Both the position numbers and the translations under genes were made by a program. This document shows positions 1-64,000 of a stretch of DNA of 64,000 nucleotides, piece after piece. A model generated the notes under the pieces. That model saw only the letters and a program-made list of their open reading frames with translations. It was not told where the DNA came from and ran no database searches. Every line of letters begins with the position of its first letter. The stretch's first letter is position 1. The stretch is from Volutella citrinella (lineage: Eukaryota > Ascomycota > Sordariomycetes > Hypocreales > Nectriaceae), in NCBI GenBank assembly GCA_034401135.1, contig JAWZSP010000010.1:248001-312000 (forward strand), read 5' to 3'.

Positions 1-1150
1 TGTTGTCAGACTGTGTTCTTTGAACATTCGATTTCAGACCCCATTCGTGCGATTTCAGCGAAATCTCAAAGACACCATTTGCTAGGCTTCGAAATCGATC
101 GATCAGAGCTTCCAGTCGATCAATATCGATCGATTACAAGTGCTGCTAAAATATTAGCAGCGATACATGATGCTGCACTGTCTGTTGCCCCTACTGTAAC
201 CTTACCTTATTGCATACACGGTGTTCCAATGCACGTCGACGTCAATGCGCGCCGCGTCAATGCACACGCGACGGGCGCAATGTGTTGACTGACTGTTGTT
301 GGAATGATGGAGTACGACACGAACCTGCGACACATGAAAAGACTGGCAGAGATTCGCAACATGCTGGGGGTCAAGCCGACGGTTGTTCCCGATCCTCCAG
401 CTGCATGTCAGAGCATTAAGAGGCACTTCGCTATGGCGAGTAAGCATGTCTTTGCTTGCTGGTAGATGGAATTTGTCTCTTTGAGGGTAGTGTAGAAGTA
501 AAATACATAAACATACTTTATCCTAGCCTTATACCTAAACACCAGCTTACCACTAACAATAGTGAATAAATAGTGCATGAGACGTCAATACGAATTAATT
601 CTTACCAAATATTTCTTCAAGCCCTACTTAATTTGAACCACCATCCAGCTCAATCTGCCATATATCCCGACGACAGGCGACGTAAAAAATACGTGACTCA
701 GTCATAGGATATGACCATGTATGACCTGCATTCTCTGCATCTATGATCGGAAATCGACCCTGCATGCAAGCCATATCTGCATCACTTGTTAAAAGGCACT
801 CAGCTTTAAAGTTGAGTTGCCTGCGCTCACATCGGTTTGCTTCACTAGAGCCCGCTCAGTATTCGATTTGCAACGCGAGTGAACCGGCATTAAAGAGTGT
901 AATCGTGTGGCTATGCTCTATCATACCTCTGAATAGCTAGACTTTTACCAGATCGTGTCAAGCAAAATCTAGTTTCGAAATTTGATACGAAAGAGATCTC
1001 TCAATTCTCCCAGTAGTTAAATGTAGTAAAGAGGACCTGCGTTTAAGTTCGTTAGAATCATCAACGCCGGTCGATTCCGCCGCGATATGATTAACTGAAT
1101 GCAGATGCTTTAGTGTTGTAGTTATTGCAGACTGTCCACCTCTATCAAAA
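1..1150. other. No confident gene; AT-leaning sequence with short ORFs
   Basis: Only short open frames lie here and none matches a family I can name with confidence. A minus-strand frame at 202-447 contains an 'NNRRLDPQHV' stretch that faintly recalls fungal DUF3723 proteins. An overlapping plus-strand frame from the ATG at 304 to the stop at 463-465 looks equally coding-like, so neither can be chosen. From about 480 to 950 I see nothing but AT-rich sequence with many stops. Confidence 0.4.
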
Positions 1151-1208
1151 GCGCTAGAACCCACAGGGTTAGTTGTCCGATCAGATACGACGTCCGTTAG
1201 CTTATCGT

Positions 1209-2674
1209 CTATGCATGAGAAGAGGTGAAAGACACCAGCATTGATTCAGACCTTTTCAGAGTTAATATAATACTTTCTAGTGGGTCTAGATAAATCATCT
1301 TCTTACGCGATATTAGGCTAGCTCTGATACAGTCCCTTATTTCCGCCTCTAGAAGGTTATTAAATTGTTGAGCTCTTTGATCAGAATCTACGCCGAGCGG
1401 CAACCGCCATCCTGTATATAGCCGCCCGTCGCTCTTGGGAATGTGACGCTTGCAGGTCGTGACGACTAGATCGTAGCAGAGGGTGCAAGCATCTTTGCTT
1501 AAACAGATGACTCTTGGCTGTCGTTTTGGAGCTATGCTTTAGCAATGCCATTTGATTTGTACTTCCGCATGTATTCTGGCCCCCTCTAAAATCTGGCGCA
1601 TTCTCGTGGCGAATGCTTGCTTGGCTTGAAGAAGCCCAATTCCTAATGGGCGAAAAAGCTTTTCAATCGTATGGGGAACGTCATTATCGTGCCAATCCGC
1701 GCCAATGTTTCTTGGAGTGAGGGTGTATAATAGCTGCGTGGAACTCGAGCGAAGGCGACTTTGGGCATGTTGACGGGAACGACTCTTGTTTTTCGGACGA
1801 TGGGATACCTCTTAGCCAGCGCCAGAGGGCTCGGGCGGCTTCTCGGTACCCTGCCACTTTAGAAATCATATTCCATAGGCTTTCTCGACAATCCTTTTCC
1901 ATGCGGTCAAGTGGTATGCGGTCAAGTGGTATGCTGTCCAGGAGATTGCGCAACCCATCCATGTGCCACAACGGGTGGATGGCTTCTACCAATTCGCCGA
2001 GGCGAGTCTCTGTCTGATGGTTTTTCCATTTGCTCATGAGCCTAAAGATGGTTTTTGCCTGGGCTTCGAAGGCCTCTCGAACCTCGCGCAAATTGAACTT
2101 GGAATCATCGTTGAGCGATGATTGCACCCTTTCGAGAACTTTATCGAAAGGCTTTTTTTCCTTTTTGCCACGGACGGTACGGAGGCGGAGTCGAGAGAGA
2201 ATACGTTCTGAGCACATCGAGATGATCTTTTCGAAGACATCATTGTCCCGGGCTTGACGGCTGTATGACGTCTCAGTTCTGGCAATCAATCAACACAGGT
2301 TCGGCTAACTCGTGGTTGGTCGCTTTTGACAAAATAGCCATTATCTTCTCGAGTCCTTGCTGAACGTCCTGTAGATAGTCGCGGCCGCTGTCCCAGCTAG
2401 ACTTATTGATAGCGACGATTCTATTCAAGCCTGCCGAACCATCATTCTCTTCGCCACAGACTGCCGGAATTCGATCAGAATCATCGCGTATGCTGCAGAG
2501 AAAGGCCAGGGTGTTTGCGAGCGAACGCTCTTTTTCAAACGATAGGCTGTACCCTTCGGTTGGCCCCTCGGCCTGAACGGGTACTCGGATAGGCCCTGTC
2601 GGCTTAGGATTCAGCAAAAAAAGAAGACTTATGTTTTCGGCACAAGTGATGCTGGAGGAATATGCTGCTTCCAT
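1209..2674 (-). pseudogene. Degenerate OTT_1508-like deaminase family gene
   Basis: Read on the minus strand, three coding blocks line up in the order of the fungal OTT_1508-like deaminase family. The N-terminal block (2674 to about 2280) carries SLANTLAFLCSIRDD. A central helical block (about 2289 to 1684) follows. The C-terminal block (about 1700 to 1209) has an HAEVQ motif near 1575 and SKDACTLC near 1475, the His/Glu and two-Cys zinc signature of the deaminase fold, followed by a GRLYTGWRLPLG segment. Family knowledge places these motifs together in one protein; its substrate in fungi is not known to me. The gene is broken. A TCAA tandem duplication at 2286-2293 shifts the frame between blocks one and two. 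A second shift lies near 1700. An in-frame TAA sits near 1548, between the HAE and CxxC motifs. A 15-bp unit is perfectly duplicated at 1901-1915 and 1916-1930 and stays in frame. An unusually intron-rich live gene is possible but less likely. Confidence 0.72.
1901..1930. repeat. Perfect 15-bp tandem duplication in the deaminase relic
   Basis: The unit ATGCGGTCAAGTGGT occurs twice head to tail and adds five codons (IPLDR in the minus-strand frame) without shifting the frame. Confidence 0.9.
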
Positions 2675-3079
2675 CTTCGGCGGAAGCTATCCACTTGGAG
2701 TAGAGAGCTTTCTTATACTCATAGCATGTGCACAACGAATTCCATCTGAAGCGAGGGGTAGAGCCGAATACCTCAGGCACTTCTGCACATTGGTGTTCAA
2801 GATAAGGGTGTTCCTTATTGAAGTCTACATGAATGGAATGATGTCGCTTTATCACGCAAACAGCCAAGATAACCGCGTAAGCTGTTAAGGCATTAATGGC
2901 GGGGTAGGTAGACGACGACGCACCCCATTATGTCAGGATCACGTGATGGAGTTGGCCCAGCAACCAGCCTAAAACCAGAACACACCACGCTACATGACCA
3001 TCCCAAGCAAGTTTTCCCCTCCCCTGACATTTCGTAGTTTATTTCAACACCGGGTGGCCAAGTGACGCGCCATGGTAGT

Positions 3080-4468
3080 ATGAAATCGCCCGAAATTCAC
3101 TCGTGGCTGCGGCAATTTGAAGTGCCCGTGTCCGCGCACCCTCTCGACGGTTCTCCTTCAGAACCCCAGATCCGAGGCTGCGATCGGGACTACCAGCCAG
3201 TGTCGCCGCCCATTACCAACACCAACAGCAAGCGACGCCACGACATGGCCGAGGCCGGCCACCAAGACGATGAAGAGGCACATCGCACGCCTAAGAAGCG
3301 CCGCGCCGCAGATATCTACATGGATGAGAATGCCAACACGCCCCGAGCAAGCAGCAGCCATGGGCGTCCTCGACTGCAGCCTGCATCACCATCGTCTTCT
3401 TCCCATGTCTCGACAACATCCAGGAGTGCATCGCCACTCAAGCAAATGGCCGTGCTGGAGTTAAGTCGGGATGGCGTTGAGAAGAGAGCCATAAACCTGA
3501 AGGATTCGACGATGCCACGGCCGCTGCGACGCCTGCTGGCTGCCATGCTCGACTGCAGCAACCAGCGACGAATCCTACCCGAGGCGATGCGACCGGATGT
3601 CGAAGCGAGAAACAAACGACTCCAAGAGGATGAGCAAGACGAGTTTGGGCCGTTCTCATATATCGACGACGCGACCTTTGTCGACACCTCGACACGCGCC
3701 CAGCTGGGGCCCACGCCAACCATTGACGTCGTCGAGCGGCTCGTCGAAGCAGCCAATGTGTGCCAGAGCACAGAACAAAACGAAGCGGGGTGGAATATGA
3801 TGGTGCACTACCCCGTTTTGTACGAGGCTATTCATGCGCCATCCGGGCCGAGTGCTGGCCGCGCGCATGCTCAACTCGTCGCCGTCACGCCCTGCACCAC
3901 CGCCTCCATCATCCGGGACTATCTGCCCGTTGCGTTTCAGCCCAAGATGATTGACTTTGCCTTTTGTCTGTGTCCCGAGTTCGATTCGGGACCGGATGCC
4001 GCAGTCGCTGTCGAGGCAATCCGCAAGCTGCGCCAGGAGCTCCCGTGCAATGTCATCAACCACACCCCGTTCCTACCCCTGCGGAGCCGGCCCATCGCCA
4101 TCAGTGTCGAGACCAAGCGGCGCGGCAAGGGACTGGATGAAGCTGAGTTGCAACTAGGCACGTGGCACGCCGCGCATTGGAAACTGCTGTCGGATCTCGT
4201 GGCGCAGCGCGAGGGCGGCTCACTGGACGGCCTGGACTTTCTGCCGGCGATTGTCATCGACGGCCACCGATGGAGCTTTGCTGCATCCACGCGCAAGGAA
4301 TCTAAGACAGTGTTGTGGCTGGAAAAGCAGTTTGGCTCTACCGAGAGCGAGTTGGAGATGTACAAGATTGTATGGGGGCTGCAGCGTCTAAGGGCATGGG
4401 CTGAGACGCAGTTCTGGCCGTGGTATAAACAGAACGTCTTAGGCGTCGGCGTTACGAACGATGGTTGA
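3080..4468 (+). CDS. Fungal PD-(D/E)XK nuclease-like protein (PDDEXK_12 type)
   Basis: An intronless 462-aa protein starting at the ATG at 3080; the open frame extends 18 bases upstream only through a GTG. The N-terminal ~120 residues are low-complexity, rich in Ser, Pro and charged residues, with a basic KKRR patch that could serve nuclear import. The C-terminal half has the layout of the fungus-specific PD-(D/E)XK nuclease-like family: an acidic residue in PKMIDFAFCLCP (Asp about 292), then ISVETKR (Glu 344 and Lys 346, the ExK motif), then AELQLGTWHAAHW with a conserved Gln at about 358. All catalytic-type residues are present, so it may be an active nuclease, but the biological role of this family is unknown. 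A diverged paralogue lies at 35168-36574 and a dead one at 28272-28905. The frame is intact. Confidence 0.82.
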   Translation: MKSPEIHSWLRQFEVPVSAHPLDGSPSEPQIRGCDRDYQPVSPPITNTNSKRRHDMAEAGHQDDEEAHRTPKKRRAADIYMDENANTPRASSSHGRPRLQPASPSSSSHVSTTSRSASPLKQMAVLELSRDGVEKRAINLKDSTMPRPLRRLLAAMLDCSNQRRILPEAMRPDVEARNKRLQEDEQDEFGPFSYIDDATFVDTSTRAQLGPTPTIDVVERLVEAANVCQSTEQNEAGWNMMVHYPVLYEAIHAPSGPSAGRAHAQLVAVTPCTTASIIRDYLPVAFQPKMIDFAFCLCPEFDSGPDAAVAVEAIRKLRQELPCNVINHTPFLPLRSRPIAISVETKRRGKGLDEAELQLGTWHAAHWKLLSDLVAQREGGSLDGLDFLPAIVIDGHRWSFAASTRKESKTVLWLEKQFGSTESELEMYKIVWGLQRLRAWAETQFWPWYKQNVLGVGVTNDG

Positions 4469-6011
4469 ATGAATGTAATGTATTTGTACTAGTAATTGTG
4501 ATACCCAGGGTCGAAGTTGTCAGTTATTACAACCCTTTTTTATTATACCGCCAAGGGGAGATGACGTTATGACACTGCCGCTGAGGCAAGAAGAAAGCTT
4601 CTGTCCGTCTTCTGTATCATTCACAGTTTGCCTTGAGTCTGCGCTCAGTCTTTTTAAGCCTGAGCCGCAACGGTTTCTACTGCCATACATACTTCATGCT
4701 AGGCACCGCGAAGTGGTCAGAAGCCATCAATGGCATTTCTCACCACGCATCCTTTTCCCGCTTCCAACTCGCGCAGTTCTTTGAACGGGCCGCGTTCCTG
4801 CACTCCCATCCATTTCTCCTTGTAACACAGTAACGACTTTAAGAGTAGTAGTAAGACAGCAGGTACAACATCAAGAGGGGCCAAGGACGCATAATGGAGA
4901 CCACCCCCCCCCGCCCCCGGACAGTGGACGATAGGGTCCTCTTTATCAAGGAGGAGAACCTCTTCCACGGCTTCTTCTCAACACGCCCGAGCCTGCTATT
5001 ACCTGCAAGTCGTGCAAAATGGTAATACAGTGCACAGGCGACCACGTCTCGCGACATCTCTACGAGAAGCATAGCTATACCAAAGCAGAGCGTCGCGGTA
5101 TCATTGCACTCGTTAAGCAGCCGTTGCTTGGCTGTAATTCTGGGGAGTAATGGAGCCGCAATGTCTCCGAGACCACCGTAATTGACAGAAGCGCCCTCGC
5201 CAGGCACGAATGGCTCCAGGCTCAACGGAAGCCGCATGGCGTTAAGTCGATGCGCGTTTTCTTGGGCTTCCTAGCTCGTCCCACCATTCGCTCGCCAGTA
5301 AATATGCTGCACGACCCATCTGTCTTTCACGCGACGTGACCACGCTCTGAAGTTGCGCGACGGTATCGCTCGACCACGCCAGCAAGCACGGCAACGTACG
5401 TCTCTCAGTACATGCCTCTCCTGCAGTGACCTCGCACAAATGGTGAACCTTGCATCGAGTATCACTCAACACAATCCACCGTTGCATAGCTCGGCGCGTC
5501 TGCCCTCGCATCGACCCGCGTACCCCGTCTAATCTATGCATACTCCAGGAGCGCCATGCCAACTGCTCGCCAGCAGGAGGCCGGACCAGACAGCCAATGC
5601 ACTCTGTCATCGTGCCTGTAGAGCGTGACCACGCGACTGGTATACGTTGAGGCACTACAACACGTTAGTGTTATTAACTCATTTCTGCCGATTTATCTGT
5701 GGGCCACTTCCTCAGGCCCGGGCAGGAAGCCCGGTGCCTTCCTTCTTCACTTCGCTATGCACGCATAATACAGTCATTTTCCGGCTACAAGCTCCTTCCG
5801 CCGACCTTCCGGTCGGTCGTGACCATTCTTTCCCTTTTGGGTCCTCGTTTTCACACATCTCCTGTAGGGTAGGCTAGGCCGCTCCATTACCCTAATCCCA
5901 CATCTAAAATCGGGCTCAGCTGGGCGCTGGACACTACCACCCCTCCCACTCAACTTTTTTTCTACTTCCGAATCATCCGTCGCTGCAGACATCTATGACA
6001 CCCAGGCGACC
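4469..6011. other. No gene seen (about 1.5 kb)
   Basis: Open frames are short, overlap on both strands and show no family resemblance. A C-rich run sits near 4905-4920. Nothing else can be supported. Confidence 0.5.
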
Positions 6012-6391
6012 ATGCAGCAACCAGAATCTGTGAGCTTCCCCATTTGTCCAACCACCGATCGCAATCTCCTTCAACTTGCTCATGTTGCACATACAAGGAT
6101 ACCGCGTGTCCCCTATGCTCCAGGGCGTTCAAAGCCGAGTATGCAATGGCCATGCACCTAGAGAATGGGTGCGAGCACATTACCTGCAGAAGAATTGCTG
6201 AGATAGCATTTGAATGCCATCGATCACGACTATTCAAGCCTCACGTGGAGCACTTTCAGTTCGAATGCCCGAGTTGCAAAATGCGCTTTTCCTTCCTTGG
6301 TGCACTTGAACAGCATGTTCAGCAGAGCACCTGCGAGGAGCGCAAAGCCCAAGGGGGGGGGGGGGGGGGGGAGGTTCGCTTTGCAAGGTAG
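6012..6391 (+). CDS. Small C2H2-type zinc-finger protein, one predicted intron
   Basis: Exon 1 (6012-6029) encodes only six residues, MQQPES. A 68-nt intron (6030-6097) begins GTGAGC and ends ACAAG. Exon 2 (6098-6391) encodes two C2H2-like units: CPLCSRAFKAEYAMAMHLE with a following C/H pair, and FECPSCKMRFSFLGALEQHV followed by a Cys. This pairing resembles short fungal C2H2 proteins in which a CPxC...ALxQHxxxxxC finger is near the C-terminus. The protein would be about 103 aa. A run of 19 G near the 3' end is read as polyglycine just before the stop, and any slippage there would change the last residues. The intron choice is my inference; without it there is no ATG upstream of the first finger. 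It could be the surviving end of a longer gene. Confidence 0.5.
6353..6371. repeat. Homopolymer of 19 G
   Basis: Uninterrupted run of 19 G inside the last codons of the zinc-finger ORF. Such tracts are prone to slippage and to sequencing error. Confidence 0.9.
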
Positions 6392-6986
6392 CTCGCTTCG
6401 GTGTTGAAGTATGTCGCGACAGCAGCTTAATTCGGTCCACCCTTTGGGGTTAGGTTTGTCGAGTGCCTTGACTGATCTAACGACATCCGTGCCAACTTAT
6501 GGTGATTTTCCCGCAATCAATGTCACGACCGATGACAGGTGCGGGTCTTTAGCTACGGCAAGACAGCCAACCGCTCTGTATACAGGCCACAAGGGCAAGG
6601 CAGTGTCGTCTCTGCCACTTGAGAAATACTTACCATAACGCCGTATACCTATAACAGACATCAAGCTGGTTTCATTGCCGCCGGTCTCGAGGATGGAAAG
6701 CTTGATGGCTTCATCACTCTGCACTTATGGACATGCAAAGCAGGGCAGATTGGAATGCAGTCGCATGCCACACACGAACAGCTTCTCATTCCACGCTCTG
6801 TTTACATCATTGTGTATCATTCCTAGCCTCGGTCTCGAATATGCTGGTCGCTCGTAAGACTCCGCCATGCGCGGCACGTCTTTTAGTTGGCCAACGCGCC
6901 GCGCCGTAGTTTCGAGTATCCTCACCACTCGGACAACTCTCAAATCCAAGCCGATAACGATTAATCAACACAGTAGGTGAGCGAAG
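6392..6986. other. No gene seen; upstream region of the HET gene
   Basis: About 600 bases with only short overlapping frames. It presumably holds the promoter of the HET-domain gene starting at 6987. No TATA-like or other site stands out. Confidence 0.5.
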
Positions 6987-8051
6987 ATGGACCGCTATCA
7001 GCCTCTTGACCATTCTCGAGCAGAAATACGCTTGCTCTCCTTTGAGAAGACAAGAGAAGATCGCCGTATAAGGCTTACCCTTTGCCACTTGTCGTTGGAT
7101 GCCTGGAAGCCCGAATATAAGGCTTTCTGTGAGCAAAATAAATCACAAAAGCAGTGTGAGCGCGCAGAAGCTTGGAGTGGCCGATTCGAATACACGCTTG
7201 ATACCAATCCGCAACAGATTCATGACGCAATCTCCCGATTTACTTGGGGTGACTACATCTGCCTGAGCTATGCAAAGAGCGAAAATGGTTGCCATGATGC
7301 TACCATCTTCCTCGATGGTATCGAGACGACGGTAGCAGGACGGTTGGAAGCGGCTTTGCGCGATCTGCCGTCGAGTTACGAGTGCAAGATCGGACTCAAA
7401 GTCTGGGTGGATGCTCTATGCATCGACCAGACCACGGCTTTCGACCGAAACGCCCACGTCCTACGCGTCAGAGACGTATTCAGTGGCGCCTTTTCTATTG
7501 CAGTTTGGACAAAGAACGACGATGGTCTGGAGATTACTGGACTTGATAAGCGTGGAGAGATCCTAGCTCTTTGTGAACAAGTCTTTCTTCGATACGGAAA
7601 AGAGACCTTGGAAGAACTACTCGGGTTTCGTCCACGGAGTGTTATGAGAGGACGAGACGAAGAGGATGAGCTGAATCAACTCACACAAGATAGGGATGAG
7701 CTGATGTTCGACGACGATCCATGGTATGGTTCTGATGACTCCGGCGAGGCAGCCTTTGGCGGGATGCCACACATTCGTGACCTAGTGCATGTTGAGTTGT
7801 TGCAAATGTTTCAAGAAGAGTACTGGTCGCGACTCTGGGCAATGGAGGAAGTTTTTGTGAGCCAAACGCTGTCAAATGTATACTGGGGGCACGTGAACAT
7901 CCGCTTGTCGGCCTTGCAAGCTCTCAGCGACATCTTACTCGCTGGTGGCAAGCCTGAGAACTTTAACCCGGACTCTTGGATGCTGCTCCAGGTGGGATTG
8001 GGTCTACTGAATGCTGTCAATGCCTCCAAGAAAATTGAGTCTGTAGAATGA
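6987..8051 (+). CDS. HET-domain protein, short C-terminus
   Basis: A 354-aa intronless frame from the ATG at 6987. It carries the three landmarks of the HET domain in order: YICLSYAKSEN near residue 90 (family consensus YxALSYxWG), VWVDALCIDQ near residue 140 (LWIDALCINQ), and SRLWAMEEVFVSQ near residue 286 (RxWxxQEV). HET proteins take part in heterokaryon incompatibility or related programmed cell death in filamentous fungi. An acidic insertion (RGRDEEDELNQL and onward, about residues 225-255) separates the second and third landmarks. Many HET proteins continue 200-400 residues past the third landmark; this one stops about 55 residues later, so it is short or C-terminally truncated. It lies tail to tail with the hydrolase gene. 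Whether it functions cannot be told from sequence. Confidence 0.8.
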   Translation: MDRYQPLDHSRAEIRLLSFEKTREDRRIRLTLCHLSLDAWKPEYKAFCEQNKSQKQCERAEAWSGRFEYTLDTNPQQIHDAISRFTWGDYICLSYAKSENGCHDATIFLDGIETTVAGRLEAALRDLPSSYECKIGLKVWVDALCIDQTTAFDRNAHVLRVRDVFSGAFSIAVWTKNDDGLEITGLDKRGEILALCEQVFLRYGKETLEELLGFRPRSVMRGRDEEDELNQLTQDRDELMFDDDPWYGSDDSGEAAFGGMPHIRDLVHVELLQMFQEEYWSRLWAMEEVFVSQTLSNVYWGHVNIRLSALQALSDILLAGGKPENFNPDSWMLLQVGLGLLNAVNASKKIESVE

Positions 8052-8338
8052 CATGTAGAGTTATACGAATTGACTCCCACCCTCAATCGTAGGGGGGAAA
8101 TGTGCAAGATGTCCCGTATCACAAGAAGTCCAGCCCTCGTTGTGTAATCGCCGCAACGCCCCTCCGCCTATCTTCTTTGAGTAGAGCGAGGATGACCACC
8201 CCCCGCCCCTCAACCCGCACCCGCACCCTCACCCTCAACCTGACCATCATTTCATTGGGACTCAGAGTAATTCTTTGTTGAACTGTCCAAGAACACCAAC
8301 ACAAAATACTCTTGGCATGCTGGTGCATCATGGCTGTG

Positions 8339-9334
8339 CTATAGCTTGTTCCAAAACTCTTGGATGAGCTGAGCCACCTCGGGCACCTTGTCTCTCACCA
8401 CGCCGTGGCCAGTCTGAGGGACAACGGCAACATTCTCCATTCCGACATCCGTAAAGTTCTGCACGCTGCTCAAGTCATCCTTCTCTCCTAGCACAACCAA
8501 GCAATCGCGACCAGTCTTGGCCGCCTTGGCGAAATCGGCGTCCCGATCCATGACTCCACCGTCTCTGAAGATGCCAACGACACTTGCTGCATGGCCCTCG
8601 TGATGCTTCATCTGCCAGTCTTTGACCGCTTCAGCAACCACCTCGCCTCGGTCGACCCTCTCCTTCCAGTCTGTGGGGACAACCAATGGCCCTCCCTCGA
8701 GAAAATCCAGGACCCACGCCTTGGCCCGCTCCTCCAGCCCCTCACCGCCGCGCAAGTAGCTCCTCTCCAAGTCGCTGAATTGTGCCGCGCGGATGAATCC
8801 TGCGGGGGCCACCAGCACCATGGACTTGGTACGCTCAGGCTTCGCAGCGACAAAGCTCGCCGTCGTGGCGGCGCCAAAAGAGTAGCCAACGAAGTGCGCG
8901 TCATCCCAGCCGAGATGAGCCATTAGGTCCTCAAGCAGCGTGTGGAAGAGCGACGGCTCGTGTGCGAGGAGCGGCGTCTCGGTCAGCCCATGGCCCCAGA
9001 GATCAACGAGCACAATGTGAGTATGCGGGAATCGCGACGACAGGGTGCTTGCGAGAGGCTGCAGGCCAATCGCGCATGTCTGGACGCCGTGCACCAACAG
9101 GACGCGTGTGATGGGCGCCGCAGAGTCTGCGGATGGTGCAGACGAGGGCGGCATCTCGTAGAACGCAGCCTTGCCATTCGGTGTCGGCAGATAGGACGCC
9201 TTGGGTAGCAGATTGCCAAAGGCCGCAACGAAGTCGGCCTCGGAGGGGGCTGGGATGGTCCTGGTGCCGCTGCTGCTTGGTGTGGCATCCCCAGGACGCG
9301 GCAGCACAACCAATCCACCTGTCAAGTCGCTCAT
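8339..9334 (-). CDS. Alpha/beta hydrolase
   Basis: A 331-aa intronless protein from the ATG at 9334; the frame is open 72 bases further upstream but only from a TTG. The fold signature is complete: LLVHGVQT (oxyanion-hole HG), a nucleophile elbow GYSFGAA with the catalytic Ser, a strand ending in GEKDD for the acid, and a C-terminal TGHGVVRD with the catalytic His. There is no signal peptide, so it is probably cytosolic. Sequence does not fix the substrate; esterase, lipase-like or dehalogenase-like activities are all possible. It is convergent with the HET gene, with about 290 bases between the stops. No break is seen and codon use looks normal. Confidence 0.85.
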   Translation of the reverse strand: MSDLTGGLVVLPRPGDATPSSSGTRTIPAPSEADFVAAFGNLLPKASYLPTPNGKAAFYEMPPSSAPSADSAAPITRVLLVHGVQTCAIGLQPLASTLSSRFPHTHIVLVDLWGHGLTETPLLAHEPSLFHTLLEDLMAHLGWDDAHFVGYSFGAATTASFVAAKPERTKSMVLVAPAGFIRAAQFSDLERSYLRGGEGLEERAKAWVLDFLEGGPLVVPTDWKERVDRGEVVAEAVKDWQMKHHEGHAASVVGIFRDGGVMDRDADFAKAAKTGRDCLVVLGEKDDLSSVQNFTDVGMENVAVVPQTGHGVVRDKVPEVAQLIQEFWNKL

Positions 9335-9992
9335 GTCGATCTGAATATCGTACCTTTTTCGTGTGATGAGGTGTAGAATGTAATTCCCATCAGATGCAGA
9401 GCTCAAGAGGTGAGGATAAGCAAGCGCCCTCTTATTATTAATACAAGCTGGTTACGTATCCATCGTGCAAGGCGTAGCCACTGGTATCTCATCGGAAATG
9501 TCACTGGCTCCTGCCAAATTCGAAATAGGGTAGACAATGCACTGTGGCTGTGCATTGTGGCTTGCGACTGTGATATCTATGAATTAAAATAAAAGAGTAT
9601 CAAAGTCGCGAGTGATAAACAATACGTCTACTAGGAATCTCAAACACGTTGTAGGACCATTTAAAGCTACACGCTGCATCAATTAGTGGCGGCGATCCAA
9701 ACAACAGGAGCTTAGGAACCCTCTCGCGATGCAATGGTTGAGAAAACAAAGGCAAAAAAAAGAAAAAGGCAGTCAAAAAAACATACAACAGCGGGGATTC
9801 CCCGGTCGTCACCGACCCGAGTACTAGTCCGCCCCTTACCAGCTTAACTATGGGAGAGCGGACGGGATCCCGTGTTCTCTAGTAGGTATGGTCGTATGTG
9901 CTAGATCGAGGCGCAGATTGGACATTTATAGAGATGGGTGTGAAGCGAGACGAGACTGCGCACTTATATTGAGCTATCTTCCCTACTTCTGT
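9335..9992. other. No gene seen; upstream region of the hydrolase
   Basis: Contains short AT-rich frames only. The first 200 bases presumably include the hydrolase promoter, read leftward. Confidence 0.45.
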
Positions 9993-10744
9993 TCACGCAA
10001 TCTCTTTAAAAGGCCCGACTTCTACCTTTTCGCTGACTGTCTCAGCCTTTGAATCAAGCTGCACGGTATGGAACATCCGGAGCGACACTCCCGACTCGAA
10101 GAGGCTGTTGATATCTTCCAATGACCGCCTCGAGCACTCGGGGATGCAAAAGTAGGCAAATATCACCGATAGGGTCGCTGAGCCGCCAAAGATGAAGCCC
10201 ACCTTGGAGCCTAGGTTGGAGCCCAGGTTAGCATAGGGCGCGTTCAGGAGATATGGGAGCGAGAACGAGACTGTGAATCCAAGGTGGACTGTTAGTCATT
10301 ATATCCTCGCTGAAACAAGTCTGCGCCTCTTACTGCATGACAACGTTGACAAAGGATGCGGTCCGGTATGAAATATCTCGGCATTTAGTGCTCGGGATTT
10401 CCGCCGAAATAGTATGGATAACAGGAGCCCATCCCAGGGAAAAGAAGACTGCGAAAAGAACCATCATGGCTACTATGCTCGACTTGATCTCAACGCTTGG
10501 CGTGGCCACTGTGCTGGCAGCAGATCAGCATACGCACATCAACATGCGGGTGACGGGATATCAACTGCGAAACTGCAATGAGTAGCACGGTCAGGATCAG
10601 CTGCCGGTTAAAGGTTTCCCTCAGGTTTAGCCCCGTTTTCGGCAACATGATGACGACTTTGTCGTGATTGAGAGCGCCCAAAGAGAGGTTGGTTGACTGA
10701 TGTGCGCTCGCCACGAGTGCTCGTGGGTTAATGTTGTTTGGCAA
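9993..10744 (-). pseudogene. C-terminal fragment of an MFS sugar transporter
   Basis: The minus strand holds the last part of a hexose/maltose-type permease. A block near 10345-10500 reads SLGWAPVIHTISAEIPSTK, matching the conserved transmembrane-10 motif of fungal sugar permeases. A 45-nt intron (GTAAGA...TGACTAACAG, about 10285-10330) follows. The final block ends in GSKVGFIFGG and PECSRRSLEDINSLFESGV, the PETKGRTLEEID-like tail of the family. Upstream of about 10500 the frame decays and the N-terminal half, with the first six helices, is missing. A 12-bp tandem duplication at 10204-10227 adds an extra NLGS repeat. The intron and tail look well preserved, so the loss is probably by truncation. 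Confidence 0.7.
10204..10227. repeat. 12-bp tandem duplication in the transporter relic
   Basis: TTGGAGCCTAGG is followed directly by TTGGAGCCCAGG (one mismatch). The duplication keeps frame. Confidence 0.85.
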
Positions 10745-11064
10745 TTGCTCTCACGGCATGCTGGCGGTTATATATGTACCGTTCAATGGCACACAAACGT
10801 ACAGGCTGGGGCGTCGCGCCTCCCTCCCTATGCGTAACGCGGCGGTCTGTAGGTGGGTAAGGGTGACGAATAGGGCGGCAGTCATCCATGTATTGGTGCT
10901 GGATTATCGATGGACAGAAATTTCTTGTCCAGTAGCTCCCTCAGCCTCCCTGTCGCCGGGCCTTTGTGTTGTTGGCGGTGGACAAGCCGCCATAAAACGA
11001 GACCAGCTCCAGTTGCTGCTACTGGACGGGCCAACACCCCATCTACAAAGCACAGCAGGCAACC
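10745..11064. other. Upstream region of the MFS gene; no gene seen
   Basis: About 320 bases without a supported coding region. It presumably carries the promoter of the plus-strand MFS gene whose ATG is at 11065. Confidence 0.4.
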
Positions 11065-12989
11065 ATGTCTTCATTACCTTCAGGGAGGCAGTCTGCGGTT
11101 GACGAGATGTTGCCCTTGTTGAGATCAACTGATGGAGGCGAATCAGCTATATCCAGTCCCCAGCAGCAAGAAAACACCAGCAGCGAGAGCACCAATGGCA
11201 AAAATGGACCTGCAGGCATTACGGCGACGCTTGCAACTCTCCTGCTAGGTATGTTGATTCCTAGTCTACCGCCATTAGTGTAAGATGTCTGACAGATTCC
11301 AGGAGTATTCGTCGCCAACGCCGACACCACCTTGGTGCTGGCAACGTACGGCGAGATATCTTCCGAGTTCAACGCCCTTCAGCATGCTAGTTGGCTCATG
11401 ACTAGCTACCTATTGGCTATGTGCGGCACGCAGATCATTGTTAGACACTATAGATTCCCCTTGGAACAAATCAATAGACTGATGCTGGTGTTTTGCAAAG
11501 TATGGCAAAGTCAGCAACATATATGGCCGCAAGCCTGTGCTCCTAACGGCCTATGTAGTTTTTGGCCTCGGCTGCTTCATCTGCGCGGTTGCCAACAGCA
11601 TGACGAGCGTAATCATTGGTCGTGTTATTAGCGGCGTCGGTGGTGCGGGCATGTACTCGATTGTGAGTTTCCTCATTGTCGACCTAGTACGGCTTCGAGA
11701 CGTGTCCAAGTATCGAAGCTACGTGAATGTCATCCAAACGATTGGACGAAGCTGTGGAGGCCCCATCGGAGGCTACCTCGAGCAGACTATGGGATGGAGA
11801 AGGTGAGTTCAATGCTGTCTTCAACGGGGCAATGGGGGAGCTGATGGCTGAACCAACCAGGTCATTCATGGTGCAATGTCCCGCCGTTGCGATTGCATTT
11901 TGTCACGTGGCAACCGGCCTCCAGGTGCCACCCAAAGAGCATCAAGCAACGGGAGGTAAATTACGCCGTATCGACTTCCTCGGTGCCGGTCTCCTCATTC
12001 TGTCCGTCGTCACCCTGTTGCTCGCCGTCAGCCTTGGGGGTAGGAAGTCAAACTCAATACGGCAGCCTCGGATTGCTGTTCCTGATGGTGGTCGTCCCTC
12101 TGACGTTGCTCTTCGTGTATGTCGAGCTAAGAGTGGCCAAGGAGCCAATATTCCCCCTCTACCTATTGGGAGTTAGGGACATAATCCTCTCATATCTCAT
12201 TCTGGTTCTGCAAAATGTTGCACAGACGCTGGTGAGTGCCTTTGGACTGCCACAACTGCACGATATTGACAGTTCTAACCTTGTTCGGCAGATGATGTTC
12301 ATGGTGCCGTTGTATTTCCAGGTGACCAAATCAGTTACTCCGGCCAAGGCGGGAGCATATCTGGTGCCTGCCATTGTGGGTAATACTATTGGTGGCCTTG
12401 CGACTTGTCACTATATCAAGCACAGTGGCAATCACAAGCTACCTAGTATGCTAGCAGGTGTTGTGACAGCTGTCGCCCATATATTAACAACGGCCTTTTG
12501 GTCCGGGAACACGACTGTCGTTGAAGCGCTTTACATTTTACCTGGCGGTCTGGGCACTGGAATCGCCCATTCCAGCACTTTTGTTACTGTCAATGCGGCA
12601 GTGGAGGCGGAGGAGGCTCCTATCGCGGCATCAGGTCTCTATCTCTCGGGCAATCTCGGCAGCATCCTGGGCTTTACAATCGCCACGTTGGTCATGACAG
12701 CCATTGTCACAAAGTCTGCCCACAACAGGCTTGAAGATGTTCCTGGAAAAGAAGATGTGATTCAGAGGGTGTTGAGCGACGTCAACTCAATCAAACGCCT
12801 TCCACTAGCCATACGTGATATTGTTGTGGCAGCCTATGTCGACGGCGGGAGAGCAAACTTCGGTAAGGAAACTCCAAAATCTTTGGGTTTTCTCGGAATA
12901 GGAACTAACATATCCAAGGTTTGGCCTTGATATTGTGTGCTGTTTCATTCACAGCAGCACTGTGCCTACGAAACACTCGAGTACACTAA
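11065..12989 (+). pseudogene. DHA14-like MFS multidrug antiporter, frameshifted
   Basis: Six exons can be drawn: 11065-11248, 11303-11439, 11501-11802, 11861-12231, 12292-12862 and 12919-12989. The introns are 54-61 nt with GT...AG ends. The product resembles 14-helix drug:H+ antiporters: YGKVSNIYGRKP (motif A) in exon 3, GRVISGVGGAGMYS, IGGYLEQTMGWR, then FVYVELRVAKEPIFPL and FMVPLYFQV in the second half. In exon 4 the frame must move by one base at about 12041-12045: the first part reads to SLGG and the second resumes at GSQTQYGSLG. A single inserted A in GGTAGGAAG explains this. Introns 2 (donor GTTAGA) and 5 join conserved protein segments. Everything else is intact, so the disabling event looks recent, or a sequencing error should be excluded. 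Confidence 0.75.
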
Positions 12990-13712
12990 AGCTTCAGTGC
13001 GAGTACGTCGTTGGCTACTCTCGACTTGGGTGGATATTGAGGTCTACTATGGCGACCGGGCACTTCGACGGTAGCATATGTTACGGTCGATATCAGCTTT
13101 GGATGCAGGATAAAAAAGTATCAACGGTTATTGTAAACATCAGTCTTGATGTCCTCTGTAGTTCAGCCTGGCGATGGCTCTTGATCTCCTTGGCGCACGG
13201 TTTTACATTGTACGCATCAGCAAACTGTTTATATGTGTCATGTCTTGTTTGTCCCTCTGATATTGACGGCCCCTTCGAGGAATGGAAAGGCCAAAATGAG
13301 GTTCTGGTCGACCATCCAACTGCTTGGCTGACTCACGTGGTGAATAAATGTGGCACTCGGTCGCTTTTGGCCATCTGAGCCGACCTGGAGAAGTGCAGCG
13401 TCCCCAAATGGCCAATTTATGGAGAAAGTGACATTTATAGCTATTGCAAACTCGTCACATTGGCTGTAGTCAAACTGGGAAATGATCCGGGCTCTGGCTT
13501 TGGACCTTTGACGAGTTAGAAGAGCGGCTCTGTGGAGTGGTTCGCAAGATGTGCTAGAGAGATAGATTCTGCTATTTCAGGGCCAGGAAGCCCGTGACTT
13601 GATACCCAGTCGCATAAATACATGACACCGGCAGTAGTGCGTTTCCCATGCGCAATGCAAAGCTCCGCCCTTGCTGGTTAACTCACTCTTCGTCACACAA
13701 TTCGTCCAACTT
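12990..13712. other. No gene seen
   Basis: A 147-codon frame overlaps the end of the MFS gene and continues to 13378 but shows no family features and begins in the terminal MFS exon. The remainder probably includes the promoter of the sulfatase relic. Confidence 0.4.
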
Positions 13713-15528
13713 ATGGCGAGAATCAGTATGAAGTCGGCCTTCTGCATGGGGGCCCTTTCGTCCTTGACAGCAGCGCATCAATTCACGACCCAACATCATA
13801 TTCATCTTGACAGATAACCAAGACAATCACATGGGCTCCCTTGAGCACATGCCCCTCGCCCAGGAGTACTTGATCAAACAAGGAACAACATTTCGGCACC
13901 ATTACTGCACAAGTATGTGAACAAAAGAACCTACCCCTATTGAGGATGGACATTAACGAAAGCGTTAGCTGCCATTTGCTGTCCCTCAAGGGCCAATATC
14001 CTCTCCGGAAAGCTAGCTCACAACAGAAACGTCACGGATGTACTGCCACCATACGGTAAGCTGTTGGAGCCACTGGTTGAGTTGGAGTAGAAGCTTATGT
14101 TCCCAGGCGGCTATCCGAAATGGGTTTCTGAAGGCCACAACGATGACTTCATTGCCCTCTGGATGCAATATGCTGGCTACAACACATATTACAGTGGGAA
14201 ACTGTTCAACCACCACACTGTTGAAAATTATAACACCCCTCTAGTAAGAGGATTCAATAGATCTGAATTCATCCTTGATCCCTCGACCTACGAGTACTAG
14301 AATGCCACTACGGTCAGGAACGACAGCGAGCCAGTGAATTACGTAGGGCAGTATCCTCCTGACGTCACTGCTGAAAAGTCATATAGCTTATTAGAAGACG
14401 CACTATCCCATGATACTCCTTTCTTCCTTACCGTTGCCCCCATTGCTCCTCATGCGGACGTTGTCTTGTACCCGGAACTCAAGGCCGGTCCGCCTGCTGC
14501 TGCTCCGCGCCATTCACACTTGTTTCAAGATTACAAGATCCCCCGAGGCTCAAACTTCAATCCCGAACAGCAGGGCGGAGTGAGTTGGGTCGCCAAATTG
14601 CCGATGCTCAATGACACCGTTATCGATTAAAACGACGAGTATCAACGGCAGCGACTGCGAGCACTGCGATCGGTAGATGAGATGATTGAAGGCCTCGGTA
14701 AGCATTCTTCGCAAATACAGCGATCGACATCTGGCTAATGTCTCTTCCAGTGACACGGCTAGAAAAGGCAAACTCGCTCGACAATACTTTTATCATCTAC
14801 ACCTCCGACAACGGCTATCACATTAGCTAGCACCGAATGCACCCTGGCAAGGAGTGCGGGTTTGAAACGGATATCAATGTCCCTTTCATCGTGCGCGGCC
14901 CAGGAGTGGCGGCGAACGCGTCAGACGATCGCGTGATGGCGCACGTCGACATCGCTCCGACTATCATGCCTCTTGCTGGCGCCGAGCTGCGCCATGACTT
15001 TGATGGCCGGCCTATCTCTTTCTCTACTTCTCCCGACGTCGGTGTTTCCCAAGAACATATTGGTATTGAGTTTTGGGGTCTCGGCATACCAGAAGGAAAG
15101 TATGGATACAAAGGAAAATACCAATATGTCGGCGGATACGGTGATGCATACCTCAACAACACGTACAAGGGTCTACGTGTTGCAGGTCAAGACTTTGATC
15201 TATACTATTCAGTCTGGTGTACCAATGAAAGAGAGCTGTATGACATTAGGGTAAGTCGTCCCAGCCCTCAGTTATGAGTCGGTATCATTGACCAGTTCCT
15301 GTGCAGCAAGATCCGGGCCAATTGGACAACCTCTTCGCAAAAGGCTCTGACGGTGTGGGCAAGTATCTCTTGTCGGTAATTGCAAGCAGACTCAATGCGC
15401 TCATGATGGTGCTCAAGTCTTGGGAGCAAAGTGCACGTCTTGGAGGATGGCTCACAAGTGCCCCTGATTCACAAAGACTGGAGCGTTATGACTTGATTTT
15501 AACGGAGATAGTAGTTTTACCTTTATAG
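13713..15528 (+). pseudogene. Arylsulfatase (sulfatase family) with several nonsense changes
   Basis: A five-exon fungal arylsulfatase. An N-terminal hydrophobic segment (MKSAFCMGALSSLTAAH) fits a secretion signal. The metal-binding strand follows, then CCPSRAN just after intron 1, which is the CxPSR signature whose first Cys becomes formylglycine. Later come IYTSDNGYHIS, PGKECGFETDINVPFIVRG and ELYDIR. Introns are 13913-13968, 14056-14106, 14698-14750 and 15251-15306. Lesions: a one-base shift between the signal peptide and the mature start; TAG at 14298-14300 where the family has Trp; TAA at 14628-14630; TAG at 14828-14830 where the family has Gln; and the metal-site DD reads DN. TGG to TAG, CAG to TAG and GAC to AAC are C-to-T or G-to-A changes as made by RIP; the TAA is not obviously so. 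Beyond about 15415 the tail no longer follows the family. Confidence 0.85.
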
Positions 15529-15678
15529 TTGGTCTACCGCTGATGTTACTTGGAAATAGATGGATCGCGAGTCGCGTGAGGCCGTATTTCAGGATGGATC
15601 GCTAGTCAATTGAGTGATATGAACCGGTGCATCCGATCAAATATACCACAACTTCTAGGCTCTCGTTGTGACTACAGG

Positions 15679-17322
15679 TTAAACAGTGTACCTGAAAAAT
15701 GTCGCGTCATCGCCTCGGTCCTTTTCCTGGCTCAACTGGCCTTCAGTGTATTGATCCCGCGCCATGTATTCCCTATCCCGGCGAGCATTCTCCAGGCGCA
15801 AGTACCTCATCATGAAGACGCAAAGGACAGTGGCCAGAGTACTTAGGCCGGCTAAGACGCCTATCCCGGGATAGTACCTGGGGCTATCCTTTATCAGGAA
15901 CAGATACGAGGAAATGATGCCACTGAGATTTCCAAAGCCGATCTGCATCGCAATGCCGACGCTCCGTTTGAGGCTGCCACCAATGTTGTTTCCATTCCAC
16001 GCGACGATTTGAGGTACGCAGCCAAAGATACCAGCGACGGCAATAAAGCAGGCGACGTACTTGGCTATTGAGTTCTGGGTGGCCAGCAGTATGACAAACC
16101 CAATGATGCTAATGCAAAGGTCAACAAATACTATCGCCAAGCCTCGAGGTTGCTACTCACGCGGTGCCCAGAAGCGGAACCATGAATATCCCACGCTGGC
16201 CCATCTTGTCAGCGTACCATCCGGTGGCGACGCTCACAAGACACCCAAATACAAATGGTGGCACAGTCATCAGTTGCGCCGTCGTGCTTGCATATCCCAG
16301 ATCCCGAATAATGGTCGGCAGGAACAGCGAAAACGAGTACACAGAAGTGCCAATGCAGATTTGAATAAGGGAATTGACCCAGATCTTCCAGTCCGTAAGC
16401 GCTTGCCGCACGAACTTGAAGTCAAACTCATCAGATAGACACGATTTGTCTTCATCGAGGCGTCGTTTGATCATGGTACGTTCCTGCTCAGTCAAGAACT
16501 TGGCTTTCTCGGGCAAGTCTTCCATGACGAAAGCGGCGAAGAGTGCTATGGATGGACATGATTAGAATGATGAGGTTCCATGGGCTGCGTTCTCTTACCG
16601 ATAACGACAGTCAAAATGCCTTCAATAATGAAGAGCCATCGCCATCCAGCCATCCCAGCTACCCCGCGCATCTCGAGGACGCCGCGGGCAAAAAAGCCTC
16701 CGAATGCACCAGCCAGCGTTACTGCGGAGACAAGTATGGCTAGGCGTAAGCCGCATTCGTGTCGGCGATACCACATCGTGACGCTCATCATTCTGTTAGC
16801 GCTGGTAGAGGGTTATCATGGAATTCCATCGTACTAGTATGCAATACCAGGGAAAAGTCCAGCTTCGGCAAGCCCAAGGAGAGCGCGGAGGGCCAGGAGA
16901 CTGGCGTAGTTGTTGACGATGCCTGCCAAAGTGCAGCAGATGCCCCACACAGCCATGATGAAGGGGATCCAAATCGACGGACGGATCCGCTTGATGACGA
17001 TGTTGGAGGGGATTTCCGCAAACACGTAGAGTGGGAAGAAGATGGCTACGGCGTGGTTGAACATGAGGCCCTTCATGCCTAAGTCGGCTTCCAGGGTGTC
17101 GAGACGGGCGTTTCCAATGTTGGCTCTATCGAGAAATGACAGGAGATAGAGGAGAGACAGCAGCGGGAGGATCCTCCAGTCGATTCTGCGGATCAGCTTG
17201 TCCACGTCCGCCTGGTCAAGCACGACACTGTCCGAGGACGCATGGCCCTGGGTGGTTGGAGCATGAGGGACATCTTCGGTGAGATATAGGTTGGGCTTTT
17301 CGGAGGGGGTAGTTTGATGCAT
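15679..17322 (-). CDS. MFS anion:cation symporter, Dal5/allantoate-permease-like
   Basis: Four exons on the minus strand, starting at the ATG at 17322. Exon 1 (to about 16834) has the N-terminal hydrophilic tail, LLYLLSFLDRANIGNARL (helix 1 signature of the ACS family) and GLAEAGLFPGIAY. Exon 2 has MWYRRHECGLR, then AGWRWLFIIEGILTVVIG. Exon 3 has EDLPEKAKFLTEQE, the cytoplasmic loop typical of nicotinate/allantoate/pantothenate permeases. Exon 4 has the last helices and ends in a charged tail. Introns after exons 2 and 3 have clean GTAAGA/TAG and GTGAGT/TAG ends. The exon 1-2 junction is uncertain: the donor GTACGA paired with the nearest strong acceptor gives a TAA, while the alternative acceptor gives a 33-nt intron, shorter than usual. 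The gene is therefore probably functional but could be silently broken there. The substrate is likely a small organic anion or ureide. Confidence 0.78.
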
Positions 17323-18630
17323 TCTGCCAATACGTAGGGGTCATTTACTATTGGTGTGTGGCTGGGTTGCTGAGAAGGCGACGAACCGCGGCGGGAGTCT
17401 ACTCTTTCAAGGCCCAACGACGGTACATCTTGCCGCTGGTCGGAAGAGCGGTGTCAAGGTCGGGCTTACACTATCACAGAGTGACGAAGCAGTCCACAAT
17501 CATCATAGCATTTTAGCTTGAGTGAATCACATGGATAACGTTGATTGAATTTAATAGCGGCCGCACTATTCCCTAGGTTGACTATTACGCATCTTTACAT
17601 AATATTAGAGCCTAACGCTAATACACAGTGCGAAGGGTCGCCCCGCGGATCGAAGACCCTATTGAACCGGGCTGAATTGAGTGAACTGTGTAAGTGTGTG
17701 CCGGGCCTGCTTTTCCCTGCCCTTGTTGGGCTTTGGATCACGCAGGGTTACAGCGCTAGGCCCATGTTAGGCTAGCATTATTATGTAACTGTTCCTTCTA
17801 CGACCCTGAGGCTGGTTTGGGCTTTTTGCCCCCAAATGCGCATATCGCGGGTTCAACACCACCCCCCCAGACTGAGAACCCTTATTGGCCTGAGCTGATA
17901 TTTCCCGCAACATATGGCCTCGTGGCTTCGTGCGGCCTGTGACCTCGGCCCTCATAGCCCGAGTTAACTAGTAGTATCAGCTACTAGAGAAATTCACTCT
18001 CAATGCTTTCGTTACCAGTCACGGGCTTCTACTGGCGTTCGTACGCTGCATTACTAGTCTTCTAGGCTTTATTCTTAGCTTTAAGGCTTGAATCTCTTTC
18101 CTACATGTTTATTCGCGAGCTTGTCCTGACGGTTTGTAGCCGCCTTAAAGAATGGCAGCTCTGAGACTCTTAATTATTGACATATGCGATAATATAATAT
18201 AGGGACCGAAATGTTTGATTCAATCTATGTGCCTGATTTTCAAGAGGTTGTGTCCGAGCCCTTGTTCCAACTCCACCTCAAGACCATGTGCATTCCCTGC
18301 TATTGGGGAGCATTCGTGTTTCTGCCACGGCGATTTAGACACTATTACAAGCGCGAGCCAAGGTACCCTACTCTTCTATTATTAATTGTCGTGTACCCTC
18401 AATTGTCGCCTGCCCCTGTAAAAAATGGCTGTCATCTAAACCCGGGCTATTTCCGTCATCAATCCTACTAACTTGAGATGACCTCATTGCTTTTTCTTGA
18501 TTACTCATTTACACGCGTCGCGTCGCGTCATATCGTGGCACACGTGTTGTAGCATGCTTCTTTGCTCTTCGATGGTCATTTTTGTTCTTGAAGCCATCAT
18601 CTTGAATCACTCCCGAGATATAGCCCAATC
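17323..18630. other. No gene seen; degenerate sequence
   Basis: About 1.3 kb with short frames only. The first part would hold the permease promoter. Beyond about 17550 the sequence has many stops and no motif I recognise. Confidence 0.45.
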
Positions 18631-20480
18631 ATGGATCTTGATAACCTCTTTTTACCACAATTCCTTATGGCGGATTATTATATGTAAGGAGTGTAAAACT
18701 GTACCGCAGACCGATCTTTCCCATCATATCCGCCTCTACCACAATCCGATGCGTATTCACAAATCTGCTACAATCAAGTCATTTGTGCAGACCTTCGATC
18801 ATCTGCCATTGAGACAAGACCCAGATGAGATCTACAAAGCGGTCCGACCATTGCCAGGTGCCGCGCCTATTCGATTTCTCAGTGTATTCTACGATGGCAT
18901 TAGTTGTCAGCTCTGCGAGGATGACACAAGCCGCTATATCTGCCGAGGTCGCACAGCTATTGAAGAACACCTGAGGAAAATACATGGTCAATCGCCTCGT
19001 AAGCCAGGTCGACGATGCAGTGGGTCGATTGGTGGCATCGAAGGGTTGGTCCATGCTGGCTTGGTACGGAATCAGGTGCCGTGTCAAACTCTCTTCCGCA
19101 ACTCTCGATGTCGTTATTTTATGGTTGCCGGCCAGGGAAGCCAGCACCGGCTGGATATAGTCGCAGAAACGCCGCGCCCAGAGGACAATGGGACACACAA
19201 CGAGCCTAGGCGTTCTGCGTCCGGGCTTCAGGATCTCATAGACCTTGAGCTCGCCAGGCAAGAAGGAGAAGAGGATTTCAGTGCAACGCAGGAAAATGAT
19301 TCCATTCACCTCATGTCTCGAGACGTAAGGCACCAATCACAGTGGCTCCAGATGACTGAATGGCCTCGTTTTCTAGAGCCCCATAAGCACGAGCTGTGCC
19401 ATGTTGCCGCATTAACCTTTCTACCTGATTCAGGCAAATCACATGAACAAAGCGTCACAAACAGCTCAGATGCTCCACTATTCATTCTCCTCGGCTCTCT
19501 TGATCGCATTATAGCCCGAGCCCGGCGCTCGCTAAAGGAAGGAAGGCTGAATATATTTGACCAGCACCGGCTTAACTCATTCATTGCCGGCCGCTCATCG
19601 CAGAAGCCAATCATCCACAACTTGAAGGAAGAGACATACAGGAAGTACGGGCGGGTTCTCCAACACTTACTATGTTACGTCTTTCGCCTTGCGTGGCAGA
19701 AGAAAGGGCCAAGACTGCACTATCGGCTCACCGACGGGCAGGCAGTCGCAATGCTCGAGGCAGTCCGTACGGCGTCAGAGCTAGCTCAGAGCGATGGCGA
19801 TGGGCTCAGTCTAGATCAAGCCGAGGACCTCAGGAAGAGACTTGGCGATAGATGTCTTGTGTTCATGGTCTCACTCTTGGACCACAAGCTATACAGCGAC
19901 ATTTACGACAGCATTGTGGTTGGATTTCTTGCCGCAATAGGTATCCGGCCAGGTTCAAGATCTAGCACTGGGCAACAGTTATACGATGCCGCCGATTTTA
20001 CTCCCAAGTTATCAGCAATCATCAAAATGGGTCAACTTCTTGTTGCGGAGAGGGCTTTGCTCGCAGTCGAGCTTGATGAAGCCGATGTCCCAGCCCGAGT
20101 GCTGGAAGAGAATGCAAGATCGGTTCATGACAAAGGACTCAAGGTCACCGATCAGCTGGTCGTTGAAGCTTCGCGCCTATGGCAAAGCCATCAAGGATAA
20201 TACAACGAGTCTTGGTCATATCATTTGGTCAGATGACAATGAAATGCTGAGCTATAAGAAGATGCAATTCTCAATGACAGGGCTCCGAAATCTTGTCGCT
20301 ACAGAGGTCAAGGCCGCTCAAAGCCAGTTAGCCGACCTACTTCTCGTCCCACCCGATACTGAGAGGGAAGACATTATACCCAAAATCAGCTTGCGGTCAT
20401 TATTAGATGATCCATCGGAGGGTACACCAGGCTGGAACTTTACTCAACATCCACAAAATGAAGTTACTTCTAGTTCGTGA
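18631..20480 (+). pseudogene. OrsD-like (DUF3505-type) zinc-finger protein, truncated and frameshifted
   Basis: The best start is the ATG at 18631 (MDLDNLFLPQ), after which a one-base shift near 18668 enters the long frame that runs to 20200. Zinc-finger-like units are visible: CKECKTVPQTDLSHHIRLYH near the start, and CQLCEDDTSRY...EEHLRKIH about 75 residues later, the pattern of OrsD-like domains. Further on come WPRFLEPHKHELCHVAAL and DQHRLNSFIAGRSSQKP, and LDHKLYSDIYDSIVVGFLAA, segments I associate with the long N-terminal part of fungal RecQ-associated subtelomeric genes. An extra A at 20111-20112 shifts the frame; the sense continues in the next frame (SLKLRAYGKAIKDNTTSLG) until about 20460, then is lost. 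A RecQ relic lies on the opposite strand 3 kb away. It is not a working gene. Confidence 0.75.
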
Positions 20481-21622
20481 TAAATAAAGAGGAAAACCGA
20501 ACCCTCGAAGCCGCAGTTTCCTTTCCCCTTATTGTGAGTAGCTTAGAGCCATTCCCAACTTCCTCGATTATTTTGTGATTTGCGCGCTGGAATAAAACGG
20601 TCCGTTGCAACAGTTCCGAGCAACGACTAGTCAAGGCCCTTCTCCTCAAACTGCTGTCGTTCAAAACATATATTTTAAGCCACGTCTCTCGGATAACGCT
20701 GCTCTGTCGTTCCCACTCGCTGATATATTCAGAAGGCTCTATTGGGCAGGCTTTGGAACGCCTTGTGTGCCCTTGTTGCCCACAACTCGAGCAGGTAGGC
20801 GCTGCCTTTGGCCGTATAGCTTCCTCAACGTACTACACAGGCCGCTACAGTCACAGAAACAACAACTCACACAACAACGCGGTCTATCACACGCTCAGCA
20901 TCACCGGCATTGCCTTCCAGCTCCTCGCCAATATCTATCAACGACTACCCAAACAACAACTCGTACAATAATACGTGTGGTGACCCCTCCAGTGGCCTTG
21001 CCACAGCCGGAAGCTCACACTTTGCCATCTGATGACCCAATTGCAATTTTTCAACGATACAAAGAAGGTCGTGATAGTTGGTATAACAACCTGCCCCAAG
21101 CGGCGCTCAAGACCAACCAACAATATCGAAGAGCTATGGGGCTCCCTTTCAATACAGCAAAGAGAAATACCACTTCTGCCTTGACTATAAGCAGATGGGG
21201 AGTAAATGTAGGATCGGAAATAGCATTCGAGACGGGAACAAGGAAGAGATGATGAACTATCTTGATTGGGATGATGCTGAGAATACGCGGGTTGAGGAGA
21301 ATGTTGCAAAGGAGCTGGCGGCCCAACCGCATATAGCGCGGCGAGGGATGCAACATATCTCGGGTGGCCATTTTGGGAATGCCCTGCAGTTTGGAGTGGG
21401 TTACGGTTTATTTTCAGGCTGAATTAATATTGTCATTGATCAAGGGTTATTAAAACCAGTGCAACTACAGGCAAGTCATGAAGAGTTCAGGGGAGCATGT
21501 TCTGTATACTAGTATGCTCTGTTCTGAAGAAAAGCCCACACTTTAAAGTCCGGGCAACCTGCTTAACTGGCAGGCCAATTAAAATGAAGGAGGCTCGTGC
21601 ACCAATCCCAAATCTCCCCAAC
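20481..21622. other. No supported gene; overlapping frames of unknown origin
   Basis: A 215-codon plus-strand frame (20605-21252) and a second one (21195-21422) are open, but neither shows a family I recognise. They may be decayed continuation of the OrsD-like gene or of another repeat. Confidence 0.35.
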
Positions 21623-22684
21623 ACACTAATCCAAATCCTGATTGACCGTTACGTTATTCCAATTATGCGATATTAAACGCTGCAACTCTCCGTTCCCTTG
21701 GGATGCTTCATAGTTTGCAACCTCAGCGATAGATGCGCACCCATGCTCAGGATACCAGAACACCTCGTCAGTATTTAAGCCGTGTTGTAGGAGCGCCTTC
21801 CAAATCGCTTCTGCATTGTGATCTATACTGTTGGTAGGAAGTCTGGAGCTAGCCGAATTACCGTCGATGTCGGTGATATTGAAGTCAGCTCCGGCTTCAA
21901 GCAACAACGCCACACACCGGGCATCGAGGCTTACAGCAGCCCAAATCAATGCGGTTCGAACCTGGTCACAAAGACAGTCGACACCCGCGCCCAGGTCGAG
22001 GAGCAACTTTACGATAGAAGCCTAGCCACTCATGACAGCATGTATCAGTGCCGGGCGCTTTTCATCTTTATCTTTGTAGTCTCTGTAGGACCATTCCAGT
22101 ATTAGCTTTCGGTTAACAGAAGAAGGCACCTTTTGCACAATCTGGGTGATGAACTCCTTTTGGAGCGCCGTTGCACTCTCGAGGTGCTGGTCGGGAACCT
22201 GACCTCCTTGACTTATGGCCCTGATTGGGGAGATAACACTGAGGTGTATGAGGTCATCCGTTATGGCAGCTTCTCGGTTGAGTAGAGCTTGCGCCACCCA
22301 GAAGTTATGGTTATCAACGGCGAGCTCCACCGGCGTGATTGCATGTCTGCCTCGTTCGTCTACCCGAGCTCCTCGTTCGATTAGGGCATCGACCATTTTT
22401 GCAGCGGATGGGGCGAAGCAATACGCAACATGGTGCAGCGCAGTATTTCCATCGTCGTGTATGGGTAAATCATCCTCCAGCACTTTCAAAGCCAGGTGAA
22501 ATGCCACCAGATCCGAGTGCGAAATTGACCAGCGAAGTAGCTCCGGGTTCTCATTTTGCGCATCTCGTTTGAAGATATGCACGATGCAGTTTCTCAATAT
22601 GCCGTTCGTCATGGCTAAGGAGCTTAGATCATCAAAGGATAGGTATCCAATAACCATGGATATCAACTCGTTTGGTAGCCGCAT
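21623..22684 (-). pseudogene. F-box and ankyrin-repeat protein with one in-frame stop
   Basis: The minus-strand frame starts at the ATG at 22684 with an F-box-like segment (LPNELISMVIGYLSFDDLSSLAM truncated at both ends) and continues into ankyrin repeats: GNTALHHVAYCFA, VDALIERGARVDERGRHAITP, then, past the stop, LLLDLGAGVDCLCDQVRTAL and LLLEAGADFNITDIDGNS. The only lesion is a TAG at 22022-22024, in frame and followed directly by ASIVKLLLDLGAG, where a Gln codon is the simplest ancestor (CAG to TAG, a RIP-type change). The whole would be about 352 codons. F-box/ankyrin proteins in fungi are usually adaptors for ubiquitin ligases. Readthrough or a sequencing error would restore an intact protein. 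Confidence 0.78.
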
Positions 22685-23513
22685 TGTGAAGAGGGCTGGT
22701 GCTGGTGCAAGGAACTCAAAACCGTTGACTGTCTGCGAGCCTTGATTCTATGGGGAAGAGCGCCCTTCTTATACTTGCGTCCGAACCTGACGCTATTGGG
22801 CACGGCAAAACCAATCGGACGTAAGTGACCCAAAAGGATCACAACAGTCACTTAGTGATCTCGGTGATCCAATAGGATCACGACGGTCGCCCAACGAAGG
22901 GGCTGCCCCGAGCAGGTACCAAACCACGTAGACTAGTATAAGTAGAACCTACTATACTGCACGATGAAGAGGGCCAGCCTCTTCAGCTATCGATACAACT
23001 TGGTTACCGCAATCTACATTGCTTATTACCGGAGGTGACATTCTATTTGCCTCAACCGCCGATCAACGCTCAGCATTACGCCCTGGTGCACCTGTCAACA
23101 TTAACCCCAGTACGATTACTGCTGTTTACATAGTTGGAACCAGCCCGGTCGTCACAACTTGGTTCCTTGCAGAGAATACTCCATGCAGGGATCTTTTTAT
23201 TACCGTGGACAGCCACATTTAGACAAAAGAATCCGTGTGGAAAGAAGGCCACAACTCACTCCAGCCACCACTGTACTGTACGGTGAACGAACGTACGATA
23301 CTGTTCCAACCTCCAGAGTGGCAATACCGGCTGCAGACTAAGTCCTAGCTAAAGCTGACCGGACCTTGACATTTTCCCTCACTGACAATGGCAGGAGGAA
23401 AGAAGAGCGAGGTAATCCATCAATTATTTGCCTCCACTTCATGCCAGACCTAGACCGATCAATAGCTTCAGGTGGAAGCTGAGGGCGACTCTAGCTTTTA
23501 GCCTGACCGACAA
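22685..23513. other. No gene seen; short direct repeat
   Basis: Contains two similar 40-45 bp units, one starting near 22817 (GACCCAAAAGGATCAC) and one near 22862 (GATCCAATAGGATCAC). No coding feature is recognised. Confidence 0.45.
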
Positions 23514-24770
23514 CTATCGCGAGAGCAAGATCCCAATGAGCTCCATGAGCCTGGGGCCTACGCCACGACCCCTGTAAAGCCACCCGAATTCCCATAGCGC
23601 AATATTAGCAAAACCGGGATGAAAAGTAACGCTATCCGACGACATCTGAGCTTTACCATACCCCTGACTCGTCATCGGAGTCTGCGGAGAGCGTTTCGGC
23701 AAAATGGGTCTCGTCCATCTTTCAAGGAATGGATGAAAGGTCTGATGAACCAGCAGCACTTTCGCGCGCGACTTCAACGTCATACCAAGACGCAGCCCGA
23801 GTCGTCGGCGTGACCCAACAGGGCGAAGCGCGCACATCGACCATGCAGTGGCCGGATGAAGTTCTCAAACTGCTGCGATGACTGCATGACTTTGCCTGTC
23901 GCTATCCAGTCGTCCACCTGCATCTTCCTGGACCGGCCGATGAAGTTTTCCAGTTCCAGGTCGATGGCATGGGGTCCTATGCACCCACCATGTCGTGTAG
24001 TGAGGGGCTCGATATTGTGCATGCTAGAGTCGCAGTTATCACACGGCACCTCGCCCACCTCGCAGCCACGTCTATCTCCATCCACATCCATAACTCAATC
24101 TAGTAACGCACAACAGCACCCTCAACCGAGGAACACGCGCACGTTTGGATCAGTTTCAAGTAGCAAGTCTCTGAATACGACAATAGATATGCTCAGCTTC
24201 CCGTCTCACCCCGCGCATCCACTCCTATACATAGTCGCACAAAGACCGCAAGAACCCTGCATAGGTCACCAAGCGGATGTCAGGCTTGTCTAACACAAAA
24301 CCAATCGCAGATATAGCCACAATAAGGCCGCCGCCCCTGACGCTAGAGGACTACCGCCATACCGCTAGCTGCACCCGCTTGCCGTCGGCATGTCGACTGT
24401 GCTATAGTACGCTTCGCGCTGCAGCACATTGGCGAGGTCCTTGGCGTGGGCTGTAGCCTGGACGTATACTATGGCTTTCACCGGCAGGTTGCGCTCCGTC
24501 CATCTGAGGGCAGCGACGCCGAGAGGCATGTAATCTGCGCGTGCCATGACAGCACGGTCGGCCCAAGCTTGAGTAGCTCTGGGCGGGATGTCGGTCGAGT
24601 ATCCAAAACGAAGTGGCACTCGTCGAACACGACCCGATCTAGTTGTTACCGGGACCGAAACCTGGCAATGAACTGGCCGAATCTCATCGAGACTGCAGAC
24701 TCGGGCGTGACGATGACAATACTCGCACTCCGCATCAGCAGGCTGTGATGTTATGATCCTCGCAGCGCTA
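23514..24770 (-). pseudogene. Relic of a RecQ-type helicase (subtelomeric type)
   Basis: Several minus-strand fragments in different frames follow the order of a RecQ helicase. Near 24640-24720 lies SIVIVTPESAVSMRFGQF, then VVFDECHFVLDTRP with the DEAD/H-box motif DECH. Near 24400-24480 lies KAIVYVQATAHAKDLANVL, the start of the C-terminal helicase lobe. Near 24230-24300 lies DKPDIRLVTYAGFLRSL, a decayed version of the arginine-finger region. Near 24040-24091 a D-G-D...C...C-D-x-C cluster resembles the zinc-binding region that follows. The blocks need several frame changes and contain stops, so nothing functional remains. The neighbouring OrsD-like gene (18.6-20.5 kb) is of the kind that precedes such helicases, but it is on the opposite strand. 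Confidence 0.68.
23525..23620. repeat. Copy A of a diverged ~100-bp duplication
   Basis: Shares GAGAGCAAGAT.CCAATG.GCTCCATGAG and further matching blocks with 28033-28135, same orientation, with several substitutions and small indels. Confidence 0.65.
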
Positions 24771-24988
24771 TAATCGGTCGGAAGATGCCCAAGTCGACAG
24801 AGTCAGGAAAGTGGCAATATGGAGTGTGATGGCAATAGCTATTATGTATATTTAGTTGATTTGTGATTGACTATCCTGATCAATGATATCTGGTCTTTGG
24901 AAGTGAATAAACCCTTGTACCCGACATCAGCCAACCACCTTCGCCTTTGTACATCCTCTACTTAACAGCCAAGCCGTAGATTCTTCGC
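24771..24988. other. AT-rich spacer
   Basis: Short AT-rich stretch with no feature between the RecQ relic and an unknown ORF. Confidence 0.4.
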
Positions 24989-25530
24989 TTATACTGAACA
25001 ATAATCTCCTTCTCTGAGAAATTCCGCCGTGACCCGGTTAAAACAGAATGGCGTATACCCTGGCACTCGAAAAAGACTTAATATTGGTTCATGAAACAGC
25101 GGCTTAAGATATACCACTCCATTTTCATAGATTGAAATTGGCAACCGATTTGTGGTCCAGGAGGTATCACGAATTATAATCGGACAAGAATTAAATCTTG
25201 CATGAATAATATTAAGTGTCGCGGTCTTAAATCGTAGTTCAATTGTGGCTTTGCCCACAGAGTGTTCACGCATTGAAGCTTTAATAAGGCCTAGGTATTT
25301 ATCATGAGGAATCTCGGCGTAGTCTCGGGTTAAAAGCAACAGATAGAAGTAATCTTCGTCCTTCCTTCGGATAAGGGCTGGTGATATATTTGCCGACTTC
25401 AGCTCGTTGGCCCAATTATAGTTTTTAAAAAACTGTTCCCACAGCAGTCGATTATCCTTTTGAGGCTTATTTACAGCGCTTGAAAGATGAGTACTGTATG
25501 TGCCAAAATAAAGTTAAGTAAATCTGGGGG
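24989..25530 (-). CDS. Unrecognised AT-rich ORF, partial
   Basis: The minus-strand frame is open for about 180 codons from a TAA near 25525 down to 24989; no in-frame ATG opens it early, so it is probably part of a larger gene or an exon. The sequence looks like protein rather than chance: charged and aromatic residues are evenly spread, with segments such as DNRLLWEQFFKNYNWANELK, YFYLLLLTRDYAEIPHDKY and SLFRVPGYTPFCFNR. Codons are strongly A/T-ending, unlike the GC-rich genes nearby. I cannot assign a family. A RIP-altered remnant of a repeated gene is one explanation. Confidence 0.3.
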
Positions 25531-28271
25531 AGAAAGCTTGTCAGCTACTTTATGCCAGATGTCGTGATGAAGAGGTGGCATTATAACTTAGATAACCACT
25601 TTACTAAACCAATAGAGAGTAAAGTCATTATCAGTTTCCTGACGCTTATATATAGTATGTAAAGTGTGGCGCTGTTACTATCTTTTCACAACGGCCTAAA
25701 AAGAGCCACTTCCGGCCGCCTCACCCTGAGTTCGATTTTATACTGAAAGGTGGGGGGTGGGGGGGCCAAACTGGCTGTGTAGCCAGCACATCCCAATTCG
25801 ACGCTCAGTCGTTCGTTTTGCCAGAGTTCATTCCCTTCCTCGACTTTACAGTACTCAATAAGTGTTGACCGTAACGGGCCCCGTTACGTCTTCTCGCCCC
25901 GTTTGCCATAGATCGAGGTGTTGTAGCGGCCCTATGAAGTCTGGAAAGAGTAGCCAATCATTTCCATGCAGCTCGCTCAGTTCTGAGTGATAAGTGATAG
26001 CACTTGAATCAGATGCATCCTGGGACCCCGCGTATTGGGCGAATTCAGTTTACTGGCAAGAACCACTGAGACCCAAGGTAAGAAAAAGGTCTTCTATACT
26101 GTTCCTTCGTTAGTGAGACTACAAAGACCGTTCTACACGGTGGTTTTCGGGTTCGGGGCTATTTCAATCACTCCATACCCGACTCAGATGGTCCATGAGA
26201 AAGAAAGGGTCTAGGGGGAACCTGGATTGCTGTTGGCCAAGAGGGATAGCTGGGAATTTTACTTCACACGGAACTTGAACACATTTACGTCACTTGAAAG
26301 GCCAATATTGGACCTGGATGCCGGCTTTGTACCGAGGCCTACTGCCTGGAAGTTCTGTTGCTTAGTTTTAGACTGTTCCAGCCCGAAGCCTGCACAGATT
26401 TTCTTTTTAGAACGGCAATTTCTGGACGCATGGTCTTTAAGTAGTGAAGCTTACAGTTATTCATTTGAGCCTAGATCCAAATATGGAATTTGACTATCTC
26501 TGCAGAAATCTAGCCGTTTGATCCTCTCCATCTGACGATAAGTCGGGTGAAATGTTGAGTTGCCCATATGCTGGGACTCGGAAGGGTCCCTGCGATACGG
26601 CATCCGTCATTGTTCCACGCCAGATAGCCTGACGGGGGCCAATGAGTCTGAATGGACCATGTCCAATTTTCACTAGCCCGGTCAAATTATTATTGAATTC
26701 AACCGCAAGGCAATGGGCATCCGCAGACAGTAAGAATCCTATGCACGATGACCTGCCCCTTGAATCGACGGATTCCATTACGGGCGAAATTACCATAGGA
26801 ATCAGACAGCCGCAGCCCCGATAAGACACCAAGTCTGCATCGAGATACCTCGACCTAACAACCTATCTGGGCACCCGGTCGAAGAGCGCTGCAGCAAATC
26901 AGATGGCTCGAAAGATGACGAAACCGTGCCAAACGCTGACGTCTAGAGGACGCCACAAAGCAGAAACCGCCGCGTCTCCTGCACATCAGCCAAACTAGAC
27001 TACTAGGAAAACTTTCAATATATAACGGCGTATCAGACCAATCATAGGCCATTAGCTCCCGAGGTGCGATCACACCAGCGGCGCTGATACATGGTTGATG
27101 GAAGTCCATCCGGCTTGCACAATTAGCGAGAGTGCGATGACGGCTCTAGCTAGGGAAAAGTGCCTTCTGCACTATGCCTGACGACTTACCCAAGCTCTGG
27201 CTGTCTGGTCTGCTCATTAATCGATATCCTATTGTGTTTCGTTTCTTGGCCAGCTTCCATATCTGCTCACAAGCGTCACCAGTAGCCCAGCTCGGCCTTT
27301 TTCTCTTCCCCCCCATAAATGTTTTGTGAACAGAAGCCGTAATTGTAGTAAGCCCCTTGCTTTGGACCTGGCTGACTGGCAACGCGCATAAAGTTTCTAG
27401 CATTGGTCCCATAGTCGTATTGCGGGCATTGACGGCGTCTTTGCGCGGGACTCTGGGGTATTCTCGATGCTCGGCTGCACGGAAGTCCTCTAGATGACAC
27501 TACGCACAAAATGCCGACAAGGGCTCGGCGGCTGGGCTCACCGTCAGCAGTGGCAACCATCGTTAAATTTGCGTATTTACTGAGCTCGCATGCATGAGGT
27601 ACCCCTGGATGCCGTATGAGATCCTTTGGGTTGACGTAAAGTGGAGGGGAGTCGTTGACAGAGAAGCTCTGTGTCTGCAGTGTTGCCACCCAGGGTGAAC
27701 CCTTTCGAAAAGTTGGTATACGTATGTCGCACGAAAGGGGAGCACAGGCAAACATTTAGCCATAAAGCCATAATAAATAGAGACATACTAAGCAAGGTGA
27801 TGCGATGGATCACCATGAAGATACCTGACTTGATGACACTCACTTTAGTCCATGTGATGGCACTGTAGCCAACTGCTAAGTCATGCCTATTCCTACGACG
27901 TACGTACAGTGGGCCCTCTTCATGTAATCGCATGTTTTGCCCCGGCGACACCGACAGCGATGCCATGGAAGTGGGACTGGATACTGTTGGCACCGAGCGG
28001 TTGCCATTGAGCAGGTGTGCATCTAATTCGTTCGCGAGAGCAAGATACCAATGCGCTCCATGAGTTTGGCACGGTGGGAGGCCTACGTCACGACCTCCGT
28101 GAAGTCATCCGAGTTCTCGCAGCGCGAGATTCGCATAATCTTAGGGTTTATGTGCAACCGGCTGTGCATCTTTGCCCGTATGACCCTGCCCGACGGGTCG
28201 GAAACCTGGCCGGTTTAGGCCGCATGCACGAACAGATAGAAGCGGGCCAGACATTGCTGCGAGTCTAGACC
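25531..28271. other. Gene-poor stretch of about 2.7 kb
   Basis: No convincing gene. A minus-strand frame at 27577-27993 is open for 138 codons but has no recognisable family. The rest shows short frames on both strands. The diverged repeat copy B lies at its right end. Confidence 0.4.
28033..28135. repeat. Copy B of a diverged ~100-bp duplication
   Basis: Direct-orientation partner of 23525-23620. It lies just downstream (minus-strand sense) of the PD-(D/E)XK relic. Confidence 0.65.
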
Positions 28272-28905
28272 CTAGGAAAACGAAGCGGCAGCGGCGCCCC
28301 TACGGCTGGCGTGAATACTGATGGCATAGGCTACCATCTTGCCTGCTTGATAGACAGGAAGGTACTCTGGGATGATTCTGGCTGTCATGCTAGAGAGAAT
28401 TCTGATGAGATGGTGTTCGATATCTATTGTTTCACCAGACGGAAGACATACCACGTGGTCGTTCGCAGGCGCGGAGTAACGATGCTGCAGCTAGACAGGG
28501 CAGTCTTCAGAAGAGGTGTATGCACCAAGTTGTTCCAGCTACAGTCCACCTGCCGCGTGCCAGGTAATTTCGGTCGTAGCTGCACGGAGGGTCCATGGCT
28601 TCGGCTAGGAGCACGAGCCACTAAGTCTCGGCGTTTCACCATTATCTCTGAACTTTCCAACTCTTGGGAACCAAGACTGATAATGGCAGTGATTGGTCGT
28701 ACCTACAGGATTTGCAAGCTTGTGCATCAAGCACTTGCAGGTCTATCCGGTCTGGACCGGCAGGTGCTATCACATCTTGGTTCCGGATCCTCTCGGCTAC
28801 AGCGGCACAGACCGCCGTGGAAAGTCCTTCATTGGCTTTTGGCGCTTCGAGGTCGTCCGAAGGGTGCGCGCTGGCCTTTGTGTCTTGATCAAATGCAGAG
28901 CGCAA
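28272..28905 (-). pseudogene. Relic of a PD-(D/E)XK nuclease-like gene
   Basis: Minus-strand fragments match the two intact paralogues in this window. One frame carries CSWNNLVHTPLLKTALSS, nearly the same as ASWNNLVHTPLLLHTLSS in the 35-kb gene. The next frame carries TARIIPEYLPVYQAGKMVAY, matching the ASIIRDYLPVAFQPKMIDF block of the 3-kb gene. In this relic the first acidic residue of the active site (Asp in MIDF or MVDY) is Ala. The two blocks are in different frames and the ExK segment downstream is not recognisable. An upstream frame (28642-28905) may hold the preceding helical region. This is a dead third copy. Confidence 0.72.
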
Positions 28906-30129
28906 AAATGCCGTGCGGACACTGATTGTCTCTCATCTCTTCTTTGTCAAATGCTTTAAATAAGCAGAGGTTCTGTGGTTGCAAGCTTCAGCAAGCTTAA
29001 GGTGGCCCTACACTGTCTGCCTCCATCATCAGCGCGCCGAGCCACCCTTCATAGAACAGCTTCCCAGCCCCACGATTCAGGAGCATACGCTCCGCTAGTC
29101 CACCATGGACAGGTTTGCCGTGCGAATAAGAGAGAAGCGGTGCCAGGGTAGAGTTGGTATTCTCGTACTACTGTGTGACCGGTTCGCTAATCGCCTACAG
29201 CTTCTGGTTGATCATTTTGGTCATCTCCCTGCCAAACGCAACTTGGGGCTCTGGAGGCAGTACTGAGTGTATTACTACAGGAGGCAGTCGAGAAGCGAGA
29301 AGAGCAGAAACAAATCGTTAGCTTCATCCAGTCAGTGGCGACTGACACGCAGACCCTCGTGTTGGGGAGCACGTCAAGTAGTCGAATAAATAGAGGCAAA
29401 GCGGCACCAATAGCGGCCAATGAATGCATTTCAATCCACGTCACTGAGTGGGCACGACAGAGAGGCGTGAGGAGGCCTGGCTCAAATTACAGGACTTGCA
29501 CGAGAGTCGATATCCGACCCGCCGTTTTTGGAATTAGTGGGAGAACCTGGTAAATGCCGGGTTGTATACACGAGATCGAGACGGCCAGAGTAAACCTAAC
29601 GATTGTCGCGATACCCCGCATCAACTACAACGATAGTCCGGAATATCATAATTCATAACCGAAGTTGTAGTAGTCTACCCGTTGTAATGCCTCTTAACGC
29701 GATTCTGACGAACAGGGACGTGTGGACAACACAGACGCCCCGAGAGATCAGGCGCAGCCCCGTGTTGTCTTCGCCTGTCTCCGGATGGGCTGTGTAGTGG
29801 AGCGAGATGAGTCCCCGAGAAAGTTCTTCCTACTTCTCAATTCCCGAAGGTGAGCCGGTGCCCTCAGCCGACGAAGCCATGCGTTGGGGACGCAAAGTCG
29901 CCCTGCTCATCAAACTGGTCACCCTATTTCAACATTGTTTGCTACGCGCTCTCTGCTGCGGCGCCGAAGTGACCTTTTATTATGCTAAATAAAATTCCAG
30001 TGCTAGAGCATGTAACATGTAAACTTATGGTTGATCTGAGTTCCAATGCATGTTTGTGGGCCAACATGCCATCCCCCAAAGGCTTGGTGTGTCCCCAGGT
30101 ATGGCTTGTTGTGTTAAGGCTCCGAGCTC
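28906..30129. other. No supported gene; left flank of the LINE
   Basis: Short frames only. A plus-strand stretch at 29270-29400 (LLQEAVEKREEQKQIVSFIQ) looks coding-like and coiled but is brief and unassigned. The LINE homology does not extend left of about 30130. Confidence 0.4.
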
Positions 30130-32184
30130 GTGCATATAGTTTGTAGGCGCATGAGAGTTCTTAGCTTGATTAGCTTTGATCTTAAAGGAGCCTACAATGG
30201 AGTGTGCAAAGAAAGGCTTCTCCAGAGAATGAGAGCAAGAGGCATCCCCGAACAGTTGCTGACGTGGATCGATGCCTTTTGCACCGATCGAACCGCGACC
30301 ATTCGTGTCAACGGACAGGCGTCAGAGAAGCGAACTCTACCACAAGCGGGACTGCCGCAAGGCTCGCCGCTGTCGCCGATCCTGTTTCTGTTCTTCAACG
30401 CGGATCTGGTGCAGCAGCGAATTGATTGCTACGGAGGCTCCATTGCATTCGTGGACGATTACACGGCGTGGGTCACGGGGCCCACGGCGAAGAGTAATCG
30501 CACGGGTATGGAGGCGATCATCACAAGAGCCCTTGCCTGGGAGAAGAGAAGTGGAGCAACCTTTGAGGCAGAGAAGACGGCAATCATACACTTTGCCCCC
30601 TCCCGTAGGGCACACGCGTCGGATTCAGAGCCATTCATGATCAGAGGGCAAAGTGTGCAGCCTACGGAGCGTGTCAAGGTCCTCGGAATGGTCCTGGACT
30701 CAGGGCTGAGGTATCGAGAGCACATTGCTCGTGCAGCCACCAAGGGCCTGGAGGCAGCCATGGAACTACAGCGACTGAAGGGTCTTACCCCCGCGACAGC
30801 GCGACGGCTATTCACGACCATGGTGGCCCCGGTCGTTGACTACGCCTCTAATGTCTGGATGCACGCATGCAGGTATAAGAGGATAGGCCCAGTAAATCGA
30901 GTCCAGAGGGTTGGGGCGCAAGCGATTGTGGGGACGTTTCTCACGGTGGCAACGTGGGTAGCTGAGGCGGAAGCGCATATCATAAGCGTGCATGACCGGT
31001 TTTGGAGGCGAGCGGTTACGATGTGGACCGATCTGCATACCTTGCCGACGACAAACCCCCTCCGCAGGACCACATCTTGCATCCGAAAGTTTAGGAGATT
31101 TCATCGCTCCCCGTTTTATGAGATTGCGGTCGAACTCAAGGCTGTACCGTCGGAGGAGCTAGAGACAATCGACCCATTCACAATAGCGCCCTGGGCAAAA
31201 AGGATACAGACCATCATCGAGGAAGACGACGTGTCACGGTCGAGACAGACAGACCTGAGCTGGTCAGTTCGCATTGCAGTGCGCAGCTCTGCGCGTAACA
31301 ACATCGTAGGACTTGGTGGAGTCATCGAGATCCCTGTCTCGGTGCGAGGAGGGCCCAAGCTCGAAACGTTCTCATTCACGCTAGGCGTGAGAACGGAGCA
31401 GAACCCGTTCTCTGCGGAGCTTGCGGCGATGGCCTACGCCTTCCGGCATTTACCTGACATGAGATATCGCAGCATTGCAGTGTTAACGAGTAACAAGGCC
31501 GCCGTATTGACAATGGGTAATCCTTGCCAACAGTCAGGCCAAGAGTTCGTTCGCTGTGCTTATAAGTCGCTTGAGTCACAAAAGGAGAGGGGAAACACGG
31601 TAGCTATCATGTGGGTGCCAACCAACGACCAACACAGACTCCTTGTAAAGGCTAAGAGTCTTGCACGGAAGGCAACCCGAGAAGATGCGAACCCGGCACT
31701 CAAATTCCCCGGCATGCGGTCTACGACCCTCAACATTGCACGGGCACGCCAAGCCACTAGTGGAGCACCCCCAGACAAAGTAGGAAAGTTTTCTAAGAAG
31801 AATGACATCGCACTACCTGGTAAACACACACGAGAGCTGTACGACAAGCTGTCATGGAAGGAAGCCAGCATTCTAGCACAGCTCAGGACAGGCATGAACA
31901 GGTTGAACGGATATCTATTCCGGATCATGGCAGCATCGTCACAGCTGTGCGCATGTGGTCAGGCGGCAGAAACGGTCGACCACTTTCTCTTCCGGTGCCA
32001 GAAATGGGCCCAACACCGAGCTGAGCTCTACAATTGCATGAACATGAAGAGAGGGAATCTATCATTCTTTCTAGGGGGTAAATCACTTTCGGACGACGAG
32101 AAATGGACACCCAATATGCAAGCTGTCCATGCAACGATTCGGTTTGTCATTGCCACCGGGCGTTTTGATAATGCGCAACATTGA
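30130..32184 (+). mobile_element. 5'-truncated Tad-like LINE, ORF2 3' half
   Basis: A single open frame of 684 codons to the TGA at 32184. It holds the C-terminal half of a non-LTR retrotransposon reverse transcriptase: SFDLKGAYNGV (first catalytic Asp, about residue 17), GLPQGSPLSPILF, and AFVDDYTAW (the FxDD box, residues 107-110). An RNase-H-like region follows (ELAAMAYAFRHLP near residue 437), then a zinc-knuckle-like CACGQAAETVDHFLFRC, arranged as in fungal Tad/I-type elements. ORF1, the endonuclease and the front of the RT are missing, so the copy is 5'-truncated, the usual fate of LINE insertions. There are no stops, so it is either recent or has escaped RIP. A 3' untranslated region probably runs to the (TG)n tract at 32490. 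Confidence 0.88.
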
Positions 32185-32488
32185 ACCCAGATTGGGCTAA
32201 CACCCACCTTTCACTAACCTACCCTAAAGCGACTATCTCGTCGCGGGACAGCAGGCGCCGCTTCAGTCGCCGTAGATAGGACTCTGGACACTTGGAGAAT
32301 CGCCTTCAAGTAGGCTTGCTGGCAATACAATATTTCCCTCGCGGGGATAAGAAGGATGAAGAGATATGAACACAAAGGCCGAAATTGGACTTGCGTAAGG
32401 GCTACCAGGAGACATGACTACGTTGTGGAACCAAGTCTGTACCATAGCAAAGAGTGCCCTATTGGCTGTGAGCCACCGGGCGTAATAA

Positions 32489-32489
<1 letters not shown>
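32185..32489 (+). other. Probable 3' untranslated region of the LINE
   Basis: About 300 bases between the LINE stop codon and the (TG)n tract. It ends CGTAATAAAT just before the repeat. No gene is seen. Confidence 0.4.

Positions 32490-32519
<30 letters not shown>
32490..32519. repeat. (TG)n microsatellite
   Basis: About 14.5 perfect TG units. It lies at the likely 3' end of the LINE and at the exact left border of the ApT-poor stretch, so it may be the LINE tail. Confidence 0.92.
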
Positions 32520-32521
<2 letters not shown>

Positions 32522-33897
32522 CCCGTCCTTCAACTACCACCCTCTTTTACACACCACAACCCCAACCAGCGCTTGACCCCGACAGCGCCTACCTCCTCCT
32601 GCTCGCACTAGACGCCAGTAAAGACGCCCACTGTTACTTTTGTTTACACAGCAAACAACCCCGTCAACTACAACCACCCTCCTTCACCACCCTGTACGCT
32701 CCAACCCGAGCTGCCTCTACTCTACCGCCGCCGCCCACACAGCGCTCAGTCTCCCTCTTTAACCTTACACGTTAGTTTTCTCACCCTCTACCCCTCTAAC
32801 TCTCCTCCTTCTACCCTTGCTCTGTTCCTCCGTCCAAAACTGGACCACACACCCACAACCACCCACCCCGACCTTCTCTCCTAACCCTCTTTCCTCCCTC
32901 CTCGAACCACCACTCTGTCTAAACTGAACTGAACCTTCGCCTCTTGTTACTCTACTAGCCGCAACGTTGACACTACTTACAGCTACTACAGAGACAGAAC
33001 TCACTTGAACACCCACCCGCCTCTTTTCTCGCTCTTTCACCTCCTTGCTCTGCTTCCTCACTCTCAACTGCTAACCCACTGTCTTCTTTCCAGCTCCAAC
33101 GACTCCCTCTGCCGACAAGCCTTAAACTACCTTTACTGCCTTCCCTGCCTTCCCTGCTCTACCTTGCCATTGTCCTCTTCGAAGCAACACTACAACACAA
33201 CAGCCACCTTACAACGACACTCTACAACCCAGTCCCTTTCCTTGACTCGCACCTTACCTCTAAGAACACCACGTTCTCTCTTCAACTCTACCGCTTAGCG
33301 AAAACGTCACTCTTAGGCCCCTTGGCCACCCCGCCCTAGCCCTCGAACCCTTACACTTTAAACGCCTTCCTTCAACGCCCACAACACCCTTCTAGCCCTT
33401 AGACCCTAGTCTCTCCTCTCTTCTCTCCTACAACGCTCCTCTTTCCACTAGTCAGAAGCTAGTCTCGCCTTCTCTTCAGTTCAGTCACGCTCAGAACCTA
33501 CCCTGCCACCTCCCACGCTTGCACCACCTAAGAGTACTACCGGGCTTGCATAAACGGCCACCCCTCTGTTTCTTACCTCTTCCCTACCGTGCTTCTCAGC
33601 CTTCTACAACTCTTCTCAGACTTTCCTCTTAGCAGCACGCCGTCCGAAGCCGCAGTCGCGCCCCCCGAGCGTCAGAGGTTAGTTTTACTGCCTTTACAGC
33701 TCTCCTCTGCCTTTGCACTCTTCAAACTAGACCTCCACGCCTAGAAACGACTAAGTGACCCTTGCTTCACCACCTCCTACTCTCGCCACTCTCCACCTTC
33801 CTTCTGTCTCCTCGTTCTTCTTTCTGACACTCCGTTGGTACTGCTGTGACTTTCTTCTAACTGTCAGCCGTTAACCTTTACCAGAAGCTCAGCACCT
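32520..33897. other. ApT-depleted, C-rich and G-poor tract of unknown nature
   Basis: By hand count only two ApT steps occur from 32491 to 33897 (at 33169 and 33550), against roughly 65 TpA steps. No ATG occurs on the + strand. C strongly exceeds G: for example 27 C to 5 G in 33001-33060, 24 to 5 in 33181-33240 and 28 to 5 in 33361-33420. Frames on both strands are short and rich in Leu, Ser, Pro and Thr (+) or Arg, Gly, Val and Glu (-), as expected from composition, with no recognised domain. Normal ApT frequency resumes around 33930-33970. No repeat unit is obvious beyond short motifs such as TGCCTTCCC. Confidence 0.85.
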
Positions 33898-33944
33898 ATT
33901 TTCACGCCTAAACGGCCACTACGCCCTTCCCATACGCTAGAGGT

Positions 33945-35167
33945 TGGTCAAAAAGGAGCGGTCGCTAGGGATGTAGATAGTAGGGGAGCAGAGGCAAATG
34001 TGGGCTATTTTTCTAGTAGGAAGTATATGTGTTGAGCTGGTCTCATTGTCTATGCCTCGCTGCTGTGCCACATAGCTGTTTCTATTCTAACACAGTCCGC
34101 ATCATACAGCCGCCTTCGAGTGAATGCCCTGTGACCGATCGATTTCGCCCCCTTCGAGACCCCCCCCGGGGGCCGACTAGGGTCGGCTAGGCGGGCAGCA
34201 GCTCTGCCGTCTCTGCATCAGCTAGGTGAATTGCGGCCGTGCAGCCACCAGGCAGCCAAGGGGAGAGGAGAAAAGAGAGCAGGTAATTTAAGACTGGAGG
34301 CGTCCATAGGACAGGGTAGAGCCCTTGTTTATTGAATCAGGTATACAGCGGTAGACCGAACTAGTTGGCTGGCCGGCCGGCTAGCTCTCTCGCTGGCATA
34401 TACTAACGTCCCCCAGCTTAGACCGGGTTTCTACTGCATATGATCATAATTTCAGGGGAATAATACTTCTCAGCCTTATTATTATTGCTGTTTTCTTATC
34501 GCAGTAGCGTCAGTACTAAATAGGGACGCCGCGTAGCCAGCTGGCCGAGTTAAGTGCCCTATTAGTAGGACGGGCTGTGATCGAGGCAGGAGAGCTGGGG
34601 GGTGGTCCTGGTTGCCGTGGCTCCATAGTGGCATCAATGAGGCCGGAGGCTTGTTTCGAGGATTTGTAGTGCTTTGTCCTCGTTGCTTTTTACTACGCGA
34701 CGTAGCATTCCCCTGCCGCCGCCTCCTTAGCTTGCTGTTGTACCTATGCTGGGATTGGTCCTCCCAACCTCCCTGCTGCCCACTCGGCGGCGGTGGAGGA
34801 GGAGGAGATGAGGGAAATGGCGAGGATGGAGATGGGACAGATTCTAAGGGCGATGGCACCTGGTCGAGGTCGATGACGGCAGTCTCTGGCGGTGCCTGGT
34901 TGTTACCCTTGTCTTTTTTTAGCGCCGCTCGTGTTCGCTGGTGGCGCCGCCCTGCCAGGGTGGGCGCGCGTACTCTGCCTGCCGGCAGTCATCAGCTGCA
35001 GCGCCTTCGCAGCCTGATCCCGGTCGGCCTGCTCGCTCCTGTCCACTGGCGTCGGCGGCAGCTGGTGTCCCCCCCCTCGGGGCCTTCCATCCAGAGCCAG
35101 CGTCAATGATAACAACGTTGCTCTGCACTATTGATGATTGGTTATTCTGTTCATTACTGCTAGATCT
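33945..35167. other. No assignable gene; low-complexity and coding-like fragments
   Basis: A C/G-rich palindromic patch lies near 34160-34190. From 34482 to about 35128 the minus strand has two linked frames rich in Pro, Ser, Gln and Arg (including PSPSSPFPSSPPPPPPP) that could be one low-complexity protein with a frameshift near 34903; the plus strand is also open. I cannot choose between them or name a family. Confidence 0.35.
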
Positions 35168-36574
35168 TCATGAAATGGCCCGAGATAGAAGCGAGGTAAA
35201 CCAGGGCTCAAAGGTCTTCTTGACCCAATCACCAAGCGCAAGCATAGCAGCCTGCAACTGGTAAACGCCAACAATGGTATCAGTATCACCAATCCGGAAA
35301 CTCCAATCGATAACACGCTGCCAGCTGTTAGAAAATAGTTTTCAAGACAAAAGTTTTACAAGGCTTACAATCTCGGTGCCAGCGTCCACTACAAAGAGAA
35401 GCGTCCACACAGCCCCGACGACCTGGATGACGGGGATGGTGATGACGCGGTGGTTTCCGCCGCCGAACTCGATGATGCTGCGCATCCGCTGGTGCCACGC
35501 CGCAACCCAGATGCCGAGCTGCACATTCGCCGTCTCCATGTTGCCCGCAGCCGTCTTGGTCTCGATGAAGATGGGCGCCGGACACGTGCGCAGCGGCTCG
35601 TACCTGGACTGGTTGATGGTCGCCATGGTGTGCGGCTGCCTGGCCAGGAACGTGTCAATGGCGCTCTCGAGGTCAGCATCAGGAAGCAAAACAACAGCGT
35701 AGTCGACCATCTTATGGACGCCCACAGCAGCCGTAGTCTTTGGCGTTCCTGGATCCTGGCCAGACGCACTGCTTGCACTGGACACGCTCGCCGCGTCGCC
35801 GGTCCTGGTCAGCGGACGGAACGCAGGCATGATGCGTGCAGAGGGAATGGGCTCGACTTCGAGATGCGCAAAGCTTGATAGTGTGTGCAGGAGGAGCGGC
35901 GTGTGCACGAGGTTGTTCCAGCTGGCCTCGCAGCGCCTGCGGTTGGCGGAGCGCGTGGAGCCGTCGAGTATGTTGCGGAGAGTTGCGTAGTTGGTCAGAA
36001 GCGCCGCCTCATCTTCATCTTCAGTGCACGGCCTCCACATGTGGCCGCGGACCCGGCGGAAATCAGGATGCGCTCGCAAGCCTTCTGGAATGATGCCCTC
36101 CTTGTTCTCAACTGCCGACAGAGCCTTAAAGAGCGGCTGCGCATCCTCGGGAAGAGCACTCTCTGGGTCAGGCTCTTTCATGAATCGCACGGGGACGGCG
36201 AGGTCGAGCAGCTTGGCCGTCGTACGGAACTGCTTCGAGGGCGATATGCTGCGCGACCGTGGGGCCAGCGGCAGAGTTGTGGGAGCTGAGAAGGGTAGTC
36301 CGCTGGAAAGGAGCGCAGTGAATGAGGACTTGGAATGAGTCGACGTTGCATCGTCAAAGACGGCTTCGTCGCTCTCCAGTCTGAAAGGCTGGTGCGGGGG
36401 GCGTGTGGGAGTCTGGGAAGGGTCTGGGGGAGGAGGATCGCTCGTCCGCGCCCGCTTTGATGGGCTGGGCATTGCGTCGGTGTCAGAGTGGCGCCGTCGA
36501 TGGGCCTTGGGTTGCGGTGCTGTGGCAGAGTCTTGCACTTCGTCAACCCACGCCTGGATGATGAGGGAATGCAT
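35168..36574 (-). CDS. Fungal PD-(D/E)XK nuclease-like protein (PDDEXK_12 type), one intron
   Basis: Exon 1 runs from the ATG at 36574 to 35369 (402 codons), a 51-nt intron spans 35318-35368 (GTAAGC ... CTAAC branch ... GGCAG), and exon 2 runs 35317-35168, giving about 451 aa. The splice joins VDAGTEI to RVIDWSFRIGD in frame; the first AG (after CTAAC) would give the wrong phase. The N-terminal ~120 residues are Ser/Pro-rich with a basic patch (SKRART). The nuclease-like core has MVDYAVVLLPD (Asp 291), PIFIETKTA (Glu 338, Lys 340) and VQLGIWVAAWHQR (Gln 352). The end, DWVKKTFEPWF, parallels the AETQFWPWYKQ tail of the 3-kb paralogue. All active-site-type residues are kept. Its role is unknown; two live diverged copies and one dead copy in 33 kb suggest local or dispersed family expansion. 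Confidence 0.85.
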
Positions 36575-36934
36575 ATCCAGAGGTGGATGTGTGATGCAGT
36601 GAAAGCATTCGAGGAATGACAGCGGGCAGTTTTTGGGCTAGACGCGGCTGGCGGGAGACTCAGCTTGATGGCTGGGTGTCGCAATATTGTTTGTTTTGAT
36701 TAGCTTGGTGTTGCCGCAATGCCCGGCCGGAAAATTGCAAATCCGGGTCGACCTGACTGGGGTTGGCTGATTACATAATACGCTAGCTGTTGGCTGCGGC
36801 TGCTGAACAGAGTTCGCGCTCGCTGAGTGGAGACAGCTCGTTTTATCCGTGGTACGATTGGCTGAACCGAAAACCGACAACCTACCGATAAACCCATCAC
36901 CTATCCCACCATAGATCATGAGGCTCTTAGGAAA

Positions 36935-37056
36935 TTGGTAGTTTGGCAGTGGTAGTTTAGGACCCTGTCGACGATCCGAACCCACCCCCGGACCCGTCCC
37001 GCATTTTCACTGGCCAGCCCTATAACCCCTAACTGGTAGTTTGGCCCAAACTACCA
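36935..37056. repeat. Cluster of TGGTAGTTTGG motifs with a 23-bp palindrome
   Basis: TTGGTAGTTTGG at 36935-36946, TGGTAGTTTAGG at 36950-36961, and a near-perfect 23-bp palindrome at 37034-37056 (TGGTAGTTTGG, one central base, CCAAACTACCA). It lies at the downstream border of the interrupted gene and may be a transposon terminus. Confidence 0.7.
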
Positions 37057-37599
37057 AGGGAATACTTGGTATGCTGTATAAAAAACGCAATCTCGCCACA
37101 GGGTCGGCGACCATTTGGTTGAAGGCCTCGGGGGCGGACTGGGCGTTCTTCGCCAGCCATTGCGCCTGGCGCAGCACGGCCGCGGGCCGCATGGCCGTAA
37201 CCACCTCTCGGCAGTCTGGGCTGAGTATGTCGATGGAGACTCCAGATCCCTCGGCTGGCTTCGCTGGCTTCTCCACGGGCTTACCAGCGTACCCCTTGAA
37301 GTCGGCGCATCCAAGATTCCTGGCTGTCGTTGGTTTCTTGCTCGACTTCTTCGCTGCTCGTGCTGCTGCTATCTCCTACTTCTGCTCCAGCAGAGTATCG
37401 AACAACTCTTCGTGCTCACGCCCGGGATCACCACCTTCTCCCCCACCCTGATCTTCGAAAGAATATCCTTCTTTCGGCCTTCTTCCTCTTTTCCTTCTAG
37501 GAAGCCGATGCTTTCCGTAGCCTCCTTACTGACTTCCTTATCCAATAAGCGATATCCGAATTCCAAGAGGCGTATTAGCACCCCGTCAGGTAGTGCCTT

Positions 37600-37613
37600 A
37601 TATTGGTTGGGAT
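37600..37613. repeat. Left target-site duplication of element copy 1 (14 bp)
   Basis: ATATTGGTTGGGAT, identical to 38567-38580; flanking bases differ on both sides, so the duplication is exactly 14 bp. Confidence 0.88.
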
Positions 37614-37712
37614 CCTTCTACGAGGGAACATAATTGTGATACTACGAATTGTGAAATTTTGACAGATGAGGCGACTGGTGGTTTGAATTGCCCTATCAAG
37701 CTAGGCACAGCC

Positions 37713-38045
37713 CTATCGCTGCTTGTTGCGTGCCTGCTTCTGCAGCTTCTCCGCCACTTCCACCAGCTTCTTCACCCAATCACCGTTCTTCTCCCTGATC
37801 CTAGAAAGGATATCCTTCTTCAGGCCTTCGTTTCCTGTCCGCAGGAAGTGGATACTTTTCTTAGCCTCCATACAGTCCATACCCATCAACTCATATCCAA
37901 ATATCAAGAGATATATCAGCATCTCGTCGGATTGTGTGTTGGTTCGGATATTTCGTGGGTTCGGGCTTTTAGCCGGTAGCTTAAATTTGATCGTTTTCTC
38001 TGAGAGAAGGCCCTTGGAGATAAAGGGAGCGTTGATTAGTGGCAT
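37713..38045 (-). CDS. Small basic protein of the mobile element, copy 1
   Basis: A 110-aa protein from the ATG at 38045 (MPLINAPFISKGLLSEK). The frame is open for a further 101 codons upstream, through the QASSQASN-type minisatellite. It is charged and probably helical, with FKLPAKSPNPRNIRTN, an EMLIYLLIFGYELMG segment, GLKKDILSRIREKNGDW and a basic Lys/Gln-rich tail. The copy at 58783 keeps the frame despite at least two single-codon length differences. A third, longer relative is the split gene around it. There is no known domain. It is too short to be a transposase or reverse transcriptase by itself, so mobilisation in trans is likely if the element is still active. Confidence 0.6.
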   Translation of the reverse strand: MPLINAPFISKGLLSEKTIKFKLPAKSPNPRNIRTNTQSDEMLIYLLIFGYELMGMDCMEAKKSIHFLRTGNEGLKKDILSRIREKNGDWVKKLVEVAEKLQKQARNKQR

Positions 38046-38097
38046 CTCGAGGTCGTTAGTGGCAGGCGGGAGAAGTGTGTGTGTGTGTGAGTGCGGG

Positions 38098-38262
38098 CGT
38101 TGGCTTGCTTGGCTGCTGGCTTGGTTGCTGGCTTGGTTGCTTGCTTGGCTGCTGGCTTGGTTGCTTGCTTGGCTGCTGGCTTGGTTGCTTGCTTGGCTGC
38201 TGGCTTGGTTGCTTGCTTGGCTGCTTGCTTGGCTGCTTGCTTGGCTGCTTGCTTGACGAGCT
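38098..38262. repeat. 12/24-bp minisatellite inside the element
   Basis: Repeated units of the type TTGCTTGGCTGC and TTGCTGGCTTGG, about 13-14 copies arranged partly as 24-bp pairs. The 12-bp period keeps the minus-strand frame (QASS/QASN). The 58.7-kb copy has only four to five units. Confidence 0.88.
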
Positions 38263-38566
38263 GGGGGAAAGGCATTATGATATAGCTGGCGCAAGCCCGG
38301 CGTTGGGTCATCCAGCGTGGATAACTTTGTCCTTGCGCCTGCGGCCACAAAGGTTTATCGCAACCTTCCTACAACCTTTGGTGGTGCAGAGACCTTGATG
38401 GACAAGAAGGCCGCCATTTGCTGCATCTGTCAAATGCTAATTGTGACTCATTACGGACTAACACTGTGGTTGAGATGTTGGGTATGACATCTACTGTGAA
38501 ATTTGCTGTGGTTTCTATTGTGTATATATCAGGCTGTGTGTTGCACGGGCTTGTTGACTATCTTCC

Positions 38567-38580
38567 ATATTGGTTGGGAT
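38567..38580. repeat. Right target-site duplication of element copy 1
   Basis: ATATTGGTTGGGAT, the partner of 37600-37613. Confidence 0.88.
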
Positions 38581-38680
38581 GTCTCGTGGGTTCAGGCTTT
38601 TAGCCGGCAGCTTGAAGTTGATTATTTCTCCGAGAGAGCAGGTCCTGGAGCGGAAATACGCCTTGTGTACTGTCACGCCA

Positions 38681-40310
38681 GCGCGGGCGTGCCCGAGGCC
38701 TGGAGAAGACCGAGGTTGGCTTGTCGGTCACGCCAACTATATAGTGAGGTTATCTGTCTTCAGAAAGACCAATGGCTCGAGCGAATTCTCCAGCTATAAA
38801 TTAACACAGACAACAAAAAGCAAGAATTAACTACACAGAAAACAGAGGCAGTTGAACCCGACTGTCATAGGTACTGGCACCAACAAACGCTAAGTCGCGC
38901 AGCGCTACTGAAATGAACCCCCTATGTAGATCCTAGACTTGAAACTGTAGCTTCAGAACGCTGAATGAGCTTAGCCCATGGGTAGTTGCTGGGCTGTTGT
39001 CGCTCACGACAGGCGGCTGGTAGCAATACTCAGTACATGACATTTTGTAAGGAGATCAAGATTTCGAGCTCGAACATACCACAAATGTCATTGCCCCTGA
39101 TCAAAAGGTTAGTAATGCTTGAAGAGTGTGGGGATAGACTCACCAGTACTGCTTGCTGACAATGGTAGGTGGGCATCGGCGCTCCGTCTCAACATACTTG
39201 GAACACCACGACTCTACCAAGTGATAGTAGTGCTGACACCTGAGCTCTTTCTGAAAAGTACGCCCATTCCCATTAGGTGGGCAGCCAAGATATGGCGATG
39301 CATCCAAGATCACTCACATAGATGTAATTACACATTTTGGCCGATGCACCAGGTATCGACGAGCAAACGATTGCTGAAGTGGCGGCAGTATGGGCAACAG
39401 GATGTGCGAACGTGGTTGTTGAGCGGTGGAAGTAACGGAGTCCTAGTTATACATGCCAATATAGAGGAACAAGCGCCCCCTTTGAAAGGCCAAAGGGCGT
39501 GGCAAGTGAGGCGGGTAGGAGGTTGGAGCAGATGGCGAACTCTGGGCATGGATGTCGATGGGACTACGGTATGGGAGCGCCCCACCAAACTAGTAGCCGG
39601 GGATGGTCATTTTGGTATCTGCCCATGGCAGGGGTTTGTTAGCGTCTTGCTCTTGTAGGCTATGTTCACCTGATCGAGAATCGTAGATCTCATTTGGATC
39701 CATCGTCTGATATTCCTCGAATACGCACTGCCGCTTTACCCATACCCGACTATTGGTATACATCAAAGGCCGCGTATACTGATGCAGAGATTGAACGACA
39801 TTCGGCAAAAGTACATGGTCTCGGGCTCGCTATCTCCGCTGGCGGAGCTCCACAGCCTTCGCAACTTTGGTCGGGATATTGCAATAACGGAGCCGCCGCT
39901 GAACCTGGCTCGCCAAGGATAGGCCCGGAGGCCTGATGTGGGCCACCGCTCTTGTCGCGGTCCAAATCGTCACTCCGCCTGATCCCTCCGCTGCTGGAAG
40001 AATCGGTTGCTTGGACATGGCCAGCTTCCGGTGATTCTCCGGCAAGGCGCTACATCTGCCATCTCTACACTTGCGACCTCTATTGACTTGCCCCTAATTG
40101 CAACGAAACGCGATAATCACTGTTTATTGTTTAAACTTAATGGGCTGTCTGAGGTTTTGTCTTTGTCCTTGGCATCCGAGCAAGCCCCGCACATCCCAGA
40201 CAGTACATCGGTTCCTAATCAGGTGGTCCCGTCGTGGTTTGAAGGCATGACTTGAACCATTGTTAAATTACTCGGGGCCCTTGCTTGTTGTTAGAGTCTG
40301 TCGCGCCAAG
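38681..40310. other. No gene seen (about 1.6 kb)
   Basis: A 179-codon plus-strand frame at 39119-39658 begins at a non-ATG codon and shows no recognisable family; the opposite strand is partly open too. Nothing else can be supported. Confidence 0.4.
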
Positions 40311-41129
40311 CTAGCCTGAGGAATCACCCGGCGTTGCGATGTGTGGCCGGTCATGGTCGTTGCTGAAGTCCGCAAGCTGCTTCCTCAGCACGTCGTTGTC
40401 CGTTTGCAGTGGAATCTCGCCGAGTATGCGGTCCACCTCCTTGATTGCCTTGTTCAGATGCTTTGCCAGTCGCTTCAGGGCTTCTAAAACCCCCTTACAC
40501 TCCCCCGTGCGGAGAGACTGCGTTGCGACATGGTTGCAGGCGCTCTGCACGAGCTTTAATTTCTCGTCCACGCTGTCGTAGATGTCTGGCGAAGCCCGGG
40601 CACCACTGTCTCGACTCTTTAATATCGATTTATAAGGTCTTCTGCTCATCGAATTCGGCGAATGTAACGCCACGAGCTCCTCGTCGGCATTCTCGTCATC
40701 CGGTACGTCCATCTCGGCATCATCTTCCCGCACGTTCATCTCGTTCATCCGGGCAGCCCACTTGGCTTTGCCTAATCGATACTGATGAGACGACGAGACT
40801 CCGGCGAGGCTTGCAAAGAAAGCCTGCATTTCGACACTATAGTCGACAACAGTCGTCTCACTAGCTCGGTAGATTGGTGTATCGACAATGGGCGCGGAAG
40901 GTTTCGCGACGGCTTGATGTAATTGCTTGGGGTTGGCACCCACGATAGCAGGTTCTGGGGCCAATGGGTCATCAGCGGGTTTCAGTGATTTGGTCGAGCG
41001 CTTGTTTCGAAGAGACTTGCTTCCGTTGCTTTTGCCTTCGGCCTGTCGTTGATGTATCTGACTACTCAAGTCATCGAGCCGCTTCAGCCACGTGGAAAGT
41101 TCGGTTTTGAGATTCTTCAGGGCGTCCAT
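40311..41129 (-). CDS. Conserved fungal coiled-coil protein of unknown function
   Basis: A 272-aa protein from the ATG at 41129 (MDALKNLKTELSTWLKRLDDL); the frame is open another 109 codons upstream but that part looks non-coding. The N-terminal ~40 residues form an amphipathic helix. A Lys/Ser/Pro-rich linker is followed by VVDYSVEMQAFFASLAG, an acidic patch (EMDVPDDENADEE), then DIYDSVDEKLKLVQSACNHVATQSLRTGEC and a helical C-terminus. This layout recalls a widespread, uncharacterised ascomycete family in which a VYD-L--GL-FVQSMCEHAAHQFLRDGDC-like block is conserved; here the match is clearly diverged, so it may be a paralogue rather than the core gene. The frame is intact. Confidence 0.6.
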   Translation of the reverse strand: MDALKNLKTELSTWLKRLDDLSSQIHQRQAEGKSNGSKSLRNKRSTKSLKPADDPLAPEPAIVGANPKQLHQAVAKPSAPIVDTPIYRASETTVVDYSVEMQAFFASLAGVSSSHQYRLGKAKWAARMNEMNVREDDAEMDVPDDENADEELVALHSPNSMSRRPYKSILKSRDSGARASPDIYDSVDEKLKLVQSACNHVATQSLRTGECKGVLEALKRLAKHLNKAIKEVDRILGEIPLQTDNDVLRKQLADFSNDHDRPHIATPGDSSG

Positions 41130-44100
41130 GACTATGTCGCTCGAATCGGGATCTATGAGGCGGCAGAGAGTGTCTCGTCGCGGTCTGGCGAAGGCATGAA
41201 CCCGTTGGGAGAGGTCCGCGGAATTGAACTTTAAAAGACCAGGTTCATACCGAACCGGAATTGTCAACCATGGACGATCATGGCTGCGGCCACCCCTTAC
41301 GATTTGATGCACGGGCATCCTGATCGCTGCCCAAAACCTTGCTAGCGTCACGGAATGGGCCCATGCACCATTCAAGAATCTGCTCAAGAATCTGACAGGG
41401 GCAGGCCCATTGATAGCACCACCGGGTAGCCGGAAGACAATGCATCTACACCACAACCGGGAAAGATGGGGGAGTCGTGACCTGGCCCGCTATTTTCGTG
41501 CATCGACACTGATGTTCATCTTGATACCCTTGCTGGGGCGAATCGTGGCTTTTCTTGGTGTCGAATTGCTTATTCTGCCAGAAGATACCCTGTCACTTCC
41601 TAGAATACGGTAAGCGTCCCGTACTGGGTGATGTAGTGCATCGTTAGCGATGTAAGGCAATAGGGATTGGCTAGGGGTTCAGGTGCTTTGCTTTGTCTGG
41701 GACGACCTGTACATACTACCAATTGTCGTGCAAAATGCGGATACCAATGGCCTGTCACTACTAAAGCCAACGGGCACCCCGACGAGCCATTGACTGGTTC
41801 GCCAAAGCAGTCCGCCTGCCACTCTATCTGTTGAGCAGCATTCCTCATGAATTGTTCTTCCGGACCACCTGCCAACCAAAGCCGTGGAGCGTACGATACG
41901 ACAGGCGTCCCGAAACCCGCTCCTAGGCCTAAGCCAGTACGCTAGACTTGGTTGCCAGGCTGACATCTCAAGCTATCGTGAGTGCTATTACACATCGTCA
42001 GAAACCCGCATCTCTAACCAGTCGGTGTGCAGCAGGCGACTCTCTCGACGCAGAAAAGAATGAAACGGTGGTCTGGACATGTGCTGGGCGAGATTGCACC
42101 AAGGAGGCATTACCGTGCAACGGACTGCATTGAGCAGATGGAGTGACATTGTGGCTTGAGGAGAGTCCTTGGAATGCATACGTATAACCCGGTTTAGTTT
42201 TGAACAACCCGACAATCTAATCAAGCTGTACGATTCTACGTTGTGTTTCTGTTCGAGGTCGTCTTCAGAGAACCAAGAGAGCCAGCCATCGCTGTAGAAC
42301 CAGAGGGGCGTGTGGTTGGTCGAGGCAGCTGCGTCGTGAGATTTAGTAGCGCACCGTGGCAGGCGCCGACTTTGCTTTCTTTCGTTTATCTGCATGGCGA
42401 CGAAAGCAGCCTAGAGCGGTGACTCAGCTCGTGGAGGCGGGGGCCCAAATCTATGCGGGATAACAACGCTAGCAGTGCGCAAGTAATATAGGTTCCACCA
42501 AAATCGTGTTGGTTGCGATGGGGTGTTTTATCGCCCACCATCCTTGCTCGATGCTCACATCGTGCGACATGCAGTCCTCCTTCCGGCGCTCATCCGGCCA
42601 TGCCTGCATTATGCATAGCTTGCTCTATCCACCACTCTTGAAGCCGAAGAATGGCGCACAAGTGGCGTCATAGTTTTATGTTCCCTTTTACTCACGCAGC
42701 TGGCTTGTATTGGCTATGGCCTGACATGAGGGTCTATGATACGTATGCGCGTAGTTGTGTCTGGGATCTCGACCTTGACGGAAACAGATGGAAATGGTCG
42801 TTCATTAAGAAGCTCGACCAGTCCCTTTCAGTTGATCTAGAATTTCCCCCAATATAAGAAGTCGACGCATGACCAGGTACAGAGACATAGTAATGCCCAT
42901 TTGTCACGACCGGGGTTCGGTATACTGGCCTTCCTGAGGGTGCCTACCCTATACTAAATTGGGAAGTGTGCCAGAAATGTGACGAAGGAAAGTTCCTAGA
43001 ACGTGCGGTTTCCCCCCAACAAATCCATGTTCAATTCGTTGGCCACCAGCAGGCTAGATTGGTTAAATAGACCACTGTTCGCTCTGCAATATTGAGCAAA
43101 CGGTTACCGGTTGGTGGGACAGGCACCTGCCGCCTTTCCCATTAGTTCCATCCCGAAAGAGGTTGGTATTTATTCCTCCCAGCTGAGAGTGGGGAAGAAC
43201 CATAGCAAGTCGATCTCTTCCTAATCAAGAAGATTACCCTATTTAGACAATTAATTCGCAGGTACATACCTCTCATTCCTCTCAGCGCTGATCAAAAAGC
43301 CGCAATGTACCCACAAGTGCCGCGCCAAGAGTGTCAATCACAGGGCATCTGGCGCTAGCAACCTGCTGACGCACGGACCCCGGTCGCGAGGGCATGTCCT
43401 GGTGCAAACATGTGTCACTGAGGCGCTTTCCGGCAACACCTTGTGCCTTCCTTCAGCTGGTCCCCCGCCCGACTCTTCTCTCTTTTCTCATGTCAGGGGT
43501 GAGCCAGGGATAGATAGCCTAAAGACCCTGCGGGCAATGTTAAATAATTAGCTGTGACTCCACAACGCTACTTGCGCACCAGGTTCCACGGCTCTCTGGG
43601 TGTCCGGCTTATATAACGACTGCGACCCGCTCTCCACTATGGTGCCCACGTTGAGAGTATGATGCAGCCAGCTGAAACCTTTTTACTACGTCATAAGGCG
43701 TGGCGTATTATGAGACTATATACACGTCATCACGTTAATCGGCGATCTACCTTATCGAAGCAACCGAGAGTAAGCAAGATTCCAGCATCACGCATAGAGA
43801 GTGCCAACGCGAGTCCCGTTATATCAGTCCTATCTCCGCAGCTCGTCTTGATAAGGGGCGATCCTTATACCCTCCTACTTATAATACAAACCGCATGCAT
43901 GGTCAGTATGGGCACCGCTTTAAGGGTAGACGCTGCGGCAACTTCAGGTAGTGAGTATAAGACCGAGGACTGCTTAAGGATCTCCTTCTTAAGTATGCCC
44001 TTTAGAGTAGTAGTACTACTAAGGCTTGCCCTAAAGTTAGTTATAGTAGTAAGGCATTCATCTATATAGGTAGGAATATTTAATCTACTCCTTATCTTAA

Positions 44101-44311
44101 GGAAATATCTTAACTAGTCGCAAATCTTATCACCTTCTGCAGAGCTTCTTTTAACTCTACTTTTTAGATTCTGCACTATCCTTATTCCCAGAATACTTTC
44201 TATAACTCTTAAAAAAGGCTTTAAACTTACCATAATATCACTTAGTAAAAGTACACACACCCTAATTAGAACTATTCATCGTATTTATACTTATATTTAT
44301 ATATATTATCA
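41130..44311. other. Gene-poor 3.2-kb stretch, AT-rich at the right end
   Basis: Short frames only. From 42901 (TGTCACGACC...) to about 43260 the sequence looks like part of an LTR, with a TATTTA motif near 43170, but no matching right end or internal region was found. From about 43650 to 44310 base composition turns strongly AT-rich with many TA steps, as after RIP. Confidence 0.4.
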
Positions 44312-44836
44312 GTGGATAAAGCAGAACAAGCAATTTTAAGCTTATTAAACTACACTTTCTATTGCCTTACTACTAAATCGGAGACACTGTTAGCGGAGGT
44401 TCAGGACGTTGAAAGCCCTGAACGGTCCGACTCTGTGACAAAGCACTTGAGGCGGCTTGCCAAAGAACAGAAACGGATTCGAGAAAACGCGCTCCAGGAG
44501 CTCAAGAAGGAATATGGCGAAAAGCTGGATCTATCCGAAGCAGGATTGGAAGCCGTAAAGCAGGATCTATCCGAGGCAGAATTGGAAGCCTTAAAGCAGG
44601 ATCTATCCGAGGCAGGATTGAAAGTCTGGAAGCGTGTTCTGGACGAACTACATGCTAGCAAATTGGTTGTGTCGAGTGATGTTTTGCAGTCTCTGGACAA
44701 AATCGGAGAGGAGGCCTTTTTGTCCGCGAAGGATCACTTGAAGAAGATTTACAAGGAGTTCAAAGTGGACGATGATCGTGCTGAAACAATATTTCAGGAA
44801 GAGTACTCGCGGTTTGGCGCTGCTCTTTGGTCTTAG
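44312..44836 (+). CDS. Coiled-coil protein with three 12-residue repeats, 5' end unclear
   Basis: The open frame runs 174 codons to the stop at 44836 but has no ATG near its start; the first codon is GTG. From about residue 25 the sequence is highly charged and helical (KHLRRLAKEQKRIRENALQE), followed by the repeat LDLSEAGLEAVKQ / DLSEAELEALKQ / DLSEAGLKVWKR, and a C-terminal helical part (ISLDKIGEEAF-like, KKIYKEFKVDDDRAETIF). The change from AT-rich to balanced composition at about 44380 lies inside the ORF, so the true N-terminus may be lost in RIP-altered DNA or lie across an intron. No family is recognised. Confidence 0.5.
   Translation: MDKAEQAILSLLNYTFYCLTTKSETLLAEVQDVESPERSDSVTKHLRRLAKEQKRIRENALQELKKEYGEKLDLSEAGLEAVKQDLSEAELEALKQDLSEAGLKVWKRVLDELHASKLVVSSDVLQSLDKIGEEAFLSAKDHLKKIYKEFKVDDDRAETIFQEEYSRFGAALWS
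44528..44630. repeat. 36-bp tandem repeat, about 2.9 units
   Basis: Units 44528-44563 and 44564-44599 and a partial third to 44630, each starting GATCTATCCGA(A/G)GCAG. They encode the DLSEAxLEAxKQ repeat. Confidence 0.9.
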
Positions 44837-46606
44837 ATCGCTGGCTGCTAAAGTCGATCGTCCAGGTAACATCTATACAGTCATTTCAAAATTTTGGTCC
44901 TGATTGCTCGACTTGAGTCTCCAGATCGTGGTGAAACGAGGGACACGTGCATCATTGAAGGCCACACGATCATTGCATGGCAAGATGCCCTATGCGTAAC
45001 CCTGTCACATGGTGTCTAGAAACAAGACCGTAAACCATATCAATCCAGTCCACTATTTCTAGCTCCTCTTCAGCCTCGGCTGGAAGCTCCTTCGTGCTAG
45101 CCCGATCTTTGATCCCCCGAATATCTATGAACACTAAGGTATGGCCACAAAGTGTGATGGATGGAATTGTGTTGGGCTCTTGGAGGCGAAATCGCCATCT
45201 GCTGAATTGCCAGTCTCGGGCATGATCACTCAACACCCAGCGGAGACAATCAGGCAGCCAAGAGCAGCTTTGTGTCGTAGGAGTGACCCATTGGCTTCCA
45301 TCAGAAACTTCGTTCCGCGTCAACATTCTGCCGGGGCCCTCATAGGACAGAATGGTTGGGTGACTCTTGTATCGCCTGACCAGTATCAGAGCTTGGTGAG
45401 CGACCCAGATGGAACATTTCCTCTGGAGGGGCTCCTCCATTTTCGTCAAACTGTCCCACGTTGAAGGTACGCCCAATAGCCTTATCCTGCACGCCTCACA
45501 TGCATTGAATCCGCAGGAATCTGGCTAGGAACCCTTGCCAGTACATTGCGGTACGGCGCTAAGAGGCCTGCGGATCAGACCCCCGGTGATGCTGCGTAAT
45601 GTTCGCCGTTCACTTCTTCCTTCACATCTGGGTGCCTGGCCTTGCCCCTGTATCATCTGACAGACCCCCCTCGCATTCGTTGAATGCGCTACAACCATGT
45701 CTGACCACGCCTCCTCGTGATAAATCCCTCGCGGTCGACAGGCATGCTATCACGGAACCCTGTTGGTGGACGGATCCGATGGTTCCTTACCTGTTGAGGA
45801 AAGCATCGCAGAAATTATTGGAACCCTCTGCATGCAGTCCATGCATGTATGTAGTCCACGATGGCTTGGTCTGTTGAAGGAGCTAAAATGCGAAGTAACA
45901 TCGTGTTTAACACCGTTGTCTCCACCAACGACTAGTAAAGCTCCGTCGATTCCTTGTTGGGACCACCATTGTGGCATACTGCATGACCTGCGACTCCATT
46001 TTATTTCTTTAGCTCCTCATGATCTCGTTAGCTTTGTGCCCTCGTGCGTCGTGGCAAACTCGGCCCGCCTGTTAGGAGAGGTATGGGTCGCCATCTTAAA
46101 AGGGGTTTAGGCACTTGGCAAGGCCATCGTCTGCCTCGTCAATGGTTCGCCAGATATCTCGGCCGTGTCTGTCTCCCCTGCGGCAGTACGTCCCCTGAGG
46201 TCGCGTGTCACCACATTACACTGCGTTTGCACCCCACTGTTCGGGGCTGAGCCATATTGACACGCTCCATCACATTCGGGGTTCCTTTCAAACCTACAAC
46301 ATCCATCAAGTATGACGGTTCGCAGAAGGAGACAAGTTAGCAAGCCTCTATGTGGGATGACAGCATCAGCGAACTCAGTGTAGAGCGTGCTTTCGTTACA
46401 GCATGAACCGATTTAGCGCCGTGATTGACAATAGGAGGAAAGGCGGGTAGTAGGCTCCTGTTCGTATGAGAAGCTGGGTTACAATGGCCTCACGTTGTAC
46501 TGCGCAGACTGACGTCAGACGGAGTACTCCTTTGGAGCCTCGCACGGTTCAGAATGCACGAATATGAATCGTATCGTTTTCAGTTCGTTGTATTGAATAG
46601 TTGTCC
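44837..46606. other. No supported gene (about 1.8 kb)
   Basis: A minus-strand frame at 44970-45476 (168 codons) and a plus-strand frame at 45763-46110 are open but unassigned and overlapped by frames on the other strand. The last ~250 bases lie downstream of the asparaginase. Confidence 0.4.
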
Positions 46607-47695
46607 CTAGAGTTTAGCGCGTTCGCTTGCGACAGCATGAACTGTGCGTAGATATTTTTGAGTTGCTAGACTCAACTCTGCTGTCTGCACTCCACCAAAG
46701 CCGTGGAATACAAGTTCGATTTGTTCCTCGTTCAGCTTTGCTAACAGGCACAATCGCAGAACACACCGTGATTTGTCCACGTTCAAGAAACCAGACGCAA
46801 GCTTCGCCCCAGTGCTGGATTTGTGTCCATACACATGCCCCCCTGGTACACGACTTGCCATCACGACATACTTGACCTGTCCCATGAAATACTCGACAAT
46901 CTTCCGATCGAGAAAGCCAGCTCCTCTCCCTATAAGAATGATGCCGGATGTATCCGCGGAAACGGTCGGGAGTTCTTCGGCATCCGTATGAAAATATACA
47001 TCAACCTTGGGTAGAGTAATAGACCTCGGGACCTGGGATACACCTAAATGCTTCCATGCCTTCGGTCGTGTGGCAGGGTGCGTATAGTGTGCTTCATTTC
47101 CATTCATTGTCCCCAGACAGCCACCGGGAGTAGCTCCAAAAGCACTGATTGAGGTTGCATCTTGTTTAAGAAGAAGAAGGCCTTGCCAAATCTTCTTATC
47201 CATGACAGCCAGAACGCCTCTGCCACGGGATGCTGGATCTTTCGCCACGTCGATGGCGTGCCCGAGATTTCTCACTCCATCCGAGCCAGGGTCGTCCGGG
47301 GTGAGCATGGCTCCGGTCAAAACCACGGGTTTCGTCTCCTTGAGCATCAGATCCAATGCGAAGGCCGTGCATTCCATGTTATCTGTCCCGCATGCTATCA
47401 CAATGCCAGCCACGGACTTGTCTTGCAGTCGCTTCGACACCTCTTCCGCCATTTCCATCCATTGCTCTAGCCCCAGCTTTCCGCTGTCACCTTGGAAAAG
47501 CGTGACTATGCTCAAATTTGCCTTTTCGCCGAGTTTTGTGTGTTCTTGAATGAACTGCGCTGGATCTCTTTTGCCGGATGTGTAGTTGTGACCTTCTCCA
47601 TTGGCAAAGACAGTGCCCCCGTAACACAATATTGCAATGACGGGCGGAGAGATTTCCGAAGTGGCCAAAGTTGGCTTATCTGGCTTTTGTTCCAT
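46607..47695 (-). CDS. L-asparaginase
   Basis: An intact, intronless 362-aa protein from the ATG at 47695, hydrolysing L-asparagine to aspartate and ammonia. It has the type II-like asparaginase/glutaminase layout: motif 1 ILCYGGTVFA (nucleophile Thr at about 28), a QGDSGKL segment (substrate-binding Ser at about 71), motif 2 VIACGTDNMECTAFAL (Thr 104, Asp 105), and a Lys in VMDKKIW at 167-168 that fits the catalytic triad. The usual GTDT reads GTDN, and TGGTIA reads YGGTVF, so it is a diverged member. No signal peptide is visible, pointing to a cytosolic enzyme. It is divergent from the membrane-protein gene, with about 550 bases between start codons. Confidence 0.88.
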   Translation of the reverse strand: MEQKPDKPTLATSEISPPVIAILCYGGTVFANGEGHNYTSGKRDPAQFIQEHTKLGEKANLSIVTLFQGDSGKLGLEQWMEMAEEVSKRLQDKSVAGIVIACGTDNMECTAFALDLMLKETKPVVLTGAMLTPDDPGSDGVRNLGHAIDVAKDPASRGRGVLAVMDKKIWQGLLLLKQDATSISAFGATPGGCLGTMNGNEAHYTHPATRPKAWKHLGVSQVPRSITLPKVDVYFHTDAEELPTVSADTSGIILIGRGAGFLDRKIVEYFMGQVKYVVMASRVPGGHVYGHKSSTGAKLASGFLNVDKSRCVLRLCLLAKLNEEQIELVFHGFGGVQTAELSLATQKYLRTVHAVASERAKL

Positions 47696-48242
47696 GGCTG
47701 CTTTGTTGCCGTGAACGTAGCAGGGTCATGTGGGCGCAAATGTCCAGGTCGACCCAGTCCATCACATGGCAGCTTGGGAAGAGGCGCATAATGTATGCAT
47801 TGGTAGCCAGTGAGCCGGGAGATGGGTAGCCGCTACCGACGCCCAGAGCAGGTAACATCTCCGGCTCCATGAGCCAGCGCAGTTCATTAATCAGCTCGCC
47901 ATTGTCAGTTGCATGCGCATGCGTCCTCATGCCGGTGGGGATTTACCCCTCTTGCGTTGGCTGCTCGCGCCTCCCATGCGCAACGCTGTCTGCTGCAGGC
48001 TCCTGCAAGGATGCGAAGCTAGTGCGCTCGCTGGCATATGCGCCGAGGCGGCGCTGGAATGGTCGACGTGCATGTACTGTCCAAGTACCTCGTGTCTCGT
48101 GTAACGCGGACGCAGCCAGCGCTTCCCCCAGTTACCCTCCGTATGACCTTCATGATGCTCTACGTTCCCTTTCTTCAGTCAGAGGGAGAAAAATCAGGCT
48201 CTACATTGCAGCGTGGTTCAATTCATTCCGAGTGACGACAAA
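47696..48242. promoter_or_regulatory. Shared upstream region of two divergent genes
   Basis: The 547 bases between the asparaginase ATG (47695, minus) and the membrane-protein ATG (48243, plus) presumably hold both promoters. No specific site is clear, although the sequence around 48150-48200 is pyrimidine-rich, as is common just upstream of fungal transcription starts. Confidence 0.4.
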
Positions 48243-49451
48243 ATGGCTTCCGACCCCGATGCATCGCGGCGATTGGCAGCCGACTCAAGCGCCGCCGAGA
48301 ATGCGCACGACCCGCCCAAGTCGGGCCGCCTGCAAGCCTGGAAAGACTGCTGGCAAGTTTGGAAATGCTTAGTCTTCACACTCGACCCCACCCTAAAGCA
48401 CCTTCTCGTACTACTTACCGCGATGTTCCTACCAATGCTCTACTTCGTCCCGCCCCTATCGAACCTATATGGCTGGCTGATCCTCAAATTTCTCGAGGGT
48501 CTTATCTGGAAAAAATACAAAGACCATGCGGAGCCGCCCATTGTAGCAGCCATTTCTACATATCTCCAGAGGCCGGAAAACAAGATCGTTCGAAAAATCG
48601 AAGCCCCCACTGCTGTATTTCAAGGCACATCGCAGCTGTTGGTCGCCCTTGTTAATCTGGCGACTGTGAAAGCGCCAGGATGGGTTCGGATCGCTCTCAT
48701 CCTAGTTTATGTTGGCCTTACAATAGCATTCGCCCGTTACATTTACATCAGTCTCGCGAATGAGGTCCAGCAACTCAAGTTTAAGAGAGATGATAATATG
48801 TACGTGCATGTATCAACAGACCACTGGCTGATGACTGACCCGAGTGGCAGAGTGGACAAGGAAGACTCAGCGTTACGGCTGACATCAGAACTTATCAGCA
48901 AGCGACAAAATCTTGAATTTTATGTGGGATGTTTCTGCAACTTCTTGCCATTAAGTACAGTCTTCATTCTGGCATTTTATGTAGACGACGACTTGACCAA
49001 GCTGATCAGAGACATTGTGTCTGCCTTGGAAAAGAGTATCAAGGTGCAGTCCCGTTGCATTCAAGCGCATGAGATTGCTAAGCAGCTTGGGGATATCAAA
49101 ATGAAAGAGGCCACTTTCGAGTCAGATGATGGCGAGTCAGGTAATAGAATGAAGGACAGAAAACGTGCTCTGATCCAGATGTTGGAGTATGCGGAAAATG
49201 TGGAAAATATGTTGACCTTTGGGAAGAAGGTTAAAGGTTTTGGAACATTGGATTGGGCCAAACTGGTGGCCTTACGTAAGAAGATCTTAAATGTCTCCAG
49301 TGCATTTGATCGGGTCAAGCTATGCGACTGCAGGAAGAAGGCTATGGAGGTTATTCGAAAAAAGGTGTTGGGGTATGAGAAGAGAGGAGATGAGGAGGAA
49401 GCATTGCTTCGGGATGCGCACAACTACAGCAGTATCGGCGGTCGCGTCTAG
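48243..49451 (+). CDS. Predicted membrane protein with cytoplasmic helical domain
   Basis: An intact 402-aa protein from the ATG at 48243; the frame is open ten codons upstream only from a GTG. After a hydrophilic N-terminus there are hydrophobic segments at about residues 53-82 (LLVLLTAMFLPMLYFVPPL), 148-170 (RIALILVYVGLTIAFARYIY) and 226-246 (FYVGCFCNFLPLSTVFILAF). The C-terminal ~150 residues are charged and helical. I do not recognise the family and no catalytic motif is evident. It ends SSIGGRV and looks complete. The neighbouring asparaginase may share its regulation but nothing links the functions. Confidence 0.65.
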   Translation: MASDPDASRRLAADSSAAENAHDPPKSGRLQAWKDCWQVWKCLVFTLDPTLKHLLVLLTAMFLPMLYFVPPLSNLYGWLILKFLEGLIWKKYKDHAEPPIVAAISTYLQRPENKIVRKIEAPTAVFQGTSQLLVALVNLATVKAPGWVRIALILVYVGLTIAFARYIYISLANEVQQLKFKRDDNMYVHVSTDHWLMTDPSGRVDKEDSALRLTSELISKRQNLEFYVGCFCNFLPLSTVFILAFYVDDDLTKLIRDIVSALEKSIKVQSRCIQAHEIAKQLGDIKMKEATFESDDGESGNRMKDRKRALIQMLEYAENVENMLTFGKKVKGFGTLDWAKLVALRKKILNVSSAFDRVKLCDCRKKAMEVIRKKVLGYEKRGDEEEALLRDAHNYSSIGGRV

Positions 49452-52400
49452 ATCCCTAAGGAAAATCGTAGTGGAGGTTGCCGCTGGGCTACAAAGGATC
49501 CAAGTCTGTGATAGCAATAGTGATACAGGCATGCATTCATTTTCGAGAATCAGATTTGGGGATGACCTTTTGACAACGAAGCGAAACAGCGGCGGAATTC
49601 TTAGTGCGTTGAGCCATTGGTATCTAAAGAGACGATGAAAAAAAAATACGACGAGCTCGGGCTCGGGCTCCTACTGCTGCTAGCAGGAGACCCCAGATCC
49701 TAGTACCTCCGCCGGAACGTGGGATAATGGCAAATGAGAGGGAACTCGATGTTAATGCCCCTGCCGACTCGCACACTTGTCCACCGGTTCGCATCACTCT
49801 GCCAGCTAAGTGCAGGCAAAGATGTGGCCCGGCAAACGGGAAGAAGGCCCGCCTCTCTATGCATGCAGATTGAAACTTCCAGCTGGTAGGGGGTGGGGTG
49901 TCGACGTATGGGTCGAAACTTGCGCTGAGTGATGAGCAAAAAACCACGAGCCGATGCAGTACGCGATCAACCGGCTAGAAGGTGCTATCCTGCGCGGCCT
50001 GGAGCATGCGCTGGCCGTCAACCTCAACGAGCCGATGAGCGAAATAGTCAACCGGATGCCGGCCAACTACACGACAGGCGATGTCTACGAGTATACCGAC
50101 TTTGACGACTGGAATCTGGCGGCAGCTGGGAATGGGTCCGATATGCGCTATTTCCGGGCCCCCTAGGCTCGTCGGATTTCCTCTCACCTGGCGGTGCTAG
50201 TTCAAATGGCCTTTCCGGTTGAAGGAAGCCAAGTCTTTGCACGTTCTTGCAACTGGGGTTGCAGCTGAGGAGATGATTCTCTCACATATGGGATATCGTC
50301 GAAGTGTTCCAGACAGCCATGTCAGAAATAGAATTCGACATCGCCTTGCAAAAGGGGCGCTCCGTCACCCTACTACGATATGTATTCCAGTTAGAGCTTG
50401 CTTTCGTCGTCATGGAGTCATCACTGGCTCGGGTCCAGTCTGCCATGGCTCAGGTTCTGCGCCTGCCCCAACAGCTTGAGAGTAATAAAATCCGACTCGC
50501 CAGATTCAACAGTTCCGATGGTTCCACATCGCGGCCAACAGTGGTGGTGGCGTTGGCATAGTCGAAGTTGCACCTATCCCCGCTTTTCACCAAGACGTCC
50601 CTACCAAGCAGCGTACAATCCGCATTTCCCCATTCCCCTAGTCTCGGGTGAACGAGGTCACAGCCTAGATCCGTCTTAAAGTGGGAATGAATGATATCAA
50701 GAGCGCTTAGTTCCACAGAATGCCAACAGTTGTTATCCGCTCGGCCATGCGCTTGTGCTGTTTGAAAACGTCCCGAGCCGAACAAGGTCCAACGTGGACC
50801 TTCCCGCCAATCTTGAAATCGCAAGTGAGGTGGGAATCGTTCCAACAATATATTGCGTCTCTCGGATGGGAATTCGCCATCTTCCGGCAGAGAGAGCTCC
50901 CATCCACATCTACCTAACCACTTCCGAACCTCGCGGACCATGCGAACCATCGTACCATCCGGGAGAAATGGTCTCTACCCGATCTTCCATCCCTAAACGC
51001 CCGCGCAACACCGCACATAATTTTCTTGTCTGTTAAACACGTTGTTCTTGTCTCTTCACTATTCTCTGTCGACTGTCGAAGTAATACAAAGACGCTATGG
51101 GGCTGGCCTCTGTATTCGTGTTAGTTTCCATCGTCGAAGGAAAGAGTCATGTCATTGGGCACATACGAACTCCCACATGGTTGAAGCCATTATAAGCTCT
51201 GTCGACGATCTCCGGTTGGGATCAGTGAGTGAAGGAGTCTGATGGTGTTGTTGGCAGTAAGAACAGAATGGCTTTTGATCACCAATGTACTCGCCACAGT
51301 CACAAAAACAAGTGCAAACAGCAGGGTCAGACATTGTTGTTCATGTTTCTCACCTAAAGTATGGGGATGCGCGTTATGGCACAAGGCTTTATACTTTAGG
51401 TCTCGACCTTGGAGACTCTGAATGGAGTTCATAGACCAGGTAGCCCCTGTAGCCAGACGTAAAAAGACAGGCCCCCTGCCGCGAGCTTCTAGGGGCTCAT
51501 CGCTGAAAACCCGTGAGTTCAGCGCCTCCCTGACCGACATGTCTCTATGATTTGTCACGTCCTCCATTCGGTAGGTCGGCGCGCTGAGGTGGAGTGAGTC
51601 CACATAGCGTTGCAATGTACGCTTGTATAACATGCCAAGATGCGATCGTTTCTGTAAAGGCTGCCTTGCGGGGTAATATCGATGCTGGCGACCCATATCC
51701 ATAAATGCCTCGCGTCTTGACCTCAGTGTTATGGCTGATGGGGCACATTGGCTCTCCGTTTTCTCGACTGCACTACTACGCTCTGTGTTACTGGGCACTC
51801 CGGCTCTCGCTTCGGCTGCAATCGATGATGGGGTCCACTCCCCCATGCCGCCTGGCTGGCTTTCGCCCTCGGTGATGATGTGTCACTGTTGGCTTGAAGA
51901 CAGTGTATGCTTGGCAATGCCATGCACGCACCGCTCAGGAGCTGATCTGCAGGAGAAATGAGACGATAGCGTAGCGAGCAAGACCAATGGCAGGATGTGA
52001 CTCCGCATTCTACATACGAAGAAAGCGCCAAGGATCACATGCAGAATGCTTTAATAGCTCCTGTGGTGCTGTACTCTACAGGAAAAGGATGCACGCGATG
52101 CTCGAATAGGTTACGTAGCTGGTCTGCGCGTGAGCCGTGGTGGAGTGAGTGCCGAGCCACATGTAGGGGCGTGGTCAGCCATGTGAGAGTTCAGGGGGTG
52201 GGAAGGGAGAAAAGAGCGAGGATGGGCATCAAGGGTCGAAAGCACGGGTGAAGCGCGACAAAACGCGGTATCACAGTGGCCGCCCCTTGTCATTAAGACC
52301 GATGCATCGGAGCCCACCCCCGAGCCTCGTTGCTGGCGTCACATCCCCTGTGGTACTTGCAGGCACTTACAGGGATTTAGAGTAAAAAACCAGGGTAGCG

Positions 52401-54073
52401 GTACTCATAGGAGCACATATGGCTGCCGATTGTATCATGACACTTCGAGGGCGAAGCGACGTGGACTAGCCAAAACTGTAGGCCCTGCAAATGAGCCGAG
52501 AGCAACATTGCTTGGGTCGTTTCTGCACCTGGTAGCCAGCACATGTGATAGCTCCCCGAATACAGTTTTGGCCTTAAAACATATATTAGCATCGCATGTT
52601 CGTCGCGCTTTCTTCTTGCGCTTTCGGCATGTCAGGCAACCTGCCTTGGTTCTGCGCATGAACCCCCGCTTCGTTATCGTCTTGTCCCCCCCCCCCCCCC
52701 CCCCCCCCCCCGGCTTTAAAGCGCGCTGCGAGCCTCTGTGAGTTAACATCATATGGTTACTCAGAAATGTGTTCGCGCCATCGAGCCAGAACGGATCGGA
52801 AACTTATTAGCTCAGCTCTGCTGCCCAAGCTAAACGTTGGCAGAGGTTTTCCTACGTTCGAAGCTCGGATGATGAGATGTATGCATCAAATCCGCTTGAA
52901 AGAGGAGAAGATGTGTTGGGTTTGGGTGGTCTACTGATGCAAAGTATGATGGTTATGTCTCGCCTTCACAATATAATACCTCGGAGATGCCTCATCACCA
53001 GCTCATTTGACTAAGACCTAAAACAGCCCATTGCCATCATCATTGCAGGAACTAGGCTTTAGATAAGATCTCTGAGCGGATATGTGCAGGATCTATGTAA
53101 GGCTACAGACTGTACGGTGATATGGGTAAGCAAAGAGCACCTAAAGCTTGGGGCGGACTTCGATGCACTCGTCGATTACATTTTCATTGGGGATTGTGAT
53201 GACTTTGCGTTCTTTATCTAGAGGCTTGGCCGTTGGTGTAAGTTGATACGAGTTAGCCGGCGAATAAGGATACGTCTGGCAATGTTCCCATGGCTACTTT
53301 AATACGAAAGGTAGTGACCTTTACCAGTTTCCGTACTCAGGTTGCCAGGGATTGCATGCTGCTTTAAGGAACTAGGTTTATGCTCGGCGCTTATATTAGT
53401 GACGCCGGACTTCACTACCTTCTATAACCCTCATTCGATGCTGTGCATACGAAAGTGCCCTGATGGATGGAGTATAAGACGAAATGACTCGACTGAAAGC
53501 ATTCTGTGTTACATGGGCAGGTTGGCAGGTTCTTCAGGGTGGACCGTATTTGTGGGCAGGAGGCAAATCGTGCTACGCAGTCCGACCCTTCTGAAGTCGG
53601 TCTTGGCGGTGTGGTAGCATTCCCCGCATTGGGATTCCTTTGACTGATGGGAGTGCCCGGGGTGTCCCGATGCTACCTTCTCGATATCCATGATGCTGTC
53701 TAGAGCATGGTTAGCAGATTTGCGTGTTTGATGATTTGCCTTGCTCACCTGCACGGTTGCCTTGCAACATGCAGGGGGGAAGTAGTGCAGGGGATAAACA
53801 GCGAGCCAGGGACTCAAATACGCCTCCAGAGGCCCAGGGTCTGCAGGTGGGAGGGTTGTGGGCCACCCATGGGGTGATTGCGCTCGCACCTGAACGCTGG
53901 TACGGTCCGCTTGCGATCACCATCGATGGGGCTAAGGGGTCAGGGATTGATGGCATCACAAGCCCATCTCATGTGAGATCGTAATTTCCAGCAAATGTGG
54001 CGTACCACGTATTTATTCATTTGTTCCCGCACCTGGAAGTCTTGCTGAACACTATACCATTAACCATCTCACA
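49452..54073. other. Gene-poor 4.6-kb stretch
   Basis: Several frames of 100-220 codons are open (minus 50450-50950, minus 51190-51846, plus 51997-52251), but all are overlapped by frames on the other strand and none shows a domain. A 70-codon plus-strand frame at 49954-50166 (DVYEYTDFDDWNLAAAGNGS) looks protein-like and may be a gene remnant. A C homopolymer lies at 52686-52711. Confidence 0.4.
52686..52711. repeat. Homopolymer of 26 C
   Basis: Uninterrupted run of C between CTTGT and GGCTTT. Likely unstable in replication and error-prone in sequencing. Confidence 0.9.
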
Positions 54074-54557
54074 ATGAATCCCATCGGTGTTATCACAACA
54101 AGCCTCTCTGGATTGTCTCTTGAGTCAGACCCGAGTAAACGAGGTATAGCTTTATGTAACCCGAAGCAACCGAAGGCTAATTGGTTTTGATTCGATAGGC
54201 GGCAACAATCAAGCAAGATTGTCTGCAGAAGACGCTGTACACAAGATGTTCTCTGTAGTCGTCAACGTTCTAGATGGTAGTCCACCATTAGAACCACCTA
54301 ACTTCCAAGACTCGGGGTTCGAACGAGTGTCATTGCCTTATCTAGAGGCTATCCGGGCCGCCGGCGAGGACACCGAGGAAGAGGTGTTTCGAGTCATGGA
54401 CCTTTATATACTGGCTATTTCTCAACACATGGGTCGGCAATCTACATATTGTGAGCAGCAAAAGGAGGAACCTGCGCTTGCCTGGATAAAAATGATCAAT
54501 CAGGGGTGGTATTCAAGGCTTCATAACCTCAAGATACAGCGGACATCCCGTGTGTAA
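54074..54557 (+). CDS. Small spliced gene of unknown function
   Basis: Exon 1 54074-54143 (MNPIGVITTSLSGLSLESD...), a 55-nt intron 54144-54198 (GTATAG ... GGCTAAT branch ... GATAG), exon 2 54199-54557; 142 aa. The splice keeps frame exactly and exon 2 has no ATG of its own at the start, which supports the model. The protein is mildly acidic with a helical C-terminal half (DTEEEVFRVMDLYILAISQH) and no cysteine-rich or signal-peptide features. It matches nothing I know. It is preceded by an ordinary upstream region and followed by a gene-poor kilobase. Confidence 0.5.
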
Positions 54558-54985
54558 TGAACTTAGTTAGATCAACTGCGTCGCCTGTTCTTGGTCGCGA
54601 AGACACGGCAAAGGCTAGCCTATTAGGTGCGGCTGCCTCGAAACTGCATCCACGAGGAGAAACCAGCGGTGGATGGAGGGATCATGTAATCGCGCTCATA
54701 GGCGTCCGTATTTATCGCAGCGCCTATTCCTTGTCTACCTTCACGTCCGAGCCTAGAGTGAGCTGTGCAAGCCAGGCCCCAGTCCACTGAGCCGTCCAGG
54801 TCCACTGAGCTGTACCAGCTTAACCTAAAGGTCCAGGGCACCACCCCAGCGGAGCAGAAAAGGATTTGAAGTATAATAACGGCAGGAGATAGGGTATACT
54901 GTATTATCAGCGGCTAATAAAAGTAGTATAACTTATATTTAGTAAGGCTAGTAATATAGTAGTATAGTACTGGACGCACTGGCAT
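54558..54985. other. No gene seen
   Basis: Short frames; the right part (54870-54980) is AT-rich with TAG/TAT repeats and lies just past the stop of the minus-strand gene. Confidence 0.4.
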
Positions 54986-56369
54986 CTAGAGACGCCTTCG
55001 TGCCCTTCGCCACCAAAGACCACACCAGAAACTGCCCATGCCGTCCAAGTCTACTGAGTCGTCCGCATCTGCAACGGGTTGGTGGCCTTTCCGTGCATTC
55101 GCCTGCTTCAGCTCCGATTCTGCCACCGAACGCTCCCAAGGGACGTACACCGTGGTGCTTCCGTCCGAGCCTGCTGAGCCGTCCGCCTTCTCCAATTCTG
55201 CCGCCGAACGCTCCTCTTCGTCGTCAGCGTACCGGGAGAGGTCAGGGTCGACATAAACGACACTGATGTCTCCCTCGCGCTCGACAACTTCCGGCATCTT
55301 CAAGTCAAGTTGCTGCGCAGATGATACCCCGGGTACACTGAAAATCCGGTAGCCGTCGCTGCTGTGAAGAAGGTTCCTACCAGGTGGAAACCTAGGGCCA
55401 CAATCCGGCAGAACCGATCGTCGACCATCTCGAGGCCCTGGACACCGCCCCGCTGAACTCTTCTATCTTCGAAGTTGTACTTGGAGTTGTCGAACCATCC
55501 CTCACCGAAGTAAAGAGGATCACGAACCAGCGCTTTCTGTCTTTCTTCTTCCTGAAGGCGCTCTCTCATCTGCTCGACGGGGGTAATAGGCGCTTGTGGG
55601 GGGGTCTCCCAGTAGCTACCTGGCTCCCTGGCAAAGAAACAGCCGCCGAGCAAATAGTGTTCATGCAGTGGTGCAGTGTAGGGAATCGACTTTATCGCGG
55701 CCACATTCTCCACTTCCCCGCCTGCCTTGACAACTCCCCCCGTTTTCTGCGCCTCCTTTAAGTGATCGCTAGTTGTCATCCCGTACTTGTCCAATTTTTC
55801 TTTCATCTCAAGCAGTGAGCGTAGAGTCGGGCATTCCCTTTGGAGCTCTTTATCCCAATCGCGGCGGGTTCTGGCGTCTTGCAGGAGTTTGTTTAGAAAC
55901 GGTGCTAAGAGCTCAGCGTGAAATGCCCAGCCAAACAGTTTCAACATCTTTGTTCGGGCTGCTACGGCGCGCATAACAATCAAGAGGACATAAAAGAACT
56001 CCCAGAGCCCCAGGTAATTTGTTTTTGCCTGGTCCGTAATCACGCAGATCACGGCTGAGATCAACGAGAATGCGTCCGTAAAGTTGATGTCCTGCCCACT
56101 GGCAATAGCATCAACAAGCTTGGCTCGGTCCTCCGGCTCCACCAAGTCTGAAAAGCAGACAGACTACAAAATAGCGCATGTACATCATGCTCACGTTGTG
56201 GCGTGGCTGCTTGGGGATGGAAGGTCTTGGAGAGGGAAGGCACGCCCGTTGTCTTGCAGGTTAGCGCGCGCAGCGCTGTGGACGGGCTGAACCCTCCGCC
56301 CACTCCATCCTCAACACAGTACCTTGGACTCCGCGTCTTGTTCATTCGAAGACACCTGGTTCGAGGCAT
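54986..56369 (-). pseudogene. Conserved fungal protein of unknown function, frameshifted
   Basis: Minus-strand gene with exon 1 56369-56195 (ATG at 56369; SLSKTFHPQAATPQ), a 47-nt intron (56194-56148, GTGAGC ... TTTTCAG), and exon 2 from 56147. Exon 2 has LVEPEDRAKLVDAIASGQDI, hydrophobic stretches AFSLISAVICVITDQ and GLWEFFYVLLIVMRAVA, a polar middle part (PYTAPLHEHYLLGGCFFA, YFGEGWFDNSKYNFEDRRVQ), another hydrophobic stretch (GFHLVGTFFTAATATGFSVY) and then a stop. A TCAAG tandem duplication at 55300-55309 causes that stop; without the extra five bases the sense would run on in the next frame (VVEREGDISVVYVDPDLSRY) to 54986. I believe relatives occur in many ascomycetes but cannot name the family. 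If the duplication is real the product loses its acidic C-terminal ~100 residues. Confidence 0.6.
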
Positions 56370-56597
56370 TCAAGTGTCTGTATTATGGTTGGCACTACAG
56401 AACGGCTGTCGACGTGCACCCGAACCTATCATAGCCCCTGCGTGCCTCGATTGGTCGACCGGAACCACTATTTTCCGAACCCTCTGTCACGGGACGCTCC
56501 TTTCTTCTGGCATCGGGTTGGTTGGACAAACTTGAACTCGATCTCAGCCCAGCGGGACCAGAGCCATTCGCGAAGACGCCTTGACATCGGCCAAGTC
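56370..56597. other. Divergent upstream region
   Basis: The 228 bases between two divergent start codons (56369 minus, 56598 plus). It presumably holds both promoters. Confidence 0.35.
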
Positions 56598-58282
56598 ATG
56601 CTGTCCGCTCTCGTTGGTCTTGTCCGCTCCCGCTGGACTTTCGTCGTCCTCTTCACGTCGAAGCTGTGGCGCCGACTGCTCCACTTCGCCAGCCCCTCCC
56701 AGCTCCAGCCCCAGACGAACGGGAAATGTTTCAACATCGAGTCACCCGAGACGAATGCCGACGAGCCCAACAATGCCCAGGCCGATAACGCAAAATCCGA
56801 CTCTCTTAATCTGACATTCCCCACCGACAAGGCCGATATTCTCCAGCCCCTTGAGGCAGCAACCGAACATGCTACTCATATATTCCCTCCCACAGATGAC
56901 CAGCGTAGGGACTCAAAGAGCAATTTCGTCGCGAACATCCATCAGGAACTAATCCTCTCGCTCGCTTCACGGTTCAATGACGGTAGACCGTGTGAGCTAG
57001 TAAACCAGAAGAGCGGCAGCTTCAACGCTTGCTTTTCGTCGAGTTTTCGGACACTGGGCAGAAGTGGATTGTTAGGGTTCCAATCGAGCCTGGCCTTGAT
57101 GACCCCTGGGGCAAGTTGCAAAGCGAGGTAGTGACTCTTCAGTACGCGAAAGTTCACTCCCCCAACCTTGGGCTGTCAACTCACCAAGGAATCAGATATC
57201 TAGCGACCACCACGCAGATTCCCGTTCCTCACGTTATTGCATATGGGCGCGATGTCAAGCTATCGAATACCACCGAAGACACGCACATGTTTCTTATCAC
57301 GGATTGTTTTCAAGGTGAAGCCCTAGATCCTAAGGCTCTACTCAGCGCCAAGGAAGAAGACAGACTTGCGTTCTACTCTCAGATCATTGACATCTTGGCT
57401 GAGCTTAGGAGCCATGAGTTCCTCTTGATAGGCTCGCTTATGCCAAACCCGGACAGCAGCTCGACGAACCCTATTCTCGGTCCTGCACTCACTATTGTCG
57501 CCAACGAGCTTCGAATAACACCCACCGTACCTCAAGCACCGGCTCCATCTACCTTTGCTTCTGCCCAGAGCTACATGAGATACCGATTCGACATTTGTGC
57601 AAAGATGCACATGGCGCCGGTACGAGAGTACACCGACCCCGAAATCCGAGAAGAGCTTTTTGCACTCCACCATATGGAGCCCATATTTCAGCAGGCTATT
57701 GCTCTAGGTTTTGACAATGGTCCATTTATACTGAATCATCTGGACTTACGGCCGATGAATATTATCGTGGATGGTAGCCTACAAATTCAAGGCATTATTG
57801 ATTGGGAGTTCTCGAGCACAGTCCCTCTACAGGTCTTCGCACCGCCGTTATGGCTCACTGGCTACACAGAGGTCGAGCCCAGACCACAGATGCCGGCCCA
57901 GTTTCGCCATGTCCTGGAGGAGAAGAGTAAGACTGACACCGCCTGCAGTCGGCTGTGGGAGGAGTGGTATCAATCACCCTCGCTAGTTCCTGGTACTACC
58001 CAAACCCATATGGCATTCTGTGTTGCCCATGCAATGTCCCATCCTATGGACATCGCCAAAATATTCAACGAGTCTTTGGCCAAGGAGCTTTTCGATAGGC
58101 CTCTCGAAGACTTGAGGACCGAGTTCTTTGTCCAGCACCCGGCGCTTAGGGACATGGCGCAGCTCCAGGCGGAGCTATGTGCACGTTATACTCAGCATTT
58201 GAGAGACACTGGCTGTTACGAGACCAAGATGGAGAAGTTGCTCAGGGAGGCGAGGGAATTTAGAGAACAGCATGGCTGGTAA
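56598..58282 (+). pseudogene. APH/phosphotransferase-family kinase with one-base deletion
   Basis: Frame 1 starts at the ATG at 56598 (MLSALVGLVRSRW) and runs through an N-terminal extension to QKSGSFNACF at about 57030. The sense continues in the next frame as FVEFSDTGQKWIVRVPIEPG to the stop at 58282. Loss of one T from the run at 57031-57034 explains the shift. The kinase core is otherwise intact: the RVPIEPG strand, then LNHLDLRPMNIIVDG (HxDxxxxN catalytic loop) and GIIDWEFSS (metal-binding Asp). These are the marks of the aminoglycoside-phosphotransferase-like family, which in fungi is large and mostly of unknown substrate. The full length would be about 560 aa. A sequencing error in the T run must be excluded before calling it dead. 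Confidence 0.75.
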
Positions 58283-58328
58283 AGGGGGAGTATCTTCCCG
58301 TCCAATTATTGCATTGTTTGGGCTTCGT

Positions 58329-58646
58329 CTACAGCTTCCGCTCCATTTCCTTTTGCCGACCCTGCAGCTCGTTGATCTTCAACCACAAGCGCCCGATGCT
58401 GGCTTCCAGCTCTTCCTTTCGCCTTTCGTACTTCTGCTTTTCCTCTTCCGGGGACAGAGTTGCACCTTTGCCCCTCGCTCCCCTTGCCGCCGAGCCAGTG
58501 CTATTCATCGCAGCCGTGTTTTCATCGCCAAGTTTGCTGATAAAGGCAAGGAGCTGGTCTAATTCCTTTTCTTCCCTAGTCCGGTCTGCTACCAACTCGC
58601 TAATCCTGTTGTTGATGTTGGCCAAGTCTTCTGCAGTAGGGTCCAT
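58329..58646 (-). CDS. Small coiled-coil protein
   Basis: 105 aa from the ATG at 58646 (MDPTAEDLANINNRISEL). Two heptad-rich helices (about residues 5-40 and 68-103, the latter EEEKQKYERRKEELEASIGR) flank a Gly/Ala-rich loop. There are no cysteine or signal features. The frame is intact. Element copy 2 has inserted with its left target duplication only 27 bases upstream of the ATG, so the original promoter and 5' leader have been pushed about 860 bases away. Function unknown. Confidence 0.55.
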   Translation of the reverse strand: MDPTAEDLANINNRISELVADRTREEKELDQLLAFISKLGDENTAAMNSTGSAARGARGKGATLSPEEEKQKYERRKEELEASIGRLWLKINELQGRQKEMERKL

Positions 58647-58673
58647 GGCGAGGGTAGTCAGGGTGTTATTATT

Positions 58674-58688
58674 ATATCGTATTTCTGT
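58674..58688. repeat. Left target-site duplication of element copy 2 (15 bp)
   Basis: ATATCGTATTTCTGT, identical to 59535-59549; the neighbouring bases differ, so the match is exactly 15 bp. Confidence 0.88.
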
Positions 58689-59534
58689 CCCTCTACGAGG
58701 GAACATAATTGTGATACTACGAATTGTGAAATTTTGACAGATGAGGCGACTGGTGGTTTGAATTGCCCTATCATATACAGCCCTATCGCTGCTTGTTGCA
58801 TGCCTTCTTCTGCAGCTTCTCCACCACTTCCACCAGCTTCCTCACCCAATCACCGTTCTTCTCCCTGATCCTGGAAAGCATATCCTTCTTCAGGCCTTCA
58901 TCTCCTGTCTGTAGGAAGCCAATGCTCTTTATAGTCTCCACACGGACTTCCTTACCCATCAATTCATATCCCAATATCAAGAGATATATCAGCATCTCGT
59001 CGGATTGTGTGTTGGTTAGGATATTTCGTGGGTTCGGGCTTTTAGCCGGCAGCTTAAAGCTGATCGTTTTCTCTGAGAGAAGACCCTCTTCAGAGATAAA
59101 GGGAGCGTTGATTAGTGGCATCTCGAGGTCGTTGGGTGAGCGGGAGAAGTGTGTGTGTGTGCGGGCGGGCGTTGGCTTGCTTGGCTGCTGGCTTGGTTGC
59201 TTGCTTGGCTGCTTGCTTGACGAGAAGCTGGGGGGAAAGGCATTATGATATAGCTGGCGCAAGCCCGGCGTTGGGTCATCCAGCGTGGATAACTTTGTCC
59301 TTGCGCCTGCGGCCACAAAGGTTTATCGCAACTTTCCTACAACCTTTGGTGGTGCAGAGACCTTGATGGACAAGAAGGCCGCCATTTGCTGCATCTGTCA
59401 AATGCTAATTGTGACTCATTGCGGACTAACACTGTGGTTGAGATGTTGGGTATGACATCTACTGTGAAATTTGCTGTGGTTTCTATTGTGTATATATCAG
59501 GCTGTGTGTTGCACGGGCTTGTTGACTATCTTCC
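58689..59534 (-). mobile_element. Undescribed short mobile element, copy 2 (846 bp)
   Basis: Direct-orientation copy of 37614-38566, starting CCCTCTACGAGGGAAC and ending TTGACTATCTTCC. The outer ~100 bases at the left and ~250 bases at the right are nearly identical to copy 1. Most of the length difference is the shorter minisatellite (about 59170-59220). It carries the same minus-strand ORF and sits immediately upstream of the coiled-coil gene at 58329-58646. Confidence 0.82.
58783..59121 (-). CDS. Small basic protein of the mobile element, copy 2
   Basis: 112 aa from the ATG at 59121 (MPLINAPFISEEGLLSEK); the frame is open 65 more codons upstream. Compared with copy 1 there are many amino-acid substitutions but the length changes are whole codons (SKG versus SEEG; GMDCMEAKK versus GKEVRVETIK), and no stop has appeared. 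The best-conserved parts are FKLPAKSPNPRNI, SDEMLIYLLI-GYELMG and REKNGDWV-KLVEV-EKLQK. This pattern suggests the protein was under constraint during the element's spread. Confidence 0.6.
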   Translation of the reverse strand: MPLINAPFISEEGLLSEKTISFKLPAKSPNPRNILTNTQSDEMLIYLLILGYELMGKEVRVETIKSIGFLQTGDEGLKKDMLSRIREKNGDWVRKLVEVVEKLQKKACNKQR

Positions 59535-59549
59535 ATATCGTATTTCTGT
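59535..59549. repeat. Right target-site duplication of element copy 2
   Basis: ATATCGTATTTCTGT, the partner of 58674-58688. A run of T follows directly and belongs to the target. Confidence 0.88.
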
Positions 59550-60991
59550 TTTTTTTTTAATCCTAGATTGTTAGCTTTGCGAGCAGACTGTCCGAGATGG
59601 CCTGGGGGGGCACGTACAATTGGTCTGGCAACGTGGGCGGGACAGAAGCGAGGATGAAATGTGTAGAGGGCGGGGAAACAACCCGTGAATCTTCAAGCGA
59701 AGAAAACGGGCTGAGAATTAGGCACCTGCGGCCCATTCACGTGGCCAAGCGTGGGATGGGACAACCATCAGGACCGGAGATGGCCAGCGTGCATGTGCTT
59801 ACGTTATCGAAATCACGATAATCTAGACAGACACATAGGAGAACGCAATTGTTGGTTGAGCGAACTGTTGGATAGCTCATAAACGGGGCGGCTGTAGATA
59901 AACGTGAATCAACTCAGTGCGTCTTGCGTAGTTTTGCGTATTACTTTTTAAAGATTAATAAATATTATTTTTAAATTAAGTATATTTTATACTAAAGAGC
60001 TGATCTAGGTTATAACATCATCTCATTCAATGATCATCTATATTCAATCTGGCTATAGCGCTAGCATAAAAGGATTGTCCTTTTCCAGTTCTTCCATCAT
60101 GTTCACAGACTTGTGGGACGAGTATCATAGTGTCAGTCACCAAAATGGCCGAGGGCAAGATCCCAGCGAAAACTCCCGATGAGTCCCACCTCGTGATCGT
60201 CAAGCTAGAGACGAGCCATGTCCCTACCTCCCACGTCAACGAATCGCCATTAAGCCACAGGGTCACCACCTACGACTACACGCCACCTGGGGACACCGAA
60301 CTCATTATCAAGAGAATCCACAATGCCAACGTCATTTCCCAGCCAATTACCTCCTCCCCTGTCCTGCCAGAAGGCGGCGAGCCTGTCGCGTTGCGAGCTT
60401 GTTCATCGTGGCAGTCTCCTTTGGCGTTCCATAGTGCGACCTTGGACACCTCAGCGTGAGGATGTAATGGGGGAAATTTGTACTGACCTTACATTTCGAG
60501 CCTCCTTCAGCATGTGAGTTAGGTCGAGTAGGGCTGTAGTATTATGTAGCGTGTCCCTCCTCCGCACATGGCCACGTCGACGTCGCCAAACGGGACCTCC
60601 GTACGAAGTCCGGAAAGCATGATTCTCGTCGGTTTCCATGAAAAACAGAAATTCATCTAGCATCGTTAGTATCTAACATGCGGGAGAGATATACTGGCTG
60701 TAGCGGCGTGACCGTTGACGGGGCGGCAGCGAAGACAGACCTGGAGCTCATCGTCGCCTCAGCCATGGTGGGGATTGTCGCAGTGCTCTGTGCCGTCATC
60801 CGTCTCTTTTCCTTTTATATCGCTTTGTTCGTCGCCGCCTCTAGTCATATAAACTCCCGCTCTGCCAACCCGGCTTCCCGAAGGCTCTGAAGCCCCCGCG
60901 CGCTGCCGCCCTTTTCCCCTGTGCCTGGCTTTCCCACCTCCCATCACTTACACGAGCCAGCCTCGACACACAAGCCCCCCCCCCAGCAACC
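59550..60991. other. No well-supported gene; one possible small ORF
   Basis: A plus-strand frame with an ATG at 60145 runs to 60459 (105 codons, MAEGKIPAKTPDESHLVIVKL). It looks protein-like but is unassigned and may be an exon. AT-rich sequence at 59940-60010 and a C run at 60975-60985 are otherwise all that stand out. Confidence 0.35.
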
Positions 60992-61912
60992 ATGCAAGTG
61001 CAGCTCCTTCCAGCGTCGGCTGCTGCCTTCGCGCACCGGCCCTCGTCCGTTAACGTCGTTCTCGGCTCAAAAGTCGATCCTTGGCTCACCCAGACCCTAA
61101 AGCGCATCTGCTGTGTCAAGCACCCGCTCAACAGTGTGCCCCAGCACCAGCGATGCCTTACTGAGACGCTGTCTAAGCCCAACGCCATCTGGACCCTAGC
61201 ATCGATCATCCTACCGAAGGCTCCCGAGTCCGACTTCCGACGGGATGCCAGCAACCCGCTCACTGAGGCCACTATGAACTACCAGCTCGTCCACGTGGAG
61301 GCCTATATCGTGTACGTCGACATAGTGCTGCACAACGAGGTCGCCTATAAGTTGACCACGGACGCGATTATTGCCCTCGTCGAGTACCATAAGAATATCC
61401 ACTATGTCGACGCCAAGGCTAATACCTACGACTGGCCCGACAAAAGCCAGCAGTGTAAGAAGCTCTACGATGACTTCGTCCAGGATATCAACAAGTTTGT
61501 GTTCCGCACTAACGTCTCTGCGCTTGAGGGCCTCGAGGAAGAGGGCTCCGGAGAGCTGCTTTATGTCAAGAGCAACGAGGTCAAGATCAGCATCGCCGCC
61601 CTTGTGAAGCCTCTTCTACTGCCCCTTCCCCGCGTCTTCGAGGTCGTCCACCAGCGCACGCTACTGCCCAGATCCTACAACTGCAACATGTTATTTCCGG
61701 GCACCGCCCCGGCCAGCCTCCCTGCTGTCGATGCGTGGAGAGTTCTGCCCTCAAGCCCGAGCGTGAGTCCACCTCGCCCGAGTCCCACACAAGCTCTGTC
61801 TGGGCACCCCTGGCAATCCGCGACGTCCAGCTCTCGTCAACCCCTGCCTTCACCCAGCCTCAGTCCTCGCCGGCTTCCTCATCAGCTCGCCGGAGGCAGT
61901 GGCGCCCACTAA
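60992..61912 (+). CDS. Unrecognised 306-aa protein
   Basis: An intronless frame from the ATG at 60992, which sits in a typical C/A-rich fungal start context. The first ~200 residues look like a folded domain, with VNVVLGSKVDPWLTQTLKRI, NYQLVHVEAYIVYVDIVLHN and KLTTDAIIALVEYHKNIHYV, and codons mostly end in C or G. The last ~70 residues are Pro/Ser-rich (PSSPSVSPPRPSPTQAL) and could be read through from a frameshift, since the change in character near residue 210 is abrupt. There is no signal peptide and no known motif. Confidence 0.5.
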   Translation: MQVQLLPASAAAFAHRPSSVNVVLGSKVDPWLTQTLKRICCVKHPLNSVPQHQRCLTETLSKPNAIWTLASIILPKAPESDFRRDASNPLTEATMNYQLVHVEAYIVYVDIVLHNEVAYKLTTDAIIALVEYHKNIHYVDAKANTYDWPDKSQQCKKLYDDFVQDINKFVFRTNVSALEGLEEEGSGELLYVKSNEVKISIAALVKPLLLPLPRVFEVVHQRTLLPRSYNCNMLFPGTAPASLPAVDAWRVLPSSPSVSPPRPSPTQALSGHPWQSATSSSRQPLPSPSLSPRRLPHQLAGGSGAH

Positions 61913-62636
61913 AGACGGGTCTGGCAGCGAAGGTATGATTGATTAGAGAAGTATGCACCAGATCTTCTCATTTCCGAATGAATAACACACTCTGATAACC
62001 GATGCCTAGGTGTAAACATAAGTCAAGGAGCTTAGATTCTTGCAGTCAGGCGATCGGGTGATTGACCCGCGCGGGGAGAAAGAAAGACAAAGTCCCGAGC
62101 CAGGTTGTCGCACGCCCATTTGTTGAAGGCCAACAGCTTGGCAGTAAAGATTGGCATGGTGTTCTCCTTTTCCCCCGGGAAATAGTTACCAGGTTTTGCT
62201 TTCCTCACTTTTCATGATATGATCGAGTGTCTCCTTCTGTTCGCCATCACTAATGTGCTGTTGATGCTGATTCCAGAGACATCAGCTGAGTGACCATGGG
62301 GGTCGGGGCTTCATATTTGACCAACGAGAAGACTCGAACTTATTAACACATATCTCTGGTTAGGTCACTTAGGTGACAGATCATTAAATGCGTAGTCAGA
62401 GGAGGTGATGTCTTCCCCTGACTGTATTGTAGATGAATCAGATATAGAGGGACCTATGTAAGGAACAAATTGATGAACACATCACCATGCTCGAAAGTCC
62501 TCTCTCCAACCATTATGCAATCAACGCAATCATTTGTTTCGCACCTGTGGCATGTGACCCTGTCAAGCAGCTATTTTGGCGTCATCTGTTGGCTTCAAAC
62601 TGGTGGCTGATCTGCAGTTACCCCCTTGATTGAAAG
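61913..62636. other. No gene seen
   Basis: About 720 bases with short frames only, presumably including the promoter of the gene at the right edge. Confidence 0.45.
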
Positions 62637-64000
62637 ATGTCTCATTCCAATCTTTTAAAGAACCTCTGTCTCTTCTATGATACTAGAGCATGTGTCTTAA
62701 TCTGCACCCAAGACTAATGCAGAGTTGCATTATCCAATGGCCCATCACGCGTGACGACACATCTTCGCGATAAACACAACGTCTCTACCGAAGCAAGGAA
62801 AGGGCTAAGTCGAATTCTCAAGTCCCTATCTCCACCTTGCCTCGATCCCGACGAAGCCCCACCCCGAGCCGATGGATCTCCCGAGCACGACAAGCTGCGA
62901 GTCTACGAAGGCTTCACCTGCCTCCACTGCCCATTCCGCACCATCAGTATTCAGTTGATGCGGCGCCACATATCTAGCCCGCCAAAAGACTGCCGCCTGG
63001 AAGCTAGCCCCCGTCGCCGTCGCGATCTTGACCAGCAGTTCGAATGCGTATACCTACAGACATGGACGACCGGGCCTGCCCGGAGATACTGGATCATCGA
63101 GCGAGACGGAAGTGTCACCCGGCCAATGGACGGCCCGACAGTCCAGTCGCATCTGCAAGCCGTACTCACGCGGGAATTGGACCGACGTGGGCAGCAGAAA
63201 GCCGAGCTAGCGCCAGCTCCGCAGACTGGAACAGCGGACATGACGGCATTCGCCCTACAGCGACCCTGGATGGAGAGAACCTGCTGGGACCGGACGTATA
63301 GCGATAAGGGCCGCCGCCAGGTCCTCGCAGCCCTGACCCAGACCTTTACGCATCTAGGTGGGCGGGAATACCTAATCGGACGACGCGGAGTATGCGGGCT
63401 TAATGAAGATCTCGTAAGCCCAGGCGGAGACGAAGAAAGGATCGCCTCGCTGATTCGTCTTACTGATGTAATGATGGATCGGTGTGAGGAGACGGCAAGG
63501 AAGACGAGCCGATATATCCTCTGCTGGCTCCGAAGCACACAGGTGTCGTCGATATACGGCAAGCCCTTTGCGCTCGTTCAGCATCCATCATCGTCGGGCA
63601 AGTATCGACTCCTCCTTAAGCGATGTCTAATCATGGTCCTTCGGCTTTACCGGATGCCCCCTGACACCCGTATGCAGGCTGCGGGCCTGACGCTGAATAG
63701 GAAACAGCTGCAGTTCCTGGATGCGATATGGAACCATGAGGCGGTGAAGGACTTAGCCACTATAAGGAAGCTTGGCAAACAATCGCTTTATCACAATCGA
63801 GCTTTCGATGGAGACGCAAGAGATGAATCTACAGCTATGAGGCATGCGGAATGCATCGAGGATGGAGATGACTATAACCAGGGCGATGATAAGCAAGACG
63901 AGGAGCAAGAGTTTGATGAGGATAGCGATGAGCAGGATGAAGAGGAGGACGACGAGCAGGATGAAGATAGGGAGAAGGATAGGGAGTTCACTACGTGGAT
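62637..64000 (+). pseudogene. OrsD-like (DUF3505-type) protein, partial at window edge, one in-frame stop
   Basis: From the ATG at 62637 the frame is open to the window end except for a TAA at 62715-62717. That stop falls just before CRVALSNGPSRVTTHLRDKH, where the upstream residues VLICTQD supply the first half of a C-x(n)-C...H-x3-H finger; CAA to TAA is the simplest cause and is RIP-compatible. A second finger follows (FTCLHCPFRTISIQLMRRHI), then VYLQTWTTGPARRYWII, a segment typical of OrsD-like domains, and later EERIASLIRLTDVMMDRC and TSRYILCWLRSTQ. The last ~45 residues are extremely acidic (DEDSDEQDEEEDDEQDED). The gene continues beyond the window; relatives often go on into a helicase or recombinase-like part. 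If the TAA is spliced out or misread the gene could be live. Confidence 0.68.

What the first reader, a model, noticed from the sequence alone, without database searches (positions are those of the whole stretch)
32491..33897. A 1.4-kb ApT desert with extreme strand asymmetry
Seen directly: only two ApT steps (33169, 33550) in about 1,400 bases, although A and T together make up about half the sequence; independent use of the bases would give on the order of 80. TpA, built from the same bases, occurs about 65 times. C exceeds G three- to fivefold on the + strand over most of the tract. The borders are sharp: the left edge is the (TG)n tract and normal ApT returns near 33930-33970. RIP raises TpA/ApT, but it also makes DNA AT-rich, and this tract is GC-rich. 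I know of no fungal process that removes one self-complementary dinucleotide. Inference only: a strand-specific mutation or editing process, untemplated synthesis, or a data artefact.
Basis: seen in the sequence. Interest (0 to 1): 0.86.

Follow-up and report, generated by a model that had tools for sequence, protein, structure and literature searches.

The report
Fungal DNA tract missing ApT
A 1.4-kilobase stretch inside a repeated segment of a fungal chromosome contains almost no "A followed by T" although A and T make up nearly half of it; it is real and not chance, and looks as if an unknown process once erased that two-letter step.

Summary
In 32491-33897 there are 2 ApT steps against about 76 expected, and 69 TpA; C exceeds G 3.2-fold. 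In 177 composition-matched 100-bp windows from the same genome ApT is normal (1,090 seen, 1,014 expected) and none has zero. The tract proper starts at 32520: the first 29 bases are the (TG)n tail of a truncated LINE. It is non-coding and not repetitive. The genome search found three copies, all on one 778-kb contig of an apparent Fusarium genome, inside a duplicated segment of about 19 kb. One of the two ApTs (33550) is a private mutation of this copy; the common ancestor had one to three, so the tract was nearly ApT-free before triplication, and an error at one place in the assembly is unlikely. It shows host-like tri- and tetranucleotide usage, which leans against purely first-order untemplated synthesis (1 of 200 simulations), and fits replacement of ApT by ApC, CpT or ApG better than simple avoidance (0 of 46 simulations). 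Best reading, inferred: a past, ApT-specific erasure. It is not RIP, although RIP formulas call it so. Cause unknown; no unerased relative was found.

The parts
32520..33931 (.). The ApT-desert tract: C-rich, G-poor on +, non-coding, no tandem repeats, homogeneous composition
33169..33170 (.). The only ApT inside the finding's span shared by all three copies
33550..33551 (.). ApT private to this copy; the other two copies read TT, so by parsimony a later change here
32491..32519 (+). (TG)14.5, 3' tail of the LINE; five other loci of this LINE also end in (TG)n and then unrelated DNA
30155..32519 (+). 5'-truncated non-LTR retrotransposon (LINE); the frame open from 30118 runs to 32184 and has an RVT_1 domain; no target-site duplication seen by eye
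18366..18417 (+). Left terminal repeat of the duplicated segment; its 52 bp occur inverted (98%) at the right end in the other two copies
18366..37071 (.). TIR-bounded segment, three near-identical copies on contig C10; the right repeat is missing here, probably by a deletion of about 400 b
18482..20200 (+). ORF with an OrsD domain at the left end of the segment
35342..36637 (-). PDDEXK_12 ORF; 97% identical to a Fusarium ambrosium protein

Best explanation
The tract is templated, host-like, already C-rich DNA in which nearly every ApT step was changed, mostly to ApC or CpT on the + strand and sometimes to ApG, by a past process that recognised ApT and put C (or G) in place of the T or the A. 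It finished before the segment was triplicated and is not acting now. Shown: ApT absence beyond composition; three copies; one ApT gained since. Supported by moderate evidence: host-like word usage and the replacement spectrum. Inferred: that the change was mutational rather than selective, that it came as a short episode, and which strand was hit. The agent is unknown; a strand-biased lesion-bypass or deaminase episode would act in this way.
For: ApT obs/exp is .03-.04 in the tract and 1.07 in composition-matched windows. The shared ancestor of the copies had 1-3 ApT in 32520-33930, and a random substitution creates an ApT with probability about .15, so erasure preceded triplication and little neutral drift separates the two. 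Order-3 and order-4 models trained on 166 kb of the genome score the tract above all 300 first-order simulations; a host order-3 model with ApT excluded comes as close to the tract's own first-order fit as only 1 of 200 simulations. Replacement of ApT by AC .43, CT .40, AG .16 beats plain exclusion by 6.5, and by 6.5 and 7.1 with half the training set; exclusion simulations reached at most 2.4 (6) and 3.7 (40). The sign is the same in 9 of 9 settings (5.2-8.2). In calibration the true one of four models won in 20 of 20 trials.
Against: No unerased relative was found: only the three copies match, in a search that skips very common words. TpA is not short (1.04 against .76 +/- .12 in 42 control pieces) although host DNA is TpA-poor. 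By AIC at order 2 a free first-order chain (3363.6) is slightly better than host plus replacement (3364.6). The word-usage signal is not significant at order 2 (.16-.17), is weaker when trained on C-rich windows only (.057 and .02 at orders 3 and 4), and does not tell the tract from its plain reversal. The replacement test rests on the dinucleotide table and would look the same under selection. ApT erasure alone does not explain the C/G skew or the GpG shortage. No second, unrelated tract was seen, and only about 209 kb were surveyed.
Confidence: 0.4

Rival explanations
1. The tract was born ApT-free by untemplated or loosely templated synthesis (a terminal-transferase-like or reverse-transcriptase activity that hardly ever adds T after A or G after G), possibly at the LINE junction.
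For: Homogeneous composition (p .2), no significant structure above first order by the plain test (z 1.26; 1.83 for the next order), AIC of a free first-order chain as good as the host model at order 2, no relatives, abuts a retrotransposon 3' end, lacks the host TpA shortage.
Against: Host-like tri/tetranucleotide usage; A/C runs longer than in 400 first-order simulations (longest 26, fraction .0025); 1.4 kb of complex untemplated DNA has no precedent that I know of; five other loci of the LINE end in (TG)n followed by ordinary DNA.
Confidence: 0.15
2. A functional constraint (for example on a long non-coding RNA or leader) removed ApT over time; duplication then relaxed it.
For: C-rich, G-poor, weakly folding + strand; without ApT no ATG, TATA or AATAAA is possible on either strand (follows from the definition).
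Against: Avoiding such signals does not require losing every ApT; RNA folding is on average as in first-order simulations; no transcript data; no conserved relative seen.
Confidence: 0.2
3. Foreign DNA from an unsampled source with extreme ApT avoidance.
For: Mobile-segment context; no match in this genome outside the copies or in phage and plasmid records.
Against: No genome with such avoidance is known to me; one paper reports a relatively constant ApT obs/exp ratio across the species it sampled (PMC12695648, passages seen); host-like word usage.
Confidence: 0.12
4. Assembly, base-calling or file artefact.
For: The extreme, text-like character of the pattern.
Against: Three separate loci with 10 substitution differences among them; plain reversal finds no significant match in the fetched DNA and is not favoured by host word usage once ApT and TpA words are left out.
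Confidence: 0.05
5. Chance or ordinary low-complexity pyrimidine-rich DNA.
For: Rich in CT and CA words.
Against: 0 of 177 composition-matched windows lack ApT; only two 12-mers occur twice, the rest once.
Confidence: 0.03

Closest known systems
Repeat-induced point mutation (RIP)
   Same: A fungal process that alters one dinucleotide context in a past episode; RIP formulas give TpA/ApT 23.67, substrate .76, composite 22.91 for the tract, beyond the product and composite cut-offs and the looser substrate cut-off (.9) quoted in PMC6714961 (passages seen)
   Different: RIP is C to T, mainly at CpA, and lowers GC; here GC is .533, CpA and TpG are near expectation (.93, 1.00), and ApT is what is lost. 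Two RIP-like segments in this genome have GC .34 and .37 and TpA/ApT 1.65 and 1.54
6mA at ApT dinucleotides (AMT1 pathway)
   Same: ApT is the methylated context
   Different: Reported lost in Dikarya and not correlated with ApT depletion (PMC12695648, passages seen); one MT-A70 match in this genome, type not determined
Strand-biased T>C mutation at ApT (human signature SBS16; recalled)
   Same: ApT context, strand bias, T to C
   Different: T to C alone fits worse than exclusion or the mixture; not known to me to clear a kilobase
Terminal transferase / untemplated polymerisation
   Same: Choice depends on the preceding base
   Different: Host-like higher-order usage; length and complexity without precedent known to me. 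PMC8291772 (abstract and start of the introduction seen) concerns TdT in vitro

Membership tests
RIP | C-to-T change, GC lowered | tested here: not met
   GC .533 against .517 for the rest of the window
RIP | CpA/TpG depleted, TpA enriched | tested here: not met
   CA .93, TG 1.00, TA .94
RIP | Index formulas | tested here: met
   product 23.67, substrate .76, composite 22.91; met because ApT and ApC sit in the denominators; the strict substrate cut-off of .75 is just missed (cut-offs)
RIP | Acts on repeated DNA in the sexual cycle | tested here: inconclusive
   Three copies exist, but the ApT loss is older than the triplication; sexual cycle not testable
6mA at ApT | AMT1-type methylase and 6mA signal | tested here: inconclusive
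   One MT-A70 match, not typed; methylation not testable here
SBS16-like T>C at ApT | ApT to ApC only | tested here: not met
   4.7 log units below exclusion and 11.2 below the mixture
Untemplated first-order synthesis | No structure above first order | tested here: inconclusive
   Leans against: 1 of 200 and, at orders 3 and 4, 0 of 300 simulations reach the tract; but order 2 is not significant
Part of the LINE | Shared by other LINE copies | tested here: not met
   Homology to the five other LINE loci examined stops at (TG)n
Protein-coding DNA | Long frame, 3-base periodicity, relatives | tested here: not met
   Longest frame 122 aa; no 3-base period; search with the 122-aa frame: none of 42 candidates significant
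Tandem or simple repeat | Repeated units | tested here: not met

The most novel reading that the evidence does not exclude
A fungal genome-modifying activity that targets ApT and replaces one of its bases by C or G on a preferred strand erased essentially every ApT in a kilobase-scale tract in one episode, a process with no counterpart known to me, which RIP indices misfile as extreme RIP.
Probability: 0.25. Interest if true: 0.9.

Novelty: categorically new. Interest (0 to 1): 0.68.

Why it matters
No process that I know removes one self-complementary dinucleotide from a kilobase while leaving GC content normal. If an erasing process is real, it adds a new kind of context-specific mutagenesis in fungi. 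In any case the tract is a counter-example for RIP scans: its TpA/ApT is about 15 times that of two RIP-like segments in the same genome. The question is directly testable by finding one unerased ortholog.

Tried and rejected
Plain reversal: local search of the fetched DNA gave five short matches of 15-25 bases at E 0.26 or worse; the reversal scores better than the forward strand when all words count, but with ApT and TpA words left out the difference is not significant. An excess of reversed 11-mers shared with the window (74 against 56 +/- 9.5) is about 2 s.d.. The genome-wide search with the reversal was not run.

Coding under swapped letters: of 48 letter permutations and reversals, one gave a clearly longer frame than its simulations (307 against 134 codons, 0 of 150); its translation resembled nothing I know and it was dropped as one of 48 tries. 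Three other transforms had fractions of .03-.05.

Other dinucleotide-poor stretches on the contig (ApG-poor, C10:624.4-626.2 kb and 630.3-631.9 kb) were followed as possible analogues. The first is an almost wholly open OrsD-type coding frame that avoids CpT; the second borders a RecQ-like ORF and has normal ApT (1.17). They do not explain the tract.

Relatives: whole genome, phage and plasmid records and proteins gave none beyond the three copies. No eukaryotic nucleotide collection was available. Paper searches listed no title or abstract on an ApT-free tract; beyond listings I saw only the abstract and start of the introduction of PMC8291772 and passages of PMC6714961 and PMC12695648.

Time bound: with one ancestral ApT at most about 32 neutral substitutions (2.2% of sites) separate erasure from triplication at 95%; with three, by the same formula worked by hand, about 52 (3.7%). 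Two of the three ApT-changing differences between copies (32873, 33899) cannot be polarised, because this copy and copy two are near-identical. A first comparison with copy two was in the wrong orientation and was replaced.

Full report
Observation. The desert is real. In 32491-33897 two ApT occur against about 76 expected and 69 TpA are present. The first 29 bases are the (TG)n tail of a LINE, so the tract runs from 32520 to 33931; ApT returns at 33932 and GpG at 33942. GpG is short too (8, obs/exp .36). C is .41 and G .12-.13. In 177 non-tract 100-bp windows chosen for a similar C-rich, G-poor make-up (some lie in the other copies of the duplicated segment), ApT is 1,090 seen against 1,014 expected and no window lacks it; the 39 tract windows (copies included) hold 7 against 204.

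Where it lies. The window is bases 248001-312000 of contig C10 (778,381 b) in a 45.1-Mb, 26-contig genome. A PDDEXK_12 protein near the tract is 97% identical to one of Fusarium ambrosium over 98% of the query and 96% to one of F. decemcellulare over 57%. The host is thus probably a Fusarium, but the gene lies in a mobile-looking segment, so the species is open. The genome search found three matches to the tract, all on C10, at 99-100% identity; it skips very common words. They sit in a duplicated segment of about 19 kb whose left end is a shared terminus with three different left flanks and whose right end carries the same 52 bp inverted in two copies; here that right end is missing. Diverged copies of the terminus occur elsewhere on C10 and on C9. 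Since copies two and three share sequence beyond the inverted repeat, the duplication may not be simple transposition. The right flank (33931-35340) also matches only the three copies, so no empty site was found.

Left border. A truncated LINE (30155-32519) ends in (TG)n; five other loci of this LINE end the same way and continue into unrelated DNA. No target-site duplication links 30155 and 32520 (by eye). The left border is therefore a retrotransposon junction and the tract may once have been longer.

Not coding, not repeated. No frame above 122 aa on + or 101 aa on - lies wholly inside, there is no 3-base period, only two 12-mers occur twice, composition is homogeneous, and both strands fold on average like first-order simulations. 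One protein search with the 122-aa frame found nothing significant among 42 candidates.

History. The three copies differ by substitution at 10 sites in 32520-33930. The ApT at 33550 is private to this copy. 33169 is shared by all. At 32873 and 33899 this copy and copy two agree against copy three, so direction is unknown. The common ancestor had one to three ApT. A random substitution makes an ApT with probability about .15, so the tract can have drifted only a few per cent between losing its ApTs and being triplicated, and at least one ApT has arisen since.

What kind of process. I compared models on 32520-33890. Host DNA without the tract was used to train models with free base tilts. Pure single replacements fit no better than exclusion (AC -4.7, CT -0.9, AG -34.0, TT -29.9, AA -46.4, GT -54.0 log units). 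In calibration with four models the true one won in 20 of 20, though exclusion beat CT by as little as 1.8. A mixture of replacements (AC .43, CT .40, AG .16, others about 0) beats exclusion by 6.5 and by 5.2-8.2 over nine settings; exclusion simulations gave at most 3.7 in 46. These simulations were made for order 2 only. First-order simulations that carry the tract's own dinucleotide table show a like gain (4.1-13.0 in 9 of 9), as they must, so this result is about that table. By AIC at order 2 a free first-order chain (3363.6) slightly betters host plus mixture (3364.6) and betters host plus exclusion (3367.6); at order 3 trained on all host DNA, host plus mixture (log-likelihood -1669.2, AIC 3354.4 by hand) is better. 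The replacement bases are C and G in about the proportion that the tract already has, which a selective history could also give.

Templated or not. A first-order chain with the tract's own table would be expected if the DNA had been made without template. The host-trained order-3 model with ApT excluded trails the free first-order fit by 8.0 log units; in 200 first-order simulations it trails by 23.0 +/- 6.7 and only 1 does as well. With all ApT and TpA words left out, order-3 and order-4 models trained on 166 kb of host DNA score the tract above all 300 simulations, order 2 does not (.16); trained on C-rich windows alone the fractions are .17.057 and .02 for orders 2, 3 and 4. Twenty host pieces show a like excess (median z 2.1, range -0.7 to 5.4, with themselves in the training set). 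Against this, the plain order-2 test is not significant (z 1.26), the tract lacks the host's TpA shortage, and the signal has no direction. I read this as moderate evidence for templated, host-like DNA that lost ApT.

Known processes. RIP formulas give extreme values (TpA/ApT 23.67, composite 22.91), but CpA and TpG are not spent and GC is not lowered; two RIP-like segments in the same genome have GC .34 and .37. One repeat pair, C10 against C4, differs by 25 C-to-T and 9 G-to-A against 8 T-to-C and 2 A-to-G changes, as RIP would leave, though the contexts listed are CpA, CpG and TpG alike. ApT is the 6mA context of other eukaryotes, but the AMT1 pathway is reported lost in Dikarya and not correlated with ApT depletion (PMC12695648, passages). 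T-to-C at ApT with strand bias is known in human tumours (recalled), but T-to-C alone does not fit.

Verdict. The tract is a real, strange, unexplained thing seen at one ancestral locus. The best class of explanation is past erasure of ApT from ordinary DNA; the agent is unknown and selection is not excluded. A single ortholog would decide most of it.

Noticed in passing
L007:8450-10000 and L037:1-150 (C10:624450-626150): OrsD-type coding frame (open apart from one stop at the end of the stretch) whose coding strand strongly avoids CpT (obs/exp .21 against .92 for ApG), with leucine mostly TTG and few NCT codons: a strand-specific dinucleotide avoidance in an apparently intact frame.
   Followed up: partly
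L037:4300-5900 (C10:630300-631900): C-rich, G-poor stretch beside a RecQ-like helicase ORF, with telomere-like CCCTAA units; a relative near the end of contig C4 shows an excess of C-to-T and G-to-A differences.
   Followed up: partly
window 18366-37071: TIR-bounded segment with an OrsD-type ORF at its left end and cargo (ankyrin/F-box ORF, LINE, PDDEXK_12 ORF), possibly a large transposon family on C10.
   Followed up: partly
window 38103-38255 and 59175-59219: 12-base minisatellite GCTTGCTTGGCT in two copies of a repeat family of about 1 kb that also borders the duplicated segment.
   Followed up: no
L034:2901-3900: RIP-like AT-rich segment (TpA/ApT 1.65, GC .34).
   Followed up: no
window 9780-9899 (-): 5S rRNA gene.
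   Followed up: no
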